A stretch of DNA of 64,000 nucleotides from Isoetes taiwanensis. Its lineage: Eukaryota > Streptophyta > Lycopodiopsida > Isoetales > Isoetaceae. A model generated the notes under the pieces. The model ran no database searches. It saw only the letters and a program-made list of their open reading frames with translations, and was not told the origin of the DNA. This document shows positions 1 through 64,000 of the stretch, piece by piece. The position numbers and the translations under genes were made by a program. The stretch covers positions 1,414,494 to 1,478,493 of the forward strand of contig JAJEKV010000047.1 of NCBI GenBank assembly GCA_021234155.1, written 5' to 3'. Each line of letters opens with the position of its first letter. Within the stretch, counting starts at the first letter, position 1.

Positions 1-1371
1 CTAGACCCTTTTTCCCCGACCTAGCACCTAAACCCTCATCCCGCACGCCAAACTCCGTTTGAAAGCATCGATTCGTCGTAGCCCTAGCACAGAGCAAAGA
101 GTACCGGAAGGTGTGTATGATCGTAGAGGGAGCAAGTCTTGAGCCACGTCAAGGAGCATGGAGACATGGGGATGGGAGGAAGCGCCTCGGAGGAGGTAGG
201 TTGAGTAGAGTCCATGTTAGTTCATCCGGGAGTTAGCACTCCGGATGGGTTAGTATTTCGTAGCTAGAGTAGAGCCACCCTAGATCCTTTTGTTGAACAT
301 CTTGAACCCTAATCAATGAACCCTAACTAATAGTTAGATATGTATGATTAGGTTAAGATGTTCATATGATATTGTTCATGATGATTATGGGATGATGGTT
401 GATCATGTTTGTTCCTCTTGTGTTGGGAAGGGGGTAGAGACCTAGGGCCATATGTAGTATGTTCCTAGTATAGATCCCTTAGTTCCTATTAGATTGCGGC
501 TTTGTGTGCATAGGAACCCACCGGGCTACTCACGGAGGCTATGATGTGACTCAGCACTACACAACGGGGCTAGAGGCAAATGGAGGGAGGATCCTGCCGA
601 GTGGGGGGCTACGGGGGATCCCATAGTGAGCTAGGCTTATGGTCGGTCACCTGTGGGCGGGCATGGGTCCGAACACCTCCCGGGCGAAGGTGTTGCCCCG
701 CCTCTCAAGAGTTGCAAGTGCCGCTTGGCTCTTGTTTTGGGGGTTGATCAGTTAATCGTGTGTCGTCCACGATTCTCTAGCCGCCCGTGGAGCCTCTAGA
801 CCGGGAAGGGGAGATGCAACCCTTCCTACCTCGACGGACTAGGAGATGCAACCTGGAGTAGTCGGATGGGTGATGCCATGGGATTGCGATCCAGGAAGGT
901 CGAGTCATGCGAGCCTGATCTAGCCCATCCGCAAAGTATGTGAGGGGGCGGATGGAGTGGTCAACCCTAGCCATTTGTCTTATGCCAGCCCCGCCATTGT
1001 TATGACTCCTATCGCTCTATCTTGAGGCCTATGGGTGGGTCGACTTCCTTATGTGTCGATCCACGGGTAGGGAGCTCTCACGTTTTATGGTATGTGGCTA
1101 TGTTCTTTGCACCTTTGGATATGTGATGGACTACCCTTCGAGGTAGTATTTGTATTGTTGATGCTAGTTCTCGACATGTTTATCGCCCGCTTCATTTGTT
1201 ATAGGAGCCCATAGGGAAGGGCACGCCAAGACACCTCCCAGGTGTCCTCCCCCACTAGGGTCACCTTAGAGTCGCGGGTAGGCCGGAGGGCCTTTGTCGC
1301 TACCGCTGAGCCGGATGGGGGATTTCTCGCCGAGTGTACTACCGGCGCTGTATATTTAGCAGGGCGTCACA
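1..1371 (+). repeat. 5' LTR of the chromovirus, truncated at window start
   Basis: The sequence matches 11525-12890 along its whole length, with many small indels. It ends in CGTCACA at 1365-1371, the inverted complement of the TGTGACG that opens the 3' LTR at 11264. The primer-binding site follows directly. No open frame of note lies inside; the short frames are not conserved in the sister LTR. Confidence 0.93.
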
Positions 1372-1372
1372 A

Positions 1373-1384
1373 TGGTATCAGGCA
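1373..1384 (+). promoter_or_regulatory. Primer-binding site, initiator tRNA-Met type
   Basis: TGGTATCAGGCA begins two bases after the LTR end. Its first eight bases match the complement of the 3' end of plant initiator tRNA-Met, the usual primer for these elements. Confidence 0.85.
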
Positions 1385-1951
1385 TCGATGTTCTTGGTTG
1401 ACCGTGAACTAGCAATCGACCATAACCTTGAAAGTAGTCTAACAAGCTTATAGGGGTGTGAAATAAAATTTCCACCATCGAACCTCGAAAAATAAGGGAA
1501 AAAATTTTCTCTTAGGTAGTGGGTCCCAAATTAGCTTAAGTGTTAGACGAAGAAATGAATAAGTCGAATTCATCCTCTAGTAAATTGGTGTGGAAATTAT
1601 GTATCTGCGCATCAAATTTCACATAAAAATGGGTCAAGAATCATGCCAATCGGAGACCGAGAGTGAAAATGGCGAATCCATAATTAGCACATCAAACCAT
1701 TAGGAAATTCGAAAATTTAAAGTATAATACAAAATTAATACAAAATTAATATATACATTAATAATTAAATAATTACTAAATATGGTGTAATTAATAAGGG
1801 AGACTATAATAAATAGGGGTAATTATGGTGGGAGAATATTCCTAGGGACCCTCCTTTTTAAATATCTGACACCTCATTCTCTCTCTCCAACCCTTCACCT
1901 CCACCTCTCTCTTGCTCAGCCTTACGTCACCCATTTCTTGAACCACAAGAC
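1385..1951 (+). other. Retrotransposon leader, no gene seen
   Basis: This is an AT-rich untranslated leader between the primer site and the H3-like start codon. It ends in a pyrimidine-rich stretch (about 1870-1920) before ATG 1952. A related leader, with a shared poly-A/poly-T core, follows the LTR at 37338, showing the same family. No coding signal was found. Confidence 0.6.
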
Positions 1952-3065
1952 ATGGCACGCACCAAGCAAACCTACAGGAAGACTGGCCCTAGGCCCACCC
2001 TCTCCATGGCGCAGTGCCAGGGGGCATGTCAAGAAGGTCCCGAGCACCTTAACCGGCCAGGAAAAGGAGAGGAGGAGCTTCCCTCCAAAGAAGCGGCCGC
2101 TGACACCTATCATGACGCCAAGAGGACGACTTAGCACCGAAAAGAAGCAGCCTCTTCATCTACGGGTACCCAGAGAACCCATGAGTCCCACGATTTTGGG
2201 CCCTCGACGACACCGAGGTCGAGGAACAAAGTTGAAGAACGGTGTGGGTGGAGTAAAGAAAGCAAAGACCCAACTCAAGAGGTGTGCCCTTCAAAGACCT
2301 AAGAAGAAGGGCAAGGAAAAAAGTTGCCGAAAGGGCCTAAGAGAAGGCTGCTAGGAAGAAGAGGGAGCGCGAGAGGGAGCTCAAAGCGGCGTGAAAGAAG
2401 GACAAGAGAAGAAACGACCGCCTCAAGGGGACCGGCCGTTATTGAAGAGCATCGGGAAGAGGAGGAGGCCCGGAAGGGGACGGGCGAGAGGAGGAGGAGG
2501 AGAGATCGATCCCCGACGCCGCGCCACCCTACCCTGGTGGGCCGTAACCACTAAAAGTGGTGAAGAAGGTAGGGAAGCCCGGGCATTGGGGCTCGAAGGC
2601 CCGATCGCCAATTCAAGCGAAAAATGGCGGCATACACAAGGAGTACCTCCGTCGTTGGACGAGGTACAACGATTGGTATTGCCCGTCAAGAGGTGTCTGT
2701 GGCCGTGGAGGGCGGTAGGGCAAGAAAAATCAGCCGGCCACCCCCACCTAGACCGAAAACCCAAAGGGTTCACCACGGGCCGAACGATTATTATGCGCCC
2801 GGGTGTTTAGGAGATCAAGCACTTCCAAATGTGCACAAATCTCCTCATAAGGAAGGCCGCCGAGCGTCTCCTTAGGAAGTCATCGCGAGGAGTTAGGACC
2901 GATTATAGGATCACCCCTCGCGTCCGGGCTGCGAAGAGGTCGCCAGCTGAAGCCCGAGCTGGTGCGGCTCTTTGAGGAAGGGGAATTGCCATCCATGCTA
3001 AGAGAGTCACCCTTATGCCAAAGGACATTCACTTAGCACGGAGGATTCGCAGGGAGAGGCCCTAG
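1952..3065 (+). pseudogene. Histone H3-like gene carried by the chromovirus, frameshifted
   Basis: ATG 1952 opens with MARTKQTYRKTG, the H3 tail with R2, T3, K4, Q5, T6, R8 and K9 kept, A7 replaced by Y and S10 missing. The first frame stops at 2132-2134. Other frames continue as a long lysine/arginine-rich stretch to about 2795, far longer than the roughly 40-residue tail of ordinary H3. The histone fold follows: MRPGV at 2793-2807, a TAG at 2808, EIKHFQ (alphaN) from 2811, NLLIRKA (alpha1), RTDYRI (loop 1 region), LVRLFEEG in a neighbouring frame at 2959-2982, then HAKRVTLMPKDIHLARRI and the TAG at 3063. The C-terminal 24 residues match canonical H3 at about 20 positions. They are not CENH3-like, which would have KKD and a different end. 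Two compensating shifts surround LVRLFEEG. Role (inference): a captured histone packaged with or expressed by the element. This copy cannot make an intact protein as read. Confidence 0.88.
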
Positions 3066-4359
3066 GCCTCAAATTTTGTAAATTTTGTTAGAAAAGTAAA
3101 ATTGCCATGTAATTGTGCTTCTTGTTAATATAAAAGTATTTCCCTCTGTAATTAGGAAAAAAAATGTTGTATGCTTGAAATTTAGGAAATAGAACCTAAT
3201 TGTAGTAGAATTCTTCATAGCACTCTCAGAAATATCCTAGAAATCATGACTACAACAAAATTTTGGCAAAAAAATCATCAAAAAAGCAAAAATTTGGGCC
3301 AACCGGGTGAGACCGCGCCAATGGCTTCTGCGTCCCCGACGCGGGCGCGTTCCGCGCGGACTCACCCGACTGCCCCCAAAAACATGCTTTTAGATGTCAG
3401 TTCTGCTCAAAATAAGTTGCTAGTTAGCTTAGAATCGGCCCAATTAGCCATGTTAGCATCTTGAAATTCCCAAAAATGACCAAAAATTGGCCCAAAATAG
3501 GCCAACCGGGTGAGACCGCGCCAAACGCGTCTGCGTCCGCGACGCGGAGGCCATCCGCGCGGACTCACCCGGGTCAGCCCATCTTCGACCCAAATTAGCC
3601 AAATTAAATGGAACAAACCGCCATGTAGTGTTTCTTGCTTTGCTTTGCTTAGATTTGCACTTCATGGTAGCTCAATTGGACACCCGAGCCATAGAACCAA
3701 GGTCTTCCCCATCTAGGAACCTTTTGCATGAATCCGAGGTCAACCATAGTCTATAAAAGGGCCTCATTTGTCATTTTCCCTTCCATTTAATCTGCCCTGA
3801 CCACTTAGGCGATTTTCGACTCCTTACTGATCCTTGCAAGCCATTTTTACGTGACCCCTTCTTTTGCTCAATGGCCCAGCAACTTTGAGAGATGGTACAA
3901 TGTCGCGAAGCCATATCCATCGGCTCCGCGGACCAAGCCTTCTCGTGTTTGACCACTTGTTTGATCTTCATGCAACTCGTCTAGAACACCATACTATCTG
4001 AGATATCATGTGCCAATATGACCAACGTGTCCCCGCCTTGGGAAGTTAGACTACCCCCTAGGGAGGGAATTGGGTTTCTCTTGAGACACTCACCCAAGCC
4101 TTAGGTCGAGAGATGGCGGGGATCCAAAGGCAAGAAGCGACTATGGGATAGGACTAGGACCATGCCAGATTACATGACTGCGGAGCACATAATAGGCATA
4201 GGTACCTTTCATCTCGAGCGGCCCTTGCCCTCTTCATGCATTATAAGTCAATCAACAAAGTAGGGGAACCTTCCGTTCAGCCCTTAGACTTAGCTCCACT
4301 TGATACCCCGTAGGGGCCCGTGAGCAGATCCTCAATATAGAATCCTCCGTATGAACACC
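3066..4359 (+). other. Non-coding spacer with two GC-rich hairpin modules
   Basis: No gene is recognisable. The distinctive content is a pair of related modules at about 3296-3376 and 3500-3577. Each opens with GGGTGAGACCGCG and closes with CGCGCGGACTCACCCG, so each can fold on itself. Both sit in AT-rich DNA containing repeated short phrases such as 'caaaaattgggcc'. The rest (3590-4359) shows no coding pattern or known domain. Confidence 0.55.
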
Positions 4360-5365
4360 ATGGCACGACGCCGGGGCACCAATTCTGCAGATAGGCGAAG
4401 ACTACGAGCAACTAGGGGAGCAAAACCGTGAGTGGGAGAGCAGAGAGGCGACAAGAATGCAGAGGTACATGTCGCGCACGACGGCGACATCGGAAGAGCC
4501 ACCGGAGCCCGGTTGGCATCCACGGCTCTGTCGCCGAGATAGTCATCGACGGAGAGGAGTACATTCTAGCAAATGACATCCTCAACTTGTCATACCGCCA
4601 GAGCGGGGACTTGAATCGGCGAACTTCTAGGCATGATAGCACATGGGAAAAGCACGGACCTCATCGACTATTCATACCGGGGAGATTCCAAGGGAGCCGG
4701 GTGAGAGACATTCTTATGCCGGGAGACAAATAACCGACATAGCGGCCTATCGGCCAGATAAGGGAAATCTATCGACGGCAGGAGCCTGTCATTTCGAGGA
4801 GGAGTTCCAGCGAGCACTTTGTACAAACCGGGGAGGGGCCCAAGCCTCAAGCAGAGCGAGTTCGAGCGGGAGCATGAGGGAAGGGTCCAAGAGCATCAAC
4901 TTGGACAATGCAACCAGCATGTGGAGAGACCATGAAGACCTTATGGCAAAAGATGCCTACGGGTGGGAGCGGCTCAAAGGAAAGGCGCGGGATCGCGAGG
5001 CGCGAGGTAAGGGCATGGCACTCACGCTACTATCTTCCACCCCTCGGCAAAAGGGCAAATGGTAGTCTTCCACAAGGAGTTCAGTCAAGGGGAAGAATCG
5101 ATGGCACTTCTCATAGCACTCTCGGGCCGGGCGGCATGAAGATATCGCCCATGAAGATCCGTCATCCTTTTAAGAGGTGCATGGCGCTCCATTGCCTCGA
5201 CTTCCGCTAGGGGCCACCTCGGGGATGCATCACTTTCGTAGTAGCAAAGAATCGCACGAGAACTCCCGAACCCGGAAATGGCGAGCACTCGAGGGGGATC
5301 GACAAGGAACATCCTGCGCAACCTCGGCAAAGGCCTCCGATTCGAGATGTGAAGAATTTCTTTAG
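4360..5365 (+). pseudogene. Unrecognised degraded coding region between H3-like gene and gag
   Basis: ATG 4360 opens an arginine-rich start (MARRRGTNSADRRRLRATRG) that stops after 23 codons. Overlapping frames carry on: 4428-4733 (ARRRHRKSHRSP, then EIVIDGEEYILANDILNLSY), 4643-5065 and 4908-5210. The composition is GC-rich and unlike the AT-rich flanks, as expected of former coding DNA. I do not recognise a family. A basic gag N-terminus or another captured gene are both possible. Several frameshifts would be needed to join the frames, so no product is claimed. Confidence 0.4.
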
Positions 5366-5583
5366 GCTTTTCAGGAGGCCATTGATCGGTTATAAGATTT
5401 CCTTTTAAGTTTTAAATTGTATTGAGTAATCTCTTTGATATTATCATGTAATGTACTTCTATATATTAATGACTTATTATCATCTTGACTTGTAAGTGGA
5501 AATTTCACATGATTTCTTTTGTATCTAACAATGAATTAATTGTAAAACGGATATAATTGATATGTAAAAACAAATAACAAGCA

Positions 5584-5940
5584 TTGATGATCAATCCTTG
5601 CAAAGAAGGAACACCGGCTCAGTTCCCAAGGCCGGGGCCGAAACATCGATGGATACCAAGGAACCTATTCGGACGTGATCGGGATGACAACAACGAGGAA
5701 ATGACGGAGGCAATCAACGCAAAGGCTGGTACGGATGAGGAATCGGATGCATCAGCTGATCCATTGGGCCACCCATTGATGAATGCCCAAGAATATGCAC
5801 CGCACCACCTCCACCTCCACCACTACCTCAGCAAGGCATTGAGGAAGGTCCACAAGGGGAGGGGCAAGACAACCAGGAAATGTCGAGGAGGCGGGGAAGA
5901 GGAAAAGGAAAAACAGAAGATCTCCAACACCACCTAGCAC
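5584..5940 (+). CDS. Short ORF before gag, possibly gag N-terminal region
   Basis: An open frame of 117 codons follows an AT-rich gap (5366-5583). It is rich in acidic and histidine residues (DDNNEEMTEAINAK, a run of HH/HLH, then EEEKEKQK). No conserved domain is recognised. It sits about 95 bp ahead of the gag core in a different frame and may be the broken-off N-terminal part of Gag. Confidence 0.35.
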
Positions 5941-6032
5941 TAGCTCATCGGACACACTTCCGGTCATGGCGGTTCTAGCTCGAAAGTGAGTCCCACAGCC
6001 TCCACAGGTAAGAGCCGTGGCAAGGAAGGAAG

Positions 6033-7526
6033 ATGATTATCAAAAGAAAGTTGACGGCCGCTATGAGCAATGTGTGGAAGACTAGGAAGTTGGGTCAGTT
6101 CGAGGGAAGGACGGTCGGTATGGAGGCAGAAGCCTGGCTTGACGAGATGGAAGAGTTCGGCAACTCTTATGGCATGAAGGATAAGGACATAGGGAAAGTT
6201 GCTACAGCAAACTTGATAGGAGCAGCTAGAATCTGGTGGAAAGGCTATGCGAAGTCTAACAAGCTCAAAAGGAACGGTTGCAGATTCAAGACCCAGCAAA
6301 GCTTTTTTCGCAGACATTATGTGCCTAGGTCACATACTAGCAGGCAGATCCAGCAGTTCTATAGATTGAACCAGGGTACATTGTCAGTTGCAAAGTATAC
6401 AGAGGAATTTATGCGACTTAGACTCCATGTTCCTGGAGTGTCGGAAAGGCAAGCGGTCGAGACTTACATTGAGGGATTGAACAGCAATATCAAAAGGCTA
6501 GTCCGAGCAATCAACCCTAAGTCAGTGGCAGAAGCCGAGGATAAAGCCATAAGTTTGGAAGAAGCTCCAGCAACGCCAGGTGAGAGACAATCGGCCTTCA
6601 AAGGAAGGTCAACGGGACAGTACCAAGGGCAGCAACAGAGTAAGCAATCAGCAACCACGCCATCAGGAGGCCAGCAGCAAGGGAGAGCTCAGGGTAAGAA
6701 CTTTGGGGACCGTAAGCCGCAGAATGCATCAGGGGGCAGCATGTTAAAGCGTATTCTAGACAGCCTGACGAAAGAGAAGAGACAGGAATGTATTGAGAAG
6801 AAGCTTTGTTTCAGGTGCTTCCAGCCAGGGCACCGAACCCATGATTGCCCATTCGTCATGCAGGCAGCCTTGGCAGAACTTATGGATTGGGATTCACCAA
6901 CTGAAGCAGATGAGGACGACGACCAGCATGAGGCCCAGGACTTCATAGATGGTGAGTGCCACATTTGTGCAAACATTGAGTCAGGTGACATTGAAAGTCA
7001 GTCAACAGTCATTGCGGCTGAGGGGATCATAGATAGCAGTCCATATCTAGTATTGATAGATACAGGTAGCTCTCATAACTTTGCCTCTCCTAGGCTGGCT
7101 GCCCTAATGAAGAACAATGTATTGAAGTCTAAGCCAAGGCCAGTTGCTATGGCAAACGGCGCCATTCGGCACACTAAGGGGAGAAGGATCACATTCGACA
7201 TAGACCTTAGTGGAAGTAAGTGGCCGATGGGGGCAGAGGTCATGGAGATTGGAAGGTATGACCTTATAGTAGGAATGGAGTTCCTAAAGCCAGCAAAAGC
7301 CATGATCGACTGCGACCGCAATGAAGTCGCCATGACAGCACCGGACGGCACCAAATTCATAGTGAGAGGTAAGAAGACAGCTTCTTCTATGCAGTGTATT
7401 TCTTTGAAGCAGTTAAGGAAAAGTATAGAAAGAAATAAGGTGGATTACATCTTGAGATTGGAGGCAATTGAGCCCAATAAGCAGGATGGAAACGATCAAA
7501 AGGGAAAGCAATTGCCCAAGCGGTAG
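6033..7526 (+). CDS. gag: Gag-protease polyprotein of the chromovirus
   Basis: A 497-residue open frame. Residues about 15-160 are a retrotransposon Gag capsid domain (WLDEMEEF, AARIWWKGY, QQFYRLNQGTLSVAKYTEEF). A Gln/Ser/Gly-rich linker follows (about 190-230). Then comes one CCHC zinc knuckle, CFRCFQPGHRTHDC (about 265-278), for RNA binding. The aspartic protease has its active site in LVLIDTGSSHNF (about 335-346) and a later YDLIVGMEFL flap/hydrophobic segment. The frame ends at TAG 7524, upstream of RT. In relatives gag-pol is often one frame, so this stop is probably a mutation. It is the longest intact frame of the element; an earlier in-frame start than 6033 cannot be excluded. Confidence 0.9.
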   Translation: MIIKRKLTAAMSNVWKTRKLGQFEGRTVGMEAEAWLDEMEEFGNSYGMKDKDIGKVATANLIGAARIWWKGYAKSNKLKRNGCRFKTQQSFFRRHYVPRSHTSRQIQQFYRLNQGTLSVAKYTEEFMRLRLHVPGVSERQAVETYIEGLNSNIKRLVRAINPKSVAEAEDKAISLEEAPATPGERQSAFKGRSTGQYQGQQQSKQSATTPSGGQQQGRAQGKNFGDRKPQNASGGSMLKRILDSLTKEKRQECIEKKLCFRCFQPGHRTHDCPFVMQAALAELMDWDSPTEADEDDDQHEAQDFIDGECHICANIESGDIESQSTVIAAEGIIDSSPYLVLIDTGSSHNFASPRLAALMKNNVLKSKPRPVAMANGAIRHTKGRRITFDIDLSGSKWPMGAEVMEIGRYDLIVGMEFLKPAKAMIDCDRNEVAMTAPDGTKFIVRGKKTASSMQCISLKQLRKSIERNKVDYILRLEAIEPNKQDGNDQKGKQLPKR

Positions 7527-9109
7527 CTAGGCTCATTTCGTAATTCAAGGATGTATTTCCGGATGAGATCCCGAAGCTACCACCTTATAGGGGTATGGAG
7601 TGTGAGATCACATTAGCACGGATGCTAAGCCTACCAGCAAAGGCACCATACGAGGGATGAGCACAGGAGTTGATTGAGCTCAAGAAGCAACTCCGGGAAT
7701 TGCTTGAGCTCGGTTTTATTAGAGCAAGTGTGTCTCCTTTTGAAGCACCCATACTCTTTCGTGAAGAAGAAAGATGGCGGTTTAAGAATGTGCATAGACT
7801 ATCGCCCACTCAACAAAAGCAGACGATAAAGAACAAGTATGCTTTGCCAAGGGCGATGATTTAATGGACCAGCTCCAAGGAGCAAAGGTATTCTCCAAGA
7901 TTGATTTGAGGTCGTGGTACCACCAAATAAGAATAAAAGAAGAGGATATCCATAAGACCGCCTTCTAAAGCGGTATGGTCACTTTGAGTTTACAAGAATG
8001 CCCTTTGGATTGTCGAGCGCTCAAGCAACTTTTATGCGCCTCATGAACGGCGTCTTGAGGGGATTTTCTAGATGAGTTTGTCATTGTTTTCTTCGACGAC
8101 ATTCTAGTCTGACAAGTCCATCGAAGATCATAGTCAAAGATTTGAGAAGGGTGTTAGAAAAGTTGAGGCGGCATCGTTTGTATGGAAAGCTCTCCAAATG
8201 CCACTTTGCTACTGAAAGAGTGGAGTACTTGGGCCATGTCATATCGGCGGAAGGAATCTCCACCGACCCCGCAAAGATCGAAGCGGTAGTAGATTGGCCA
8301 GCTCCAAAGAATGTGGCGGAAGTAAGAAGCTTTCTAGGTCTGGCAGGTTATTACAGAAAGTTCGTGAAGGACTTCGCTAAGTGGGTGTCCCCTTTGATGG
8401 ACCTCACTAAGAGTGTTAAGGTGAAAGATTGGAGAACACATTGGTTAGAAAATGTTCAAGCTTCATTTGAAAAGCTTAAGGAGGCCTTAACAACGACACC
8501 GATTACTGGATTACGCCAGATCCAGACAAGGACAAGATAGTAGCAACAGATGCAAGTAAGATAGCAACAGGTGGAGTCCTTATGCAAGAAGGAAGGGTAA
8601 TAGCTTATGATTCCAAAAAGTTGAACGACACCGAGCAGCGCTATCCAACCCATGATCAGGAACTTCTAGCTATTGTCAGGGCTCTTCGTATTTGGAGGCA
8701 TTATTTGCTTGGGAGGAAATTTCAGTTAGATACTGATCACCAGAGCCTCCAATACATTTTTACCCAACCACTCCTGAATCTGAGGCAAAGGAGGTGGATG
8801 GAATTCCTAAAAGAGTATGACTTTGAGATTGCTTATAAGCCATGTAAGTTGAATGTGGTCGCCGATGCTCTTTCTAGAAGACCTCTTGAAACCAGAATTC
8901 ATTGTAATGCTATATCAACTCTTTCGAGCGGGTATGGCAAGAAAATTGAGGAGACTTTACCATCCGATGGTGATTTCAAGGAGGTATGGGAAAGCCTTTC
9001 TAGAGAGGCTAGAACAGATAAGGAACGAGAAGCCTTCAAGCATTATAAGAAGGAAGGCAACTTGTTGTATCATAAGCATAAGTTGTGTGTGCCCGAATCA
9101 TGGGGGTAA
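7527..9109 (+). pseudogene. pol: Reverse transcriptase and RNase H of the chromovirus, frameshifted
   Basis: RT pieces appear in order in different frames: [20 protein letters not shown] (about 7670), [13 protein letters not shown] (about 7897), the catalytic FFDDIL box (about 8090, in place of the commoner YxDD), and the thumb/connection [17 protein letters not shown] to [11 protein letters not shown] (8142-8400). RNase H follows: VATDASK (about 8545) with the first catalytic Asp, then the 8582-9109 frame with YDSKKLNDTEQRYPTHDQELLAIV, LDTDHQSLQYIF and the end motif ADALSRR. In-frame stops and small indels, for example near 7660, 7863, 7967, 8070-8120 and 8535, make it non-functional. Confidence 0.9.
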
Positions 9110-10434
9110 GGAAGCTAATCCTCCATGACACACACAACAGCCCAATAAAGGGGCATCACGGGGTTTATGAAGACCTACTTCAAGATTCAAGTAGCTACTT
9201 CTGGTAGGGAATGAAGAAGCGGATAGCAAGATATATTCGCTGAAAGTGTCGGTTGTGCCAAACAAACCAAAGCGAGCAGCTTCAATTCAGGTGCCTTGGA
9301 ACCTCTAGCAGTGCCGAATGCGAAGTGGGAAGTGGTAAGTATGGATTTTATCACAGGACTCCCCAAGACTCTTCGAGGCAAGGATGCATTGATGGTCGTA
9401 GTAGACAAATTATCTAAGATGGCACATTTTGTGCCTTGTAGAACTCTTGACACAAAGATTAGATCTTTGCCAAGCTATTTGTGAAGGAGATTTTTTAGGC
9501 TCCATGGCATGCCTCGGGGAGATAATATCCGATAGAGATTCCAATTATGAGTGCCTTTTGGCGGGGATCTCTTCAAAGACCATTCAGAAGCTCTCCATGA
9601 GCCGCGACTTATCATCCCCAAACAGATGGTCAGACGGAGAGGACGAATCGAATCATTGAAGATATGCTTAGAAGCTTTGTGTGGAATAAGCAGTCCAAGT
9701 GGGAGGAGTACATCCACTTGGTGGAATTCGCCTACAATAGTGCCAAACAGGAGTCATCTCAGATGTCTCCTTTCATGGTAAATTACGGGTACCAGTGCTT
9801 AACCCCGGACACTTGGCACAATCCCGTGTCAAAGGTTGAGGTGTCCCAACAAATGCTAGGAGATATGCAGCAGTTGGTGGAAGAAGTGAGGGGTTACCTC
9901 CTAGCAGCAAGAAGTCGGCAGAAGAGTGTAGCCGACAAGCACAGGACCGTAAGAGAGTTCAAAGTAGGCGATAGCGTGTGGTTGAAGATCAAGGTCAAGC
10001 AAGCTAAGCTTCGGATTGGGAGTTGCAAGAAGCTTGCCCCTAGGTGGGCTGGTCCGTTCAAGATTTTGGAGAGAGTGGGCTCCCAAGCCTACAAGTTGGA
10101 TCTTCCGGCCCATCTCAAAGTTCACAAGGTTTTCCACGTAAGTTTATTAAAAAGGCACAATCCTAACCCTGAGGAGGTTTTGGATACTCCAACTTTGTTG
10201 GAAATGACGGAAGAGCAAGTGGAAATCGTGCCTGAGTTACTTCTTGATAAGTCATTCAAGAAGACTAGGAGGTCTCAGTTCCTCCAGTATTTGGTCAAGT
10301 GGAAACACTTGCCAGTGGAAGACGCGACGTGGGTATTAAAGCAAGATTTGGAGAAGCAATACCCAGAGTTCATGAAGGAGTTTGATGGGCGAGTCGTCTC
10401 CGACCTGGTCGACCCCGACTCGCCAGGAGGTTAG
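9110..10434 (+). pseudogene. pol: Integrase with C-terminal chromodomain, frameshifted in the core
   Basis: The zinc-binding N-terminus is visible as a histidine pair near 9123-9165 and CRLCQTN near 9249. Catalytic core: SMDFITGLPKT (about 9340, first Asp), VVVDKLSKMAHF, ISDRDSNYE (about 9525, second Asp), and a NRWSDGE-type remnant near 9625 where the Glu motif should be. The 9664-10434 frame (256 residues) is intact. It holds the end of the core, the SH3-like region (LAPRWAGPFKILERVG, HKVFHVSLLKRH) and a chromodomain at about 10250-10400 (LQYLVKWKHLPVEDATWVL). Chromodomains of this class bind methylated histone H3 tails and steer integration to heterochromatin. The tryptophans of LVKW and ATW are present. 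The upstream core is split over at least three frames. Confidence 0.9.
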
Positions 10435-11250
10435 CTTAGTATGCTTCTTAGTTAACCTTAAGTTCTGGCTCATGTCCTCTAGTTGGTAGAATACATGTGC
10501 CAGAATCTTGGAACGTGTGGGCGATGATGAGATAAGCCTTTAAGGCGTTCTCTAGGCCAACATGCACCAAGAGGTGCGCATGACCAATAGGGTCATGCGA
10601 GAGAGAGAAGGAAAGGCATGGTGCGCGATGATGGGACATCGGTCGGATGCTCCCTATGCCACGATGTGGGGGTCGCACACCTGGCCGTAGGGGGGTCATG
10701 GTGAAGGTCAAAGTGATCATGCGCGATGATGGGATCGTGAGACGTTCCCTAGCTTGAAACCCTTGGGGCATGATGCACTAGGGGTTTTCGGCAGGGGTGG
10801 CGAAGTACAAGGTAGCACTTGATCATGGGCGATGATGGGATCATCTTAAATGGTCCTTAAGCTCAAATCCGGAAGGGCCATGATCGAGTGCAAGGTATTG
10901 GTAAGGGGGGTGGTCCCCTAAAACCACAATTTTATTAATTAGACTAACGTAATATGCTCCATGTGCAGGCAAGTGAGAAGGAGCATCGAGGTGGAGCGCA
11001 TTACGAGAAGATGGGGGAACCATAATTTAGATTATGAACCCTAATAACTCTTATAATAATGTTTTGAATTATTGTAAGAAGTAACCTTGTTAAGGCTATA
11101 TAATTTTGTATAAGTACAAATATAGCCTAAATTTTGACATTTAACTCTTTAATAACAAGTTGATCGTTGAATTTAAGTATATGTTTGTGTTGTTTTGCAG
11201 GATCGAGTAGCCTCGTCACCTTAGCGCAATGCTGAGGACAGCATTGTTCT
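10435..11250 (+). other. 3' untranslated region with about 100-bp periodic repeat
   Basis: There is no gene. The phrase GATGATGGGATC or close variants recurs at about 10523, 10627, 10727 and 10829, each set in a related context (CATGCGCGATGATGG, then a CTTGAAACC or similar phrase). The spacing is close to 100 bp. The same repeats occur on the other strand at 60530-60980, next to a second chromovirus integrase end. Confidence 0.65.
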
Positions 11251-11263
11251 AAGGGGGGGAGAA
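11251..11263 (+). promoter_or_regulatory. Polypurine tract
   Basis: AAGGGGGGGAGAA lies directly before the TGTGACG that starts the 3' LTR. It is the plus-strand primer site for reverse transcription. The same tract, in reverse, borders the LTR at 49427. Confidence 0.88.
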
Positions 11264-12897
11264 TGTGACGTTCCAGGGGAATATATGCTATATATACGTA
11301 TATTCCTGGACCCGTCACCATACAAGTCTACCGGAGTAGCCTTGTATGCATTGGAAAGTGGCAAGGGGTGCACATCTAAGTTAATTGTTTAACTTAGATA
11401 ACCTTAGGATAAGACCCATTTCCACATGGCCTTATCCTATTGGGCAACCGCCACACGGCCTCATCCTAGTGGTGCCACGTGGCATCCCATGTGGACCCAC
11501 ACCTATATTAGCTCTAACCCTAACCCTAGACCCTTTTTCCCTGACCTAGCACCTAAACCCTCATCCACGCGCCCGAAACTCCGTTTCGAGCATCGTTCGT
11601 CGTAGCTCAGCACGGAGGCGGCAGCCCCGGAAGGTGTGTATGATCGTGAGAGGGAGCAAGTCTTGAGCCACGCCAAGGAGCATGGAGACGCCAGGGATGG
11701 GAGGAAGCGCTTCTGGAGGAGGTAGGTTGAGTAGAGTCCATGTTAGTTCATCTGGGAGTTAGCACTCCAGATGGGTTAGTATTTCGTAGCTAGAGTAGAG
11801 CCACCCTAGATCCTTTGTTGAACATCTTGAACCCTAATCAATGAACCCTAACTAATAGTTAGATATGTATGATTAGGTTAAGATGTTCATATGATATTGT
11901 TCATGATGATTATGGGATGATGGTTGATCATGTTTGTTCCTCTTGTGTTGGGAAGGGGGGTAGAGACCTAGGGCCATATGTAGTATGTTCCTAGTATAGA
12001 TCCCTTAGTTCCTATTAGATTGCGGCATGTGCATAGGAACCCACCGGGCTACGGAGGCTATGATGTGACTCAAAGACTACACAACGGGGCTAGAGGCAAT
12101 GGGCGGAGGGAGGATCCCGCCCGAGTGGGGGGCTCTGGGGATCCCATAGTGAGCTAGGCTTATGGTGGGTCACTTAGGTGTGGGCGGGCATGGGTCCCAC
12201 ACCTCCCGGGCGAAGGTGTTGCCCGCCTCTCAAGAGTTGCAAGTGCGGCTTGGCTCTTGTTTTGGGGGTTGATCAGGGTCTGAATCGTGTGTCGTCCACG
12301 ATTCTCTAGCCGCCCATGGAGCCTCTAGACCCAGGAAGGGAGATGCAACCCTTCCTACCTCGACCGGACCGGGGAGATGCAACCGGAGTAGTCCCGATGG
12401 TGATGCCATGGGATTGCGTATCCGGAAGGTCGAGTCATGCGAGCCTGATCTAGCCCATCCGCAAAGTATGCAAGGAGGGGCGGATGGAGTGGTCAACCCT
12501 AGCCATTGTCTTATGCCAGCCCCGCCATTGTTATGACTCGGTCCGCTCTATCTTGAGGCCTATCCGATTGATTCGACTTCCTTATGTGTGTCGATCCACG
12601 TGTAGGAGCTCTCACGTTTTATGGTATGTAGGCTATGTTCTTTGCACCTTTGGATATGTGATGGACTACCCTTCGAGGTAGTATTTGTATTGTTGATGCT
12701 AGTTCTGACATGTTTATCGCTTCCGCTGTTATAGGAGCCCATAGGGGAAGGGCACGCCAAGACACCTCCGTGTCCCCTCCCCGCACTAGGGTCACCTTTA
12801 GAGTGGGGTAGAGCCGGAGGGCCTTGGTGGGGTGTTGAGTAGGATGGGGGATTTCTCGCCGAGTGGCCGGCCCGCCAGATATTTAGCGGGAGTCGCG
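11264..12897 (+). repeat. 3' LTR of the chromovirus
   Basis: It begins TGTGACGTTCC after the polypurine tract and matches the 5' LTR base for base apart from substitutions and many small indels. The end is degraded: where the 5' LTR reads GGGCGTCACA, this copy reads GGGAGTCGCG at 12888-12897. Alternatively the LTR is cut at about 12883 by the Helitron end. Length is about 1630 bp. Confidence 0.88.
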
Positions 12898-12903
12898 TGA
12901 CTC
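12890..12903 (-). repeat. Candidate Helitron 3' terminal hairpin
   Basis: A perfect 5-bp stem with a 4-nt loop (GAGTC gcgt GACTC on the + strand) lies a few bases from TTAG, the complement of CTAA. Helitrons have such a hairpin shortly before CTRR. It could also be a chance palindrome in a mutated LTR end. Confidence 0.4.
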
Positions 12904-13195
12904 ACCTAATTGTGTTTTTGAAAAGATTTCACAATGCACCAGGCAATTATTTAGGACATTAATGTGGGATTCCGATACCAACTCTAGTTTTTATGTTGAT
13001 ATATAAGAAATAGCTCAATTTTCTTTTTTATAGCAGACTGTTTTAAAATGGGAATTGCAGCGGCATAACTGATGTATGGTGCAGTAGTAAGATGATCAAA
13101 AACCTTTTCAAACAGTGTATTTTATTATTGAATTGAATTTTAGTGAAACGAAATAAACTACAATTTAGAGGAAAGAAAAAATACCTGGTCTGGAA

Positions 13196-14551
13196 TTATC
13201 GAAGAAGTTCTTCATAAACAACATTTGTTGTTGTTAGAGATGTATTTTCTTTGCGCAATAGAATAAGAACGTCTTCTTTTCTTCTTATTCGTGTTAGTGC
13301 TGTGTATAATTGTCCATGCGCGAATACATCATTTATTAGGTCGAGCACGATCTTGTTTAGTGTCAAACCTTGACAACTATTGAATGTTGTGGAATATGCG
13401 AGCCTAAGAGGAAGCTGTCGGCGATGTATTGTCCAAGGTCTATTTTCTGGTTCATAGAAGAAGTCTACCCGATATATTGGATGTATTGTACCATTCTCTT
13501 TTGCTGTGCTGCAGATCACTTTAACCATAACAAACTTTTCATGAAGTGCTTCAATGATAACTCGAGCATTTTTTACTAAACCTTTTTCTCTGTCTAATGT
13601 TTTCATTATATGATAGATAGCACCAACTTTTAAATGCAGGTCATGATCTGGTATTTCTTGTGTAAAGTGCATTAATAAGTCTGGATTTGCATATGGATGA
13701 TCTTCTACGCGTCAATCGTCTTCTGTGATATGGTCTAAGCTGTAATATCGTTTTTCTTCCCTTTTCAGTAATGACATTACTCGTCGATTGAAATCATCAA
13801 TGTTGCGATTAAGTGGCGATAAGAAAGCTCGCTTCTCACATTCTGATGAGTTGGCTAGAGTCTCAGCTGGATAGAGAAAATGGATTGCATCGTCAAGGTT
13901 TGTAGTTGTTGCAAACATTGCGATAGAAACTAATGAATGTTTGAAATCTTCTCCTATTCGGTCAACGTAAGCAATCAGTTCTTTATCAGCTGCATTGCGA
14001 ACTGGTTGGTGCAACTTAAGAACATTGAAGCTATTCCATAATGAAGATGATTTTATTGACGCATTGATTGCGGCAGTTCTACCAGCTCCACGGACAATGG
14101 GAGCTACTTGTCTGAAATCGCCAGCTGCCACAATACATTTTCCACCAAATGGTTCTTTATTTCCACATAATTCTTGAAGAAGAGCATTTACCGCTGATAT
14201 GACAGCCTTGTTGGCCATGGAAAATTCATCCCATACTATTATGCTGCTTTGTATCAACAATTCTGCATAGCCAGATTTGTGGGTCATCATTGAATGAATA
14301 TTAATGTTATTTTCTAATACGGGTATCTGAAATAATGAGTGAGCTGTTCTGCCTCCAGGATACAATAGTGCAGCCAATGCCATTGTTCCACATGGTAAAG
14401 CTATCAAACCACGTGCTCTTACATATAAGCATAATGCATTCAGCAAATATATTTTCCCTGTACCTGCTTTGCCATCAACAAATGTTGGTGGTGTTGGTGT
14501 TTCTTTGTCTATCATTGCACATATCATGTCAAAAATTTTCTTCTGATTGAA
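13196..14551 (-). pseudogene. Helitron helicase domain (PIF1-like), one stop and one frameshift
   Basis: Read on the - strand, the frame 14527-13712 has Walker A as VDGKAGTGKIYLL (about 14445-14480), where the usual GKT/S is GKI. Walker B is IIVWDEFSM, followed by AAGDFRQVAPIV, the helicase motif with Q that marks PIF1 relatives. A TGA at 13712-13714 interrupts the frame. It then continues in the same frame to 13196 with the C-terminal motifs TTFNSCQGLTL and GQLYTALTRIRR (motifs V and VI). The start is joined to the Rep domain by a one-base shift in a T/A run at about 14535. The helicase would unwind DNA during rolling-circle transposition. The Walker A change and the stop suggest it is dead. 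Confidence 0.9.
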
Positions 14552-17531
14552 GTTTAGTGATGGTCAGATTTTTTAAGGTTTGCTGATATTTTTCTGTGTC
14601 TGCAAACTTTGACATTTCATTAATCAGATTTCTACTACTGTTTGGTTCTATTTGCAGCCCGAATGCAGTAATGTTTGTATCGTGCTGAACCAGTGTGTCA
14701 TTTATTAATTCTAAACATTCGTTATACGCTGAGCTATCATCATTCTGATATTTTTCAAACATGTCTCTTGCTAATGCAAACCGATATCTGTTCCACAAAT
14801 CCATCACCGGTGCTTGGTCCATTAGCAGCAATGTAAACAAAAATCGCAACTGTGAAGGGTTTAATGCTAATGCCACTGCTTCTTCCATGACTAGATCAGC
14901 TTGATTGCTTGCATCCGTTAACCCGAATGCTTCTGCTGCCTTTTGGTATGTCTCATATTCTACACCATTTATTGTTCCTGCATCAACCCAATCTCTGCAT
15001 GGTTTATGTAGAAGTATTTGCCGCAAGTAAAATGCTTCGCCTACATGAGGAAGCAGCAAACGAATGCGGCATACTAAGTTTTGATTAGCTCGCTTTCTTA
15101 TAATCTGTCCATCGTTTAGCTCAACATTATCATCGGGTTTTTTTGAACTTTCCTTGTTAGGAATGAGGACGTATGTCTCGTTATACTGTACATATGTCAT
15201 TTCATTAAACTCCGGGCGATTTGGTCTCAGGAAATACCTGTCCAACAATGATAACGATGGAGAGCACTTTCCTGTTCTTCCAAATTGCTGCTTATTTTGC
15301 CCTGGGAGATGCAGTGGAAGGCATCTTACAACAGGTGTTTTTTTTGTCATGTTATAACCTAGTATTCGCCATGCTGCTTCTGTTGCAGATAGGTATCGAG
15401 CGTCGAGATAATCATGAACCTCGTTGACCCGCTCTTTTTCTTGAATAGTTTTTTTCCCACTGGCATCTTTTTTTTGGAGCTGGTATTTGATAGAATCGAA
15501 ACCTTTATAAATGTAGCTATATACATATGAGAATATATGCACAGTTGATGCAATATCAACAGTTATATGACAATTCATTTTCTCCAACAGAAATTTATTG
15601 TAGGGTACGACGAATACATCATCTATGTGTCTTCTCCTATATTGCACATATCCTTTCTCATCAATATAGCTGCTCTCTACAATGGGTCGTGGAAATTTCC
15701 AGCAGCAAGTACCCTTTTCTGAACATCTAAAAGAATGATGGTGCACCATAAACTTTTCTACTTTCACACGTTCAGACACATCTGTTGGCAACTCGGCACA
15801 TATAATTTGGTCAATTACACTGATTGGAATATCTATTTCTGTTCGTAGGACCAAGTGTGCATGGGGCAAGCCTCTTTTTTGGAATCCTATAACATGTATT
15901 ATGTAAGAGATCGGGCCGAAGTACTCTTTGAGGAGTTTTTTTAGCTGATGTAGCCGACTGTGAAATGCTCGGCAAACAATTATTGGCAGATCTGCGCTTG
16001 TTTTTCCCTGGACAGTTTTCTCTCGAATTTCACACCAATCAGGATCGGTAGTCATTGTTATGAACAAAGTTGGATGACCCTTTGATCTTGCCAAAGCAAG
16101 AGCATCGGCAATCTGAGAAGTACACCATCGCCGACAACCCAGAAATGAAGACGGTAAAATAATGTCATCACCATTATCGTTATTATTATCCCCAAAATCA
16201 TCCCGGTTCATATGCTCTAATTTTTTATATCCTTCCGTGTATATATTGTTTAATCTTTCCTCTTCAACACGAGAGAACATGTCAACCAAGTATTCGCCAC
16301 AAAGCCGCCCTAATTGTGCGAATCTTGTTTCATGGAGTAATCGTTGTTTATACCACTGAATTTGAGACAATCCAAATTCGTTCTTTGGACTCCATCCTAT
16401 CGTTCCGTGTGGAAAAAATAGTGGATACTCTAATGTTTCATACAGTGGGTCCAAGATACTAATAAATATCGGTGAACCTTCATGTTTTAGCCAAAAGCCA
16501 ATCATTCTTGGTTCAATAGTTGTTGTGTTATTCACATCAGCTATGGCTGCTATTTCATCTTTTGCTGTTATACCACTGATGGTAAGCATCACATCTTTTC
16601 TATTCAGATTTCCAACATTCTTTAAAGCTCGTGCAAATGGGTTTACCTGGTCCAACATGCTAGCTATTTGAGATACCCATTCAAATTTAACGTTCTTTGA
16701 AGATGCCACATTATAACGTTCTGACTCATCATAAATATACCAATGCAAAGGGTTAATCTCTTCTAGTGTTGGGAGCAATCTATGATATGTTCTGCCCATA
16801 ATGCTGACACATGATGGAGCTTCTAGATGAATGAATGATCCGTTTACACCAAGCACGCTAAAACAGAATAAGTTGTTTATTTTCCGTGAATCTCTGGAAA
16901 ATTTGGCAGTCGAATATAATGTTTCTATGTTTCCTGGTAGTTTAGGGAGTGCCAACTTCCATTTACCATTGTTACAACAAAACCCTTCTCTCTCTGTTTT
17001 TAATAGTTTCAGTCCACAATCATTATATCTCTTATCCCACTTAGGATTGATCTCTCCCTTTCTTATGTTTTTATTCATTTTTAAGATCAACTTCTCCCAA
17101 TAGTTCTCCATTCTCTTATAACTTTCTCTGTCCTCGGTATTTTTCTCATCGTTTGCTTCATATTTCATTTCTTCTTGATTCTGTTTGTTGTTTATTTCTT
17201 TCATCTCATATGTCTTTCTTGGACGACCCCTTTTACGAATACTGCTCGTAATACTGTCATTTGTGAATACTCCAGTGTCATCTAAATCACGATTCCATGA
17301 TTTACTGTCTCTTATTCTATGATGACGTCTGGTCAACAGATTATTTGTCGTAACAATCTGCGATTCAATTTTTTTAGGACGCCCTCTTTTGCATATGCTG
17401 CTCTCAGTATCGACTTTCTTTTCTATTTTGGGTCTTTTATGTTTTATCTCACTACCGGTTAGCTGCTCAGCATGTCTTTCGATTCCTTTCCTTTTTCCTG
17501 TTCTATGGATACTCATGGTTTCATGATCCAT
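14529..17531 (-). CDS. Helitron Rep (HUH nuclease) domain, 1000 codons open
   Basis: This long intact frame reads from ATG 17531. Residues 1-130 are basic and contain two AT-hook-like motifs, CKRGRPKK and RKRGRPRK, which may bind AT-rich DNA. A CCxxG zinc-type stretch (FCCNNGKWKL, about 180-190) is typical of Helitron proteins. The helicase-like N region holds FITMTTDPDW (about 490). The HUH nuclease signature is GFQKRGLPHAHLVL (about 550-563), and the catalytic tyrosine region is YSYIYKGFD (about 665-675), with both tyrosines present. The protein would nick and join DNA in rolling-circle transposition. The frame stops just before the helicase because of a one-base shift, so the usual RepHel fusion is broken. 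Confidence 0.92.
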   Translation of the reverse strand: MDHETMSIHRTGKRKGIERHAEQLTGSEIKHKRPKIEKKVDTESSICKRGRPKKIESQIVTTNNLLTRRHHRIRDSKSWNRDLDDTGVFTNDSITSSIRKRGRPRKTYEMKEINNKQNQEEMKYEANDEKNTEDRESYKRMENYWEKLILKMNKNIRKGEINPKWDKRYNDCGLKLLKTEREGFCCNNGKWKLALPKLPGNIETLYSTAKFSRDSRKINNLFCFSVLGVNGSFIHLEAPSCVSIMGRTYHRLLPTLEEINPLHWYIYDESERYNVASSKNVKFEWVSQIASMLDQVNPFARALKNVGNLNRKDVMLTISGITAKDEIAAIADVNNTTTIEPRMIGFWLKHEGSPIFISILDPLYETLEYPLFFPHGTIGWSPKNEFGLSQIQWYKQRLLHETRFAQLGRLCGEYLVDMFSRVEEERLNNIYTEGYKKLEHMNRDDFGDNNNDNGDDIILPSSFLGCRRWCTSQIADALALARSKGHPTLFITMTTDPDWCEIREKTVQGKTSADLPIIVCRAFHSRLHQLKKLLKEYFGPISYIIHVIGFQKRGLPHAHLVLRTEIDIPISVIDQIICAELPTDVSERVKVEKFMVHHHSFRCSEKGTCCWKFPRPIVESSYIDEKGYVQYRRRHIDDVFVVPYNKFLLEKMNCHITVDIASTVHIFSYVYSYIYKGFDSIKYQLQKKDASGKKTIQEKERVNEVHDYLDARYLSATEAAWRILGYNMTKKTPVVRCLPLHLPGQNKQQFGRTGKCSPSLSLLDRYFLRPNRPEFNEMTYVQYNETYVLIPNKESSKKPDDNVELNDGQIIRKRANQNLVCRIRLLLPHVGEAFYLRQILLHKPCRDWVDAGTINGVEYETYQKAAEAFGLTDASNQADLVMEEAVALALNPSQLRFLFTLLLMDQAPVMDLWNRYRFALARDMFEKYQNDDSSAYNECLELINDTLVQHDTNITAFGLQIEPNSSRNLINEMSKFADTEKYQQTLKNLTITKLQSEENF

Positions 17532-19916
17532 TATCCTATTTACGATGACTTTATTCAGACAATCATGCTGTAAATATAATTTGATTACACTAAAAAGGAA
17601 AATGTTATAGAAGATAGAAACTACTCACTTTGATCGTCTCCTTCAAGTTTTACATTTATTTATATCCTCCTGTGTATGTACTCCCAACGCCAGCTGCTGA
17701 ATACAAAGACAAAATTTTTTATCCTATTTCCATTTAGATCAAATGCCCTAACCTGATTTTTTAATGTTTATATCTATGCATAACCTTATTTGATTCAACA
17801 TCAGCTGCTAAATACAAAGGTAAAAAATCTCACTCTGTACTCATTTGCCCCCTCCCCGTCTTCCCAATGTACTTTAGATGACATTACTATGTAGAATAAT
17901 ATTACCAGTTTTCAGAGTTTACAAAATGTAATAAGGTCCATCACGCTATTAATCTGTTGCAATGGAATTTATTAAAAAATACTTATATGTATACGTCTAA
18001 GCTGATAGAGCTCCAATCTAAGAAGACTTTACTCATGTAAGAACACTTCTCTGTGGTCTTGAAGCTCGAACAGCACCTCTCGTAGGCTTGTTGAGATCAT
18101 TACGGGAGGGTAATGGATAATGGGACTCGTTATGCCCCCGTCCGACATTAACCTCAATTTGTACTTGTGATTATGTATATAAGCGTGCGGTATGTCGGCA
18201 TCCTTATTGCTACTAAGGTTTTTCCCGAAAACCCTTGGTGAGGGTTTTTAATCCTCGTAGTAATCGCTGCTTTGCTCTTCTTCGGACTCTTTTGTACTTG
18301 GGTCCCATAGGCCAGTTGGTCTCCGTGGACGATAAAATCATATTCTATTCTATTCTATTCTGAAACGAAAATTATACCATATAATATAGAAGTATTATCA
18401 AGAATGCTTACAATAGTGTAAACAATCGTTTAGTAGAGCACAATGGGCATTTGTGGCATCAACACAAAATGCCATCTATGGATCGCTATGAAACATTTTT
18501 CAGTTTATCATGCTCCCTTAAAAACGTCAACGTATTCTAATTGTTAAACCAAAGTTAATCCATAGATACTCAGCAGTTGATCATGTTTCCTTTATAAAGA
18601 TAACTACAGTCATAGCTGCACTACTTTAAATATGCAATTTGGGATTTATCCTTTGTAACTATCAGAATGGTGCCTCTCACCATTCTAACTTACTGTCTGA
18701 TCTGCCAGTACTGTGGTCCCAACCAAAATTTGAATAACTAGCCATTCAATCTTCTCAGCCACTAATTTCATTTGTTGCAACTTGCTGTTCACACAGTTAA
18801 TTTCACAAATCTTAGCAATGGCTATAAAAAACATAGGCTACTCACTTTGGCAGCATCTTTCGACCTTTATGTTTATTTATGCTCTTTTGCACACGTCTCC
18901 TCAACAACAACTGCAAAGTAGAAACATACATCATTTTAGCTTGGATACTAAACCTGTCTGAACATCTTTTCGTTCTTTCAATATTGGTATAATGAAAAAT
19001 ACAAAAACTTAGCCTTAATATTTTGAAAAATAACCACCTTAAAGACGCCTAACTACCGTTCTAACTTACCGTCTCATCTGCCAGTGTAGTAGTCCCAACT
19101 AGAATCTGAATAACTAACTATTATTGAATTTTTTTTGTGGCATCAACACAAAACGGTTATTATATGCCCCTTTACACACGTCTCTCCAAAAGCAACTGTA
19201 AGATAAAAATATCTTAGCTTACACATTAAGCATCTATCAGCATCTCTCTACTCTTTCAATAAATCCCGCGTGCAAATCCCACAAAACATTTGGCATAATC
19301 AAGAATATAAAAACTTAGCATCGGAAAAGGAAAAACCTTAGAACAACACGAATTTGAGCGAATTGCCGATTCCTTTAATTTCTCCTATCCGCGCACCTCC
19401 ACTAAATCTTCACGGATTTCCAGCTTTCACCTCCCAAAACGACAAAAAAACCTGAAAACAACGAATCTTAACCTAAAACCCTGGTTCCGGCCACTTTGGA
19501 TCCCCTTCACCTTATTGCAATTGACGAATCCACATTCTTCCCTAATCGCACCCTGTCGTCCACGTGGAATTTTTTGCCCCTACACACATCATCTTTTTTC
19601 TACCATGTTTTAGAGCATTATGATTGATTTAAATGAGCATTAATGTTGTACTTATTTCTGAAAATTGACTATAATCATATGACTTTTATATATTTAACTT
19701 AACTCTTATGTTTTAAATTCTTATGAATTAAATGATTTGCTGGAATTTAACGATGTTAATACAATGTTTATGCGTTAAATATTGCGAGTGCTTTTTTATG
19801 TTTAAGTATTTTAAGGAGAAAAAAAAATTAAGTCCGCACACTGTTACTTTTACACTAAAAACAATGCACATGAAAGTCTAAGTTTTATTATGCCTTGCAA
19901 TTTGAAAGTCCACTTT
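17532..19916. other. Non-coding stretch with diverged duplications; no gene
   Basis: No reading frame of interest. Several phrases recur in order: 'ctactcacttt' at about 17626 and 18838, 'gtggcatcaacacaaaa' at 18453 and 19137, 'attctaacttactgtc'/'gttctaacttaccgtc' at 18683 and 19056, and 'acacgtctcc' at 18890 and 19175. This suggests old tandem duplication of a 400-500 bp unit, perhaps the 5' non-coding part of the Helitron. 'GTGAGTAG' on the - strand at the 'ctactcac' sites resembles a splice donor. About 18045-18360 looks like a separate insert ending in (ATTCT)n. Confidence 0.45.
18200..18360 (+). repeat. Retroelement-like terminal segment with GGTTTTTCCCGAAAACCC motif
   Basis: AAGGTTTTTCCCGAAAACCC then GGGTTTTTAATCC closely resembles the sequence at 56722-56767, pointing to a shared repeat family. 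It ends in a run of ATTCT pentamers (18343-18359). Such G/T-rich stretches are common in LTRs and LINE tails of plants. The class is undetermined. Confidence 0.4.
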
Positions 19917-19919
19917 TTA

Positions 19920-20228
19920 GGCCCAGATTCCACTATCCCGGCGGTAGTTGCAGGGACGAATTGAGAGGCCACAAATCAGCAAATGACGCCAGTGTTGCTG
20001 TTCCATTGCAGGGTGGAAGATGATGAGTTGGAGTCACAAATCATGAATTTTAGTGACGGGCGACCTTGCCCGGGAGATGCACGAAAATTCGCCAGCTAGG
20101 ATAACTAAAGCTTTGATTAGCAAAGCTGCCGATCTATAATGGAATCTCAACTGCGGCAATTAGCCCTGATTTGCCCGCCACTTCTTCTTATCAAGTCTCG
20201 AAATAGACGCATTAGTGGAATCTGGGCC
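19920..20228 (+). mobile_element. Tourist/Harbinger-like MITE, copy 1
   Basis: A 309-bp element with 16-bp perfect terminal inverted repeats, GGCCCAGATTCCACTA at the left and TAGTGGAATCTGGGCC at the right. It is flanked by TTA on both sides (19917-19919 and 20229-20231). A three-base TWA duplication is the mark of PIF/Harbinger elements. It has no coding capacity. It differs from copy 2 by only a few bases and a 3-bp indel. Confidence 0.9.
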
Positions 20229-20446
20229 TTAGAGTGACCTTCAAAAAAAAGTCAGGGCAGCCCTTGAATTTCCAACCCTGCTCGGCCAGACTCGGTGGCG
20301 ATACGGCTTTGCCGTCAAGGTCGCCTTTGATGAATTTTCTTGAGCGGTAAGTTAGTAATTTCTCTATTACCTAACGTGGACGAACTAGAAGGTGTCCTGA
20401 TATTAATTTAAGCCAAGAAAAATATCAGTAAGATTTTAACGTCTAA

Positions 20447-20752
20447 GGCCCAGATTCCACTATCCCGGCGGTAGTTGCAGGGACGAATTGAGAGGCCACA
20501 AATCAGCAAATGACGCCAGTGTTGCTGTTCCATTGCAGGGTGGAAGATGATGAGTTGGAGTCACAAATCATGAATTTTAGTGATGGGCGACCTTGCCCGG
20601 GAGATGCACGAAAATTCGCCAGCTAGGATAACTAAAGCTTTGATTAGCAAAGCTGATCTATAATGGAATCTCAACTGCGGCAATTAGCCCTGATTTGCCC
20701 GCCACTTCTTCTTATCAAGTCTCGAAATAGACGCGTTAGTGGAATCTGGGCC
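20447..20752 (+). mobile_element. Tourist/Harbinger-like MITE, copy 2
   Basis: The same element in the same orientation, 306 bp, with identical 16-bp inverted repeats and a TAA duplication on both sides (20444-20446 and 20753-20755). Versus copy 1 it has GATGGGC for GACGGGC, a 3-bp deletion in GCTGCCGATC, and GCGTT for GCATT. It ends about 240 bp upstream of the ubiquitin start codon, so it may lie in the promoter. Confidence 0.9.
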
Positions 20753-20867
20753 TAATTATGAGCCACGTTGCAAAAGGAACTAGAATTGTTTTGTAGGAAA
20801 AATCAAAATCTCGTTTACGTGGCACAGGTGGGCTCAAACGGCACGGCGGATGCGAAAATGCCATTAG

Positions 20868-21683
<816 letters not shown>

Positions 21684-24600
21684 AATCTCTAAGAAGGTAC
21701 TGTCTCCTGTCCATGGATTTTTTTTTTTTGGTGTTAGTTTTTGCAACTTAAAAAATATTCTGCTTATTTTTTGTAGCAGTTTGTCTTAGAGCATGAGAAT
21801 TGTAGTTTTTTTTTTAGCATTTGTTGCAACTTGTTTTTGTAGAGTATTCAAAGGAGTTGTTTATGTCTTAGCATTAGAAGCTGGTAGTTGCAACTTTTTT
21901 TAACCCAAGAGCATGGATTATTTTGTAGTTTCTAACTTCTCTCGAGATCGGTTTTTTCTTGAGCACCAGAAGTTAGTTTTAAAGAAGTTTAGCAAGGGTT
22001 CATCAAAAGTTAGTCCATGCAAAGTTGTATTTTCTAGAGTATGGGTTTTTTCTTTTAATTGTAACCAGTTTTGTTGTGTTCTGTAGGTGTGCACGATCCT
22101 GCCCTAAACAGAATGTTTTCTTGTTTCTATATATGGCTTTATATTTTCTAAAACCAGTCGTTTGTGCTCTCTATCGAAGTAGCTAAGCTTTATACTTACA
22201 TAAATAAATGCTACTTTTTTATCTGTAAGTGATCCTACAAGATAATTCATGTTTGAGCTTTTACTTACAAAGTAATATTGTGGTTTATTAGTTTGTACTG
22301 TCTTTAAGTTGATGCTGTATTTAGTTCTGGGTTTTTAATTGTCATGAAATTGGGATTGAAAATATTGAGCTTGTGTAGTAAGGAGTAAAGAATGCTCATA
22401 TCACAGCTGTAGTTTGGCTTTATAGACTTTGGACGATCATTTTTTACACATGCTTAGTCGATGTAGTATGCGTTTTGCTGTCAAGAGAATGTTGTAAAGG
22501 TGGTACCAATAGTTGGCTTGCACTACATGTTATTAAGGGAGGGATAAACCGCCGGCGTCATTGTGTCATGCCAAAAATGAATGGGTGTTTTGCAGCCTGT
22601 GAGATTTCAGTTGGTCCAGTCGTTTATGTGCTTGCTGCATAATTTACGGTAGTGAAATTGATTATGCCATTCTGTAATGTTGGTTGGCCTCAGGATCCGA
22701 AACTTTGAGCAGGAAAATTAAGCTTTTCACCCTAGTCAGTCTTTTAAATTTAAGCCTTCATTTAAAAATTTGAGGGGCTCTTGTGGCTGCGATTTCAACT
22801 TTTTTTTTAACTTGCAAGTGCAGAACTGGGACACAACCAGGGACGGATTTATTGCGTCTACCTGGAAATCTGGGTCCAGGTCAAAAACCTCAGCGTTAAG
22901 AAATGTTTGGTTGAGGCGCCCATAGGAACGTGCACCCTTATCTGGAAACTTTGAGGAGGAAGATCCATGGGAAAGCACCCTAATTGTTTTTTAAAACTTG
23001 AGCAGAAGAGCGTACATAGAAGGGCGGATTCTAGCAGTTACTACTTGTTTGGAAATCTCCCAGCAAAGGTTATTTGTCCAGTGATGGAATGGCCATCACC
23101 ACCAGAGAAAATGAACTGAGCAACAAAAATAAATCTAGGAGCTCTCAGTTAACAATAGTAGTAAAAGCCTTTGAAAGTTGCTCTTGGCTGGGTTAAGTAA
23201 TTATTAAACCAATTCTGCACTGTCTGGAAACATTGAACTGCAATGAAAACATCTGGAAACATTAAACTGCAATGAAAACATTAAGAAAAAGAACAAATGC
23301 GGATTGTAGCAGCTGCTACTGCAGGGATGGGTTGACCATTACCAAAGAAAAACTATCCAGCAACCAAGCAAATAAAATAAATCCAAAAAGTTCTTAGTGA
23401 ACGCCGGGTAGTCTTATTCCTCTATCTTACTCGAGCTACCCTACTTGCGCTACTTGCTATTTTGTTAATACAATACAAGTATTTGTCGCAGCTGCCGCTG
23501 CATTGTGCTTTTTAATTTGTATCTTGAGAAGTTATACCGAATATGATATTGACAATAAGAAAAGAACATATATGGAATGGCATATATACAATATAAAGTG
23601 ACTCGTATCCTCAAATTTATGCAAAATATTTCAATTTTACATAGAATAAAAATTAGAATAATGTATTACAACCACTCTCAACTAATAATATACTTTTGCA
23701 TCTCCATGATTAGAAGCAAGCTGTTTTACGGTTTTACTTTATTGAGAAATTCATCTCCATACCAAGTACCTTTGCATAATATATTTGACTGAAGATTTTG
23801 AAAGGAGCATTTGAAGCAGGGCAAATCGAAATTTGTTTCAAAGAATAACAAAATGCACAGTCACTTCGCAGGTGCAATTTGCAGAATTGGAGCATCCTGT
23901 CGATTGTGCTGGTGCCGATTGTGACAGTCAATACAAAAGTTTTAGATTTTTAAGAGCTTCTGATCAATCAAGCTCAGGATTTTGTAATTTGGTCAAAAAT
24001 TAGTCCTTCAAATCCTTTTGACGAAACCAGCTTAAAGGTGGAGACAAAATCCATGTTGTTGGCACATAAGCCCTCCATTTTTCTAAGCCGATACTTCACC
24101 ATAGCTTCGGCAAATCTGCAAGTGCGGCATAAATTTCCTCCCTTTCAACTGCAGAGTATGATCAGCATCACGTGATCCTAATTTGGCTGCAGAAAGATTG
24201 CTACCTCCCTTAAGTTAAAAGTTCCTGGTTTTTACTGATTCATGACTTTCAGATGTTTGCAAACACACATGCTCCTATGCAAGATCCAATGCAAATATCC
24301 AACAATCAGAATTTTGCTCCTCCTCACACCCCGTTAAATTATAAAAACCAGATGTATGCTATGTGCACGCTTCCATCACCAGTACCAGGTAATTACATGG
24401 TTCTTTTGGTAATATGTTTTTGGTTTCTATGTTAACCTCATGGCGAGGCCAGTACCATCTGACGCTGCATCATTTTCCAGAACCGATGAATCCTTCGAGG
24501 AGTGAGACTGTAGTAGAACATGACCAGCAAGTTGAGTCTTACCATGCATGTGCTTTCTACTTTAGCGATACCTTCCTTGCAGCGGTTGTATTTCTGCTTT

Positions 24601-26240
24601 CTGCATCTTTTCCCTGCAAGTTCCTATTTGGAGATATCTCAGCTCCACGAAATACAACAAAATAGCTAGATGCAGATCATCTTTGCGAAACATGTGAAAC
24701 AGTCAAACAGACAGATTCGGACAACATCACACAAAGATGCCCACACAGATTGTTACCAAATCTTTCAGCGCAAGGACATTGGGCCAAAGCCATATCAGGA
24801 AATAAGACGAACAGCGAAGAATAACACTGCCACACCGAGACGTATATTTGCTTATCCCCTGTTACGCCTCAGGAATGCTTATGTCTAAATGCTTAGAGGA
24901 ATTTTAAGTGCTCTCTCAAATCAATTCAATCACTCCCTAGAAAAAACCGAGCATGTACCTTATGATTCTATCTTAGAAAAGGGACGTAGACACATAAATG
25001 ATAGGGATTTCTATCCTCAGCAGACCATAACCATTCTCAAGACTTACCTTATCAACACGGCTCTTCAAATCCCAGAGAACTCTAGAGTGCCGACATGGAA
25101 TAGACTTGGTTCTTGGAGCGCCTGCCCTACCCTCTAGTTCTGTACTTACAATTCCTCAAACGTCCGCCTGCCAAAAAAGATCTCCAGTGATCCACTCAAA
25201 GCCCGCTCTCGATTCCTGCTTTGCATGGGCTTAGGGCTCCACCCTACTTTTATAATACTGAAAAGAATCATCGCGAAGTTTCCACAATCGTCCAGGGCTC
25301 TCCAGCCCACTTAATAATCCAGAGCATTCGAGGCCATTCGAGGCTCTTCCTGTCATGTGACTTGACTGAAGTTTCCAGAAAGTCCGATATCTTTCTTAAA
25401 ATTCTTGGGCGAAAGTTCTAGAAAGAGCTATCTCCTCCCAAATTTTCTTGTGTTGACACGTATTCAATTAAGATCATAATTTTCTATAAAAAATACATAC
25501 ACGTAAGCTGCCCCCTTACCTTCCAGATTAGAATTATATATTAGAGATAAAAAACAAGGGTCGTCCAACAAAGCCATTGAGTCTCAACAAAAAATTAGGG
25601 CCATACACGTGGCAAACAGGGGAGAACGCCCTGTGCATGATTGCAGCGAATGGAAAGCGAACAGAGAAGCGAGTTGAGAATCGGTGCAAAAGATTGAGAA
25701 GTGAACAGAGAATCGGTGCAAAGGATTTATGACTGCTTCATGTAATCTGATGACAGACGCAAACCTCCAAAGTTATGCTTCGGTCTCCGAAGCTCCCATG
25801 GTTGCAATGGATGAAAAATAATAGCAATACCGTCTCATACAATGCCAATAACTGAGCAAGAAACCCCTTGCCAGAGATGACCCCTCCAAGTAAAGAGACC
25901 CACTGAACAGAACAGAAAACCCTACATAACTTAGAAGCCTCTTGTGTTTTTTAATCCAATTCTGCCTCAGATTTTGCAGCGATTTCTAATGCAGGAGGAC
26001 AATTACTAGCGGACTGCTCCTTCCCGACCAAGCTCTTAAAAGAAGTCACGAAATTCCTTTAATTAAGTAGAACTTAAAATAGAAACTCCCACAGAAACGG
26101 ATCATGCCTCCAAGGCTCCAACAACATGCAAATTCGACGGACATGAGTTTTTCCCAAAAAAAAAAAGCCCTTAGGCCGTCCCGATTCCCGAATATGAGTT
26201 GGGAAACCTACTTCCAAAGTAAGTTCTTCGTCAACAATGA
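21684..26240. other. 3' flank of ubiquitin and long non-coding stretch
   Basis: 21684-22600 is T-rich and probably contains the ubiquitin 3' UTR. Beyond that no gene is identified. A short dispersed repeat occurs at 23205-23285 (CTGGAAACATTGAACTGCAATG, doubled), with relatives at 29381-29532. At 24253-24390 an open stretch (MFANTHAPMQDPMQ to LPSPVPG) ends at a GT and could be an exon relic. Frames at 24670-25137 are open but match nothing I know. Confidence 0.4.
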
Positions 26241-26245
26241 GTAGA

Positions 26246-26325
26246 GTTGTGTAGTCTTATTCCAAAGAAAAAATATCCAGCAACAATTGTGTAGTCTTAT
26301 TCTAAAGAAAAAATATCCAGCAACA
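26246..26325 (+). repeat. Direct tandem duplication, 40-bp unit, two copies
   Basis: TTGTGTAGTCTTATTC plus AAAGAAAAAATATCCAGCAA is present twice, at 26246-26285 and 26286-26325, with one or two changes. A fragment of the same phrase occurs at about 29371 (GAGTTGTGTAGTCTTATT). These bracket the transposase gene and may be part of that element's ends. Confidence 0.7.
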
Positions 26326-26679
26326 GAAGGTGGGCTAACCCGCTGCGGAAGTACCATATACCCTATGGTACCAGAGTACCCTTACCTCGCTGTCCCACTC
26401 GCCCTCCCAATGCGTGTGGCAAGTGAGGCTCGTTCGTCACCCTTGAACCTACGCTGCCACGTACCAGGGACCCATCCTTCGCGCACCAGAGTACCCCCCA
26501 TCGTGGCCATCCCGAGGCATGATTCAATGCTAGGGGCTGGAATTGGTGGGAGCCATAATCCCCTCAAACGAGATGGATTATCAAGATTACCCAGCTGGCT
26601 CGAGCAATTCCATCAACAATTTCTCATTCCGGCCAAGAATCAAGCATGTCCCCTGTTTTCGCTGCACACTGGAGCGATG

Positions 26680-29195
26680 GTGTCGACTAGGGCCCGACCA
26701 TAGATCGATGCCACAGTTCCAAGCACTGGCAGACCAACGGCAGCGACTAGCAAACGGGTTTGTGCATCCAAAGCCAAGAAGAAAGGGGCATCAGCTAGCG
26801 GATCTGCACCTACAGTGCCAAGGAGACCAACAAAGCGAGGACAATGGATGGAAGAAGAGATGTCGACAGCACTCGACGAGGTAAGTGAGAATGGAATTTC
26901 AATTAGAGAGGCATCTAGACGGTCATGTATACCAGAGTCGTCTATCAGGGATTGACTGTATGGGCCGACACCAGCCCAAGAGAAGGAATTGGTTGATTGG
27001 GCAATAGGCAGGGCAGAACAGGGTATGGGCGTGACTCTGGCTGTTGTAAAGGAGCATGCAGCCGAGATGGCGAGGGAGGGTTATTCAGCCTTTGATGGTG
27101 TGCCAGAGAGCAAATGGTGGAAGCTTTTCAAGCAAAGGCACCCTGAGATCTCCATTAGGAGTGCCGAAACATTGGAGGTTTCACGTGCCCGGGCAATGAA
27201 TCAAGCCAACTTGGATGGCTTCTACACAGGGCTGAAAGAAGTATATGATGAGTTCAGCTTCCCCCCCTCAAGAATTTGGAATGCAGACGAGACAGGGATC
27301 CAAGCTGGGAAAGTAAAGGGTTTGAGGATAATTGTCAGGAAATGGGAGAATAGGGTTAGCGAGCTAGTTATGAATACAAGGGAATGGGTGACTATTTTAG
27401 TGTGTGTCAATGCAGAAGGGTTCAAGCTGCTTAATCTCTATATTTTCCAGGGTACAAGGATGAGGCAAGACAACATAGCAAGGTGTGAAGAGGGAGCAAT
27501 TCAGGCAGTGCAGCAATCAGCTTGGATAACCACTAAATTGTTTAAGTCATAGCTATCTCATTTTCAGTCTAGAGTCCCTGGAGGGGTGTCACATGATCGA
27601 CCTCATCTCATACTGCTGAATGGCCATGGTAGCCATGTGGAACTGGATGTCATCCTCGCTGCCAAAGAGATGGGTATACATTTTGCCCTACTACCTGCTC
27701 ACACATCGCATAGGCTACAACCACTAGATGTATCTTGCTTTGCACTATTCAAAGCTGCATTCAAAAGACTAAGGGCAGACTATATGATGAGGAAGGGTTG
27801 GACTGAACCAAAGAGATAGACATAGCTGAACTCATTTCCCAGGCCATTGCAGCTGGTCTAACAGTGTCCAACATAAAGGCAAGTTTTATGGCAACTGGAA
27901 TATGGCCATTTAACCCAACAAAAGTGGTTCCTGGAAGGGAAGGGTCAAGGTTTGCAAGGGAAGACGTGTATGTGCCTGCACCACCCATTGGACAACCATC
28001 AACTGAGGTTGTAGATGAACATGAGAATGTTGTACCTAATGTCTTGCATGAGAATGTTTTACCTAATGTCTTGCATGAACCATTGGAACAATTCGAGGGC
28101 TGTGTACAGGGCATGGATATGGAAACCAATGCTGTAGAGGGCTACAACATGCAAGAAGTGGATCTACAATGGGAAGAGCATGTCCAGGCATCACGTGAAC
28201 ATGCTGGTGCTACACATGGGACTATGCAGCAGGTCCTCCTCCACCAGCCTGTAGGAAATGATTGTGGCCAAACCTCACAGGTCCAAGCAGACCCAAGTAC
28301 ACAAGGGACATCCTCGAGAAGGAGAGGCATTGCTCCTAATCTGCATGGTAGAGTTCATATCAGCAGTGACGGCTTCTTCCAAGCTCTTGCCGCAGAGAAG
28401 ACAAGAAGGGAAGAGGCTGAAAGGCTTAAGAGGGAGCAGGTAGCCCTCAAGAAGATTGAGGCAGCAAAGAGGAGAGTAGAGAAAGAGGAGGCCAGCAGAA
28501 GGGTTGCTGCAAACAGGGCATAAAGGGAGAGTAGAAAGCAAGCAGAGGCCTTGTATGAGGCCTCCACTAAGAGGCTGAAGGATTTCATGTATCCAGCTGG
28601 CCAATCAAGTGTTCGGGCTGTATTTGGTTGCCAAAGACCACTGAACGAGGCTGCAAAGCAAAGGAAGCTGGCTGTTAGGCTCAGGCTGAAAGGCAAACAG
28701 GGTTTAAGCCCTACTCATTGTAGTGCACCTAGACATAATGTGGATGAGGATAATTATGAGGCCTATGTTTCGAGCAGCCAACCAAACAACCTACTAGAGA
28801 TACAAGATATGGAGTGTAGTCTCGAAGACACTCACTTATGTGAGGGAGACGAGGTCAACCCTCAGTCAATCAGCATAGAGGGGTGTATTCCTTTGGTCAG
28901 ACCTACAACAAACAAGGTAAGCAACATTAGGAGCCCCTTGAAGAGATGGGATCTTGCCAGTAGTCAAAGACAGTTCAGTCCTCTTGCACGCTCCTTGAGG
29001 ATGGACACACAAGGTTGGATTAAATATGCTGCAGCCAACACAGGGCCAGGAAATGAAGGTGTGCCTGCAATTGACAAGGCCAAGCACATTAGGGAGATGG
29101 CTGAAATAGGGGTAGATGCCCAAGCCCTTGCAACAGCACGTGGCATGGATGAGGGTTTCTTTAGGGTTTGGAGAACAGACATGGCAGAGGTATAA
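26680..29195 (+). pseudogene. CENP-B/pogo-type (DDE_1) transposase with coiled-coil tail, several stops
   Basis: Possible start ATG 26680 (MVSTRARP, then TAG). In the same frame come a Psq/CENP-B N-terminal helix-turn-helix (KRGQWMEEEMSTALDEVSEN to SIRD, TGA at 26953, LYG), then the second DNA-binding domain (KELVDWAIGRAEQG, SKWWKLFKQRHPEI). The DDE core follows: IWNADETGIQAGK (first Asp), HLILLNGHGSHVELD (second site, Asn where Asp is usual), and HTSHRLQPLDVSCFALFK. Stops at 27550 and 27817 break this frame. After a shift near 27820-27860 it reads SNIKASFMATGIWPFN, the usual end of the domain. A Glu/Arg/Lys-rich coiled coil (28380-28520), a TAA at 28521 and a further frame to 29195 follow. 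It resembles pogo elements of the Tc1/mariner superfamily and cannot be active as read. Terminal inverted repeats were not found. Confidence 0.85.
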
Positions 29196-29380
29196 CTCTT
29201 TTTATATACAATACATTCAATATAGCATTTGGTAACACTTCTGATTAGGTATCCAATGACACTTGGATTGATGCCATTGGACCATTTTTTGACAATTTAA
29301 TGGGTGCACACCTCTTAAGTGCGCGGAACATGGCAACCCCACCCTAGTCAACATGGGGTAGAGTTGTGTAGTCTTATTAA

Positions 29381-29532
29381 AGCCAATTCGGCACTGTGGG
29401 GAAACACTGAAATGCAATGAAAACATTGAGAGAGGAGTAGATTTAGATTAATTATAAAGCCAATCCGGCACTGTGGGGAAACATTGAAATGCAATGAAAA
29501 CATTGAGAAAGGAGTAGATTTAGATTAATTAT
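29381..29532 (+). repeat. Direct tandem duplication, 77-bp unit
   Basis: AGCCAATTCGGCACTGTGGGGAA to GGAGTAGATTTAGATTAATTAT occurs twice in a row (29381-29457 and 29458-29532) with few changes. A diverged relative is at 23205-23290, so this is a dispersed family. Confidence 0.75.
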
Positions 29533-29593
29533 GTGATTGCTCTGGCCTCTTCCAAGTAGTTTGAACATGTTCTTGCTGTCATCAATGCCGCAG

Positions 29594-29880
29594 CTCGAGG
29601 TCAGCCCTTTGCCACCTAAGGATGAAGAAGAAAATACAGAGGTTGAGGTAAAGTAATATGACTGTTGTGCTATGTCTGATAATAGGACTAACAAAGATGA
29701 CAATCTGCTTGTAATAAATAGTGCAGTTGAGAAGGTTTGGCAACTCGAGGTTGGCCCTTTGCCACAGAAGGATGAAGAAGAAAATACAGAGGTTCAGGTA
29801 AACTATTATGACTGTTGTGCTATGTTTGATAATAGGAGTAACAAAGATGCCAATCTGCTTGTAATAGTAAAGTATTATAA
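29594..29880 (+). repeat. Tandem duplication, about 150-bp unit
   Basis: CTCGAGGT(C/T)(A/G)GCCCTTTGCCAC to CAATCTGCTTGTAATA is repeated at 29594-29743 and 29744-29880. One frame is open through the second unit (AVEKVWQLEVGPLPQKDEEE, then NYYDCCAMFDN). The acidic segment could be a duplicated exon relic of the downstream glycosyltransferase, but I cannot show this. Confidence 0.65.
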
Positions 29881-29940
29881 TTGTTATTCTATTTCTGATA
29901 ATAAGACTAAATACGTGGCTTTTGCAATTCATCTAGAAGT

Positions 29941-30018
29941 TACGAATTTAATAGGCCTCGAAATGGACTGGATGATGTTTGCTTCTTTCAGTCCATTTCG
30001 AGGCCTACTAAATTCGTA
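29941..30018 (-). repeat. Near-perfect hairpin: 30-bp stem, 18-nt loop
   Basis: The left arm 29941-29970 and right arm 29989-30018 are reverse complements except at one position. A - strand transcript would pair there as G-U, so that strand folds without a mismatch. The size and arms are like a plant microRNA precursor or a short foldback element. The 18-nt loop is 29971-29988. Confidence 0.75.
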
Positions 30019-30153
30019 TCTTCCATACTCTGGAGCTCTAAAGGCCGCCGATTCCAACTTGTAAGCAAGTGAAACTTCATTTATTCTTTAGGAATTGCTC
30101 TACTGTTGCTTTAAAATGATTGAGCACACTGCATTGCAAAGATCTTTATATTC

Positions 30154-30170
30154 CATTATTTTTTAGTGCT
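30154..30170 (+). repeat. Left target-site duplication of the LINE
   Basis: CATTATTTTTTAGTGCT, followed at once by the poly-T that is the LINE poly(A) tail in reverse. It matches 34828-34844 at 16 of 17 bases. Confidence 0.85.
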
Positions 30171-30366
30171 TTTTTTTTTTGAAGGACTTGAGCCTTTATT
30201 ATCCAGAGAAAGTTACAGAGTATAATGGGGACTAATAACTCAGTGGAGAGAATGTCCACCAGAGCAAAACCACCCCACTCAAATACAACATCTAAACAAT
30301 ATGAAGAGCAAGCAAAAACTCATAAGTAAGTATGAATCTGAAGATAGTGCTCCCAAATACGGCTCT

Positions 30367-33300
30367 TCACCTCATTAGCAATTGATGAGCACCTGAATGC
30401 TTTGACAATTGTTGTTGGGCATCAAGAAGGACCCGTGCATCCGAACAAGCAAGACCTTTGAATATGAGAAGATTCCTTCTTTTCCAAATGGACCAGATGA
30501 TCCATGCAGAAGCCAAATGAAAGGCCCTTTTTGCCAAATTATCCCAGCTACTTGGATAAACATATGCACACCTGTTGCTCTCCATCGACGCTGCGTCAAT
30601 GGGTGGACTGAAGCAACCAGAGGACCACCATCCAATGGACTCCACCAACAACTTGCGGCCATGCTAGTGTGCAAGATGGTGAAAATGAAACAGAGATTGT
30701 ACAGTCTCCCATGCAACTAGCAATCCTCTAAGAAATGGGGATGCATTAGGGTATGCCGCCAAGGGATAGAACAGAGCCTGTGGGAAAAGTGGCCTAAGAG
30801 ACCGAGACCTAAAAGAAATGCACATTTGCGTAGACTGATAAACAAAGGGGAACCCGGGGACTCATCCACATTATTCAAATTCTCCAAATGAACTTAGAAA
30901 TCATCACCTTGCTCTGCAAAAGAAAATTAATCATTCCAAGGCCACCAAAATGTTTTGGCAACATGCACTTTTCCCAACCGACTTTGACAACAAAGCACCC
31001 TCCTCTCGTTTCCCCCCGTGATGAAGTTCCCGACAACCCCGACGAAGTTGTATCTTTGACCGTGGAGCCAACATGAACGGCCATATACACATGAGTGTTG
31101 CTTAAAACCGACTTAGCCACAACAATTGCTCGCCATGGAAAGCTTATTTGTGGACCACCAAAAAGGTGCTTTTACAAGCCCTTAATCATCGCCTCCCACG
31201 ATCTCCTCGATGAGATATGAACACCTACAGGGATACCGAGAAGTTTGGTTGCTTTTACCATGGGGAAGGATCTTCCATGGAAAGGTAGCTACACATGGTG
31301 GAACTGAGAGTCCAAAGCCCATAGTGCTGTACACTTCTCGCCAACCCACAAAATACCGAGATGCTAGGGAAAAAGGAATCCAACAAGAAAATGGCATTCT
31401 GCAAATTTTGCTCATCCGCCTCGTAAAAGGAAAGTGTCATCCGCGATATTGATTACAGATCTCCTGCGACCCATTGTTCATAGGAAGTCCATGCAAGATT
31501 CCTCCTCCTGCGGCAAAGAGAGAAGACTCAGGCAAGAACCTCAGCCACAATCAGAATAACAATGGAGCTAAAGGGCAGCCCCGACGGATACCACCCACCG
31601 AAAGAATGCCGAGGGTTCCCTTGAAGAGAATAGAAGAGCGAAAGCGTAATAATGAAGCCTCATGACATCACTTTGAATTGTGCACCAAAACCAAAGCGTA
31701 AGAGACATTTCTCTAAGAAGGCCCAGTCAACATCGCCATATGCTTTTGCAAAGTCTAGCTTCAAATATACAATTTCATGGCCCCAAGTCGAGCCCAATAA
31801 ATACCTTCATAGGCGCAGCCTACATTGTTTAATATGCATCGCCGTGGGCCGAAATCCCTCGACCGGTAGAGGATATAGAATCACAAAAGAATATCCTCGA
31901 AGCTTTTGTGCATAAGATTTGGCAAAAATCTTGTACACGTAAGATAGTAAGGTGATAGGGCCAATCCAAATTGTTGAAGGTTCCTTGCACTTAGGAATAA
32001 GAGAAATGCAGCCCGAAGTTGAGAATTTTGTCTAGACGCCTTTGCCTCTTGAAATCGAAATGCATCGTACACATCATCGCCAACACAATCCCATAACTCC
32101 CGAAAAGAACTCCACGTAAATACCATCAATTCTGTGACACTTTCCTTTCTTCAAAAGGAAGGTAGCATCCGCAAATCATTCACCGTAATCTCGCTTCTAG
32201 AGTAGCTCTTTGTTCTTCGATATAATAGGATGTATCTTTGCCAAGAATGCCTCCCGAAAAATCTGATTGGAAGGGAAGACGACGAAAAAGAAAAAGGAAG
32301 AAAAGTGACCATGCGCAGAAAAGAACTTAAGTTGTTGAGGATCGAGATGAGAGGCCCATCTTGAACTTGAGAGACACCATCGCAAGCTTGTCTCCTAATT
32401 CTTGCAGCTCTAAAAAAAGAAGCCCGTGCAACGATACCCTCTTTGAACCATTGCAAGCCCGCTTAACTCGAAAGCGTGATGAACTTGCCGAAGCTTCCAT
32501 CCGCCTAACGTTGGCCAAAATCTGCTTCTCCCTGGCGGGCATCCGATGGTACAACAGACTGCAAGCCACTAATTGTTGGTACAGAGCAATCAAAATCCCT
32601 CGACAGCGAAGCTTCGGCCGACGACCCCAATTCTTAGCTAAGGACTTCACAAAGCAGCCTAGAGCATCAACAATCCCAGCCATTCCTTTCCTTCTCACAA
32701 ATGCAGAGGGACCAGGTTTGCTTGCATCCATCTTTAAACTCCTCATCCTTCAAGTATAAAGTGTTTAACTTGAAATAAGTCTTGGTCCCGCTATGCCCCA
32801 TCCCGAGAACAAGAGAAATATATGGATTGTGATCCTGAAATAGAGTCGCCAAGCATGTTTTGGCGAGAGAAATTATGCAAATATGTAGCCGCCAATGCAT
32901 TATAATAGCCCCCGCCATGACGTGCATATGCTCTACCACCCCCAAGCCAGCCATTGCACCAAGTGAAGGTTCCATCGCCATCCACCTCTACCAAGCCACA
33001 TTCATGTATCAAAGCGGCCGCCATTGTTCACATTCAAAGCGTTGAATGACTTCGATCCTCTCACAAGACCGATCAACTTCCAACTCCACCATATTGAAGT
33101 CACCCACCAAAGAACCATGCAACATGAGCCCCGGGCCGAACTAGTTTGGATCTCAAAGCAGCCCAGAGTGCACCTCTCTGACGAGGTCTATTGTGTGCAT
33201 ACACATTCACTAGTCCCCACTCTTGACCCTTATCGAACCACTTGATAATGATCCAACGACCAAATCTGACAGCATGACTGAATGTGACTGCTATATCATG

Positions 33301-33557
33301 TCTCCATCTTTGAAGAACCCCCGCTTTTGCCGAAGTCTGCCGTGACCACCAAGACGTTATATTTCCTACCGATCACGTAAGCTACCTTTTGCACATCCTC
33401 TTTTTTTGCACTTGTGCTCTTGTAGACAATAGAAATCTGAATTCATTCTAACAAGAGCCATGGAAAGTCTGCTCCTTTTAGTTGGGGAGGAAGCAACACC
33501 CCGAACATTCCAAGAAACCAGCTTCATAATGCAGGGGGGTCTGGTGTCCAAATCCAT
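30367..33557 (-). pseudogene. LINE ORF2: endonuclease, reverse transcriptase, C-terminal region
   Basis: The - strand start MKLVSWNVRGVASSPTKRS (about 33525) is the first motif of an APE-type endonuclease; VNVYAHN and FTWCNGW are further motifs in other frames. The RT is split over frames, with LDFAKAYGDVDW near 31760 and the catalytic INIADDTFLL (about 31445, an ADD box). The thumb and tail show FGGLGMINFLLQSKVMISKF (about 30890-30960) and WIIWSIWKRRNLLIFKG (about 30440-30500), common to plant LINE ends. ORF2 would nick the target and copy LINE RNA there. It is heavily mutated. Confidence 0.85.
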
Positions 33558-34738
33558 GGACTGATGATACTTCCACCGATTAGCCCTGTGTGGGCCCGTG
33601 AGGATGCGGGAAGGGTTGTAACAATGGTAGCCACTACTGGTTCAGCTGGAGTAGCACATTCAACAGGAAGACATTGTGGTGCAATAGTGTTTCTCCGACG
33701 GGCCACTCTCTTCATATGAGGGATGGACCACTCACCTCGAGATGCTTCCAATGCTCCTCGCTTTGCAGCAATGATCAGAAGCCTCTCACGTTGCTCATCA
33801 GAAGAGCAGCCTTTGGGACGCAGAGGAGGAGGGAGGAGAGGGAGAAAAGGGGCAGGAATAGACACAGGAGCAGAAGCAGGCTGGCTAGGACCCGAAGCTG
33901 CCAAGACTGGAGAGGGATCAAAGGAAGATGGAGACACTTGGCCATGGGCTGCAGATGTTGCAGGAGCAAAGGAAGGTATCCTTCTAATGCGAAAACTAGA
34001 GAATGCCTCAGCATCAGGAAACATGTCTGCAAGCTCAGGACCATTAAGTAGTGACAAACCATATTTGAAGAACAGTGGACCACTTTTAACCACAACAGAT
34101 TTTGGAAGAGATGCATCAGCTGGAAGAGAGACACAAATACGAGGACCGTTCACAATAGAGTGAGCAAGATGGAGACCCAAGCCACTAGCAATAGCCCTCA
34201 TGAACTCTGGAACTTGCAACTCAATAGGAAAATCTTCCAAGGCAAACCAGCATGGCATCCGAAGTGCACTAGTCCTGCTAGGCAAAAAGCCAGGAGTGTA
34301 AACCTGATACAAAAGATAGTTCCCCCATAAAGGATCTACTCCCCGCTCCACCAGCTTATCAACCGCTATGGGAGACCCAAACATGATTAGGAAATAATTG
34401 TTTTCCTTATCAAGGACCTTCAAAGACTCATGTTGGGGTAGACCCAATCTCTGTAGGTGCTGCTTTAACCAAAAGCCCATCCTTCTAAGATCGACAAACT
34501 GACCAGTAAAGTGACACACAACAGCATGAGAGACAAGATTCTGAATACACTGTAAATGTACCCCGTGATCAATCTCAACAACAGGAAGCCCCGCCTGTGT
34601 GAAAGCATTGGTGCACTCATTAGTCTCATAAAAGACACTCTCTGAAGGGAGTTGAATGTCCATCTTATCTTCCGCAGCCTGTAACTCCTTCAAGTATGCA
34701 GACACTTCCTTCTTATTATTCTCCATCATAATATTCAC
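33524..34738 (-). CDS. LINE ORF1 protein (DUF4283-like)
   Basis: A 404-residue open frame on the - strand. Residues about 60-200 resemble the DUF4283 domain of plant LINE ORF1 proteins (RRMGFWLKQHLQRLGL, FLIMFGSPIAVDKLVERG, CWFALEDFPIEL), an RNA-binding fold. A Pro/Ser/Ala-rich middle (about 260-320) and a basic tail (KRVARRRNTIAPQ) follow. No CCHC knuckle was seen. It likely coats LINE RNA. It overlaps the start of ORF2 by about 30 bases in another frame. It is the only intact frame of this element. Confidence 0.8.
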   Translation of the reverse strand: MNIMMENNKKEVSAYLKELQAAEDKMDIQLPSESVFYETNECTNAFTQAGLPVVEIDHGVHLQCIQNLVSHAVVCHFTGQFVDLRRMGFWLKQHLQRLGLPQHESLKVLDKENNYFLIMFGSPIAVDKLVERGVDPLWGNYLLYQVYTPGFLPSRTSALRMPCWFALEDFPIELQVPEFMRAIASGLGLHLAHSIVNGPRICVSLPADASLPKSVVVKSGPLFFKYGLSLLNGPELADMFPDAEAFSSFRIRRIPSFAPATSAAHGQVSPSSFDPSPVLAASGPSQPASAPVSIPAPFLPLLPPPLRPKGCSSDEQRERLLIIAAKRGALEASRGEWSIPHMKRVARRRNTIAPQCLPVECATPAEPVVATIVTTLPASSRAHTGLIGGSIISPWIWTPDPPAL

Positions 34739-34827
34739 AGCAGCCGTAACACGAGCAGACGAGCAGAGCGTATACCAGATGTCATATTATCAGCAGCCGT
34801 AACACGAGCAGAGTGTATACCAGATGT
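34739..34827 (-). repeat. Duplicated 5' end phrase of the LINE
   Basis: CAGCAGCCGTAACACGAGCAG then GCGTATACCAGATGTCAT is present twice (about 34739-34779 and 34793-34830). The second copy ends at the target-site duplication. Confidence 0.65.
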
Positions 34828-34844
34828 CATTATTTTTGAGTGCT
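34828..34844 (+). repeat. Right target-site duplication of the LINE
   Basis: CATTATTTTTGAGTGCT matches 30154-30170 with a single T/G difference. Confidence 0.85.
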
Positions 34845-34929
34845 TTGAGGCAGTTATGACTTTGTTGTAATTTTATATTTATAGATTTACTTTTGGAAAG
34901 CCATTTCATACCCCAAGCACGCATAGACT

Positions 34930-35870
34930 TCTGGAGGTTATGGTTTTTAGGGGTATTTCTTGCAGCACACGAGTAAGAAGATTAATCTTCAGGTGAAAGA
35001 ATAGGAAGAGTTCTACAAAGATATTGTGGTTCTGCCATTCATATTTCAGTATGAGCTCATTGTATTAAGACAATTGCAATATGTAAATATGGGATAATTG
35101 ATTCGAAAAAAGATCTTGTTTATCTCGATTGCAATTATAACAATGCTCAAAACTGTGTAACGTTGTTGCAGATAGAGAATGCATCTGACAAGTACATCAT
35201 GAAGTGTGATGATGATGCCTTTGTGAGAGTAGATGCAATTTTGAAGCGGTTGCATGGTGCCTCATATGAAAAGGAGCCTTCTTATGGGAAATATAAATTA
35301 AAATCAGAAAAGGAAAATGTCCTGTAACATATAAGGTCTGCATTCTTAAGATCACTTGAGTATATTTTTGTCTCGAGGTGGTTAGCTTTATGTCTAAACT
35401 GAAATCTCATACTTGCCCCTTTGTACCAGAGTTGCCAGGGGAGAGGCACATTTTGTATGCAGATCGCACGGGCTATATTATATTAGCAGATGTTGCACGC
35501 TTCACGACAGTGAACCAAAATAATTTTTGTGGGTAATTTGATGGCTTCATTATTTTCTTATATCACAATATTGATGCTTACGTTGGTGCTCATTGGCTAT
35601 ATCAAGATGGAAGACATGAGCATGGGATTATGGATAATTGAATACATAACTTCAAATGATTTATGTTGTACTCACAACTCATATTCTTGTCAAGATGTTG
35701 TGGGAAAGTTTACTATATTCGCACACTACCAATCATCACATCAAATGATTGGTATGTGGAAGAAGCTTGTAGTTGGTGCAACAGATTGCTATAAGACACT
35801 GATATACTATACCCATCCCATGTTTCAAGGATATGCTTTATGTGATGCTCCCTTGAAATATACGATATAA
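34930..35870 (+). pseudogene. GT31 beta-1,3-galactosyltransferase exons (hydroxyproline O-GalT type)
   Basis: Four exon-like pieces in order. A (about 34950-35090): HTSKKINLQVKE, a TAG at 35002, then EEFYKDIVVLPFIFQYELIVL. B (35172-35323, after TTGTTGCAG): DKYIMKCDDDAFVRVDAILK, which has the DDD metal-binding motif of GT31 enzymes, then SYGKYK and a stop. C (about 35430-35535): YADRTGYIILADVARF, matching the YANGPGYIxSxDIA region. D (from about 35596): KMEDMSMGLWI (the ED-containing acceptor/catalytic motif), CQDVVGKFTIFAHYQSSHQM and a MWKKL end. Such Golgi enzymes add galactose to hydroxyproline of arabinogalactan proteins. The in-frame TAG, missing parts of exon B, and no clear upstream lectin or membrane part make it a pseudogene. 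A retrotransposon LTR begins at 35841. Confidence 0.82.
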
Positions 35871-37337
35871 ATACATATATTTCTAGGCCAACTTTAGGTA
35901 TGGAACCATTTCCACATGGCTCCATCCTATTGGCAACCTGGATGCTCCCTACTGGATGCACCCTAACCCCAGGCCATTTTTTGGCTCCAACAGGCCTGGA
36001 ACCTTGTTCACGCTCGAAACTCTGTTTCAAGAATCGTATGCTGCAGCACAGCAGAGCTCAGCAGCCCTCGGAGCGTGCGCACGTCAGAAGGAGTAGGACC
36101 TACTTCAAATCACTTGCAGAGCTGTGGAGATGCCGGGAGCGGTGGAAGTCCTCCGGAGCAGGTATTTGGAGTACATTCCTTGGTAGATTATCTGGAAGCT
36201 AGGATTCCAGATCAGTTAGTATTTCGCATCTCTAGTAGAGCCATTCTAGAACCCTTAGTTTGGATCTCAAACCTTAATCAATGAACCCTAACTGTAAGTT
36301 AGATGCATGTGATTAGGATTAGATGTTATTCGCATTTATTATCATGTTATATGGATATATGATGATTGGTTGATCATGTTTTCTCCTCTTGTATTGGGAA
36401 GGGGGGTAAAGACCTAGTAGCCATTATTAGATGATGCTCCTAGTTTAGACCCCCTTAGTTCCTATTATATACGGCACGTGCGTAGAGCCTACCAGGCTAT
36501 GGAGTCTATGGAGTGACTGAGCACCACATAACGAGATTAGTGGCAAAGTGGAGGAGGTCCATGCTGAGCGCGGCTACAGGGGACCCATAGCGGGCTAGGC
36601 CTGTAATCGATCACTTTGTGTGGGTCGGGTATGGGTCAGACACTTACTGGGTCAATGGTGTCGCCCTGACTCTCAAGAGTTGCAGGTGTCGGCCTGGCTC
36701 TTGTTTTGGAGAGTTCAGTCGGATACGAACTTGTGTCGCCACGATCCTCTAGCCACCCATGGAGCTACTATTCTCGGGGAAGGGGAGATGCAACTCTTCC
36801 TATCTCATCGGCTCGAGCAGATGCAACCCATAGTAGTCTTATTGGGTGATACCATGATACCATGTCTCCGGCAGGTTATAGTCACGTTAGAGCCTGATTT
36901 AGCCCATCTGTAAAGTACGCATAGGAGGGGCGGATGGGTTGGTCAACCCTAGCCATTGTTTATAGCCAGCCTCGCCATTGTCATATCTTTGTCTACTCTA
37001 TTTTGAGGTCCAACTATCAGTCTACCTTCCTTATGAGTCTGAGCCTGAGTAGGATCTATTCTGCTTTATGACGTATTGATACCTATGATGGATCTATGGA
37101 TGGATAGATGGTACTACCCTTCGAGGTAGCTGATTACTAGTACTGATGTTTATGTTTATGGATCTGTTGTTACAGGATCCCATAAGGGAAGGGTGCACAA
37201 GACACTGTGTCCCCTTCTCGCACCCTGGCCATCCCAGGGGCGGGATAGACGGAGGGCCCATACGACAGGTGTGCTGGATGGGGGATTTCCCGTGAGATGT
37301 ACGACGGGGCGTCATATATTTGGTGGGGAGCTTCACA
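35841..37337 (+). repeat. LTR of the chromovirus family, 1497 bp
   Basis: It starts TGTGATGCTCCCTTG and ends GCTTCACA. It follows the same internal order as the LTR at 11264 (for example the CCCTTCGAGGTAG phrase at 37114 and GAACCCTAATCAATGAACCC-like phrase at about 36267). It is followed by a tRNA-Met primer site (TGGTATTAGAGC, 37339-37350), so it is a 5' LTR and not a solo LTR. It truncates or closely follows the GT31 relic. Confidence 0.88.
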
Positions 37338-38640
37338 ATGGTATTAGAGCAATGATCTTGGTCGACCAAGATCCAACACTGGCCATGACCCTGAATAGGT
37401 AGATTAACTGGTCTAGTTAAGGAATGGAATGAGAATTCCAGCATTGAACCATGGAAAGTGGGGGGAAAAATTTTCCCATTAGCAGGATCATAATTAGATT
37501 AAGTTATATTCTAGGGCGTAGAAATAATACAGCTAAACGAAACCTTCTAGTAATTTGAGCTGAAGTTGTTCATGAACTGCATTTTTCTAGTGGAAATTGA
37601 ACAAGAAATTGCTCAAGAGAAGCTTGAACGAAAATGGCGCGAAATGATCAATATTTAGCCCAAAAGAAGTAGAGAAAATTTGAGAAATAGCTAAAGTGAT
37701 TAGAGAAAGTACCTTAATTAATAACTCATAGATATAATACATTGACTCTTAAGAAAAGTGGCCACTAAAAATCTATGAAGCACCCCTACTCTTTAAAAGT
37801 TCTCAAATTGTAGTCTGAAACTCTCCTTTGTCCTTATCAGACAAATTCTACGCTAATCCCCGAAGCTGTCATAGAGTGCGCATCGAACAAACAATCTGCG
37901 AGTTCGACCCAAGGGTGGCGCGAATGGATATAGTCTACCATTGATGGAGGCAAGAGCTCTCGAAAAGGCTGCCATCAGAGAAGCCAAGTTGTTAGGAGGA
38001 CCAAACAGGCAGCCATAAAGTTTGGAAGCCTTAGTTTGCGCCTGAACGTTGAGGCACTCGCGGCGAGCGGTGGCAAATAAATTCCTGAGACCCTGTGACC
38101 TAGGCCAGGCAATGAACCTAGTGACTCAAGCTCTTTAGATGAATTGTATCACTCTTAGAAGAGCAGCGACCTAGCACCTTAGGTGAATCATCGAGAGGCT
38201 CGGAAGAAATGGATATCATAGTGTCCGTTGCTGAAGGTGAGAAGCAAGCAACATGAGCAATCTCGTCAGCAAGAGCAACCCCCAGCAGCAGGAAGAGCAA
38301 CAAGAGGAGCAGGCAATGCGGAAGAAAAGGAAAAGCAAGGAGAAAGTGGTCGAAAGAGAGGAAGAGAGGTAGGCAAGGGAGAAGCGAACAAAGAGGCATG
38401 AAGATCGGCGGAGGGGGAGCGTGTTATCAGAGGACCACAGTCGGATGAACCGAAGTTTTCTTATAATAATGCATATCATACGGGCACCAAAATGAGCTCC
38501 ATGGCAATGATGGGTAGGAACCCAAAATCTTATACAGGAACTAACCAAGCCTTGAAAACTGATTTGGCTATCCATATATTGGAAGATATGCAAGCCATAT
38601 ATATCAATGTAAGGCTAGAATAAATGCCAATACACATCGT
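37338..38640 (+). pseudogene. Leader and degraded 5' interior of a chromovirus
   Basis: The primer site and a leader related to that of the first element (GAACCATGGAAAGTGGGGGG, then AAAATTTTCCC) are visible up to about 37700. From 38230 to 38410 there is a basic stretch (SSRKSNKRSRQCGRKGKARR and similar) reminiscent of a gag or tail-like region, out of frame in places. No H3 fold is detectable here. Confidence 0.5.
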
Positions 38641-39342
38641 AGAGAATTGACCCTCCAGGAAGGAGAGTATGCATTTCTATGAGTTGTTTACTCTTTGGCA
38701 CTCAAGGTAGGTATCTTTAAGCTTTTGGTCAAGGGAAAGATTCCCAAGTTGACATCTCAATATGTTGGACCCTTCAAGGTGTTAAGAAAGATCCATGAGA
38801 CAATGTATGAGTTAGAGCTTTCAGTTGGTGTGCATTCAATCTTTCATGTAAGCCAACTTAAGAAAGCAATATTGTCTACGAATAATGTGATAGCTCCGGC
38901 GATAATACCTGTACCCCTTAGCTCTAAGGTAACTCTTGAGGCGATTCTAGACACTCGCATTCAGAAGCTGCACAATGGGAATATTGCAGAGAGAGCTTGA
39001 TCTTGTGGCAAGGTCAATCACTCTCCGAGGCCACATGGGAGATTGAAGAGCACATGCAACAAAATCCTCAACTCAAAAGCCTTGAAGGTGGCAGAGGGAT
39101 TAATAGAATTAATATGAGGTCGGTTATCTAAAAATAAAACAATTTGAGACTCGCTTCAGGGATGGCAAGTAGGATGTCCATAAAAGAATGAGCTACAAAA
39201 CCGTGATCATTGGGTGATCCAGAGAATGGGTTTCCAAAGGGACTAGATGTTGAACCATGATCACCAGGTGATCCAGGGAGTGGGTGTCAAAATTAACATA
39301 TTCCTGTCATCCTGAAGACCAAGGACTTAAAGGGGGGAGGTA
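38641..39342 (+). pseudogene. Ty3/gypsy integrase C-terminus, chromodomain relic and PPT
   Basis: The frame 38695-39000 reads KLTSQYVGPFKVLRKI and IFHVSQLKKA, the SH3-like end of a Ty3 integrase. A chromodomain relic (LSEATWEIEEHM) lies at about 39020-39060. AAAGGGGGGAGGTA at 39329-39342 is a polypurine tract, followed by TGTCATGAAC, a likely LTR start. The motifs differ from the first chromovirus, so this may belong to another lineage nested here. Confidence 0.75.
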
Positions 39343-39762
39343 TGTCATGAACATAGAATTTGCCATGGGGCGACAAGACTAGAATAAAAGTTTGGTACGA
39401 AATCTTTTATGTTAATGATTGCTGATGTGGCACTGAAGAATTGGTTAAAATGAAACCTAAAGGGGTCTGAAGCTTTTTGCCTTTAGGCCGTAATAAATAA
39501 TGGACTCCGCTGGAATTACACCCACGTTGTAGTGGTTTTATTTTCACATGAATTTGTGGACGCGAAATTGGATCGGAGTTAATATCTGCCACTAGGCGCC
39601 CCAGGATTCTCATTACCAGGTGCTCAGGAGGATTTCCATTTCAAAGTTAGGGTTGAAATCTGCCGTTCTGAATTCGAGGTATTTCTCCTTGGGTCTTCTT
39701 TTTTCGCCAATTATTTTCTGATCAGCTCAATATTTCTCTGAAGCAAGAAGCATAGTGTATTC
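39343..39762 (+). other. Possible LTR start and 5' region of the V-ATPase gene
   Basis: TGTCATGA after the polypurine tract suggests the 3' LTR of the preceding element, but no matching LTR end was found. Some of this 420-bp interval must hold the promoter and 5' UTR of the V-ATPase gene. No TATA box stands out. Confidence 0.4.
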
Positions 39763-40726
39763 ATGGCATCTACACAGGGTTCTGGTCGTGGCTCATCTCT
39801 AATTGCCATCATTGCTGACGAGGTGTGCCTTTTCTTCTTATAGATGTTTATTTGATTCTTCAATGATAAGTTGAGCATAAAATTTTCATCTTGTTTTCAG
39901 GATACCGTTACAGGGTTTCTGCTTGCAGGGGTGGGAAATGTTGATGTACGTCGCAAAACAAATTATCTTGTAGTTGACTCCAGTAAGAACCTTCTCTCCT
40001 TATTTGCAGCGTACTTTCTATGCACATTTAATAGGTTAAGGGCAGGTGGTATTCCAAGGAAAAACACTAAAGTTTTACGTTAGTTATTGGTTAAGATCTA
40101 GTCAATCTAGGCATGGATAAATTGCATTTCTAGATGGAAGTTGAATACAGCAAAGTTTTGTTTCGTACACACATAAGTATCAGCAATTTATCATAGTTTG
40201 TATTAGTCATCTTATACCAGTAATAAATATGAATGCTTATAACATTATCATGATTATGTTTCTCAAAGAGAGTTTTGCCCTATTTTATATCCATGTTATA
40301 AAGAAATCGATTCTATTGCATTCACATCTGGTTTTGTCAATTCTTTTCGTATGGACTTCCTGTTCTTTATCATGGCAGCTATTTTGCCTTGCAGAGACAG
40401 ATGTAAAGAAAATTGAAAGTGCATTTAAGGAATTTACTACACGGGAGGATGTGGCAATTGTCCTGATCAGCCAATATGTAAGCAGATGTATATGGCTTGT
40501 TTTCTTGCAGCTTTACCAGGCATTTATTAAAGATAGTTATTGTTTTGTTTTGCTACAGATTGCAAACATGATCCGCTTTCTTATTGATAGCTATAACAAA
40601 CCAATACCTGCGATATTAGAGATCCCTTCAAAGGATCACCCATATGATCCTTCACAAGATTCAATTCTTTCTCGAGTAAAACACATGTTTTCTACGGAAT
40701 CTACAGACATAGCCAGAGGATTGTAG
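39763..40726 (+). CDS. VHA-F: V-type proton ATPase subunit F, four exons
   Basis: Exons 39763-39822, 39901-39982, 40395-40477 and 40559-40726 join to 131 codons (130 residues), close to the usual 128-130. All introns have GT-AG ends (78, 412 and 81 bp), and the phases fit. Exon 1 gives MASTQGSGRGSSLIAIIADE. Exon 2 gives DTVTGFLLAGVGNVDVRRKT. Exon 3 gives KKIESAFKEFTTREDVAIVL and ISQY. Exon 4 gives IANMIRFLIDSYNKPIPAIL, EIPSKDHPYDPSQDSIL and the tail RGL. Subunit F lies in the central stalk of the V1 sector and links ATP hydrolysis to proton pumping at the vacuole and Golgi. No disabling change is seen. Upstream lies a retrotransposon end; downstream is gene-free. Confidence 0.95.
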
Positions 40727-42670
40727 TTATGATAAGAATGTCAATGAGATCCTGTGGATCTACTACTGTTATATTTTTTCTGTTTTCAAGGCCAAGCATG
40801 GACGGCCACTGAATAAATGAGTGGCATGTCTTAAATCTCTATGTTATGAACATGGTTTCGTTGCAATTTTTTCTGCCGAGATTCTGGCATGGGTTGATGA
40901 ATGGTCTATATTAGCTAGAAGGTGGTACTTATTACGGCTCTCAATGTAATAACATGGTACTTGTCTAGAGCAATATCTGCATTATGCACTTCAGTATTCG
41001 AATTATTGCACATGGAGAAGCACGAGCCATGTTTTATTTATAGGATTGGAAAAATTTCAATGTGAGATGATGTTGCAAGGTATAGACTACCTAACTCGAT
41101 CATACATTTCTTTCTTTAATTAATTGACTAATGTTTTGCTTTTTAAGTTCACAATGCATTGGCTGGAACTATATGCATCGGATTTCCTTCAGGTATCAGA
41201 TAGGGGAGTCACTTGTGAGCATAGATTTCTCATGACCATCTCCCATGTAACAGGAGGAATGACTTGCTTTTTAGAATTGCATTTTCAATAGGTTCTGCTC
41301 ATATTCTTTTTCCCTCAAAAACCTCTCCAAATCTGACCCATTTTAGCATTAGGTCCTTCTCAGTATCATCGTCTCGCCTTGCTCGCCGGTTCGTTTTTAA
41401 GATTTCACTCTTTGGTTATGGATTTAGCACTGATGGTCTTGCTATTATTGCCAGCCAAGGCAGGTATGCTTCAAAAATAAGAGAACATTATTTCCTTGGC
41501 CTTTTCACCTTGCATTATGCTCTAGAACTTTGTTTCAAACGTCTGTGGTCTTAGCTGTCTTGCACCCTGCATTTTGCTTTAATATCTTGCACATTTACAT
41601 TGTGCTTCTCCGTTCCTTTTGGAGGAAACCATTCCGGTATGTTAATCACTGGCTTCAAAGCACAGAGCCATTTGCTCTTTGCTTTTGGTTTTCTTGGGGC
41701 TCCAGGACGATTTCTTCAAGAGCAGCAGATCCACCCAAGCGTCTGGTGCTTTGAGGCTAATTTTCAAGGGCAGCAAAGTCTTCCCAGTTTTTTAACTGGT
41801 GTTTTGCTTTCAGGGTTGCAACAGAGCTCTCAACCGGATTCTTTCCATCAGGTTCTTCAGTGCAGTTTGCCTTTGGTTTGGTATTCAAGGTTTTCTATAA
41901 TCAAACCGCGTGACTCCAACCTTGTTGGAGAAATTTCATTGGTTGGATAATTTTCTCCCATCCTGGGTTGCTACAAGTGTGATTTCACTCTTACTATAAA
42001 ACCATCAGCTGAAAACGTTCAAAAAATTTTCTTCTTAAAATTTCCTTTTAGAAGAACTCTGTAAAAGAATATAGGCAAGTACATAAAGCTCCCCCAAGTG
42101 GCAGGAAAGAAGGAAAGAAAGGGTCTATGAGAATACTCCATTTTATCTAAGTACATAAAGCTGCTCCAGGTGACACGAATGAAGGAAATAAAGGATCTAT
42201 TAGAATACAGCATTTTTCAGCGTATCAATTTCTTTGGTTAATAGAAATAATTGTACATAAAGACAACCTCTGTTTGGCTCCGTTTGGCACTCCCAATGCT
42301 GCGTTTGCTGAGGAGCCTGAACTGTTCTATAAAAATCTAGATTTTCTTGGATACTCACATTATATCACCAATTTTGAAATGTCTGTTTAGAATCAAATTA
42401 TGTTTGAAATCCAGTGTTACATGAGGAGGACCTGTCATTATAAGCTGAAATACACGTTTCTAAGTGGGGCCAATGAGTTGTCTTTAATCTCTACAGCCGG
42501 AACAAAATGAATTGAACATGCAACAGCATGTTCTAGAGAATTTGTTTAGGACATAACTTCCTTTATTTTTACTTAAATCTCAACTCTACTCTATGTCTTT
42601 CTAGTTTTATTCCATGATTGTATGATAGAAATCTACAGTTTTTTGCACTTATCTGACAAATATCTCTGAT
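40727..42670. other. 3' flank of VHA-F; no gene recognised
   Basis: The first few hundred bases should hold the 3' UTR. Beyond, T-rich DNA contains open but uncharacteristic frames (for example 41264-41554). No domain is recognised. Confidence 0.4.
42077..42222 (+). repeat. Imperfect tandem duplication, about 75-bp unit
   Basis: AAGTACATAAAGCT(C/G)C(C/T)CCA then GGTCTATGAGAATACTCCATTTT recurs as GGATCTATTAGAATACAGCATTTT, at about 42077-42151 and 42152-42222. Confidence 0.65.
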
Positions 42671-42680
42671 TTTTTTGCAG

Positions 42681-42767
42681 ACACTTGTTGGACAGCTAAA
42701 GGAATATTTACCTGGGGTGGAGACTCTCGCTGAAGTCTGCACCGTAACTGGAAGGTTTCATCTTGGT
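42681..42767 (+). other. Possible isolated exon of unknown gene
   Basis: TTTTTTTGCAG precedes an open stretch, TLVGQLKEYLPGVETLAEVC, then TVTGRFHL, and a GT follows. The residue pattern looks like real protein, but I do not recognise the family and find no neighbouring exons. Confidence 0.3.
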
Positions 42768-42959
42768 TCTTGTATCCTTATTACTTACGTGTTACCAAAA
42801 GACTACAAAATCTGCATGCCTGAGACTTCATACAACATATCAGTTTGGTACTGTGCTCTTTTGGCTAGGAGAAAATGATTTGGCAGCCCATTCTGGCCTT
42901 TTATCAATAAAATCTTTCCATCTGCCTAAAATTAGAGAAGAGAAATCAGAAGATTGACA

Positions 42960-45488
42960 TCTCACTTACCTAAGACACCACTATCGCCAGGAAGATTAAG
43001 CGAGAAAGGACTTGGAGCCAGTATTTTTATTCTAGATCATATTTACAGGCAAGTATTTACACCAAATCTTGTTGTTTCTGCCACACTTTGGGTTGATCAA
43101 TATGCTAAACCAACTGTGATGCCCATTATTCTGTCACATTTCCTATTTCGGGCTGTAAAAAAGAAAAATTAATTCTTTAAAAGAACTCCAAGACGTCAAG
43201 CGATGGTCTTCAATAAATCAACAAACTCTGTTGATAGCCATGCTTTGCTCTGCAAAAGGAAGAAAATCTGCAGAGCTCAAGAAATCCTGTCCATTGCAAT
43301 TGTTTACATTTCTTTTGAAACCTAAAACCCTGATATGCCAATTGACGGCGCTGCAGATATACCTGTTAATTCACATGTGCGTTTTATTCTCAGGCCCTAT
43401 AACAGCAATAGGCCGGCCCTGTATAAAAAATGAGATGTCAATATGATGAGCTTTGTCATAAGCCTTTACAATTTACCAAATATATCTACAGCTCTGATGC
43501 CAATCATCAAATTAGTCTTCACAGACACACACATCAAAAGAAGTATGTCCACAGCAAAGTCTTCACTTTATTCTGAACTACATGATATATATTGTATGGA
43601 GTGAATGGAACACAACATGAACGTTCAAATTTCTAATGAATGAGTTGAGACGTCCATGCACCTCGGGAAGCAGGGGGGGAAATTTGTGAAGCAAGGGAAG
43701 AAATTAGAATTCTGGTACAGACCATTGAAGACTTAAAAGAATCCGTTGGAGAGATACAAGATGTTCAGAATCCAGATCCACTAAAAATAGAAGCAGCAGT
43801 TAAACAAATATAGAAAGCAAACATTTCTTACCTTTTTAGCTGAAGAATGATCATAGTGTTGATCGTACTTTCCATCTTCAAACCTTCAGTTTCGAAACTA
43901 GAATCCATAACAGTTCCCAATCAACTCCCTATACAAACAGAGGAACTCTAACACCACTATTATAGTATAATCTTGTTGAAGCCCCAACACAACAACAAAT
44001 CCCAGCTTAATAAGGTTCAGAATCTGTGCTTTCCTTCAGGAGGATGAGGAGAAACTCTGCATCTACTACCTGCTATTGTGGACAAATGGAAAATTTTTGC
44101 ATCTATTACTCGCGTGTCCTTTCCACTATGGAGAAGCAAAGCAGCGCAAAAGAAAACCCCTAATTAAGGTTCCTCGATGCGTGCATGTCGAGTATACAGA
44201 AAGTACTATGCATGCACATACGCAAGATACATACATGGGTTAAACCATAGGAAAACATTTTCTAGGGGAGAAAGGATGTTGCGCGCGCTCTAGAAATATG
44301 TATGCTATACGACAACCAATATACATGTCCGAAATCATAGAAAAACCATTATGAAAAGGCCGTACAAATGTACGTTTTGCGCGATGAACCATTTTTTGTG
44401 ATATAGCTACAGTAATGGACTTCATGAAGGAGCTGACCTTGATTGAGAGTTACCAAAGTGCGCATAGCATGGAAGTGAAGCTCGAATGAGATTGAGGTAT
44501 TGTGTTTCACTTTGGTTATTATTTTCTATAGTCATCACATGCTCTTGTGGTAGACTTTAGTGGCAAAAGTACTTGCTGTAAGCAGTGCACGGTATACATT
44601 GCAATGCTATTGAGGTAGGGTTCAATTTATCATATTGGGAGGTGAATAAGAAGTTTGTTGAGTTGATGTTAGGTGGTTTTTTTCAAAGCTAAGATTGATA
44701 AAACAAAGTGGTGTCAATATGTTAGCGTATTGTGATACATACAACAGTGGATTGTTAAGTTGATGGCATTTGAGCTATAGTCAGATAAGGTCACAACAAG
44801 TCTGATTGAGGTTAGTATGTTTGGATACCACTGGACATAACATTGAAGATTTGAGAGTCGTGTACAAATAGCAAATGCGAGACATCGAAGGAAATGCCAT
44901 GATTCTTGTACCATGACCCTACCTGAGATCTAAAACTAATGTGATTCATCTTGTATGGAAGTTACCGAAGATTACGGCTAAAGTAGTCTGTGATAGTCTT
45001 AAAAGAGTTCCTAGAGCATAAGAAATTACTTAATGGAATAAACTAATCAGGATATGCACCCACGTTTAGAGAATGATATCAACCTTCACACTATGATAAA
45101 TTGAAGAATTGGTGAGCCGGGAATGTATAATGTTAATTATTTCAGGTATAATAACTAGAGCAATAACACAGATAATGGTGATAATAAATAACCATGGAGA
45201 TGAAGTAAATATATTTGGATGAAGGGCAGACATGAGATAAGGTAAGAAAGAGTGTATATGCATATGAAGTGCTATTTGAAATATTCTAGATTCTATTAGA
45301 AGAGTTGTAAGCATGCCGTTCATGATTGGGTATCTGGAAGAGAGAGAGTATTTGAACAATATTTGAAAAATCTTGGGGAGATTTATAATGTTGCTAAGAA
45401 AGGTGAATTGATCTTGGAAGGATAATCTATTCAAGTCATGGCATTAGATGGGAATAAGATACGATTATTTATATCATCATCCAATTAA
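42960..45488. other. No gene recognised
   Basis: Low-complexity AT-rich DNA with scattered stops. 44440-45480 continues, after the retrocopy, at 46634-47400 in similar style, so both may be parts of one old decayed element. No domain identified. Confidence 0.35.
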
Positions 45489-46633
45489 ATATCAGTTATG
45501 GACGGCACGATTGGGAAAATAGCCGTTATGGCGCTGTTCTTGGCCGGCTAGGGCAGCGGCCGCCCTACCCTTCACCGACCAGCACAGCGGATCGATTGCA
45601 GAGGCAAAGCATGATTATGGAGCTAGCTGGGCCGGATTCTTCATTTGCCAGAAGCAGGCAGAAGGAAAGATCTGTTGAAATTTTGCAAATTCCTTTCTTT
45701 TACGCTTTGCCCTTGTAGCAGGTAATCCTCTAACGAGGTTTCATTCTTTGGTGCTTGCACTATGTCTTTGCACGCACACGTCGAAAAGGTAGATCCGTTT
45801 GGATGCGGGCCTATAAGATGAAGAACTAAATCGCTAAGCAAGTTTAGGTAAAGAAGATTATTTGCACTCTATTTTCAAATGTGGGGAAATCAAAATCGCT
45901 CTTTGAGGGAAAGAATTTATCTATGGCCCCTCCATTCCGCTTCTTTCTTGCTAGCAGAAAGATTCACCTCTAGAATTGATGATTAGAAAGATCCTATGTC
46001 AGAGAATTACAGGAAGTAATTTCTCACTATTGCTGCAGTAGTGGAGTATTTTAGTTTAGTCTACCTGGGGATGAGCTCCCAGAGAATGGGCTATATGTTC
46101 TTAGAGCCTCCTCATCAGATCTGTGGCTTTGAGAAATTCTCCAGAATTTGTGGATATAATCAAGGCACTCCCAACAATGCGGCACTGGTAGATGGCATTT
46201 TCTATTTAAGTCTACCTAGGGATAAGCTCCTAGATGAATGGGCTTTATGTTCTTCAAGATCTCTTATCTGTGCAGAGCTAGGGACCTTGTACTGCAAAGC
46301 AAGGCGGCCTCGACATTGCATCAACAGATTTTGGGTTCCTTTTGTTATTCAGGTTATTTCTTTGATCAGTTTCATTTCATGAGCCAGTTGGCTTCTTTGG
46401 ATCATCATTTAGATGCTGGTTATGATGCGGAAGGACTACTATGAGCTTTCAAGGTTAGCAGCTACCCAGAGCATCCAATAAGTTTCTGCAAGAACAGAAT
46501 GAAGAAGTTGAGACTCTCCTATAGTAATTCTGTTTTTTGTTTTGAAACATTGTATCTTTTTTATATATTTAATACAAAAATACACCCGTTCCCTCAAAAA
46601 AAAAAAAAAAAAAAAAAAAATATATCAGTTATG
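45489..46633 (+). mobile_element. Poly(A)-tailed retrocopy with 12-bp target-site duplication
   Basis: A block of about 1.1 kb (45501-46621) ends in about 29 A residues (46593-46620). It is flanked by ATATCAGTTATG at 45489-45500 and 46622-46633, a perfect duplication. This is the mark of LINE-driven insertion of an RNA. Inside is no long frame and no LINE domain, so it is likely a processed copy of a host or non-coding transcript. AATACA upstream of the tail could be a poly(A) signal variant. The 46041-46390 part contains a duplicated segment. Confidence 0.8.
46041..46280 (+). repeat. Internal imperfect duplication in the retrocopy
   Basis: TTTAGTCTACCTGGGGATGAGCTCC at about 46053 recurs as TTAAGTCTACCTAGGGATAAGCTCC at about 46205. 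Both are followed by GAATGGGCT(A/T)TATGTTCTT, and the spacing is about 150 bp. Confidence 0.7.
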
Positions 46634-47412
46634 TATAGGAAGGAAGTATAAGGTGATGGTGGATAGAAGGACCAACTTATCGGACCGCGAAGCAAGATTG
46701 AATTGTCATGTAACAAGATGATACTGGAATATCTTGATATTGGGATATCTTCTTAACTTGTTTGGTGGACTTGTTTTGAGATTAAGATAATGGTTATAAC
46801 TGTGAAGGTAAAGGGAGCAAAAAATTTGCTGAGATTATAAATTCCATAATGGTGCTTCCATGTATAGTAACTACTTGGCTTGCTAGAAGTGGTTCCAGAC
46901 TTGACTTATTGGATATAGCCAAGGGATTTGGACGTGAAGCCCAAGAAAACACATGAAGCATGTAGAGAAAAGCAAGTAGGAGCTTGATTGAAATTAATAG
47001 TAGTTGGTGCTTATAAAATCTTGTTGCTAAAGGACTAACTAGTGTGATTGGGTGGATGTATGGAAGAGGCTCGATATAGAGATTAAGTATATAGCCTAAG
47101 ATACTTCTGTATCATTAGATAACTCGTAGAGGAAATTTTTATAATAGGCGCTATAATCTTTATGGCCCCCCTTGTATCAACTTAAGTATGCTATGATCTA
47201 GCTATAAGATACACAGACTGGAAGATTTGCTTATGTATTTTTGTCACTTTTTGGATTTGGCCACCCAAGAAGTCACGAGAGAATACATATCTAATCCAAC
47301 CTGAGTATCTCTCTTCAATGGTGGGTTATTATTCTATAGCACATAACATCTTCCCTATGAAAAGTTGCCTTAACTGCAGTATGCTTGTTATCTTTGATTG
47401 GATGTGCACGTT
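46634..47412. other. No gene recognised
   Basis: Decayed DNA between the retrocopy and the LTR. No coding or repeat signature beyond resemblance in style to 44440-45480. Confidence 0.35.
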
Positions 47413-49426
47413 TGTGACGCTCCTCGCCAAATATACGACGCCACGTCGTACATCTTACGGGAAGTCCCCCATCCAGCAGACCTGCTGCATGGGCCCTCCG
47501 TCTATCCTGCACTTGGGATGGCCATGATGGGGGAAGGAGACATGAAGTTGTCTTGCGCGCCCTTCCCCTGTGGGCTCCTATAACAGGGAAGCATAAACAT
47601 AAACATCGGCACTAGCAATAACAATACAATCAGCTACCTCGAAGGGTCGTATCATCTATCCATCCATAGATCCATCATAGATATCAATACATTATATAGC
47701 AGTTAATACCCTCCTGCTCGATCGATAAGGAAGGTAGATCGACTTGCCCCAAGATAGGGCAGACCGAGATATAACAATGACGGGGCTGGCTATAGACAAT
47801 GGCTATGATTGACCCTCCCATGCCCCTTCGCATACTTTGCGAAGTTGGGCTAAATCGGGGCGACGGCAGGCGTCGTCGGGTTCCGTCGCAGCCCATCCCG
47901 GCAGCATGCACTGTGAGGGGCGCATAGTGGTCAACCCCTAGCCATTGTCTATAGCCAGCCCCGGCCATTGTTATATTCTCGGGTCCGCTTCTATCCTCGA
48001 CGCAAACCACCAGTCTACCTTCCTTATGAGTCTGAGCCTGGGTAGGAGCGATTCTGCTTTATGATGTATTGATATCTATGATGGATCTATGGATGGATAG
48101 ACGGTACTACCCTTCGAGGTAGCTGGTTGTATTGTTATTGCTAGTGCTGATATTTATGTTTATGCTTCCGTTGTTATAGGAGCCCATAGGGGAAAGGCGC
48201 ACAAGACACCTGTGTGTCCCCTTCCCGCACCATGGCCATCACAAGTGCGAGATACACGGGACGCAGTCTCATGGTATCACCCAACAAGACTACTCGGGTT
48301 GCATCTCCCCGGTCTGATGAGGTAGGAAGTGTTACATCTCCCCTTCCCAGAGAATAGTGGCTCCATGGGCGGCTAGAGGATCGTGGCGACAGATCTCTGT
48401 AACCGACTGAACTCCCCAAAACAAGAGCCAGGCCGACACCTGTAACTCTTGAGAGTCAGGGCAATGCCATTGTTCCAGGAAGTGTCGGACCCATACCCGG
48501 GACACACGAAGTGACCGACTATAGGCCTAGCTAGCTATGGGTCCCTAGTAGTCGCGCTCAACAGGGACCTTCCTCCACTTTGCCACTAACCCCGTTATGT
48601 GGTACTCAGTCACTCCATAGCCTCCATAGCCTAATGGTCTCTATGCACAGGCCGTATCTAATAGAAACTCAGGGGTCTAAACTAGGAGCATCATCTAAAT
48701 AATGGCTACTAGGTCTCTACCCCCCTTCCCAATACAAGAGGAGCAAACATAATCAACCAACATCATATATCCACACAATATCATAAATAATGAGAATAAT
48801 ATTTAATCCTAATCACATGCATCTAACTTACAGTTAGGGTTTATTGATTAGGGTTCAAGATCTAGACTGAGATTTCTAAAATGGCTCTACTGGAGATACG
48901 AAATGCTAACTCATCTAGAATCCTAACTTCCAGATGATCTACAAAGGACTCTACTCATGAGGACTCCCTCCTGCTCCCGGCATCTCCATGGCCTGCAAGG
49001 GGTTCGAAGTAGCTCCCACTCCTACTCCTACCCGCTCCATGGGCTATTATGCTATGCTATGCCACAGCAGACGGTTCTCGAAACGGAATTTCGAGCGCGA
49101 ACAAGGTTCCAAGACTGTTGGAGCCAGAAAAATGGCCTGGGGTTAGGGTTTGGCCATTTATAGTTTAGGGTTGCCATGTCATGCCATGTGGCTCCAATTG
49201 GGTGCATCCATGTGGCGGGTGCCCAATAGGATGGTGCCATGTGGAAATGGTCCCATCCCTAAGGTGCAAATGGTCCCATCCCTAAGGTTGGCTAAGTTAT
49301 GTAAATAACTTAGCCATGCTCCCTTATCCACACTCTACGGTATACAAGGTTACTAAGGTAGGCTTGTATGTTGACGTTGCCTAGAAATATACGTATTTAT
49401 ATCGTATATTTCATGGGAACGTCACA
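47413..49426 (-). repeat. Chromovirus-family 3' LTR with inverted internal duplication
   Basis: On the + strand it runs TGTGACGCTCC to GGAACGTCACA, the inverse of the family LTR. It is followed by TTCTTCCCCCC (49427-49437), the polypurine tract in reverse. It is thus a 3' LTR on the - strand. Its 2014 bp exceed the family length by about 400 bp because 47885-48245 is in the opposite orientation. It repeats 47560-47960 inverted, for example CTACCCTTCGAGGTAGCTGG at 48106 against CAGCTACCTCGAAGGG at 47631. Confidence 0.85.
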
Positions 49427-50640
49427 TTCTTCCCCCCTTCGCATAATGTTGTTCTCAACATTAGGTAAGGTGATGAACATGCATCAACTTTACAAGGTAC
49501 AATAACAAGTAATATAACAACTTAACTATGGTGAAATGATCAATTTCTCATATCTATTTATCACTGATATATAAAGCAGATACATTTTTTGTTTGCAATG
49601 TATTTGTTTGAAGTATTTTGTTTGATGAAGTCGTGGGCCGACACATATGCTCAAACTTTTAAGGGCAAAATTCAAGGCAAAATGTCGACGCGAATCTGCT
49701 CTATTTTTTTCCCCCTTCATGTTTCTTGCTCTGCAAGCAATCCTGACTTTGGATACTTCCGCACTCGCCATATCCCTTTTCTGCTATTTGGAGATGCTCC
49801 AAGCATCTCCATGAACGTCGCAAGGTCCTGAAGGTCCTCCGTGATGATATCCAAGGTGTCTAGGACGAATATGCTCTGGCGGATCTAGTTTGGATCTGGG
49901 GAGGGATCCTGGCTGGATATGGGTCTGGCGCTTCTCCCTTCTCCTGAATGAATATTACCCTATTTTCCGTTTTCTCTGTCTGGCTTTGCATCCATCTCTT
50001 ACCCAAGATCCGGTGGCCCGGCCATATCAGTACTTGCAAGAAGAATAGGTTTGTGTGAATGGGTTCTCATTTTTTGGCAAGCTTGAGAAGAAACAATGGC
50101 TGGGATTTGGACTCTCGAACGACCCAAAACTCATGTCTAAATATAAGTTTATCTGCGTTGATTCATCTGTTTCTATTCTGCTATTTCTTTTACATCTGTT
50201 GGCTTTCGTCTACGACAATGGCATCAAAGATATTATGTGCTATCAATGCAATAGTGCTTGCTTTGTTCTTTTTTAAAGACTCCCTGCTAGATGCAGTAAC
50301 TTATCTATTTGTGCCTAATTTTTGAGCAGTATTGAATTATCTCCCATATGGAGAAAGAGACTTATTTTGGCAGATCTATAAGGATGATTCACCAATGGCC
50401 ATACAGTTGGAGATTTCCCACGTCTGTCCCTTTATCTACACTTCCAGCATTTAAAGCGATATAGATGTAAGTTACCCCGTGAATACGACATTCAGGCAAA
50501 TCACCAAATTTATTACATTTCTCGTGGAGAGTTTATAAAGAAGCTACAATGGCATATATAAAAATTTATCTGCTTGAGCATTTAATTTTCATTTCTTGAA
50601 CAGTTTAATTGACACATCTAATATCGTGATGACAGGCTCT
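49427..50640. other. PPT-side interior remnant, then no recognised gene
   Basis: 49427-49520 resembles the reverse of the bases ahead of the PPT in the first chromovirus. After that no domain is recognised to 50640. Confidence 0.45.
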
Positions 50641-50689
50641 CCACCAAACTGGAATGAGAAAATATATGGTGTTTGATTGGGCAATATGC

Positions 50690-51300
50690 GTTCATCGGTA
50701 AGCACATCAGTTTAAAAGTAGAAAGTTTCTTGAAAATTTGCAAAAAGTACAAATAGAATATTCTAGATGTTCATGTATACCTCAATCTAAACACTTTATC
50801 AGACCAGAATTAGAGATGTTGCAAAGAGTAAAAAATAGAATGTTTTGGATTTAGAAATGTCACAAAAAGTCAAAATTGAATACTTTGAAATGTTCTAAAA
50901 TGTTTCAGACGCTTATGGGTAGGCACCTCAGTCTAAAAATAGAAAGCTTTTTTAAACTTTACAAAAATCCAAGATAGAATGTTCTAGAATGTTTTACATG
51001 GTTGTGGATAAATGCCTCAATTTAAAGATAAGATAAGATGATTTTTTTTACCAGGGTGCTTTAGCATTTTGTAGAAAGTTCTATAATGTTCTGGATAGTT
51101 CTTATAGCTAAGCAACTCACTCCAAAATAGAACTTTGAAAACTTGCAAACAACCAAAATAGAATGTCTTCGGATATCGTAAAATATTCTAGAGTATTCTA
51201 GAGAGCCATGAATAAGCACCCCAAGTCCAAAATAGAAAGTTTTTAAAGTGTCTGCTAGGCTTGCGCAAGTACCCAGACCTAGAATAGCAACATGGGTAAG
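50690..51300 (+). repeat. Decayed tandem array, about 110-bp unit, with heat-shock-element-like motifs
   Basis: A unit of the form 'taagcacctcagtctaaaa-tagaaag-ttt' then 'gcaaa-a-t-c-aaatagaatgttctaga' recurs at about 50700, 50930, 51110 and 51210, with drift. Each carries GAATGTTCTAGAATGTT or variants: 50977-50994 is GAAtgTTCtaGAAtgTTt, and 50757-50773 is GAAtaTTCtaGAtgTTC. Confidence 0.7.
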
Positions 51301-52630
51301 CACCTCAAGACCGCCCATCTCGTGCAGCAGACTGATTTCTCCTTGCTTGCTGGAAGAGTGGCTTCTACATTCTGCTTGTTCTTTTGCAGAGCGGAGAATA
51401 GAGTGCTAAGCATTTCACATCTTGCTACAATTGTTCTTTCTTTGGAGCTCGCCTTAGCTTCTGAAGGAGATCATAAGTGCAAGATTTACGGTCAGAATAG
51501 ATGTTCGCTTCTTCTTCTGTGATCTAACCAGAATGGGTAGCCGTGAAGATACCTCGGCCAAGTGGTATGCCTGACCCTTGTTTGACGTGTATCTTAGTCA
51601 GTTTTCTCAGGTTCAGAGGCTATGCTGCATCTGCTGTAGCATTGTAAAGGGCTGCACTCACTGTAGCCGAATATGCTGCACTCACTGCAGCTCAGGGATT
51701 CAAATGTAAGCTGGTTTTGTTTTCATTTCAAAGAAGGTGTGGGCACAATCAGTTGGCTAGGTTTTTTCGTACTGAACATGGAGGACAGTTTCTTTCTTTC
51801 AAGGTAACGTGTTACGTTTGGGATTTAGTTGTGGCAAGCATGAGTTTGATTGGTGGAGTCCTATTACCCCTGTTCACTGGTGCACTAGCTTTGGTTTTGG
51901 GTATGTCAAAGTTCTGTCTACTACAGGTTGGGTACAACAAGAAGAGGGCACTGGATTTATTTAGCCGGCATCCATGGCGCTTTTATTGCAGTGGCCTACC
52001 TGATAGCTGAATAGAGGTGAGACATATTTAGTTTTCTTGTGCTTGAGAAGTTGCCTCAGTATGAAATCTTTCGGAGCTACTTAAGGGTGTGCGAAGGAGA
52101 TTCCTAATGGTAGCTTTAGCTTGAGCCAAGCTACTGTTTGTTTGGAGAGCTTTGGTTTTTGATGGCAGCGCTATCTTTTTCATGCTTTAGCCATGATCGT
52201 TCTGATCTATAGCACTTGCTCCATGGAGAGAGGTTCTGTTTTTTATGTCTGCCCTCTTCCATCCCAGCTGGAAGATGGTGTAGGCTTCAGGAATTTGCAT
52301 CGCAAAAGCAATTTACAACAACTATTGACTCCACGAGGCATAGGGACGGGAGGACCACATGTTCTCATAGCTAGACAGGGAAGGTGAAGCCCAAGTGACA
52401 GCCATGGACAAGGGAGGTGGATGTGGACCACCCTGTTATAGGGGAGGCCTTAGAATCATCTATGTTCCAAGGAAGATGGTGAGTATAGGTACTCCAAGTA
52501 CGAGACATCCAAGTACGAGACATTGGAAATGGGTTCTTATTCTCCCAGTAGTACTGGAGTATGGATAGAATATGGGCCAAGTTAAGGTGAGGGATGATAC
52601 CTCTACTCTTTTGCCCGTGACTGTTGCATC
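51301..52630. other. Insert splitting the tandem array; no known domain
   Basis: GC-richer DNA with short open frames (51292-51522, 51717-52010, 52193-52387), none recognisable. The tandem array resumes at about 52631. This suggests a later insertion or a diverged section. No terminal repeats were found. Confidence 0.4.
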
Positions 52631-52950
52631 TAAAATGTTCTAGATGCTCATGACTAAGTACCTCAATCTAAAAATAAGAAGTCCTTTTGGAATTTTGTGA
52701 ACAATGAAAATAGAATATAATAGAATCTTCTAGAGTGTTGTAGATGCTTATGGGTAAGCAGCTCAGTACAAAAATAAAAACTTTTTTCGAAAGTTTGCAA
52801 ATAGTTAAAACGAAATGTTTTCGAATGTTTTAGAATGGTACGTAGGCCCATGAATAAGCGCCTCAGACCCAGAATAGAAACTTTTCAAAAGTCTCTTCTA
52901 GGGTGTTATAGGCAGTGTGCGCAAGCACCTAAGGCCTATAATAGCAACAT
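52631..52950 (+). repeat. Second part of the decayed tandem array
   Basis: The same unit resumes ('aaaatgttctagatg-tcatg-taagtacctcaatctaaaaata-gaag') and repeats at about 52745 and 52850. It ends with 'aggcctataatagcaacatgg', as the first part ends with 'agacctagaatagcaacatgg'. Confidence 0.65.
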
Positions 52951-53198
52951 GGCTAACGATATGACAACACGAACTTGCACGGTAGAAACATACATTATAG
53001 GACGTATTAAATCTCTTGTAACATTAATTATAAGGCTATACTTATATGCTTATACAAAAATTATACAACCTCAATAGTTAGTATCATAGAAGTTAACACG
53101 TAATATCATAACAAACAGTTTAGGAGTTTTATAATTAAGTACAAAATTTATACTCTTATCTCCTCGTAATGTGCTCCCCCTTGATTTCCTGTCTTTAC

Positions 53199-53467
53199 TG
53201 TTATTTGAGGAACCAACACTATCTTTACAATGCAAATGCTATCTTCAACTTCTATTCTTTACTTGTATTTCTACTAGCATCTATTCATTCCCCTTTCACC
53301 TCAATTCTATTTTCGATGCTAACCATTGAATCCTTAGCTCTTGTTTATTCGTTAAACCAAATAACCAGGTGGCTAAACTATAGGGGTTAGATATATCATA
53401 CGATCTGGAAGAACTCAAGCCGGTTTCATTGATTCACATGAACACATAGATCCGGATCATCACAACA
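53199..53467 (-). repeat. Copia 3' LTR
   Basis: TGTTATTTGAGGAACC to GGATCATCACAACA on the + strand, matching 59975-60244 with few changes. Confidence 0.88.
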
Positions 53468-54640
53468 GCTCTCGTTGCCCTACGTCACCCCCCGTGTGAA
53501 TATGCACCCAAACCAAAGGGGGTTTAAGGGGGATTTTAATTTAAATGTGTTGGACCCAATGGTTGTGTTAATTAATGTCAATGGTAGTTATGTGTTGGTT
53601 GTTAATGTCAATGGTTGTTATGTGTTGGTTGTTATGTGGGGGGTTTAATTTTTATATGTTGGATGTTAATGGTTTGTGTTGCAAAAAAATTTTTTTGGCC
53701 CCTTCGGGGCCTTAAGGACGTCACAGCTCCCCTCCCCCCCGGTGAGACAAAAATTTTAGAATTCAAACCAGAAAAAAACTAGAATTCATTTGAGGCTTTC
53801 ATCACCTGTAGCTTTTGAATTTCATCACAATAAAACAAATAGAACATAAGTAAAAGTTACCATAAAGATAGAGCAGATTGATCCCATTATTCTGAAAGTC
53901 ATAAAGTTTGCAACACCCATACACAAACATTTTGCAACTGGAAGTTAACAAAGAACTTTTGGCCTCCATGGATTCTTGTGGTGAGAAACCAAAGTGGAAA
54001 CTTTTCTTGTTAGCACAAGGATCTAGAAGCCTCAAAATCTAAAAATGCATGGTAATTTTTGTGTGCTTCATTCGAATGAGCCATAAAACAATATCCAATA
54101 GCGCAATCCTCAGATTAATCGGTGGTAGGATGTAAAAAGCCTACCAAACCCGGCCGGAAAATTGCTTTTTAGCATAGATAACTTAACCAAACATATCCAT
54201 ATCATACACTATCAAAAAGATCTCGGAGAGAGCTTCCAACGCAATAAAAAATCATCTCCAACAGAGCTCGGATCAAAAGTTATGATAAGAAATGTGTTCA
54301 CGGCCGGAAACTGCAATATATGCGCCCTTCATGTGCCCATTATGCACCACACACACAAAAAGAGGACTTTTGTTGTGAGCCATTGGTTGTTGACCATTAT
54401 GCACCACACACACAAAAGGAGCTTTTGTTGTGAGCCATTGGTTGTTGACCATTATGCACCACACGCACAAAAAAGGGCTTTTTGTTAGAGCCATTGGTTG
54501 TTGACCATTGGAAAAAAAAGGGCTAAAATCAATGGCTCAGAAATGGTGCACTCTAGATGTACGCATTAGTACATCCATTTGAATACATCACGAAATCATA
54601 GGAAAACCTTAGTGAAAAGCGTACAAAAACACAAAGAAAA
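53468..54640 (-). other. Copia 3' untranslated region with GT-rich and 56-bp tandem repeats
   Basis: No gene. 53545-53640 holds GTTAATGTCAATGGT(A/T)GTTA-type phrases twice in a GT-rich run. 54338-54505 is a three-copy minisatellite listed separately. A reversed poly-G run (CACCCCCCG, about 53487) may be the polypurine tract. Confidence 0.5.
54338..54505 (+). repeat. Minisatellite, three units of 55-57 bp
   Basis: CATTATGCACCACAC(A/G)CACA then a TTTTGTTGTGAGCC-like segment and ATTGGTTGTTGAC, starting at 54338, 54395 and 54450. Units differ by one to a few bases. Confidence 0.85.
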
Positions 54641-55973
54641 CCCCCTGTTATTATGCTACATATTTACATGCTGCATCTCAATCAAACCTTTTGCAACCAT
54701 GTCCCTTACAAAATGCATTTTCAACTCTATATGTTTAGTTCTTTCGTGCATGACTGGATTCTTTGTCATGGAAATACAACTTTTACTGTCTGAATACATA
54801 ATTGTTGCTTTTGGCTGCTGTCTGACTATATAATTGTTGCTTTTGACTGCTGGAGACCAAGTTCTTTTAAAAGTCGTTTACACCAAATCATTTCCTTAGC
54901 TGCCAATGCTGTAGAAGCATACTCAGCTTCTGCACTGGACATAGCTATTGCAGTTTGTTTTTTGCATCGCCATGAGATAGGAGCTCCTCCTAATATCATT
55001 AAGTAACCAGACGTTGATTTCCTGTGATCTAGATCACCTGCCTAATCCGCATCACAATCACCTAACATAACCAAATTATCTGTACAGTAAGTGATGCCTG
55101 CGTATTTTGTCTCCTTGAGGTATCTTAAATTTTTTTTTGCTGCTGTCCAGTGACCCTTACCCGGATTATTATTATATCTACTCAACAAATTTACACTGTA
55201 TGTAATGTCTGGTCTGGACGAGTTTGCTACAAAAATCAAGCATCCAATTAATTCCCTAAACGACACATTTTCCATAGCTTGTCTTTCATCATCTGTTTTA
55301 GGTGACAGATCATTTGAAATCTATTTTGGCTCCATTACATTCTTCCATTTTGAATCTATGCAACATTCCTTCAATGTTCTTTGGCTGATTAATTGTCAAT
55401 GTTCTTTTCTGCCTGTTTCTTTGTACCTCAACGCCTAGAAACTTGTGCAGTTCCCCAAGATCTGTCATTTTAAACCTTTTTTTCAAGATCTCCTTCGCGA
55501 TACTCATTATGTCCATTGTGTTTGCTGCCATTATGCAATCATCCACATATAGTGCGATGATGCAAAAGTCCTTTTCTTGTTTTAACGTACAAGTTTCCAT
55601 CGCAGTTCAATTTTGAGAACTTCTTTTCTCTTAAATATGAATCCATGGTTTTGTACCACTATCTAGGTGACTGCTTAAGACCATACACTGCTCTATTGAG
55701 TTTCCACACTTTATTGCTATCTTTTTCAAATTCTGGAGCTTGTTTCATGAAAATTTCTTCTTCCAATTTTGCATTGAGAAATGCTGTCGTTACGTCCATA
55801 TGATGGAGTTCCATGTCATGGGCATTTGCCATTGCTCTAATGCCTGTTAGCTTTACTAAGGGTGAAAAAGTTTCTCCATAATCTAGCCTATTCTTTTGTG
55901 AGAACCCTTGAGCCACTAATCGTGCCTTAAATCCCATCGATCCGAGACATCGGATCGCCATTCTTGCCCTCAC
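54640..55973 (-). pseudogene. pol: Copia reverse transcriptase and RNase H, frameshifted
   Basis: On the - strand: FKARLVAQGFSQKNRLDYGE and SPLVKLTGIRAM (about 55800-55930), MDVTTAFLNAKLEEEIFMKQ, and AVYGLKQSPR (RT). Then IIALYVDDCIMAA (about 55540, the catalytic YVDD) and LGVEVQRNRQ. Next ELIGCLIFVANSSRPDITYS and LSRYNNNPGKGHWTAAK (55150-55260). RNase H follows, with CDAD near 55045 and a RTKHIELKMHFVRD end near 54690. Shifts lie near 55280-55310 and 55610-55660, and a stop near 55041. Confidence 0.88.
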
Positions 55974-56977
55974 GGACTAAAGCATGCATGACCTTTTGCA
56001 TGAATCCCCGGTATGCTTTACACATACTCGATTCTGGTTGAGAGTACCTCTATTTCACGGGGCAGCCCCTCCACCTTCAACCCTGGGCTCCTGTGTACAG
56101 GCGCCATTGGGTTTAATCTCTTTGGATCATTTCTACAAAGTGCGGGAGGGTCTCCACCCCTTCCCAATACATTTGGCCGTAATGAAATACCATCATCACG
56201 TCCTTCCTTGAAATGAAGAATTCATCTAATCCTTCGCCCCCTAAACGAAAGTTAGGTTGTTAAGGAAGGGCTTTGGTATTCTGGGCGGATTTGTAAGGCC
56301 TCTATGGTCGAGTGAATATTCTAAATCCCATCGATCAAAGACATCGGACGCTTATTCTAGAATGGGACGAAAGCATGCATGGTTTTGTATGCCGGCCTAA
56401 CGCATCCATATTCTCGTCTTGGTTGAGAGTTCGCTATTTTCGATACTGCGTTTCGACTTCTCATAAAAGGCTTCTCTTCAATGGCCAGCATTCTTTATTC
56501 TCTTTGAACCCACCCTCCCCCTTCTTTGTTATTGTATTTAAATGCGGCACGCTACAGAATCAGCCCCCTCCACTCCGGGAGGTTTGTTTTGTCTTGTTGT
56601 TTTGTTGGTGATATGGGTTACGGTTAACATTGGCAAATGGGGCTTCAACTTTTCCATTCGTGGGTTTTGGGAACATTTTTATGCCTTTTACGCTTGTCCA
56701 TGCCCCTTGTCAAGGCTTATCACTAGGGTTTTTCCTCGAAAACCCGAAGGGCTATTGGGTTTTTAATCCCTTGATCTTTTCTTTCAGTAAACTAGCTTGT
56801 TTTATTAGCAAAAATTTTGTTGGGGTCCAAATGATATAATTGGATTTTCCTTTTTTTTTTATGGTAGTCCGTGCATGTGGGCATGCCACCCACTATCCAC
56901 CATTGTAGAAAATCTGCTGAGATGAATGAGAAGCAAGTCTAAGTCGGGCGGTTTGTTGGTTTCATGCGAGTCCCATT
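55933..56977 (+). mobile_element. About 1-kb insert in the copia RT, class unknown
   Basis: Copia coding breaks after EADGKTPKF (56978) and resumes at FKARLVAQ (about 55930). The DNA between is foreign. It has an internal repeat: AATCCCATCGATC-GAGACATCGGA at 55931 and again at 56325, each followed by AAGCATGCATG and TTGGTTGAGAGT. It also contains the GGTTTTTCCTCGAAAACCCG motif (about 56727) shared with 18218, and a T10 run at 56851. The flanking TAAAT/GAATT does not give a clear duplication. Confidence 0.6.
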
Positions 56978-58506
56978 CTAGAATTTTGGTGTCTTTCCAT
57001 CAGCTTCAAGCTTCACCTTGTATATCCATCTATTTCCCACAACATTTTTGTTTTCAGGCAGGTCTACTACATCATACGTATGAGTTTCATTGAATGCATC
57101 CATTTCATTTTGCATTGCTTTCTTCCACTTATCTGCCTCTGGTGAATGAATGGCTTCTTCAAAGTTTTGTGGTACATTTGCTTCTGTCACTGTTAATGCT
57201 TTTATATTTGTCTCTTCTACATTCTCAGCAAGTCTCAAGCTTTTTCCATCTAGTCTTCTATAATTTTCAACTTCAGTCCCCAGCTCATCTCTTAACCTTT
57301 GAGCTTCTGTTCTTCTTTTTCTCACAACTTCATACCTTTTAATTTCAGTCGGAATTTGCTCCTCATTCATCACCTTTGAGCTGTCACTTTGTGATTCAAC
57401 GTCGTCATCATCACTTAGGTACTCCATCATTGATTTCTCCCCATCTTTATCACTCTGTTTTACTGTTGCTATGTCAGCAGCTTTATTATGCTCATTGGGT
57501 TCTGCCATCATTGATTTCTCCCAATCTTTATTATTCCGTTTTGCTGATGCTATGTCAGCAACTATACTATGCTCAGTTTCTGATACGATCAGTTTTGGCT
57601 TGTATAATACTTCTTCTTTGAATGTGACATCTCTGCTCGTGATAATTTTCCTTCTATTTACATCATATAATCTATACCCTTTTGAATTTCTATCATATCC
57701 AACCATATAGGTTATACAAGCTTTGTCATCTAGTTTGACTCTCAATTCGTTTGGTATATGTGCTAATGCCAAACATCCATAGGCTTTCAGGTGATTATAC
57801 GATGGTTTCTTCCCAGACCATAGTCTTTCTGGAATATCTCCATTTAAGCTTGAAGTCGGAAGCATATTTTGAACATACACTGCTGTCTTAACAGCCTCCT
57901 CCCATAAGCAATTTGGTAGTCCACTATTCTTGAGCATTGCTCTCACTGCATCCAGAATAGTTTTATTTTTCCGTTCTGCCACGCCATTTTGCTGTGGTGT
58001 GTGACTACAAGTGTATTGCCGCTTAATTCCTTTCTCAACGCAATATCTAATAAATCTGCCAGACATATACTCTCCTCCTCTATCTGATCTGACACATTTA
58101 ATAGTTTTGCCTGTTTCATTTTCAACCTCTGCCGCAAAAGCCTTGAAAGCATCAAATGCTAAGTTTTTGGTTTTTAGACAATAACAAACTGTTTTTCTAC
58201 TGTATTCATCTATAAATGTAATAAAAAACACTTACCCGACATGCTAGTGATGTTCAATGGACTGCACAAATCCGTATGCACCAATTCGAGTACCCTTTTT
58301 GCTCGTTTCTTTGATTTCTTGAACGGCATCCTGCAACGTTTGCCCAACATGCATCCAATGCAAATTAAGGCATCATTTGTTTTATCAGAAATGCTTATTA
58401 ATCCTTCTTTTTCCATTGACTCCATATTTTTCTCACTTGTATGACATAGTCTTTCATGCCAGATCCTCTTAGATGGTACTGTCAACAAATTTGCACTTGC
58501 ACACAT
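56978..58506 (-). CDS. pol: Copia GAG-pre-integrase and integrase
   Basis: On the - strand: WHERLCHTSEKNMESM and CIGCMLGKRCRMPF (about 58300-58460) form the HHCC zinc-binding region. One small shift at about 58215-58230 leads to the 417-residue frame 58231-56978. This has the core ITFIDEYSRKTVCYCLKTKN (first Asp), CVRSDRGGEYMSGRF (second Asp) and THTPQQNGVAE-like (SHTPQQNGVAERKNKTILD, Glu). GKKPSYNHLKAYGCLA and YMVGYDRNSKGYRLYD follow. The acidic linker is internally duplicated: IASAKRNNKDWEKSMM and IATVKQSDKDGEKSMM. It ends at NRWIYKVKLEADG where RT should begin. It inserts cDNA into the genome. Confidence 0.9.
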
Positions 58507-59946
58507 TTATTATGTATATCAAACAAATTGCCCACGCGTTTACCAAGAAATTTTATTTCATTTCCAAGTAGAACTTTACAATCAAGCTTGTCAAATATGA
58601 CTATGTAGCCCATGTCAACTAGCTGCAAAATTGAAATAAGATTCCTAACTAAGCTTGGCACACACAAAACATCTCTAAGATTCATAACATGTCCCTCTAA
58701 ATCAAAGAGTTCCAAAATTCCACTATCTTCTATTGTCTTCATATCACCATCTCCGACTTGCACATGTCCTGTTGCTTTCCCACTGCATGCCTTGAGTAAT
58801 TTTCTAGATTTAGTTATGGATTTCTCTGCTCCACTATCTAGAATTAAAAGATCATTGTTATTAGCTTCAGATTTGCTAGCAGAAACTAATAATGAACAAG
58901 GTACATCAGTATCATCATTGATTTCTTCTTCAAGTCCCTCAACTTCTTGTGTAAGATTCACGCTTGCAGGCTTTCTTTCCCGTCCTCTTGTTGTACTTTT
59001 TCCTCCCCTTTGAGTGGTTCCCCTTCCTCTTCCTTTAAATTGTTTCGGGCTGGAGCAGTTTGAAGCAAAATGTCCACGTCCTCCACAATTATAACATTCT
59101 ATACTTTCACTGAGTTTAGGGCAGTTTACTTTCAGATGTCCATACATATTGCAGTAAAAGCATGGTCCAATAGCTTTGTCTTCATTTCTGATTTTACTGC
59201 TACCACCAGCTTCCTTTGACTTGATTTTTCCAGCATAAAGTATTTCAGAAACTTTATTTTCCTCATCCTTCAATAATTTTCTTTGCTCAAATTCTGTTCG
59301 CATCATTTCCTTAGCCTGTTCTCTTGTTTTTGCAACATTCCTAATCAACACAGACAATTGCTCAAATTCAGACAATGCCCTGGATATGATCAACACTTGA
59401 TGTTGTGCATTATATGTTATACCAGCTCCTTCAAGGTTTGCTAATAAATTGTCCAGTTTATCAAAGAACTCAGTAATATCATCGTTCTCATGATATTTTA
59501 ATTGTCTGATATCCTTTTCTAAAACATCAACTTGAGATGAGGATTTTTCCTCAAAATTTCTGAGCAAATACAGCCACATTCGGACTCTTATCTCTGAGTT
59601 TCAGCAGAATACTTGCACTTACTTTGCAACTTATTATGCCTTCTGCATGCAACCTTTTGACTTCTTCATCATCATCAACAGCTGTGCCACTTGTGCCCCC
59701 TGAAGTGGCACTTCTTTCAATACCTGTACCTGCAGCACTTGCAGTACTTTCAGCTCCACCAACAGTGGAGCAACCACTATTTATTCCAGTGGAACTCTTC
59801 CTCCTTGGAGCAGAGTCATTGATCAGATGCCACAGACCTTCTGCCTCCAGTGCTCTCCTCATCTTAGCTTTCCACACTTGAAACCCAACACCACCTTTGT
59901 ACACATCAATTGTACTCAGTAGTGAAGCTCCAAACCTGCTAGACAT
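58482..59946 (-). pseudogene. gag: Copia Gag and protease, one frameshift
   Basis: Start ATG 59946 (MSSRFGASLLSTIDVYKGGV, then FQVWKAKMRRALEAEGLWHL), typical of copia Gag. The frame shifts near 59551-59580. The 365-codon frame then carries the UBN2-type Gag core (DIRQLKYHENDDITEFFDKL), two CCHC knuckles (CFYCNMYGHLKVNC and CYNCGGRGHFASNC) and an RG-rich stretch. The protease LILDSGAEKSIT, with DSG active site, is at about residue 245. A second shift near 58482-58506 leads to the integrase. Two knuckles are more than the single one common in this group. Confidence 0.9.
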
Positions 59947-59974
59947 TGTAACAGATAATTGTTATGATACCAAT

Positions 59975-60244
59975 TGTTATTTGAGGAACCGACACTATCT
60001 TTACAATGCAAATGCTATCTTCAACTTCTATTCTTTACTTGTATTTCTACTAGCATCTATTCATTCCCCTTTCACCTCAATTTTATTTTCGATGCTAACC
60101 ATTGAATCCTTAGCTCTTGTTTATTCGTTAAACCAAATAACCAGGCGGATAAACTATAGGGGTTAGATATGTCATACGATCTGGAAGAACTCAAGCCGGT
60201 TTCATTGATTCACATGAACAGATAGATCCGGATCATCACAATCA
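59975..60244 (-). repeat. Copia 5' LTR
   Basis: Matches 53199-53467. Its gag-side edge abuts the reversed primer site. Confidence 0.88.
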
Positions 60245-60429
60245 GAGCCATAACTTCAATGATCAGTTTTATTTCAGTTACATTCCTATCAGCAGGATTT
60301 TCGGCTCATTCCTCTTTCATTTTAACATCTTCTAAATTCTATGTACAATGTGTCTTTTTTTTCATTCGATCCCTTTCAGGCTATAGGTTTTCTTCAAAAT
60401 ATAATAAATCTATCCGCTTATAAATCTAT

Positions 60430-61080
60430 CTTCTAGAGGACCACCTCCCTAATTACCTCCTTGAGCCGAACTACTAGCTTACGGTTACCTCCTACTACCT
60501 TGCACTCGATCGTGGCCCATAGGATTTGAGCTTAAGGATCGTTTAAGACGATCCTATCATCGCCCATGATTGGGTGCTACCAAGATCCCCTTAATCGTGT
60601 ACCCCCGCAGTGCCTCATGCCCCTGGGGGTTTAAGCTAGAGAACATCCCAGACGATCCCATCATCGCACATGATTACGCTTATCTCATCATGACCCCCCC
60701 ATGGTCATGTGCACATGCCGTGCATCGTGGCATAGTGAACATCCTAACGATGATCCCATCATTGCCCACAATCCCGTGGCTACTCGTACATGACCCCTTC
60801 GGTCATGCACACCCGCAGTGCATCATGGCTCTGAAGGTTTAAGCTAGGGAACATTCCAGATGATCCTATCATTGCCCAAGATCACGCGCTCCTCTCACAC
60901 GACCCTTTCAGTCATGCGCACTTTTGGTGTGTACTGGCCTAGAGAACACCCAAGGGGGAGCTCATCATCGCCCACGCTCTAAGACTTCCAAATATGCATT
61001 CCAACTAGTCTAGAATGCATACGCTTTCTACACTTGACACTAAGGCATACACAAGCTTAAGCTAAGAGCACCCGGAGGAT
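60430..61080 (-). other. 3' UTR repeats of a second chromovirus
   Basis: GATCCTATCATCGCCCATGA-like phrases at about 60551, 60656, 60746, 60866 and 60962 are the reverse of the GATGATGGGATC repeats at 10.5-10.85 kb. Contexts such as 'catgcacacccgcagtgcatcatg' are shared. Confidence 0.65.
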
Positions 61081-62240
61081 TGGCATCGACCAATTTGGAG
61101 ATGACTTGGCCATCGAACTGCTCGATAAATTGTGGGTATTGCTTCTCTAAATCTTGTTTCAATACTCACGTCGTGTCTTTCACTGGTAAGTGCTTCCACT
61201 AGACCAACTATTGAAGGAATTGAAATGTTCTTGTTTTCTTGAATGCTTTGTCAAGAACTAATTCGAGAACTATTCAATTTTTCCTTCAGTCATCTCCAAC
61301 CAGGTTGGAGTCTCAAAAACTCCCTCCAGGTTTGGAGTATGTTTCTCTAAAAAGCTTACGTGGAAGATCCTGCGAACTTTTAGATGAATGAGTAAGTCAA
61401 GCTTATATGACTGGCTCCCTATTCGCTTGACAATCTTAAAAGGCCCCGCCCTTCTTGGAGGAAGTTTCTTACAATTGCCGATGCAAAGCTTCACTTGCTT
61501 TACCTTTACTTGAGCCAAACTTTATCTCCCACAACAAACTCTCGAGGAGTTTTATGTCTATCTGCCAGACTCTTCTGATGTGCTCTTGCTGTTTGAAGAT
61601 ATTTTTGCACTTCTACCACAAGCTGCTGCATATCTGCTGTCGTCGTTGAGAAACTTCCACCTTGAACACTAGATTGTGCCACGTATCTAGAGTCAAGCAT
61701 TGATAACCGTAACTGACCATGAAGGGAGACATCTTTGATGACTCTTCCGTCGTATTATTGTGCGCAACTCGACTAGGTGGATGTAATCGGCCCATTTGAA
61801 TTGCTTGTTCCAAACATAGTCTCTCAACATATCCTCCAAGATTCTGTTAGTGCGCTCCATTTGCCCATTTGTCTGTGGATGATAAACAGAAGTCCTCCAT
61901 AACTTGGTGCAGATCGTGTTGAAGAAGTCTTGCCAAAATGCACCGAAGAACTTCGGATCTCTGTCAGAGACGATTGCCCTGAGCATTCCATTAATCTAAA
62001 AACAATCTCTTATGTAGACAACAAGGTTGTATCCAATGTTGTGTTTGTAGTGCGACATGGCAAGAATGTGTCATTTTAGATAACTTATCCACCACGACTA
62101 TCAAGGAATTAAAACCCCTTCTCGTCTTTGAAAGGCCTGCTATGAAATCCATGCTGACAACATTCCACTTGGCGTCTGGCACCGTCAAAGGTTCCAAGGC
62201 TCCCGGGATTTGGAGTTGTTTTGCCTTTGTTGTCAAAACA
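61081..62240 (-). pseudogene. pol: Second chromovirus: integrase C-terminal half, degraded
   Basis: The - strand shows DAKWNVVSMDFIAGLSKTRR (about 62150), VVVDKLSKMTH, AIVSDRDPKFFGAFWQDF (about 61950), VYHPQTNGQMERTNRI (all three DDE positions), then KLPPRRAGPFKIVKRIG and RRIFHVSFLEKH in 61518-61270. A chromodomain relic lies near 61100-61200. It is closely related to the element at 1-12.9 kb, though that copy lost its Glu motif. No LTR is attached in the window. Confidence 0.85.
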
Positions 62241-62305
62241 AAAAAAAAAAATTATAAAATAAAAAATAAAAAATAAAAATTAAAAAATAAAAAAAGTGTC
62301 CATTG
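62236..62305 (+). repeat. A-rich simple sequence
   Basis: An AAAATAAAAAATA-type run at the broken edge of the second chromovirus. It could be a retroposon tail or simple repeat growth. Confidence 0.7.
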
Positions 62306-62339
62306 ATGGATATGAAAAAAAATACTGTTAGAAAAAGAA

Positions 62340-62960
62340 CTTGTATTGTATTGCATTAGATCTAAGGCAGCTGGTGGTCTTGGTATGTTGGATTTTCACC
62401 TCCAAAGCAAGGTGATGATATCAAAGTTCATTTGGAGGATTTTCATTGGTAAGGATGATTCTCCTAGCCTGAGGTTGTTGGTGCAGTCGATTCAGTATTG
62501 TCTCCCATTTCATAAGGCCACCATTAAGCCCCTCCTTCCTTGGCTTTGCTTTATCATATGCATCCGTATCCTAATGCTTCTCCCTTTCTAAAGGGGTTGC
62601 TTGCTGCTTGGGACACTGTCAGGTCTCTTTTCGATATTAATCCTGAGGCATGTCTTCAGTTGTCCACTCCATGCTGGTGGATTCCTTTGCAGGACACTCC
62701 AGAGAATGTGCCTCTAAGTGTGGTTGTTCATCCAAAGACACAACGACGATGGGTAGCAGCTGGTATCAATACTATTGCAGCTTGGTATGAGTCTGGTCAT
62801 CTCATGTCATGGGAAGCATTTAGAACAAAGTTCTTGTTGTACAGACGGGACAGAGTAATCTGGAATCACGTGGTTATAGTAAGAAAGGACAGATGCATCC
62901 TTGGTTCTGTGATGGCAAGAATGCAGCAGAAAATCGGAGTTCTTTTTATGCAGTATTAGC
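62340..62960 (+). pseudogene. LINE ORF2 fragment, same family as the 30-34 kb LINE
   Basis: AAGGLGMLDFHLQSKVMISK, then FIWRIFIGKDDSPSLRLLVQ, is nearly the same as GGLGMINFLLQSKVMISKF of the 30.2-34.8 kb LINE. The frame shifts near 62545-62590 and then reads PFLKGLLAAWDTVRSLFDIN and CWWIPLQDTPEN to about 62959. This is the RT thumb and following region only. No poly(A) end is visible. Confidence 0.78.
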
Positions 62961-63440
62961 TAGGCTATGGTGGACGAATCCAGCCTTGAAACCTATTGCA
63001 TAAATCAAAGGAACAGAAGAATGTTGGCTTTTCTGCTGTTGCCGTGAGATTCTAGCGATGGCGTTCCACCGGCCTTCCTGGGGGTGCGTCTTTCCTCCCC
63101 TTCTCTCTTGATGTTGAAGCTTGAGATATGTGTAGAATTTAAAAGACCTACCATGGCCTTTCCACCGGAGTCAACATATTCTCGGTTATGGCGGTTCGTA
63201 GTTCTTGTAATTACTGAATCAAAAGTTCTGGCCCATTTATTCCTATTTATAAGAGGAGCTTCAAGCTTGAAAGTTTTCCCACTGTATTGCTATAGATGGA
63301 TGCTCGAATTGTATGGAGTTGGGCCATCTAGCTCATGCAATAATGTCCATAAAAACAAATCAGGAATTATGATTCAGAGTTACTACCACGACTAGTCTGA
63401 AGCAATATTTAACTATTTGCAAACTGCATGCAACGACATT
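62961..63440. other. No gene recognised
   Basis: Short open frame 63084-63395 without known domain. Probably the inner part of the LTR or flanking repeat DNA. Confidence 0.35.
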
Positions 63441-63960
63441 ATTCTAGCCAGAGCAGCTTGATCCTACAGCGGCGGGTATGGTGAGCGACGACGGGTTTTA
63501 AGAAACACAGAGCTCTGACTAGGCAGATTCGAGAAGCGGGTCCGATCTTTGGCTCAGAGACACAGAACCAGAGCTTTGGGATGCATTATATGAGATTCAA
63601 ATAGGGGCGCTGTGATGGCCGCCATGTAGGGTCTCGACGCAGTTTTCTTCATAACTTATGGCTCGAGTGTCGGATTCAGGTTTTCTTTAGTGCATTGGAA
63701 AGCTAGAATGTGAGCTTTCCATTGGTGTATAATTCATACAGTTTTGTTGTGTCTATCTGGGCCGGATTTGGAGTTTACAGATTTCGGCTACCATGGCAAA
63801 CTCTAGTTTGTCAGCTTCCAGAACACGTTCGTCAGCCAAGAAAGGGATGTATGCTTCTGATTCTTCTTTTACGCATGATATGATGATTCTCGCCTCAATC
63901 CTCTTGCTTTTGACCCTTCTCTTGTTAATATGAGTACAAGCTTGCAACACTTCCCCCTCT
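63441..63960 (-). repeat. Probable copia LTR start with polypurine tract, at window end
   Basis: On the - strand AGAGGGGGAAG (63950-63960) is directly followed by TGTTGCAAGCTTG, the typical PPT and LTR start of copia elements. The LTR would run leftwards from 63949. Its left end was not found; 63441 is a guess. The interior lies beyond the window. Confidence 0.5.
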
Positions 63961-64000
63961 GTCTACATCTGCGCCTTTGTCTACTTCTCACGTAGAGACC

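What the first reader, a model, noticed from the sequence alone, without database searches (positions are those of the whole stretch)
1952..3065. Histone H3-like gene captured by a Ty3/gypsy chromovirus
A reading region between the leader and gag starts with MARTKQT and ends with a full H3 C-terminus (HAKRVTLMPKDIHLARRI). The histone-fold segments EIKHFQ, LLIRKA and LVRLFEEG lie in the right order between them. It sits inside the element, between the PBS and gag, so it is cargo or an element gene and not a neighbouring host gene. I know of no described plant LTR element that carries a histone; that novelty is my impression, not a search result.
Basis: partly seen in the sequence, partly recalled or inferred. 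Interest (0 to 1): 0.95.

Follow-up and report, generated by a model that had tools for sequence, protein, structure and literature searches.

The report
Retrotransposons that carry a histone gene
In what looks like a quillwort genome, a lineage of jumping elements carries its own version of histone H3, the protein that packages DNA, in very many places and with signs that selection keeps it working, which suggests the elements act on the chromatin that normally silences them.

Summary
Window 1952-3065 lies between PBS and gag of a Ty3/gypsy chromovirus and encodes, in broken frames, an H3 start (MARTKQT) and an H3 end (PF00125, E 3.5e-8 on 29 residues). The segment recurs in at least 39 other places of the genome, probably Isoetes taiwanensis. 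Four of those 39 have an open 364-374-residue frame: MARTKQT, charged linker, H3 fold. A second class (411-459 residues) joins a ~300-residue module without detected homologues to an H3 fold 84-87% identical to host H3; gypsy gag or pol sequence lies beside it in the three places read. 2090 places encode CAIHAKRVT (reversed control 0); 839 and 1269 bear class I and II signatures. dN/dS in the fold of open copies is 0.04-0.20. So it is a maintained element gene, not a one-off pseudogene; the window copy's breaks are probably largely assembly error. Function is inferred: an H3 variant that enters host chromatin, most likely to resist silencing. My searches showed no described retroelement with a core histone.

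The parts
1..1372 (+). 5' LTR
   Evidence: direct repeats with 11526-~12900, spacing 11523-11535; 1347 aligned columns
1373..1390 (+). primer-binding site TGGTATCAGGC (tRNA-iMet type; that label is recalled)
   Evidence: a related element has TGGTATCAGAGCC (L055)
1855..1866 (+). TATA-like TTTTTAAATATC ahead of ORF1; 8 ATGs lie from 1388 to 1825, none between 1828 and 1951
   Evidence: sequence, ATG list, 94.6% mean identity over 38 copies for 1853-1912; promoter function inferred only
1952..3065 (+). ORF1: H3 N-terminus + charged linker + H3 fold, frames broken in this copy
   Evidence: open in L010, L032, L042, L047
2976..3062 (+). H3 C-terminal piece that passes the Pfam Histone cut-off by itself
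   Evidence: PF00125, 34.2 bits, E 3.5e-8
3297..3571 (+). two 72-nt G+C-rich repeats in the ORF1-ORF2 spacer (3297-3368, 3500-3571, 89% alike)
   Evidence: family D8
3871..5160 (+). ORF2-like region, broken here; 427-residue open frame in L047; end approximate
   Evidence: no Pfam family for the L047 frame
6012..7526 (+). gag and protease (504-residue open frame)
   Evidence: PF03732 3.6e-14, PF19259 1.3e-12, PF08284 2.1e-9
7542..9109 (+). reverse transcriptase and RNase H, broken frames
   Evidence: PF17917 3.7e-35, PF17919 4.3e-23, PF00078 weak at 0.01; 70% nt identity to L054 pol
9601..10434 (+). integrase C-terminal part with chromodomain (PF00385 4.5e-11)
11526..12900 (+). 3' LTR, end approximate

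Best explanation
ORF1 is a gene of the retrotransposon itself. It encodes a histone H3 variant fused to element-specific sequence, and selection has kept it while the lineage split into several families. Shown: the gene, its place between PBS and gag in the window family, its many copies, open frames, and low dN/dS among open copies. Inferred mechanism: the protein is made from the element, enters the nucleus, pairs with host H4 through the conserved H3 fold, and is loaded into chromatin by host H3 chaperones. Because the H3 tail is replaced (class II) or cut down to about residues 1-9 followed by a long linker (class I), nucleosomes that hold it carry the element's module instead of the normal H3 tail. 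The most likely benefit is that element chromatin, or the freshly made copy, is harder to silence by marks laid on the H3 tail. Placing an element module on chromatin to steer integration is the close second.
For: 39 other places hold the segment, and the copies align to the window from PBS to gag. Open ORF1 in 4 of 39. PF00125 101 bits in L042 and 142-150 bits in four class II proteins. dN/dS: class I fold 0.04-0.20, middle part 0.09-0.24, first 30 columns 0.12-0.33 over six pairs of four copies; class II within subfamily (two pairs) fold 0.07-0.10 and middle part 0.17-0.25; between class II subfamilies (three pairs) fold dN 0.08-0.12 with 47-59 of 63 synonymous sites changed. At most 3 of 22 residues differ from host H3 at 110-131 (tetramer and ASF1 surface; role recalled), while 86-90 (chaperone choice; role recalled) is changed in each class (nine element proteins). 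MARTKQT kept in 29 of 39 class I copies, MARTKQTARK in three of them. 2090 CAIHAKRVT places, control 0; 839 class I and 1269 class II signatures, controls 0. Class IIb ORF1 is followed by ORF2, a third ORF and gag.
Against: No expression, protein or chromatin data were available. Class I has lost the alphaN sequence that contacts DNA in H3 (role recalled), so it may not sit in a normal nucleosome. Only 4 of 39 class I copies are fully open, and in a sample of 20 places only 3 read through the fold without a break by my reading (L084, L094, L098). dN/dS was computed on open copies, which lowers it. The N-terminal module of class II changes fast between subfamilies (dN 0.63-0.68). One capture or two is not settled: class I and II N-terminal parts are not alignable (hhalign E 0.28), and ORF2 homology between them is weak (23% over 120 residues, E 0.001). 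In C101 the H3 ORF and gag-pol lie in adjacent units of an LTR array, so autonomy of class IIa is unproven.
Confidence: 0.55

Rival explanations
1. Chromatin tether: the H3 fold (and the N-terminal module) link the pre-integration complex to H3 chaperones or to replicating chromatin, so that integration and nuclear retention are guided. The protein acts together with the chromodomain integrase.
For: H3 fold and chaperone surfaces conserved; the lineage already has a chromodomain. PMC2832683 (passages seen) says that group II chromodomains of plant chromoviruses do not interact with H3 methyl-K9 and seem to have an unknown heterochromatin partner. Which chromodomain group the window element has was not tested.
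Against: No interaction data. A tether would need only a short peptide, not a whole fold with the tetramer surface kept.
Confidence: 0.25
2. Tail decoy: the free N-terminal ARTKQT(A/Y)RK of class I occupies host readers or writers of H3K4/K9 and weakens silencing, as histone mimics of viruses do; the fold serves mainly for nuclear import or stability.
For: MARTKQT at the protein start in 29 of 39 class I copies, MARTKQTARK in three of them.
Against: The class II proteins seen have no ARTKQT start and keep only an internal (A/P)RKSG in the IIb and IIc ones. In class I the fold is more constrained than the first 30 columns in four of six pairs and about equal or less in two.
Confidence: 0.1
3. 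Neutral passenger: a host H3 copy was picked up once and spread without function, like captured gene fragments in other plant LTR elements.
For: The window copy is broken, only 4 of 39 class I copies are fully open and most of 20 sampled places are broken.
Against: dN/dS 0.04-0.20 in the fold and 0.09-0.25 in the middle part of open copies; synonymous sites near saturation between class II subfamilies; several subfamilies; breaks are concentrated where assembly error is likely.
Confidence: 0.05
4. The element took up a centromeric H3 (CENH3) and makes centromere-like chromatin for itself.
For: Class I has CENH3-like residues (EIKHFQ, TNLLI) and falls with recalled CENH3/CENP-A sequences in a quick tree (support 0.575-0.655).
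Against: Loop 1 has H3 length, without the insertion of the recalled CENH3 sequences; 53-59% identity to two recalled plant CENH3 against 67-68% to host H3; long-branch attraction is likely. The host's own CENH3 was not found or compared.
Confidence: 0.05

Closest known systems
Chromoviruses (Ty3/gypsy LTR retrotransposons with an integrase chromodomain)
   Same: LTRs, PBS, gag-PR, RT-RH, integrase end and chromodomain found
   Different: About 4.6 kb with ORF1 (H3 fusion) and ORF2 lies between PBS and gag. PMC2864245 (passages seen) surveys chromoviruses in lycophytes, Isoetes histrix included, by PCR; the passages shown mention no such gene (the word histone occurs once, in a passage not shown)
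Additional ORFs (aORFs) of plant LTR retrotransposons
   Same: Extra conserved ORF beside gag-pol in many copies
   Different: PMC7264820 (passages seen) places aORFs more often between pol and the 3' LTR, and the word histone does not occur; here the ORF precedes gag and its origin, a core histone, is plain. The upstream ORF1 of Ogre/Tat elements (recalled) is the nearest in position, but is no histone
Single viral histones (bracovirus H4, singlet H3 of large DNA viruses)
   Same: A mobile genome carries one host-derived histone with a changed tail, thought to join host nucleosomes (PMC9145170, passages seen)
   Different: Those are DNA viruses or derived from them; the words retrotransposon and retrovirus do not occur in that review. 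Here it is a retrotransposon gene in very many places, fused to a long module
TE-encoded anti-silencing proteins (VANC of VANDAL elements)
   Same: Would be the same kind of purpose if the preferred mechanism is right
   Different: VANCs are sequence-specific anti-silencing proteins (PMC10398659, PMC5735166: listing and start of abstract only) of a DNA transposon family (recalled); no histone is involved as far as I recall

Membership tests
Chromovirus (Ty3/gypsy) | LTR pair and tRNA-primer PBS | tested here: met
Chromovirus (Ty3/gypsy) | gag, protease, RT, RNase H and integrase in gypsy order | tested here: met
   (RT weak in the broken window frame, E 0.01; integrase by its C-terminal domains); RT strong, integrase core rve 31.7 bits against a cut-off of 32.6 in the related L054
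Chromovirus (Ty3/gypsy) | chromodomain after integrase | tested here: met
   PF00385 42.9 bits, cut-off 25.1
Core histone H3 | histone fold with H3 sequence | tested here: met
   PF00125 101 bits (L042), 142-150 bits (L048, L049, L051, L052), cut-off 26.4; H3 chains in the PDB at E 9.3e-31 and 8.5e-51
Core histone H3 | H3 tail of about 38 residues with K4, K9, K14, K27, K36 in context | tested here: not met
   class I keeps about residues 1-9 only, class II an altered tail behind a ~300-residue module
Core histone H3 | assembles with H4 into nucleosomes | not testable with these tools
   at most 3 of 22 residues changed at 110-131, which is permissive only
CENH3 | longer loop 1 than H3 | tested here: not met
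CENH3 | falls in the CENH3 clade | tested here: inconclusive
   support 0.575-0.655 with a long branch
One-off captured pseudogene | not shared by other copies, no selection | tested here: not met
Single viral histone | histone encoded by a mobile genome and deposited in host chromatin | tested here: inconclusive
   encoding shown; deposition not testable

The most novel reading that the evidence does not exclude
A retrotransposon lineage has its own histone: an element-encoded H3 variant fused to a module of unknown fold, kept by strong purifying selection through the divergence of several families, which builds non-standard nucleosomes on element or host chromatin. This would be the first known retroelement-encoded core histone and a direct way for a retroelement to rewrite the substrate of silencing.
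Probability: 0.5. Interest if true: 0.97.

Novelty: new variant of a known kind. Interest (0 to 1): 0.9.

Why it matters
Hosts silence transposons by modifying histone tails, H3K9 first of all. A retroelement that supplies its own H3 with the tail changed would act on the substrate of silencing and not on the enzymes. It offers a natural test of what the H3 tail and the chaperone-choice residues do, in chromatin of a lycophyte, and a case of a histone evolving under parasite selection. It also warns that annotation pipelines can miss such a family: the Isoetes paper removed repeats with BLASTx matches to plant proteins from its repeat library (PMC8566536, passages seen), which could drop these elements.

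Tried and rejected
Rejected: one-off pseudogene; neighbouring host gene (the window LTRs enclose it, and copies align from PBS to gag); CENH3 capture as the main reading (loop 1 length). Homologues of the whole class I protein: 2831 of 6531 candidates at E <= 1e-3, of which the best 120 are listed; by my reading the listed local alignments cover 24-44% of the query. The ten sequences that I fetched are H3 concatenations, one of them with H2A. No linker homologue was seen in that listed part. Homologues of the class II N-terminal module: none at E <= 1 with one sequence (1629 candidates) or with five (the 7995 candidates sharing most words); none in the PDB at E <= 1; none in viral contigs (135 pattern matches, no tblastn relative). 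ORF2 and the third ORF: nothing in Pfam but one match far below cut-off; one ORF2 tried against the PDB, none at E <= 1.

Literature: eight searches bear on novelty; none of the listed titles or abstract beginnings describes a histone gene in a retrotransposon. I saw passages of seven papers by word search and read none whole: PMC8566536, PMC7264820, PMC2864245, PMC5408684, PMC13317346, PMC9145170, PMC2832683. Searches were for the genome and for nanopore errors; nothing is used. Most subscription papers are not in that library.

Structure prediction was not used: its description does not name loci from the fetch from genomes among allowed inputs, and the window copy is broken. A bacterial promoter scan of the leader was uninformative. 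Other plant species could not be searched as genomes: no such collection is offered here. The host's CENH3 was not sought.

Full report
What is in the window. The first 12.9 kb are one Ty3/gypsy chromovirus: LTRs at 1-1372 and 11526-~12900, a PBS at 1373, gag-protease at 6012-7526, RNase H at 8480-9109 and an integrase end with a chromodomain at 9601-10434. Between PBS and gag lie 4.6 kb. In that stretch, 1952-3065 encodes MARTKQTYRKTGPRPT at its start and EIKHFQMCTNLLIRKA ... AIHAKRVTLMPKDIHLARRIRRERP at its end. In this copy the frame is broken. The last 29 residues pass the Pfam Histone cut-off on their own (34.2 bits); three other pieces give nothing.

It is shared by the family. The 1151-base stretch matches 39 other places at 74-85% identity (40 of 1223 first-look candidates were scored, so this is a lower bound). 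I fetched all 39 with flanks. Against the window, per 60-base bin, on average 36-39 of them align over leader and ORF1 and 29-31 at the start of gag. Four of 39 have ORF1 fully open, 364-374 residues (L010, L032, L042, L047). In 18 of 39 the fold is open between two fixed end motifs. 29 of 39 start with MARTKQT; 19 of these read MARTKQTYR and three read MARTKQTARK, the canonical H3 residues 1-9 after the methionine.

There is a second class. A Histone-profile search of the genome gave 8705 first-look candidates; the best 150 were scored and all pass the cut-off. The first 15 rows match from profile position 2; the five of them that I fetched are plain H3 (L053; L059-L062). The other 21 rows that I fetched are class II: proteins with a long N-terminal part, an altered H3 tail and an H3 fold. 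Five were read at full length, 411-459 residues with a ~300-residue N-terminal module (L048-L052; the L052 piece that I used in scripts lacks its methionine). Sixteen were read around the fold (L063-L078: 13 IIa, 1 IIb, 2 IIc by my reading). Because only the best 150 were scored, class I could not appear in that list. The class II fold is 84-87% identical to host H3; class I is 67-68%. The N-terminal module has no homologue at E <= 1 among the candidates scored from 5.8 billion proteins.

Class II also lies with gypsy sequence in the three places whose flanks I read. Beside L048 (IIb) lie ORF2, a third ORF and a gag with protease and part of the integrase (L058); its gag region is 47% identical to the window's over 462 residues. 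Beside L051 (IIa) lie LTR stretches 95-97% identical, an ORF2 and a 952-residue protease-to-integrase frame, but as neighbouring units of an LTR array, so that H3 ORF and gag-pol are not in one internal region there. Beside L049 (IIc) part of ORF2 and the third ORF are open, and 2.4 kb of DNA matches L058 at 70%, reaching into its gag; no LTR pair was found in the pieces fetched there. ORF2 is clearly shared among these three (46-50%) and only weakly between class I and II (23% over 120 residues, E 0.001).

Copy number. The codons for C-A-I-H-A-K-R-V-T in any synonymous form occur 1052 + 1038 times; the reversed pattern occurs 0 times. The class I signature E-G-N-L-C-A-I-H-A occurs 418 + 421 times and the class II signature D-A-N-L-C-A-I-H-A 651 + 618 times, controls 0. 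Of the 100 listed CAIHAKRVT places, 26 bear the class I and 53 the class II signature exactly and 21 neither; two of the 21 (C97, C105:150574) are canonical H3 rows. Of 20 places read, every fifth of those 100, by my reading 7 are class I, 10 clear class II, 2 degenerate class II-like, 1 unclear and none canonical; 3 of the 20 (L084, L094, L098) read through the fold without a break. The host pattern D-T-N-L did not complete, so canonical genes are not counted. The listing takes small contigs first, so the sample is not random. These are counts of exact motifs, not of intact genes or complete elements.

Selection. By Nei-Gojobori on open copies, class I (six pairs of four) has dN/dS 0.04-0.20 in the fold, 0.09-0.24 in the middle part and 0.12-0.33 in the first 30 columns; class II within subfamilies (two pairs) has 0.07-0.10 in the fold, 0.17-0.25 in the middle part and 0.10-0.11 in the first 30 columns. 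Between class II subfamilies (three pairs) the fold has dN 0.08-0.12 while 47-59 of 63 synonymous sites differ, and the N-terminal module dN 0.63-0.68 with synonymous sites saturated. Eighteen class I folds gave a ratio of means of 0.147, but these were picked by fixed end motifs and so lean low. Choosing open copies also leans low. The parts that are not histone are constrained too, so the fusion protein as a whole seems to matter.

The broken window copy should not be read as decay at face value. Its LTRs differ by K2P 0.090, but with 57 transitions against 57 transversions and 58 gapped columns; differing columns are 0.9% where local G+C is under 0.4, about 10-11% at 0.4-0.6, and 29.7% where it is 0.7 or more, and they are clustered beyond any of 1000 permutations. 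Among 35 sequences (the window and 34 of 39 copies; the rest did not meet the length cut), leaders of broken copies are up to 99.8% identical to another copy while ORF1 next to them is 85.6% (L012/L015), and the gap between the two grows as the open frame shortens (Spearman -0.64, p 3e-5). Against this, the open L047 also has a less conserved ORF1 than leader (0.798 and 0.922), so faster change of ORF1 plays a part, and two broken copies (L031, L036) are 98% identical to more open ones in ORF1. The best reading is base-calling or assembly error in G+C-rich, perhaps methylated DNA. This is an inference: the Isoetes paper states nanopore reads called with Guppy 3.1 and Illumina reads for correction. 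If so, the share of open copies is underestimated.

Genome. 1,658,258,908 bases in 1110 contigs against 1658.30 Mb, 204 scaffolds and 909 contigs for Isoetes taiwanensis (PMC8566536, passages). I infer that species; the tool does not name it.

How it may work. In nine element proteins the fold keeps residues 110-131 with at most 3 of 22 changes, and class II keeps the alphaN sequence almost unchanged; class I has lost it. Residues 86-90 differ from host H3 in each class; IIc has H87, as the host H3.3. These residues are known (recalled) for the H3-H3 four-helix bundle and ASF1 contact, and for chaperone choice. The normal tail is gone: class I has residues 1-9 and then a linker rich in serine and charge; IIb and IIc keep an internal (A/P)RKSG. 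I therefore prefer an H3 variant that host chaperones load, and that brings chromatin a tail which silencing enzymes cannot use in the normal way. A tether for integration is the close rival. In the window the genomic RNA would meet eight ATGs from 1388 to 1825, but a start near 1885, behind a TATA-like box at 1855-1866, would meet none before 1952. That hints at an internal promoter and is not shown.

Novelty. The reviews and papers whose passages I saw do not mention it: plant aORFs (PMC7264820, histone 0 times), gene capture by plant TEs (PMC13317346, histone 0), bdelloid captures (PMC5408684, histone 0), viral histones (PMC9145170, retrotransposon 0). Captured genes and viral histones are both known kinds; a core histone as a conserved gene of a retrotransposon lineage is, as far as these searches go, not described.

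Noticed in passing
window 3297-3368 and 3500-3571: Two 72-nt G+C-rich repeats (89% alike) in the spacer between ORF1 and ORF2, each with ACCGGGTGAG near its start and CTCACCCG at its end; could be an RNA structure of the element.
   Followed up: no
L058:1743-2237: A third ORF between ORF2 and gag in a class IIb element, with a relative in L056 (1714-2328); no Pfam family.
   Followed up: partly
L054, L055 (C101): LTR matches around an H3-ORF unit and a gag-pol unit: looks like an LTR-internal-LTR-internal-LTR array, perhaps from unequal recombination.
   Followed up: partly
window 13196-17624, minus strand: ORFs of 171, 283 and 1031 residues that look by eye like a Helitron replicase-helicase; not searched.
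   Followed up: no
window 20868-21683: Polyubiquitin gene of three 228-bp repeats.
   Followed up: no
window 56978-59600, minus strand: Two ORFs that look by eye like a Ty1/copia gag-pol; not searched.
   Followed up: no
PMC8566536, repeat annotation: Repeats with BLASTx matches to plant proteins were removed from the repeat library, which could leave H3-bearing elements unmasked and annotated as genes.
   Followed up: no
window LTRs and ORF1; L009-L047: Differences between near-identical copies pile up in G+C-rich stretches of this assembly, so frameshifts there should be treated with care in other findings from this genome.
   Followed up: partly
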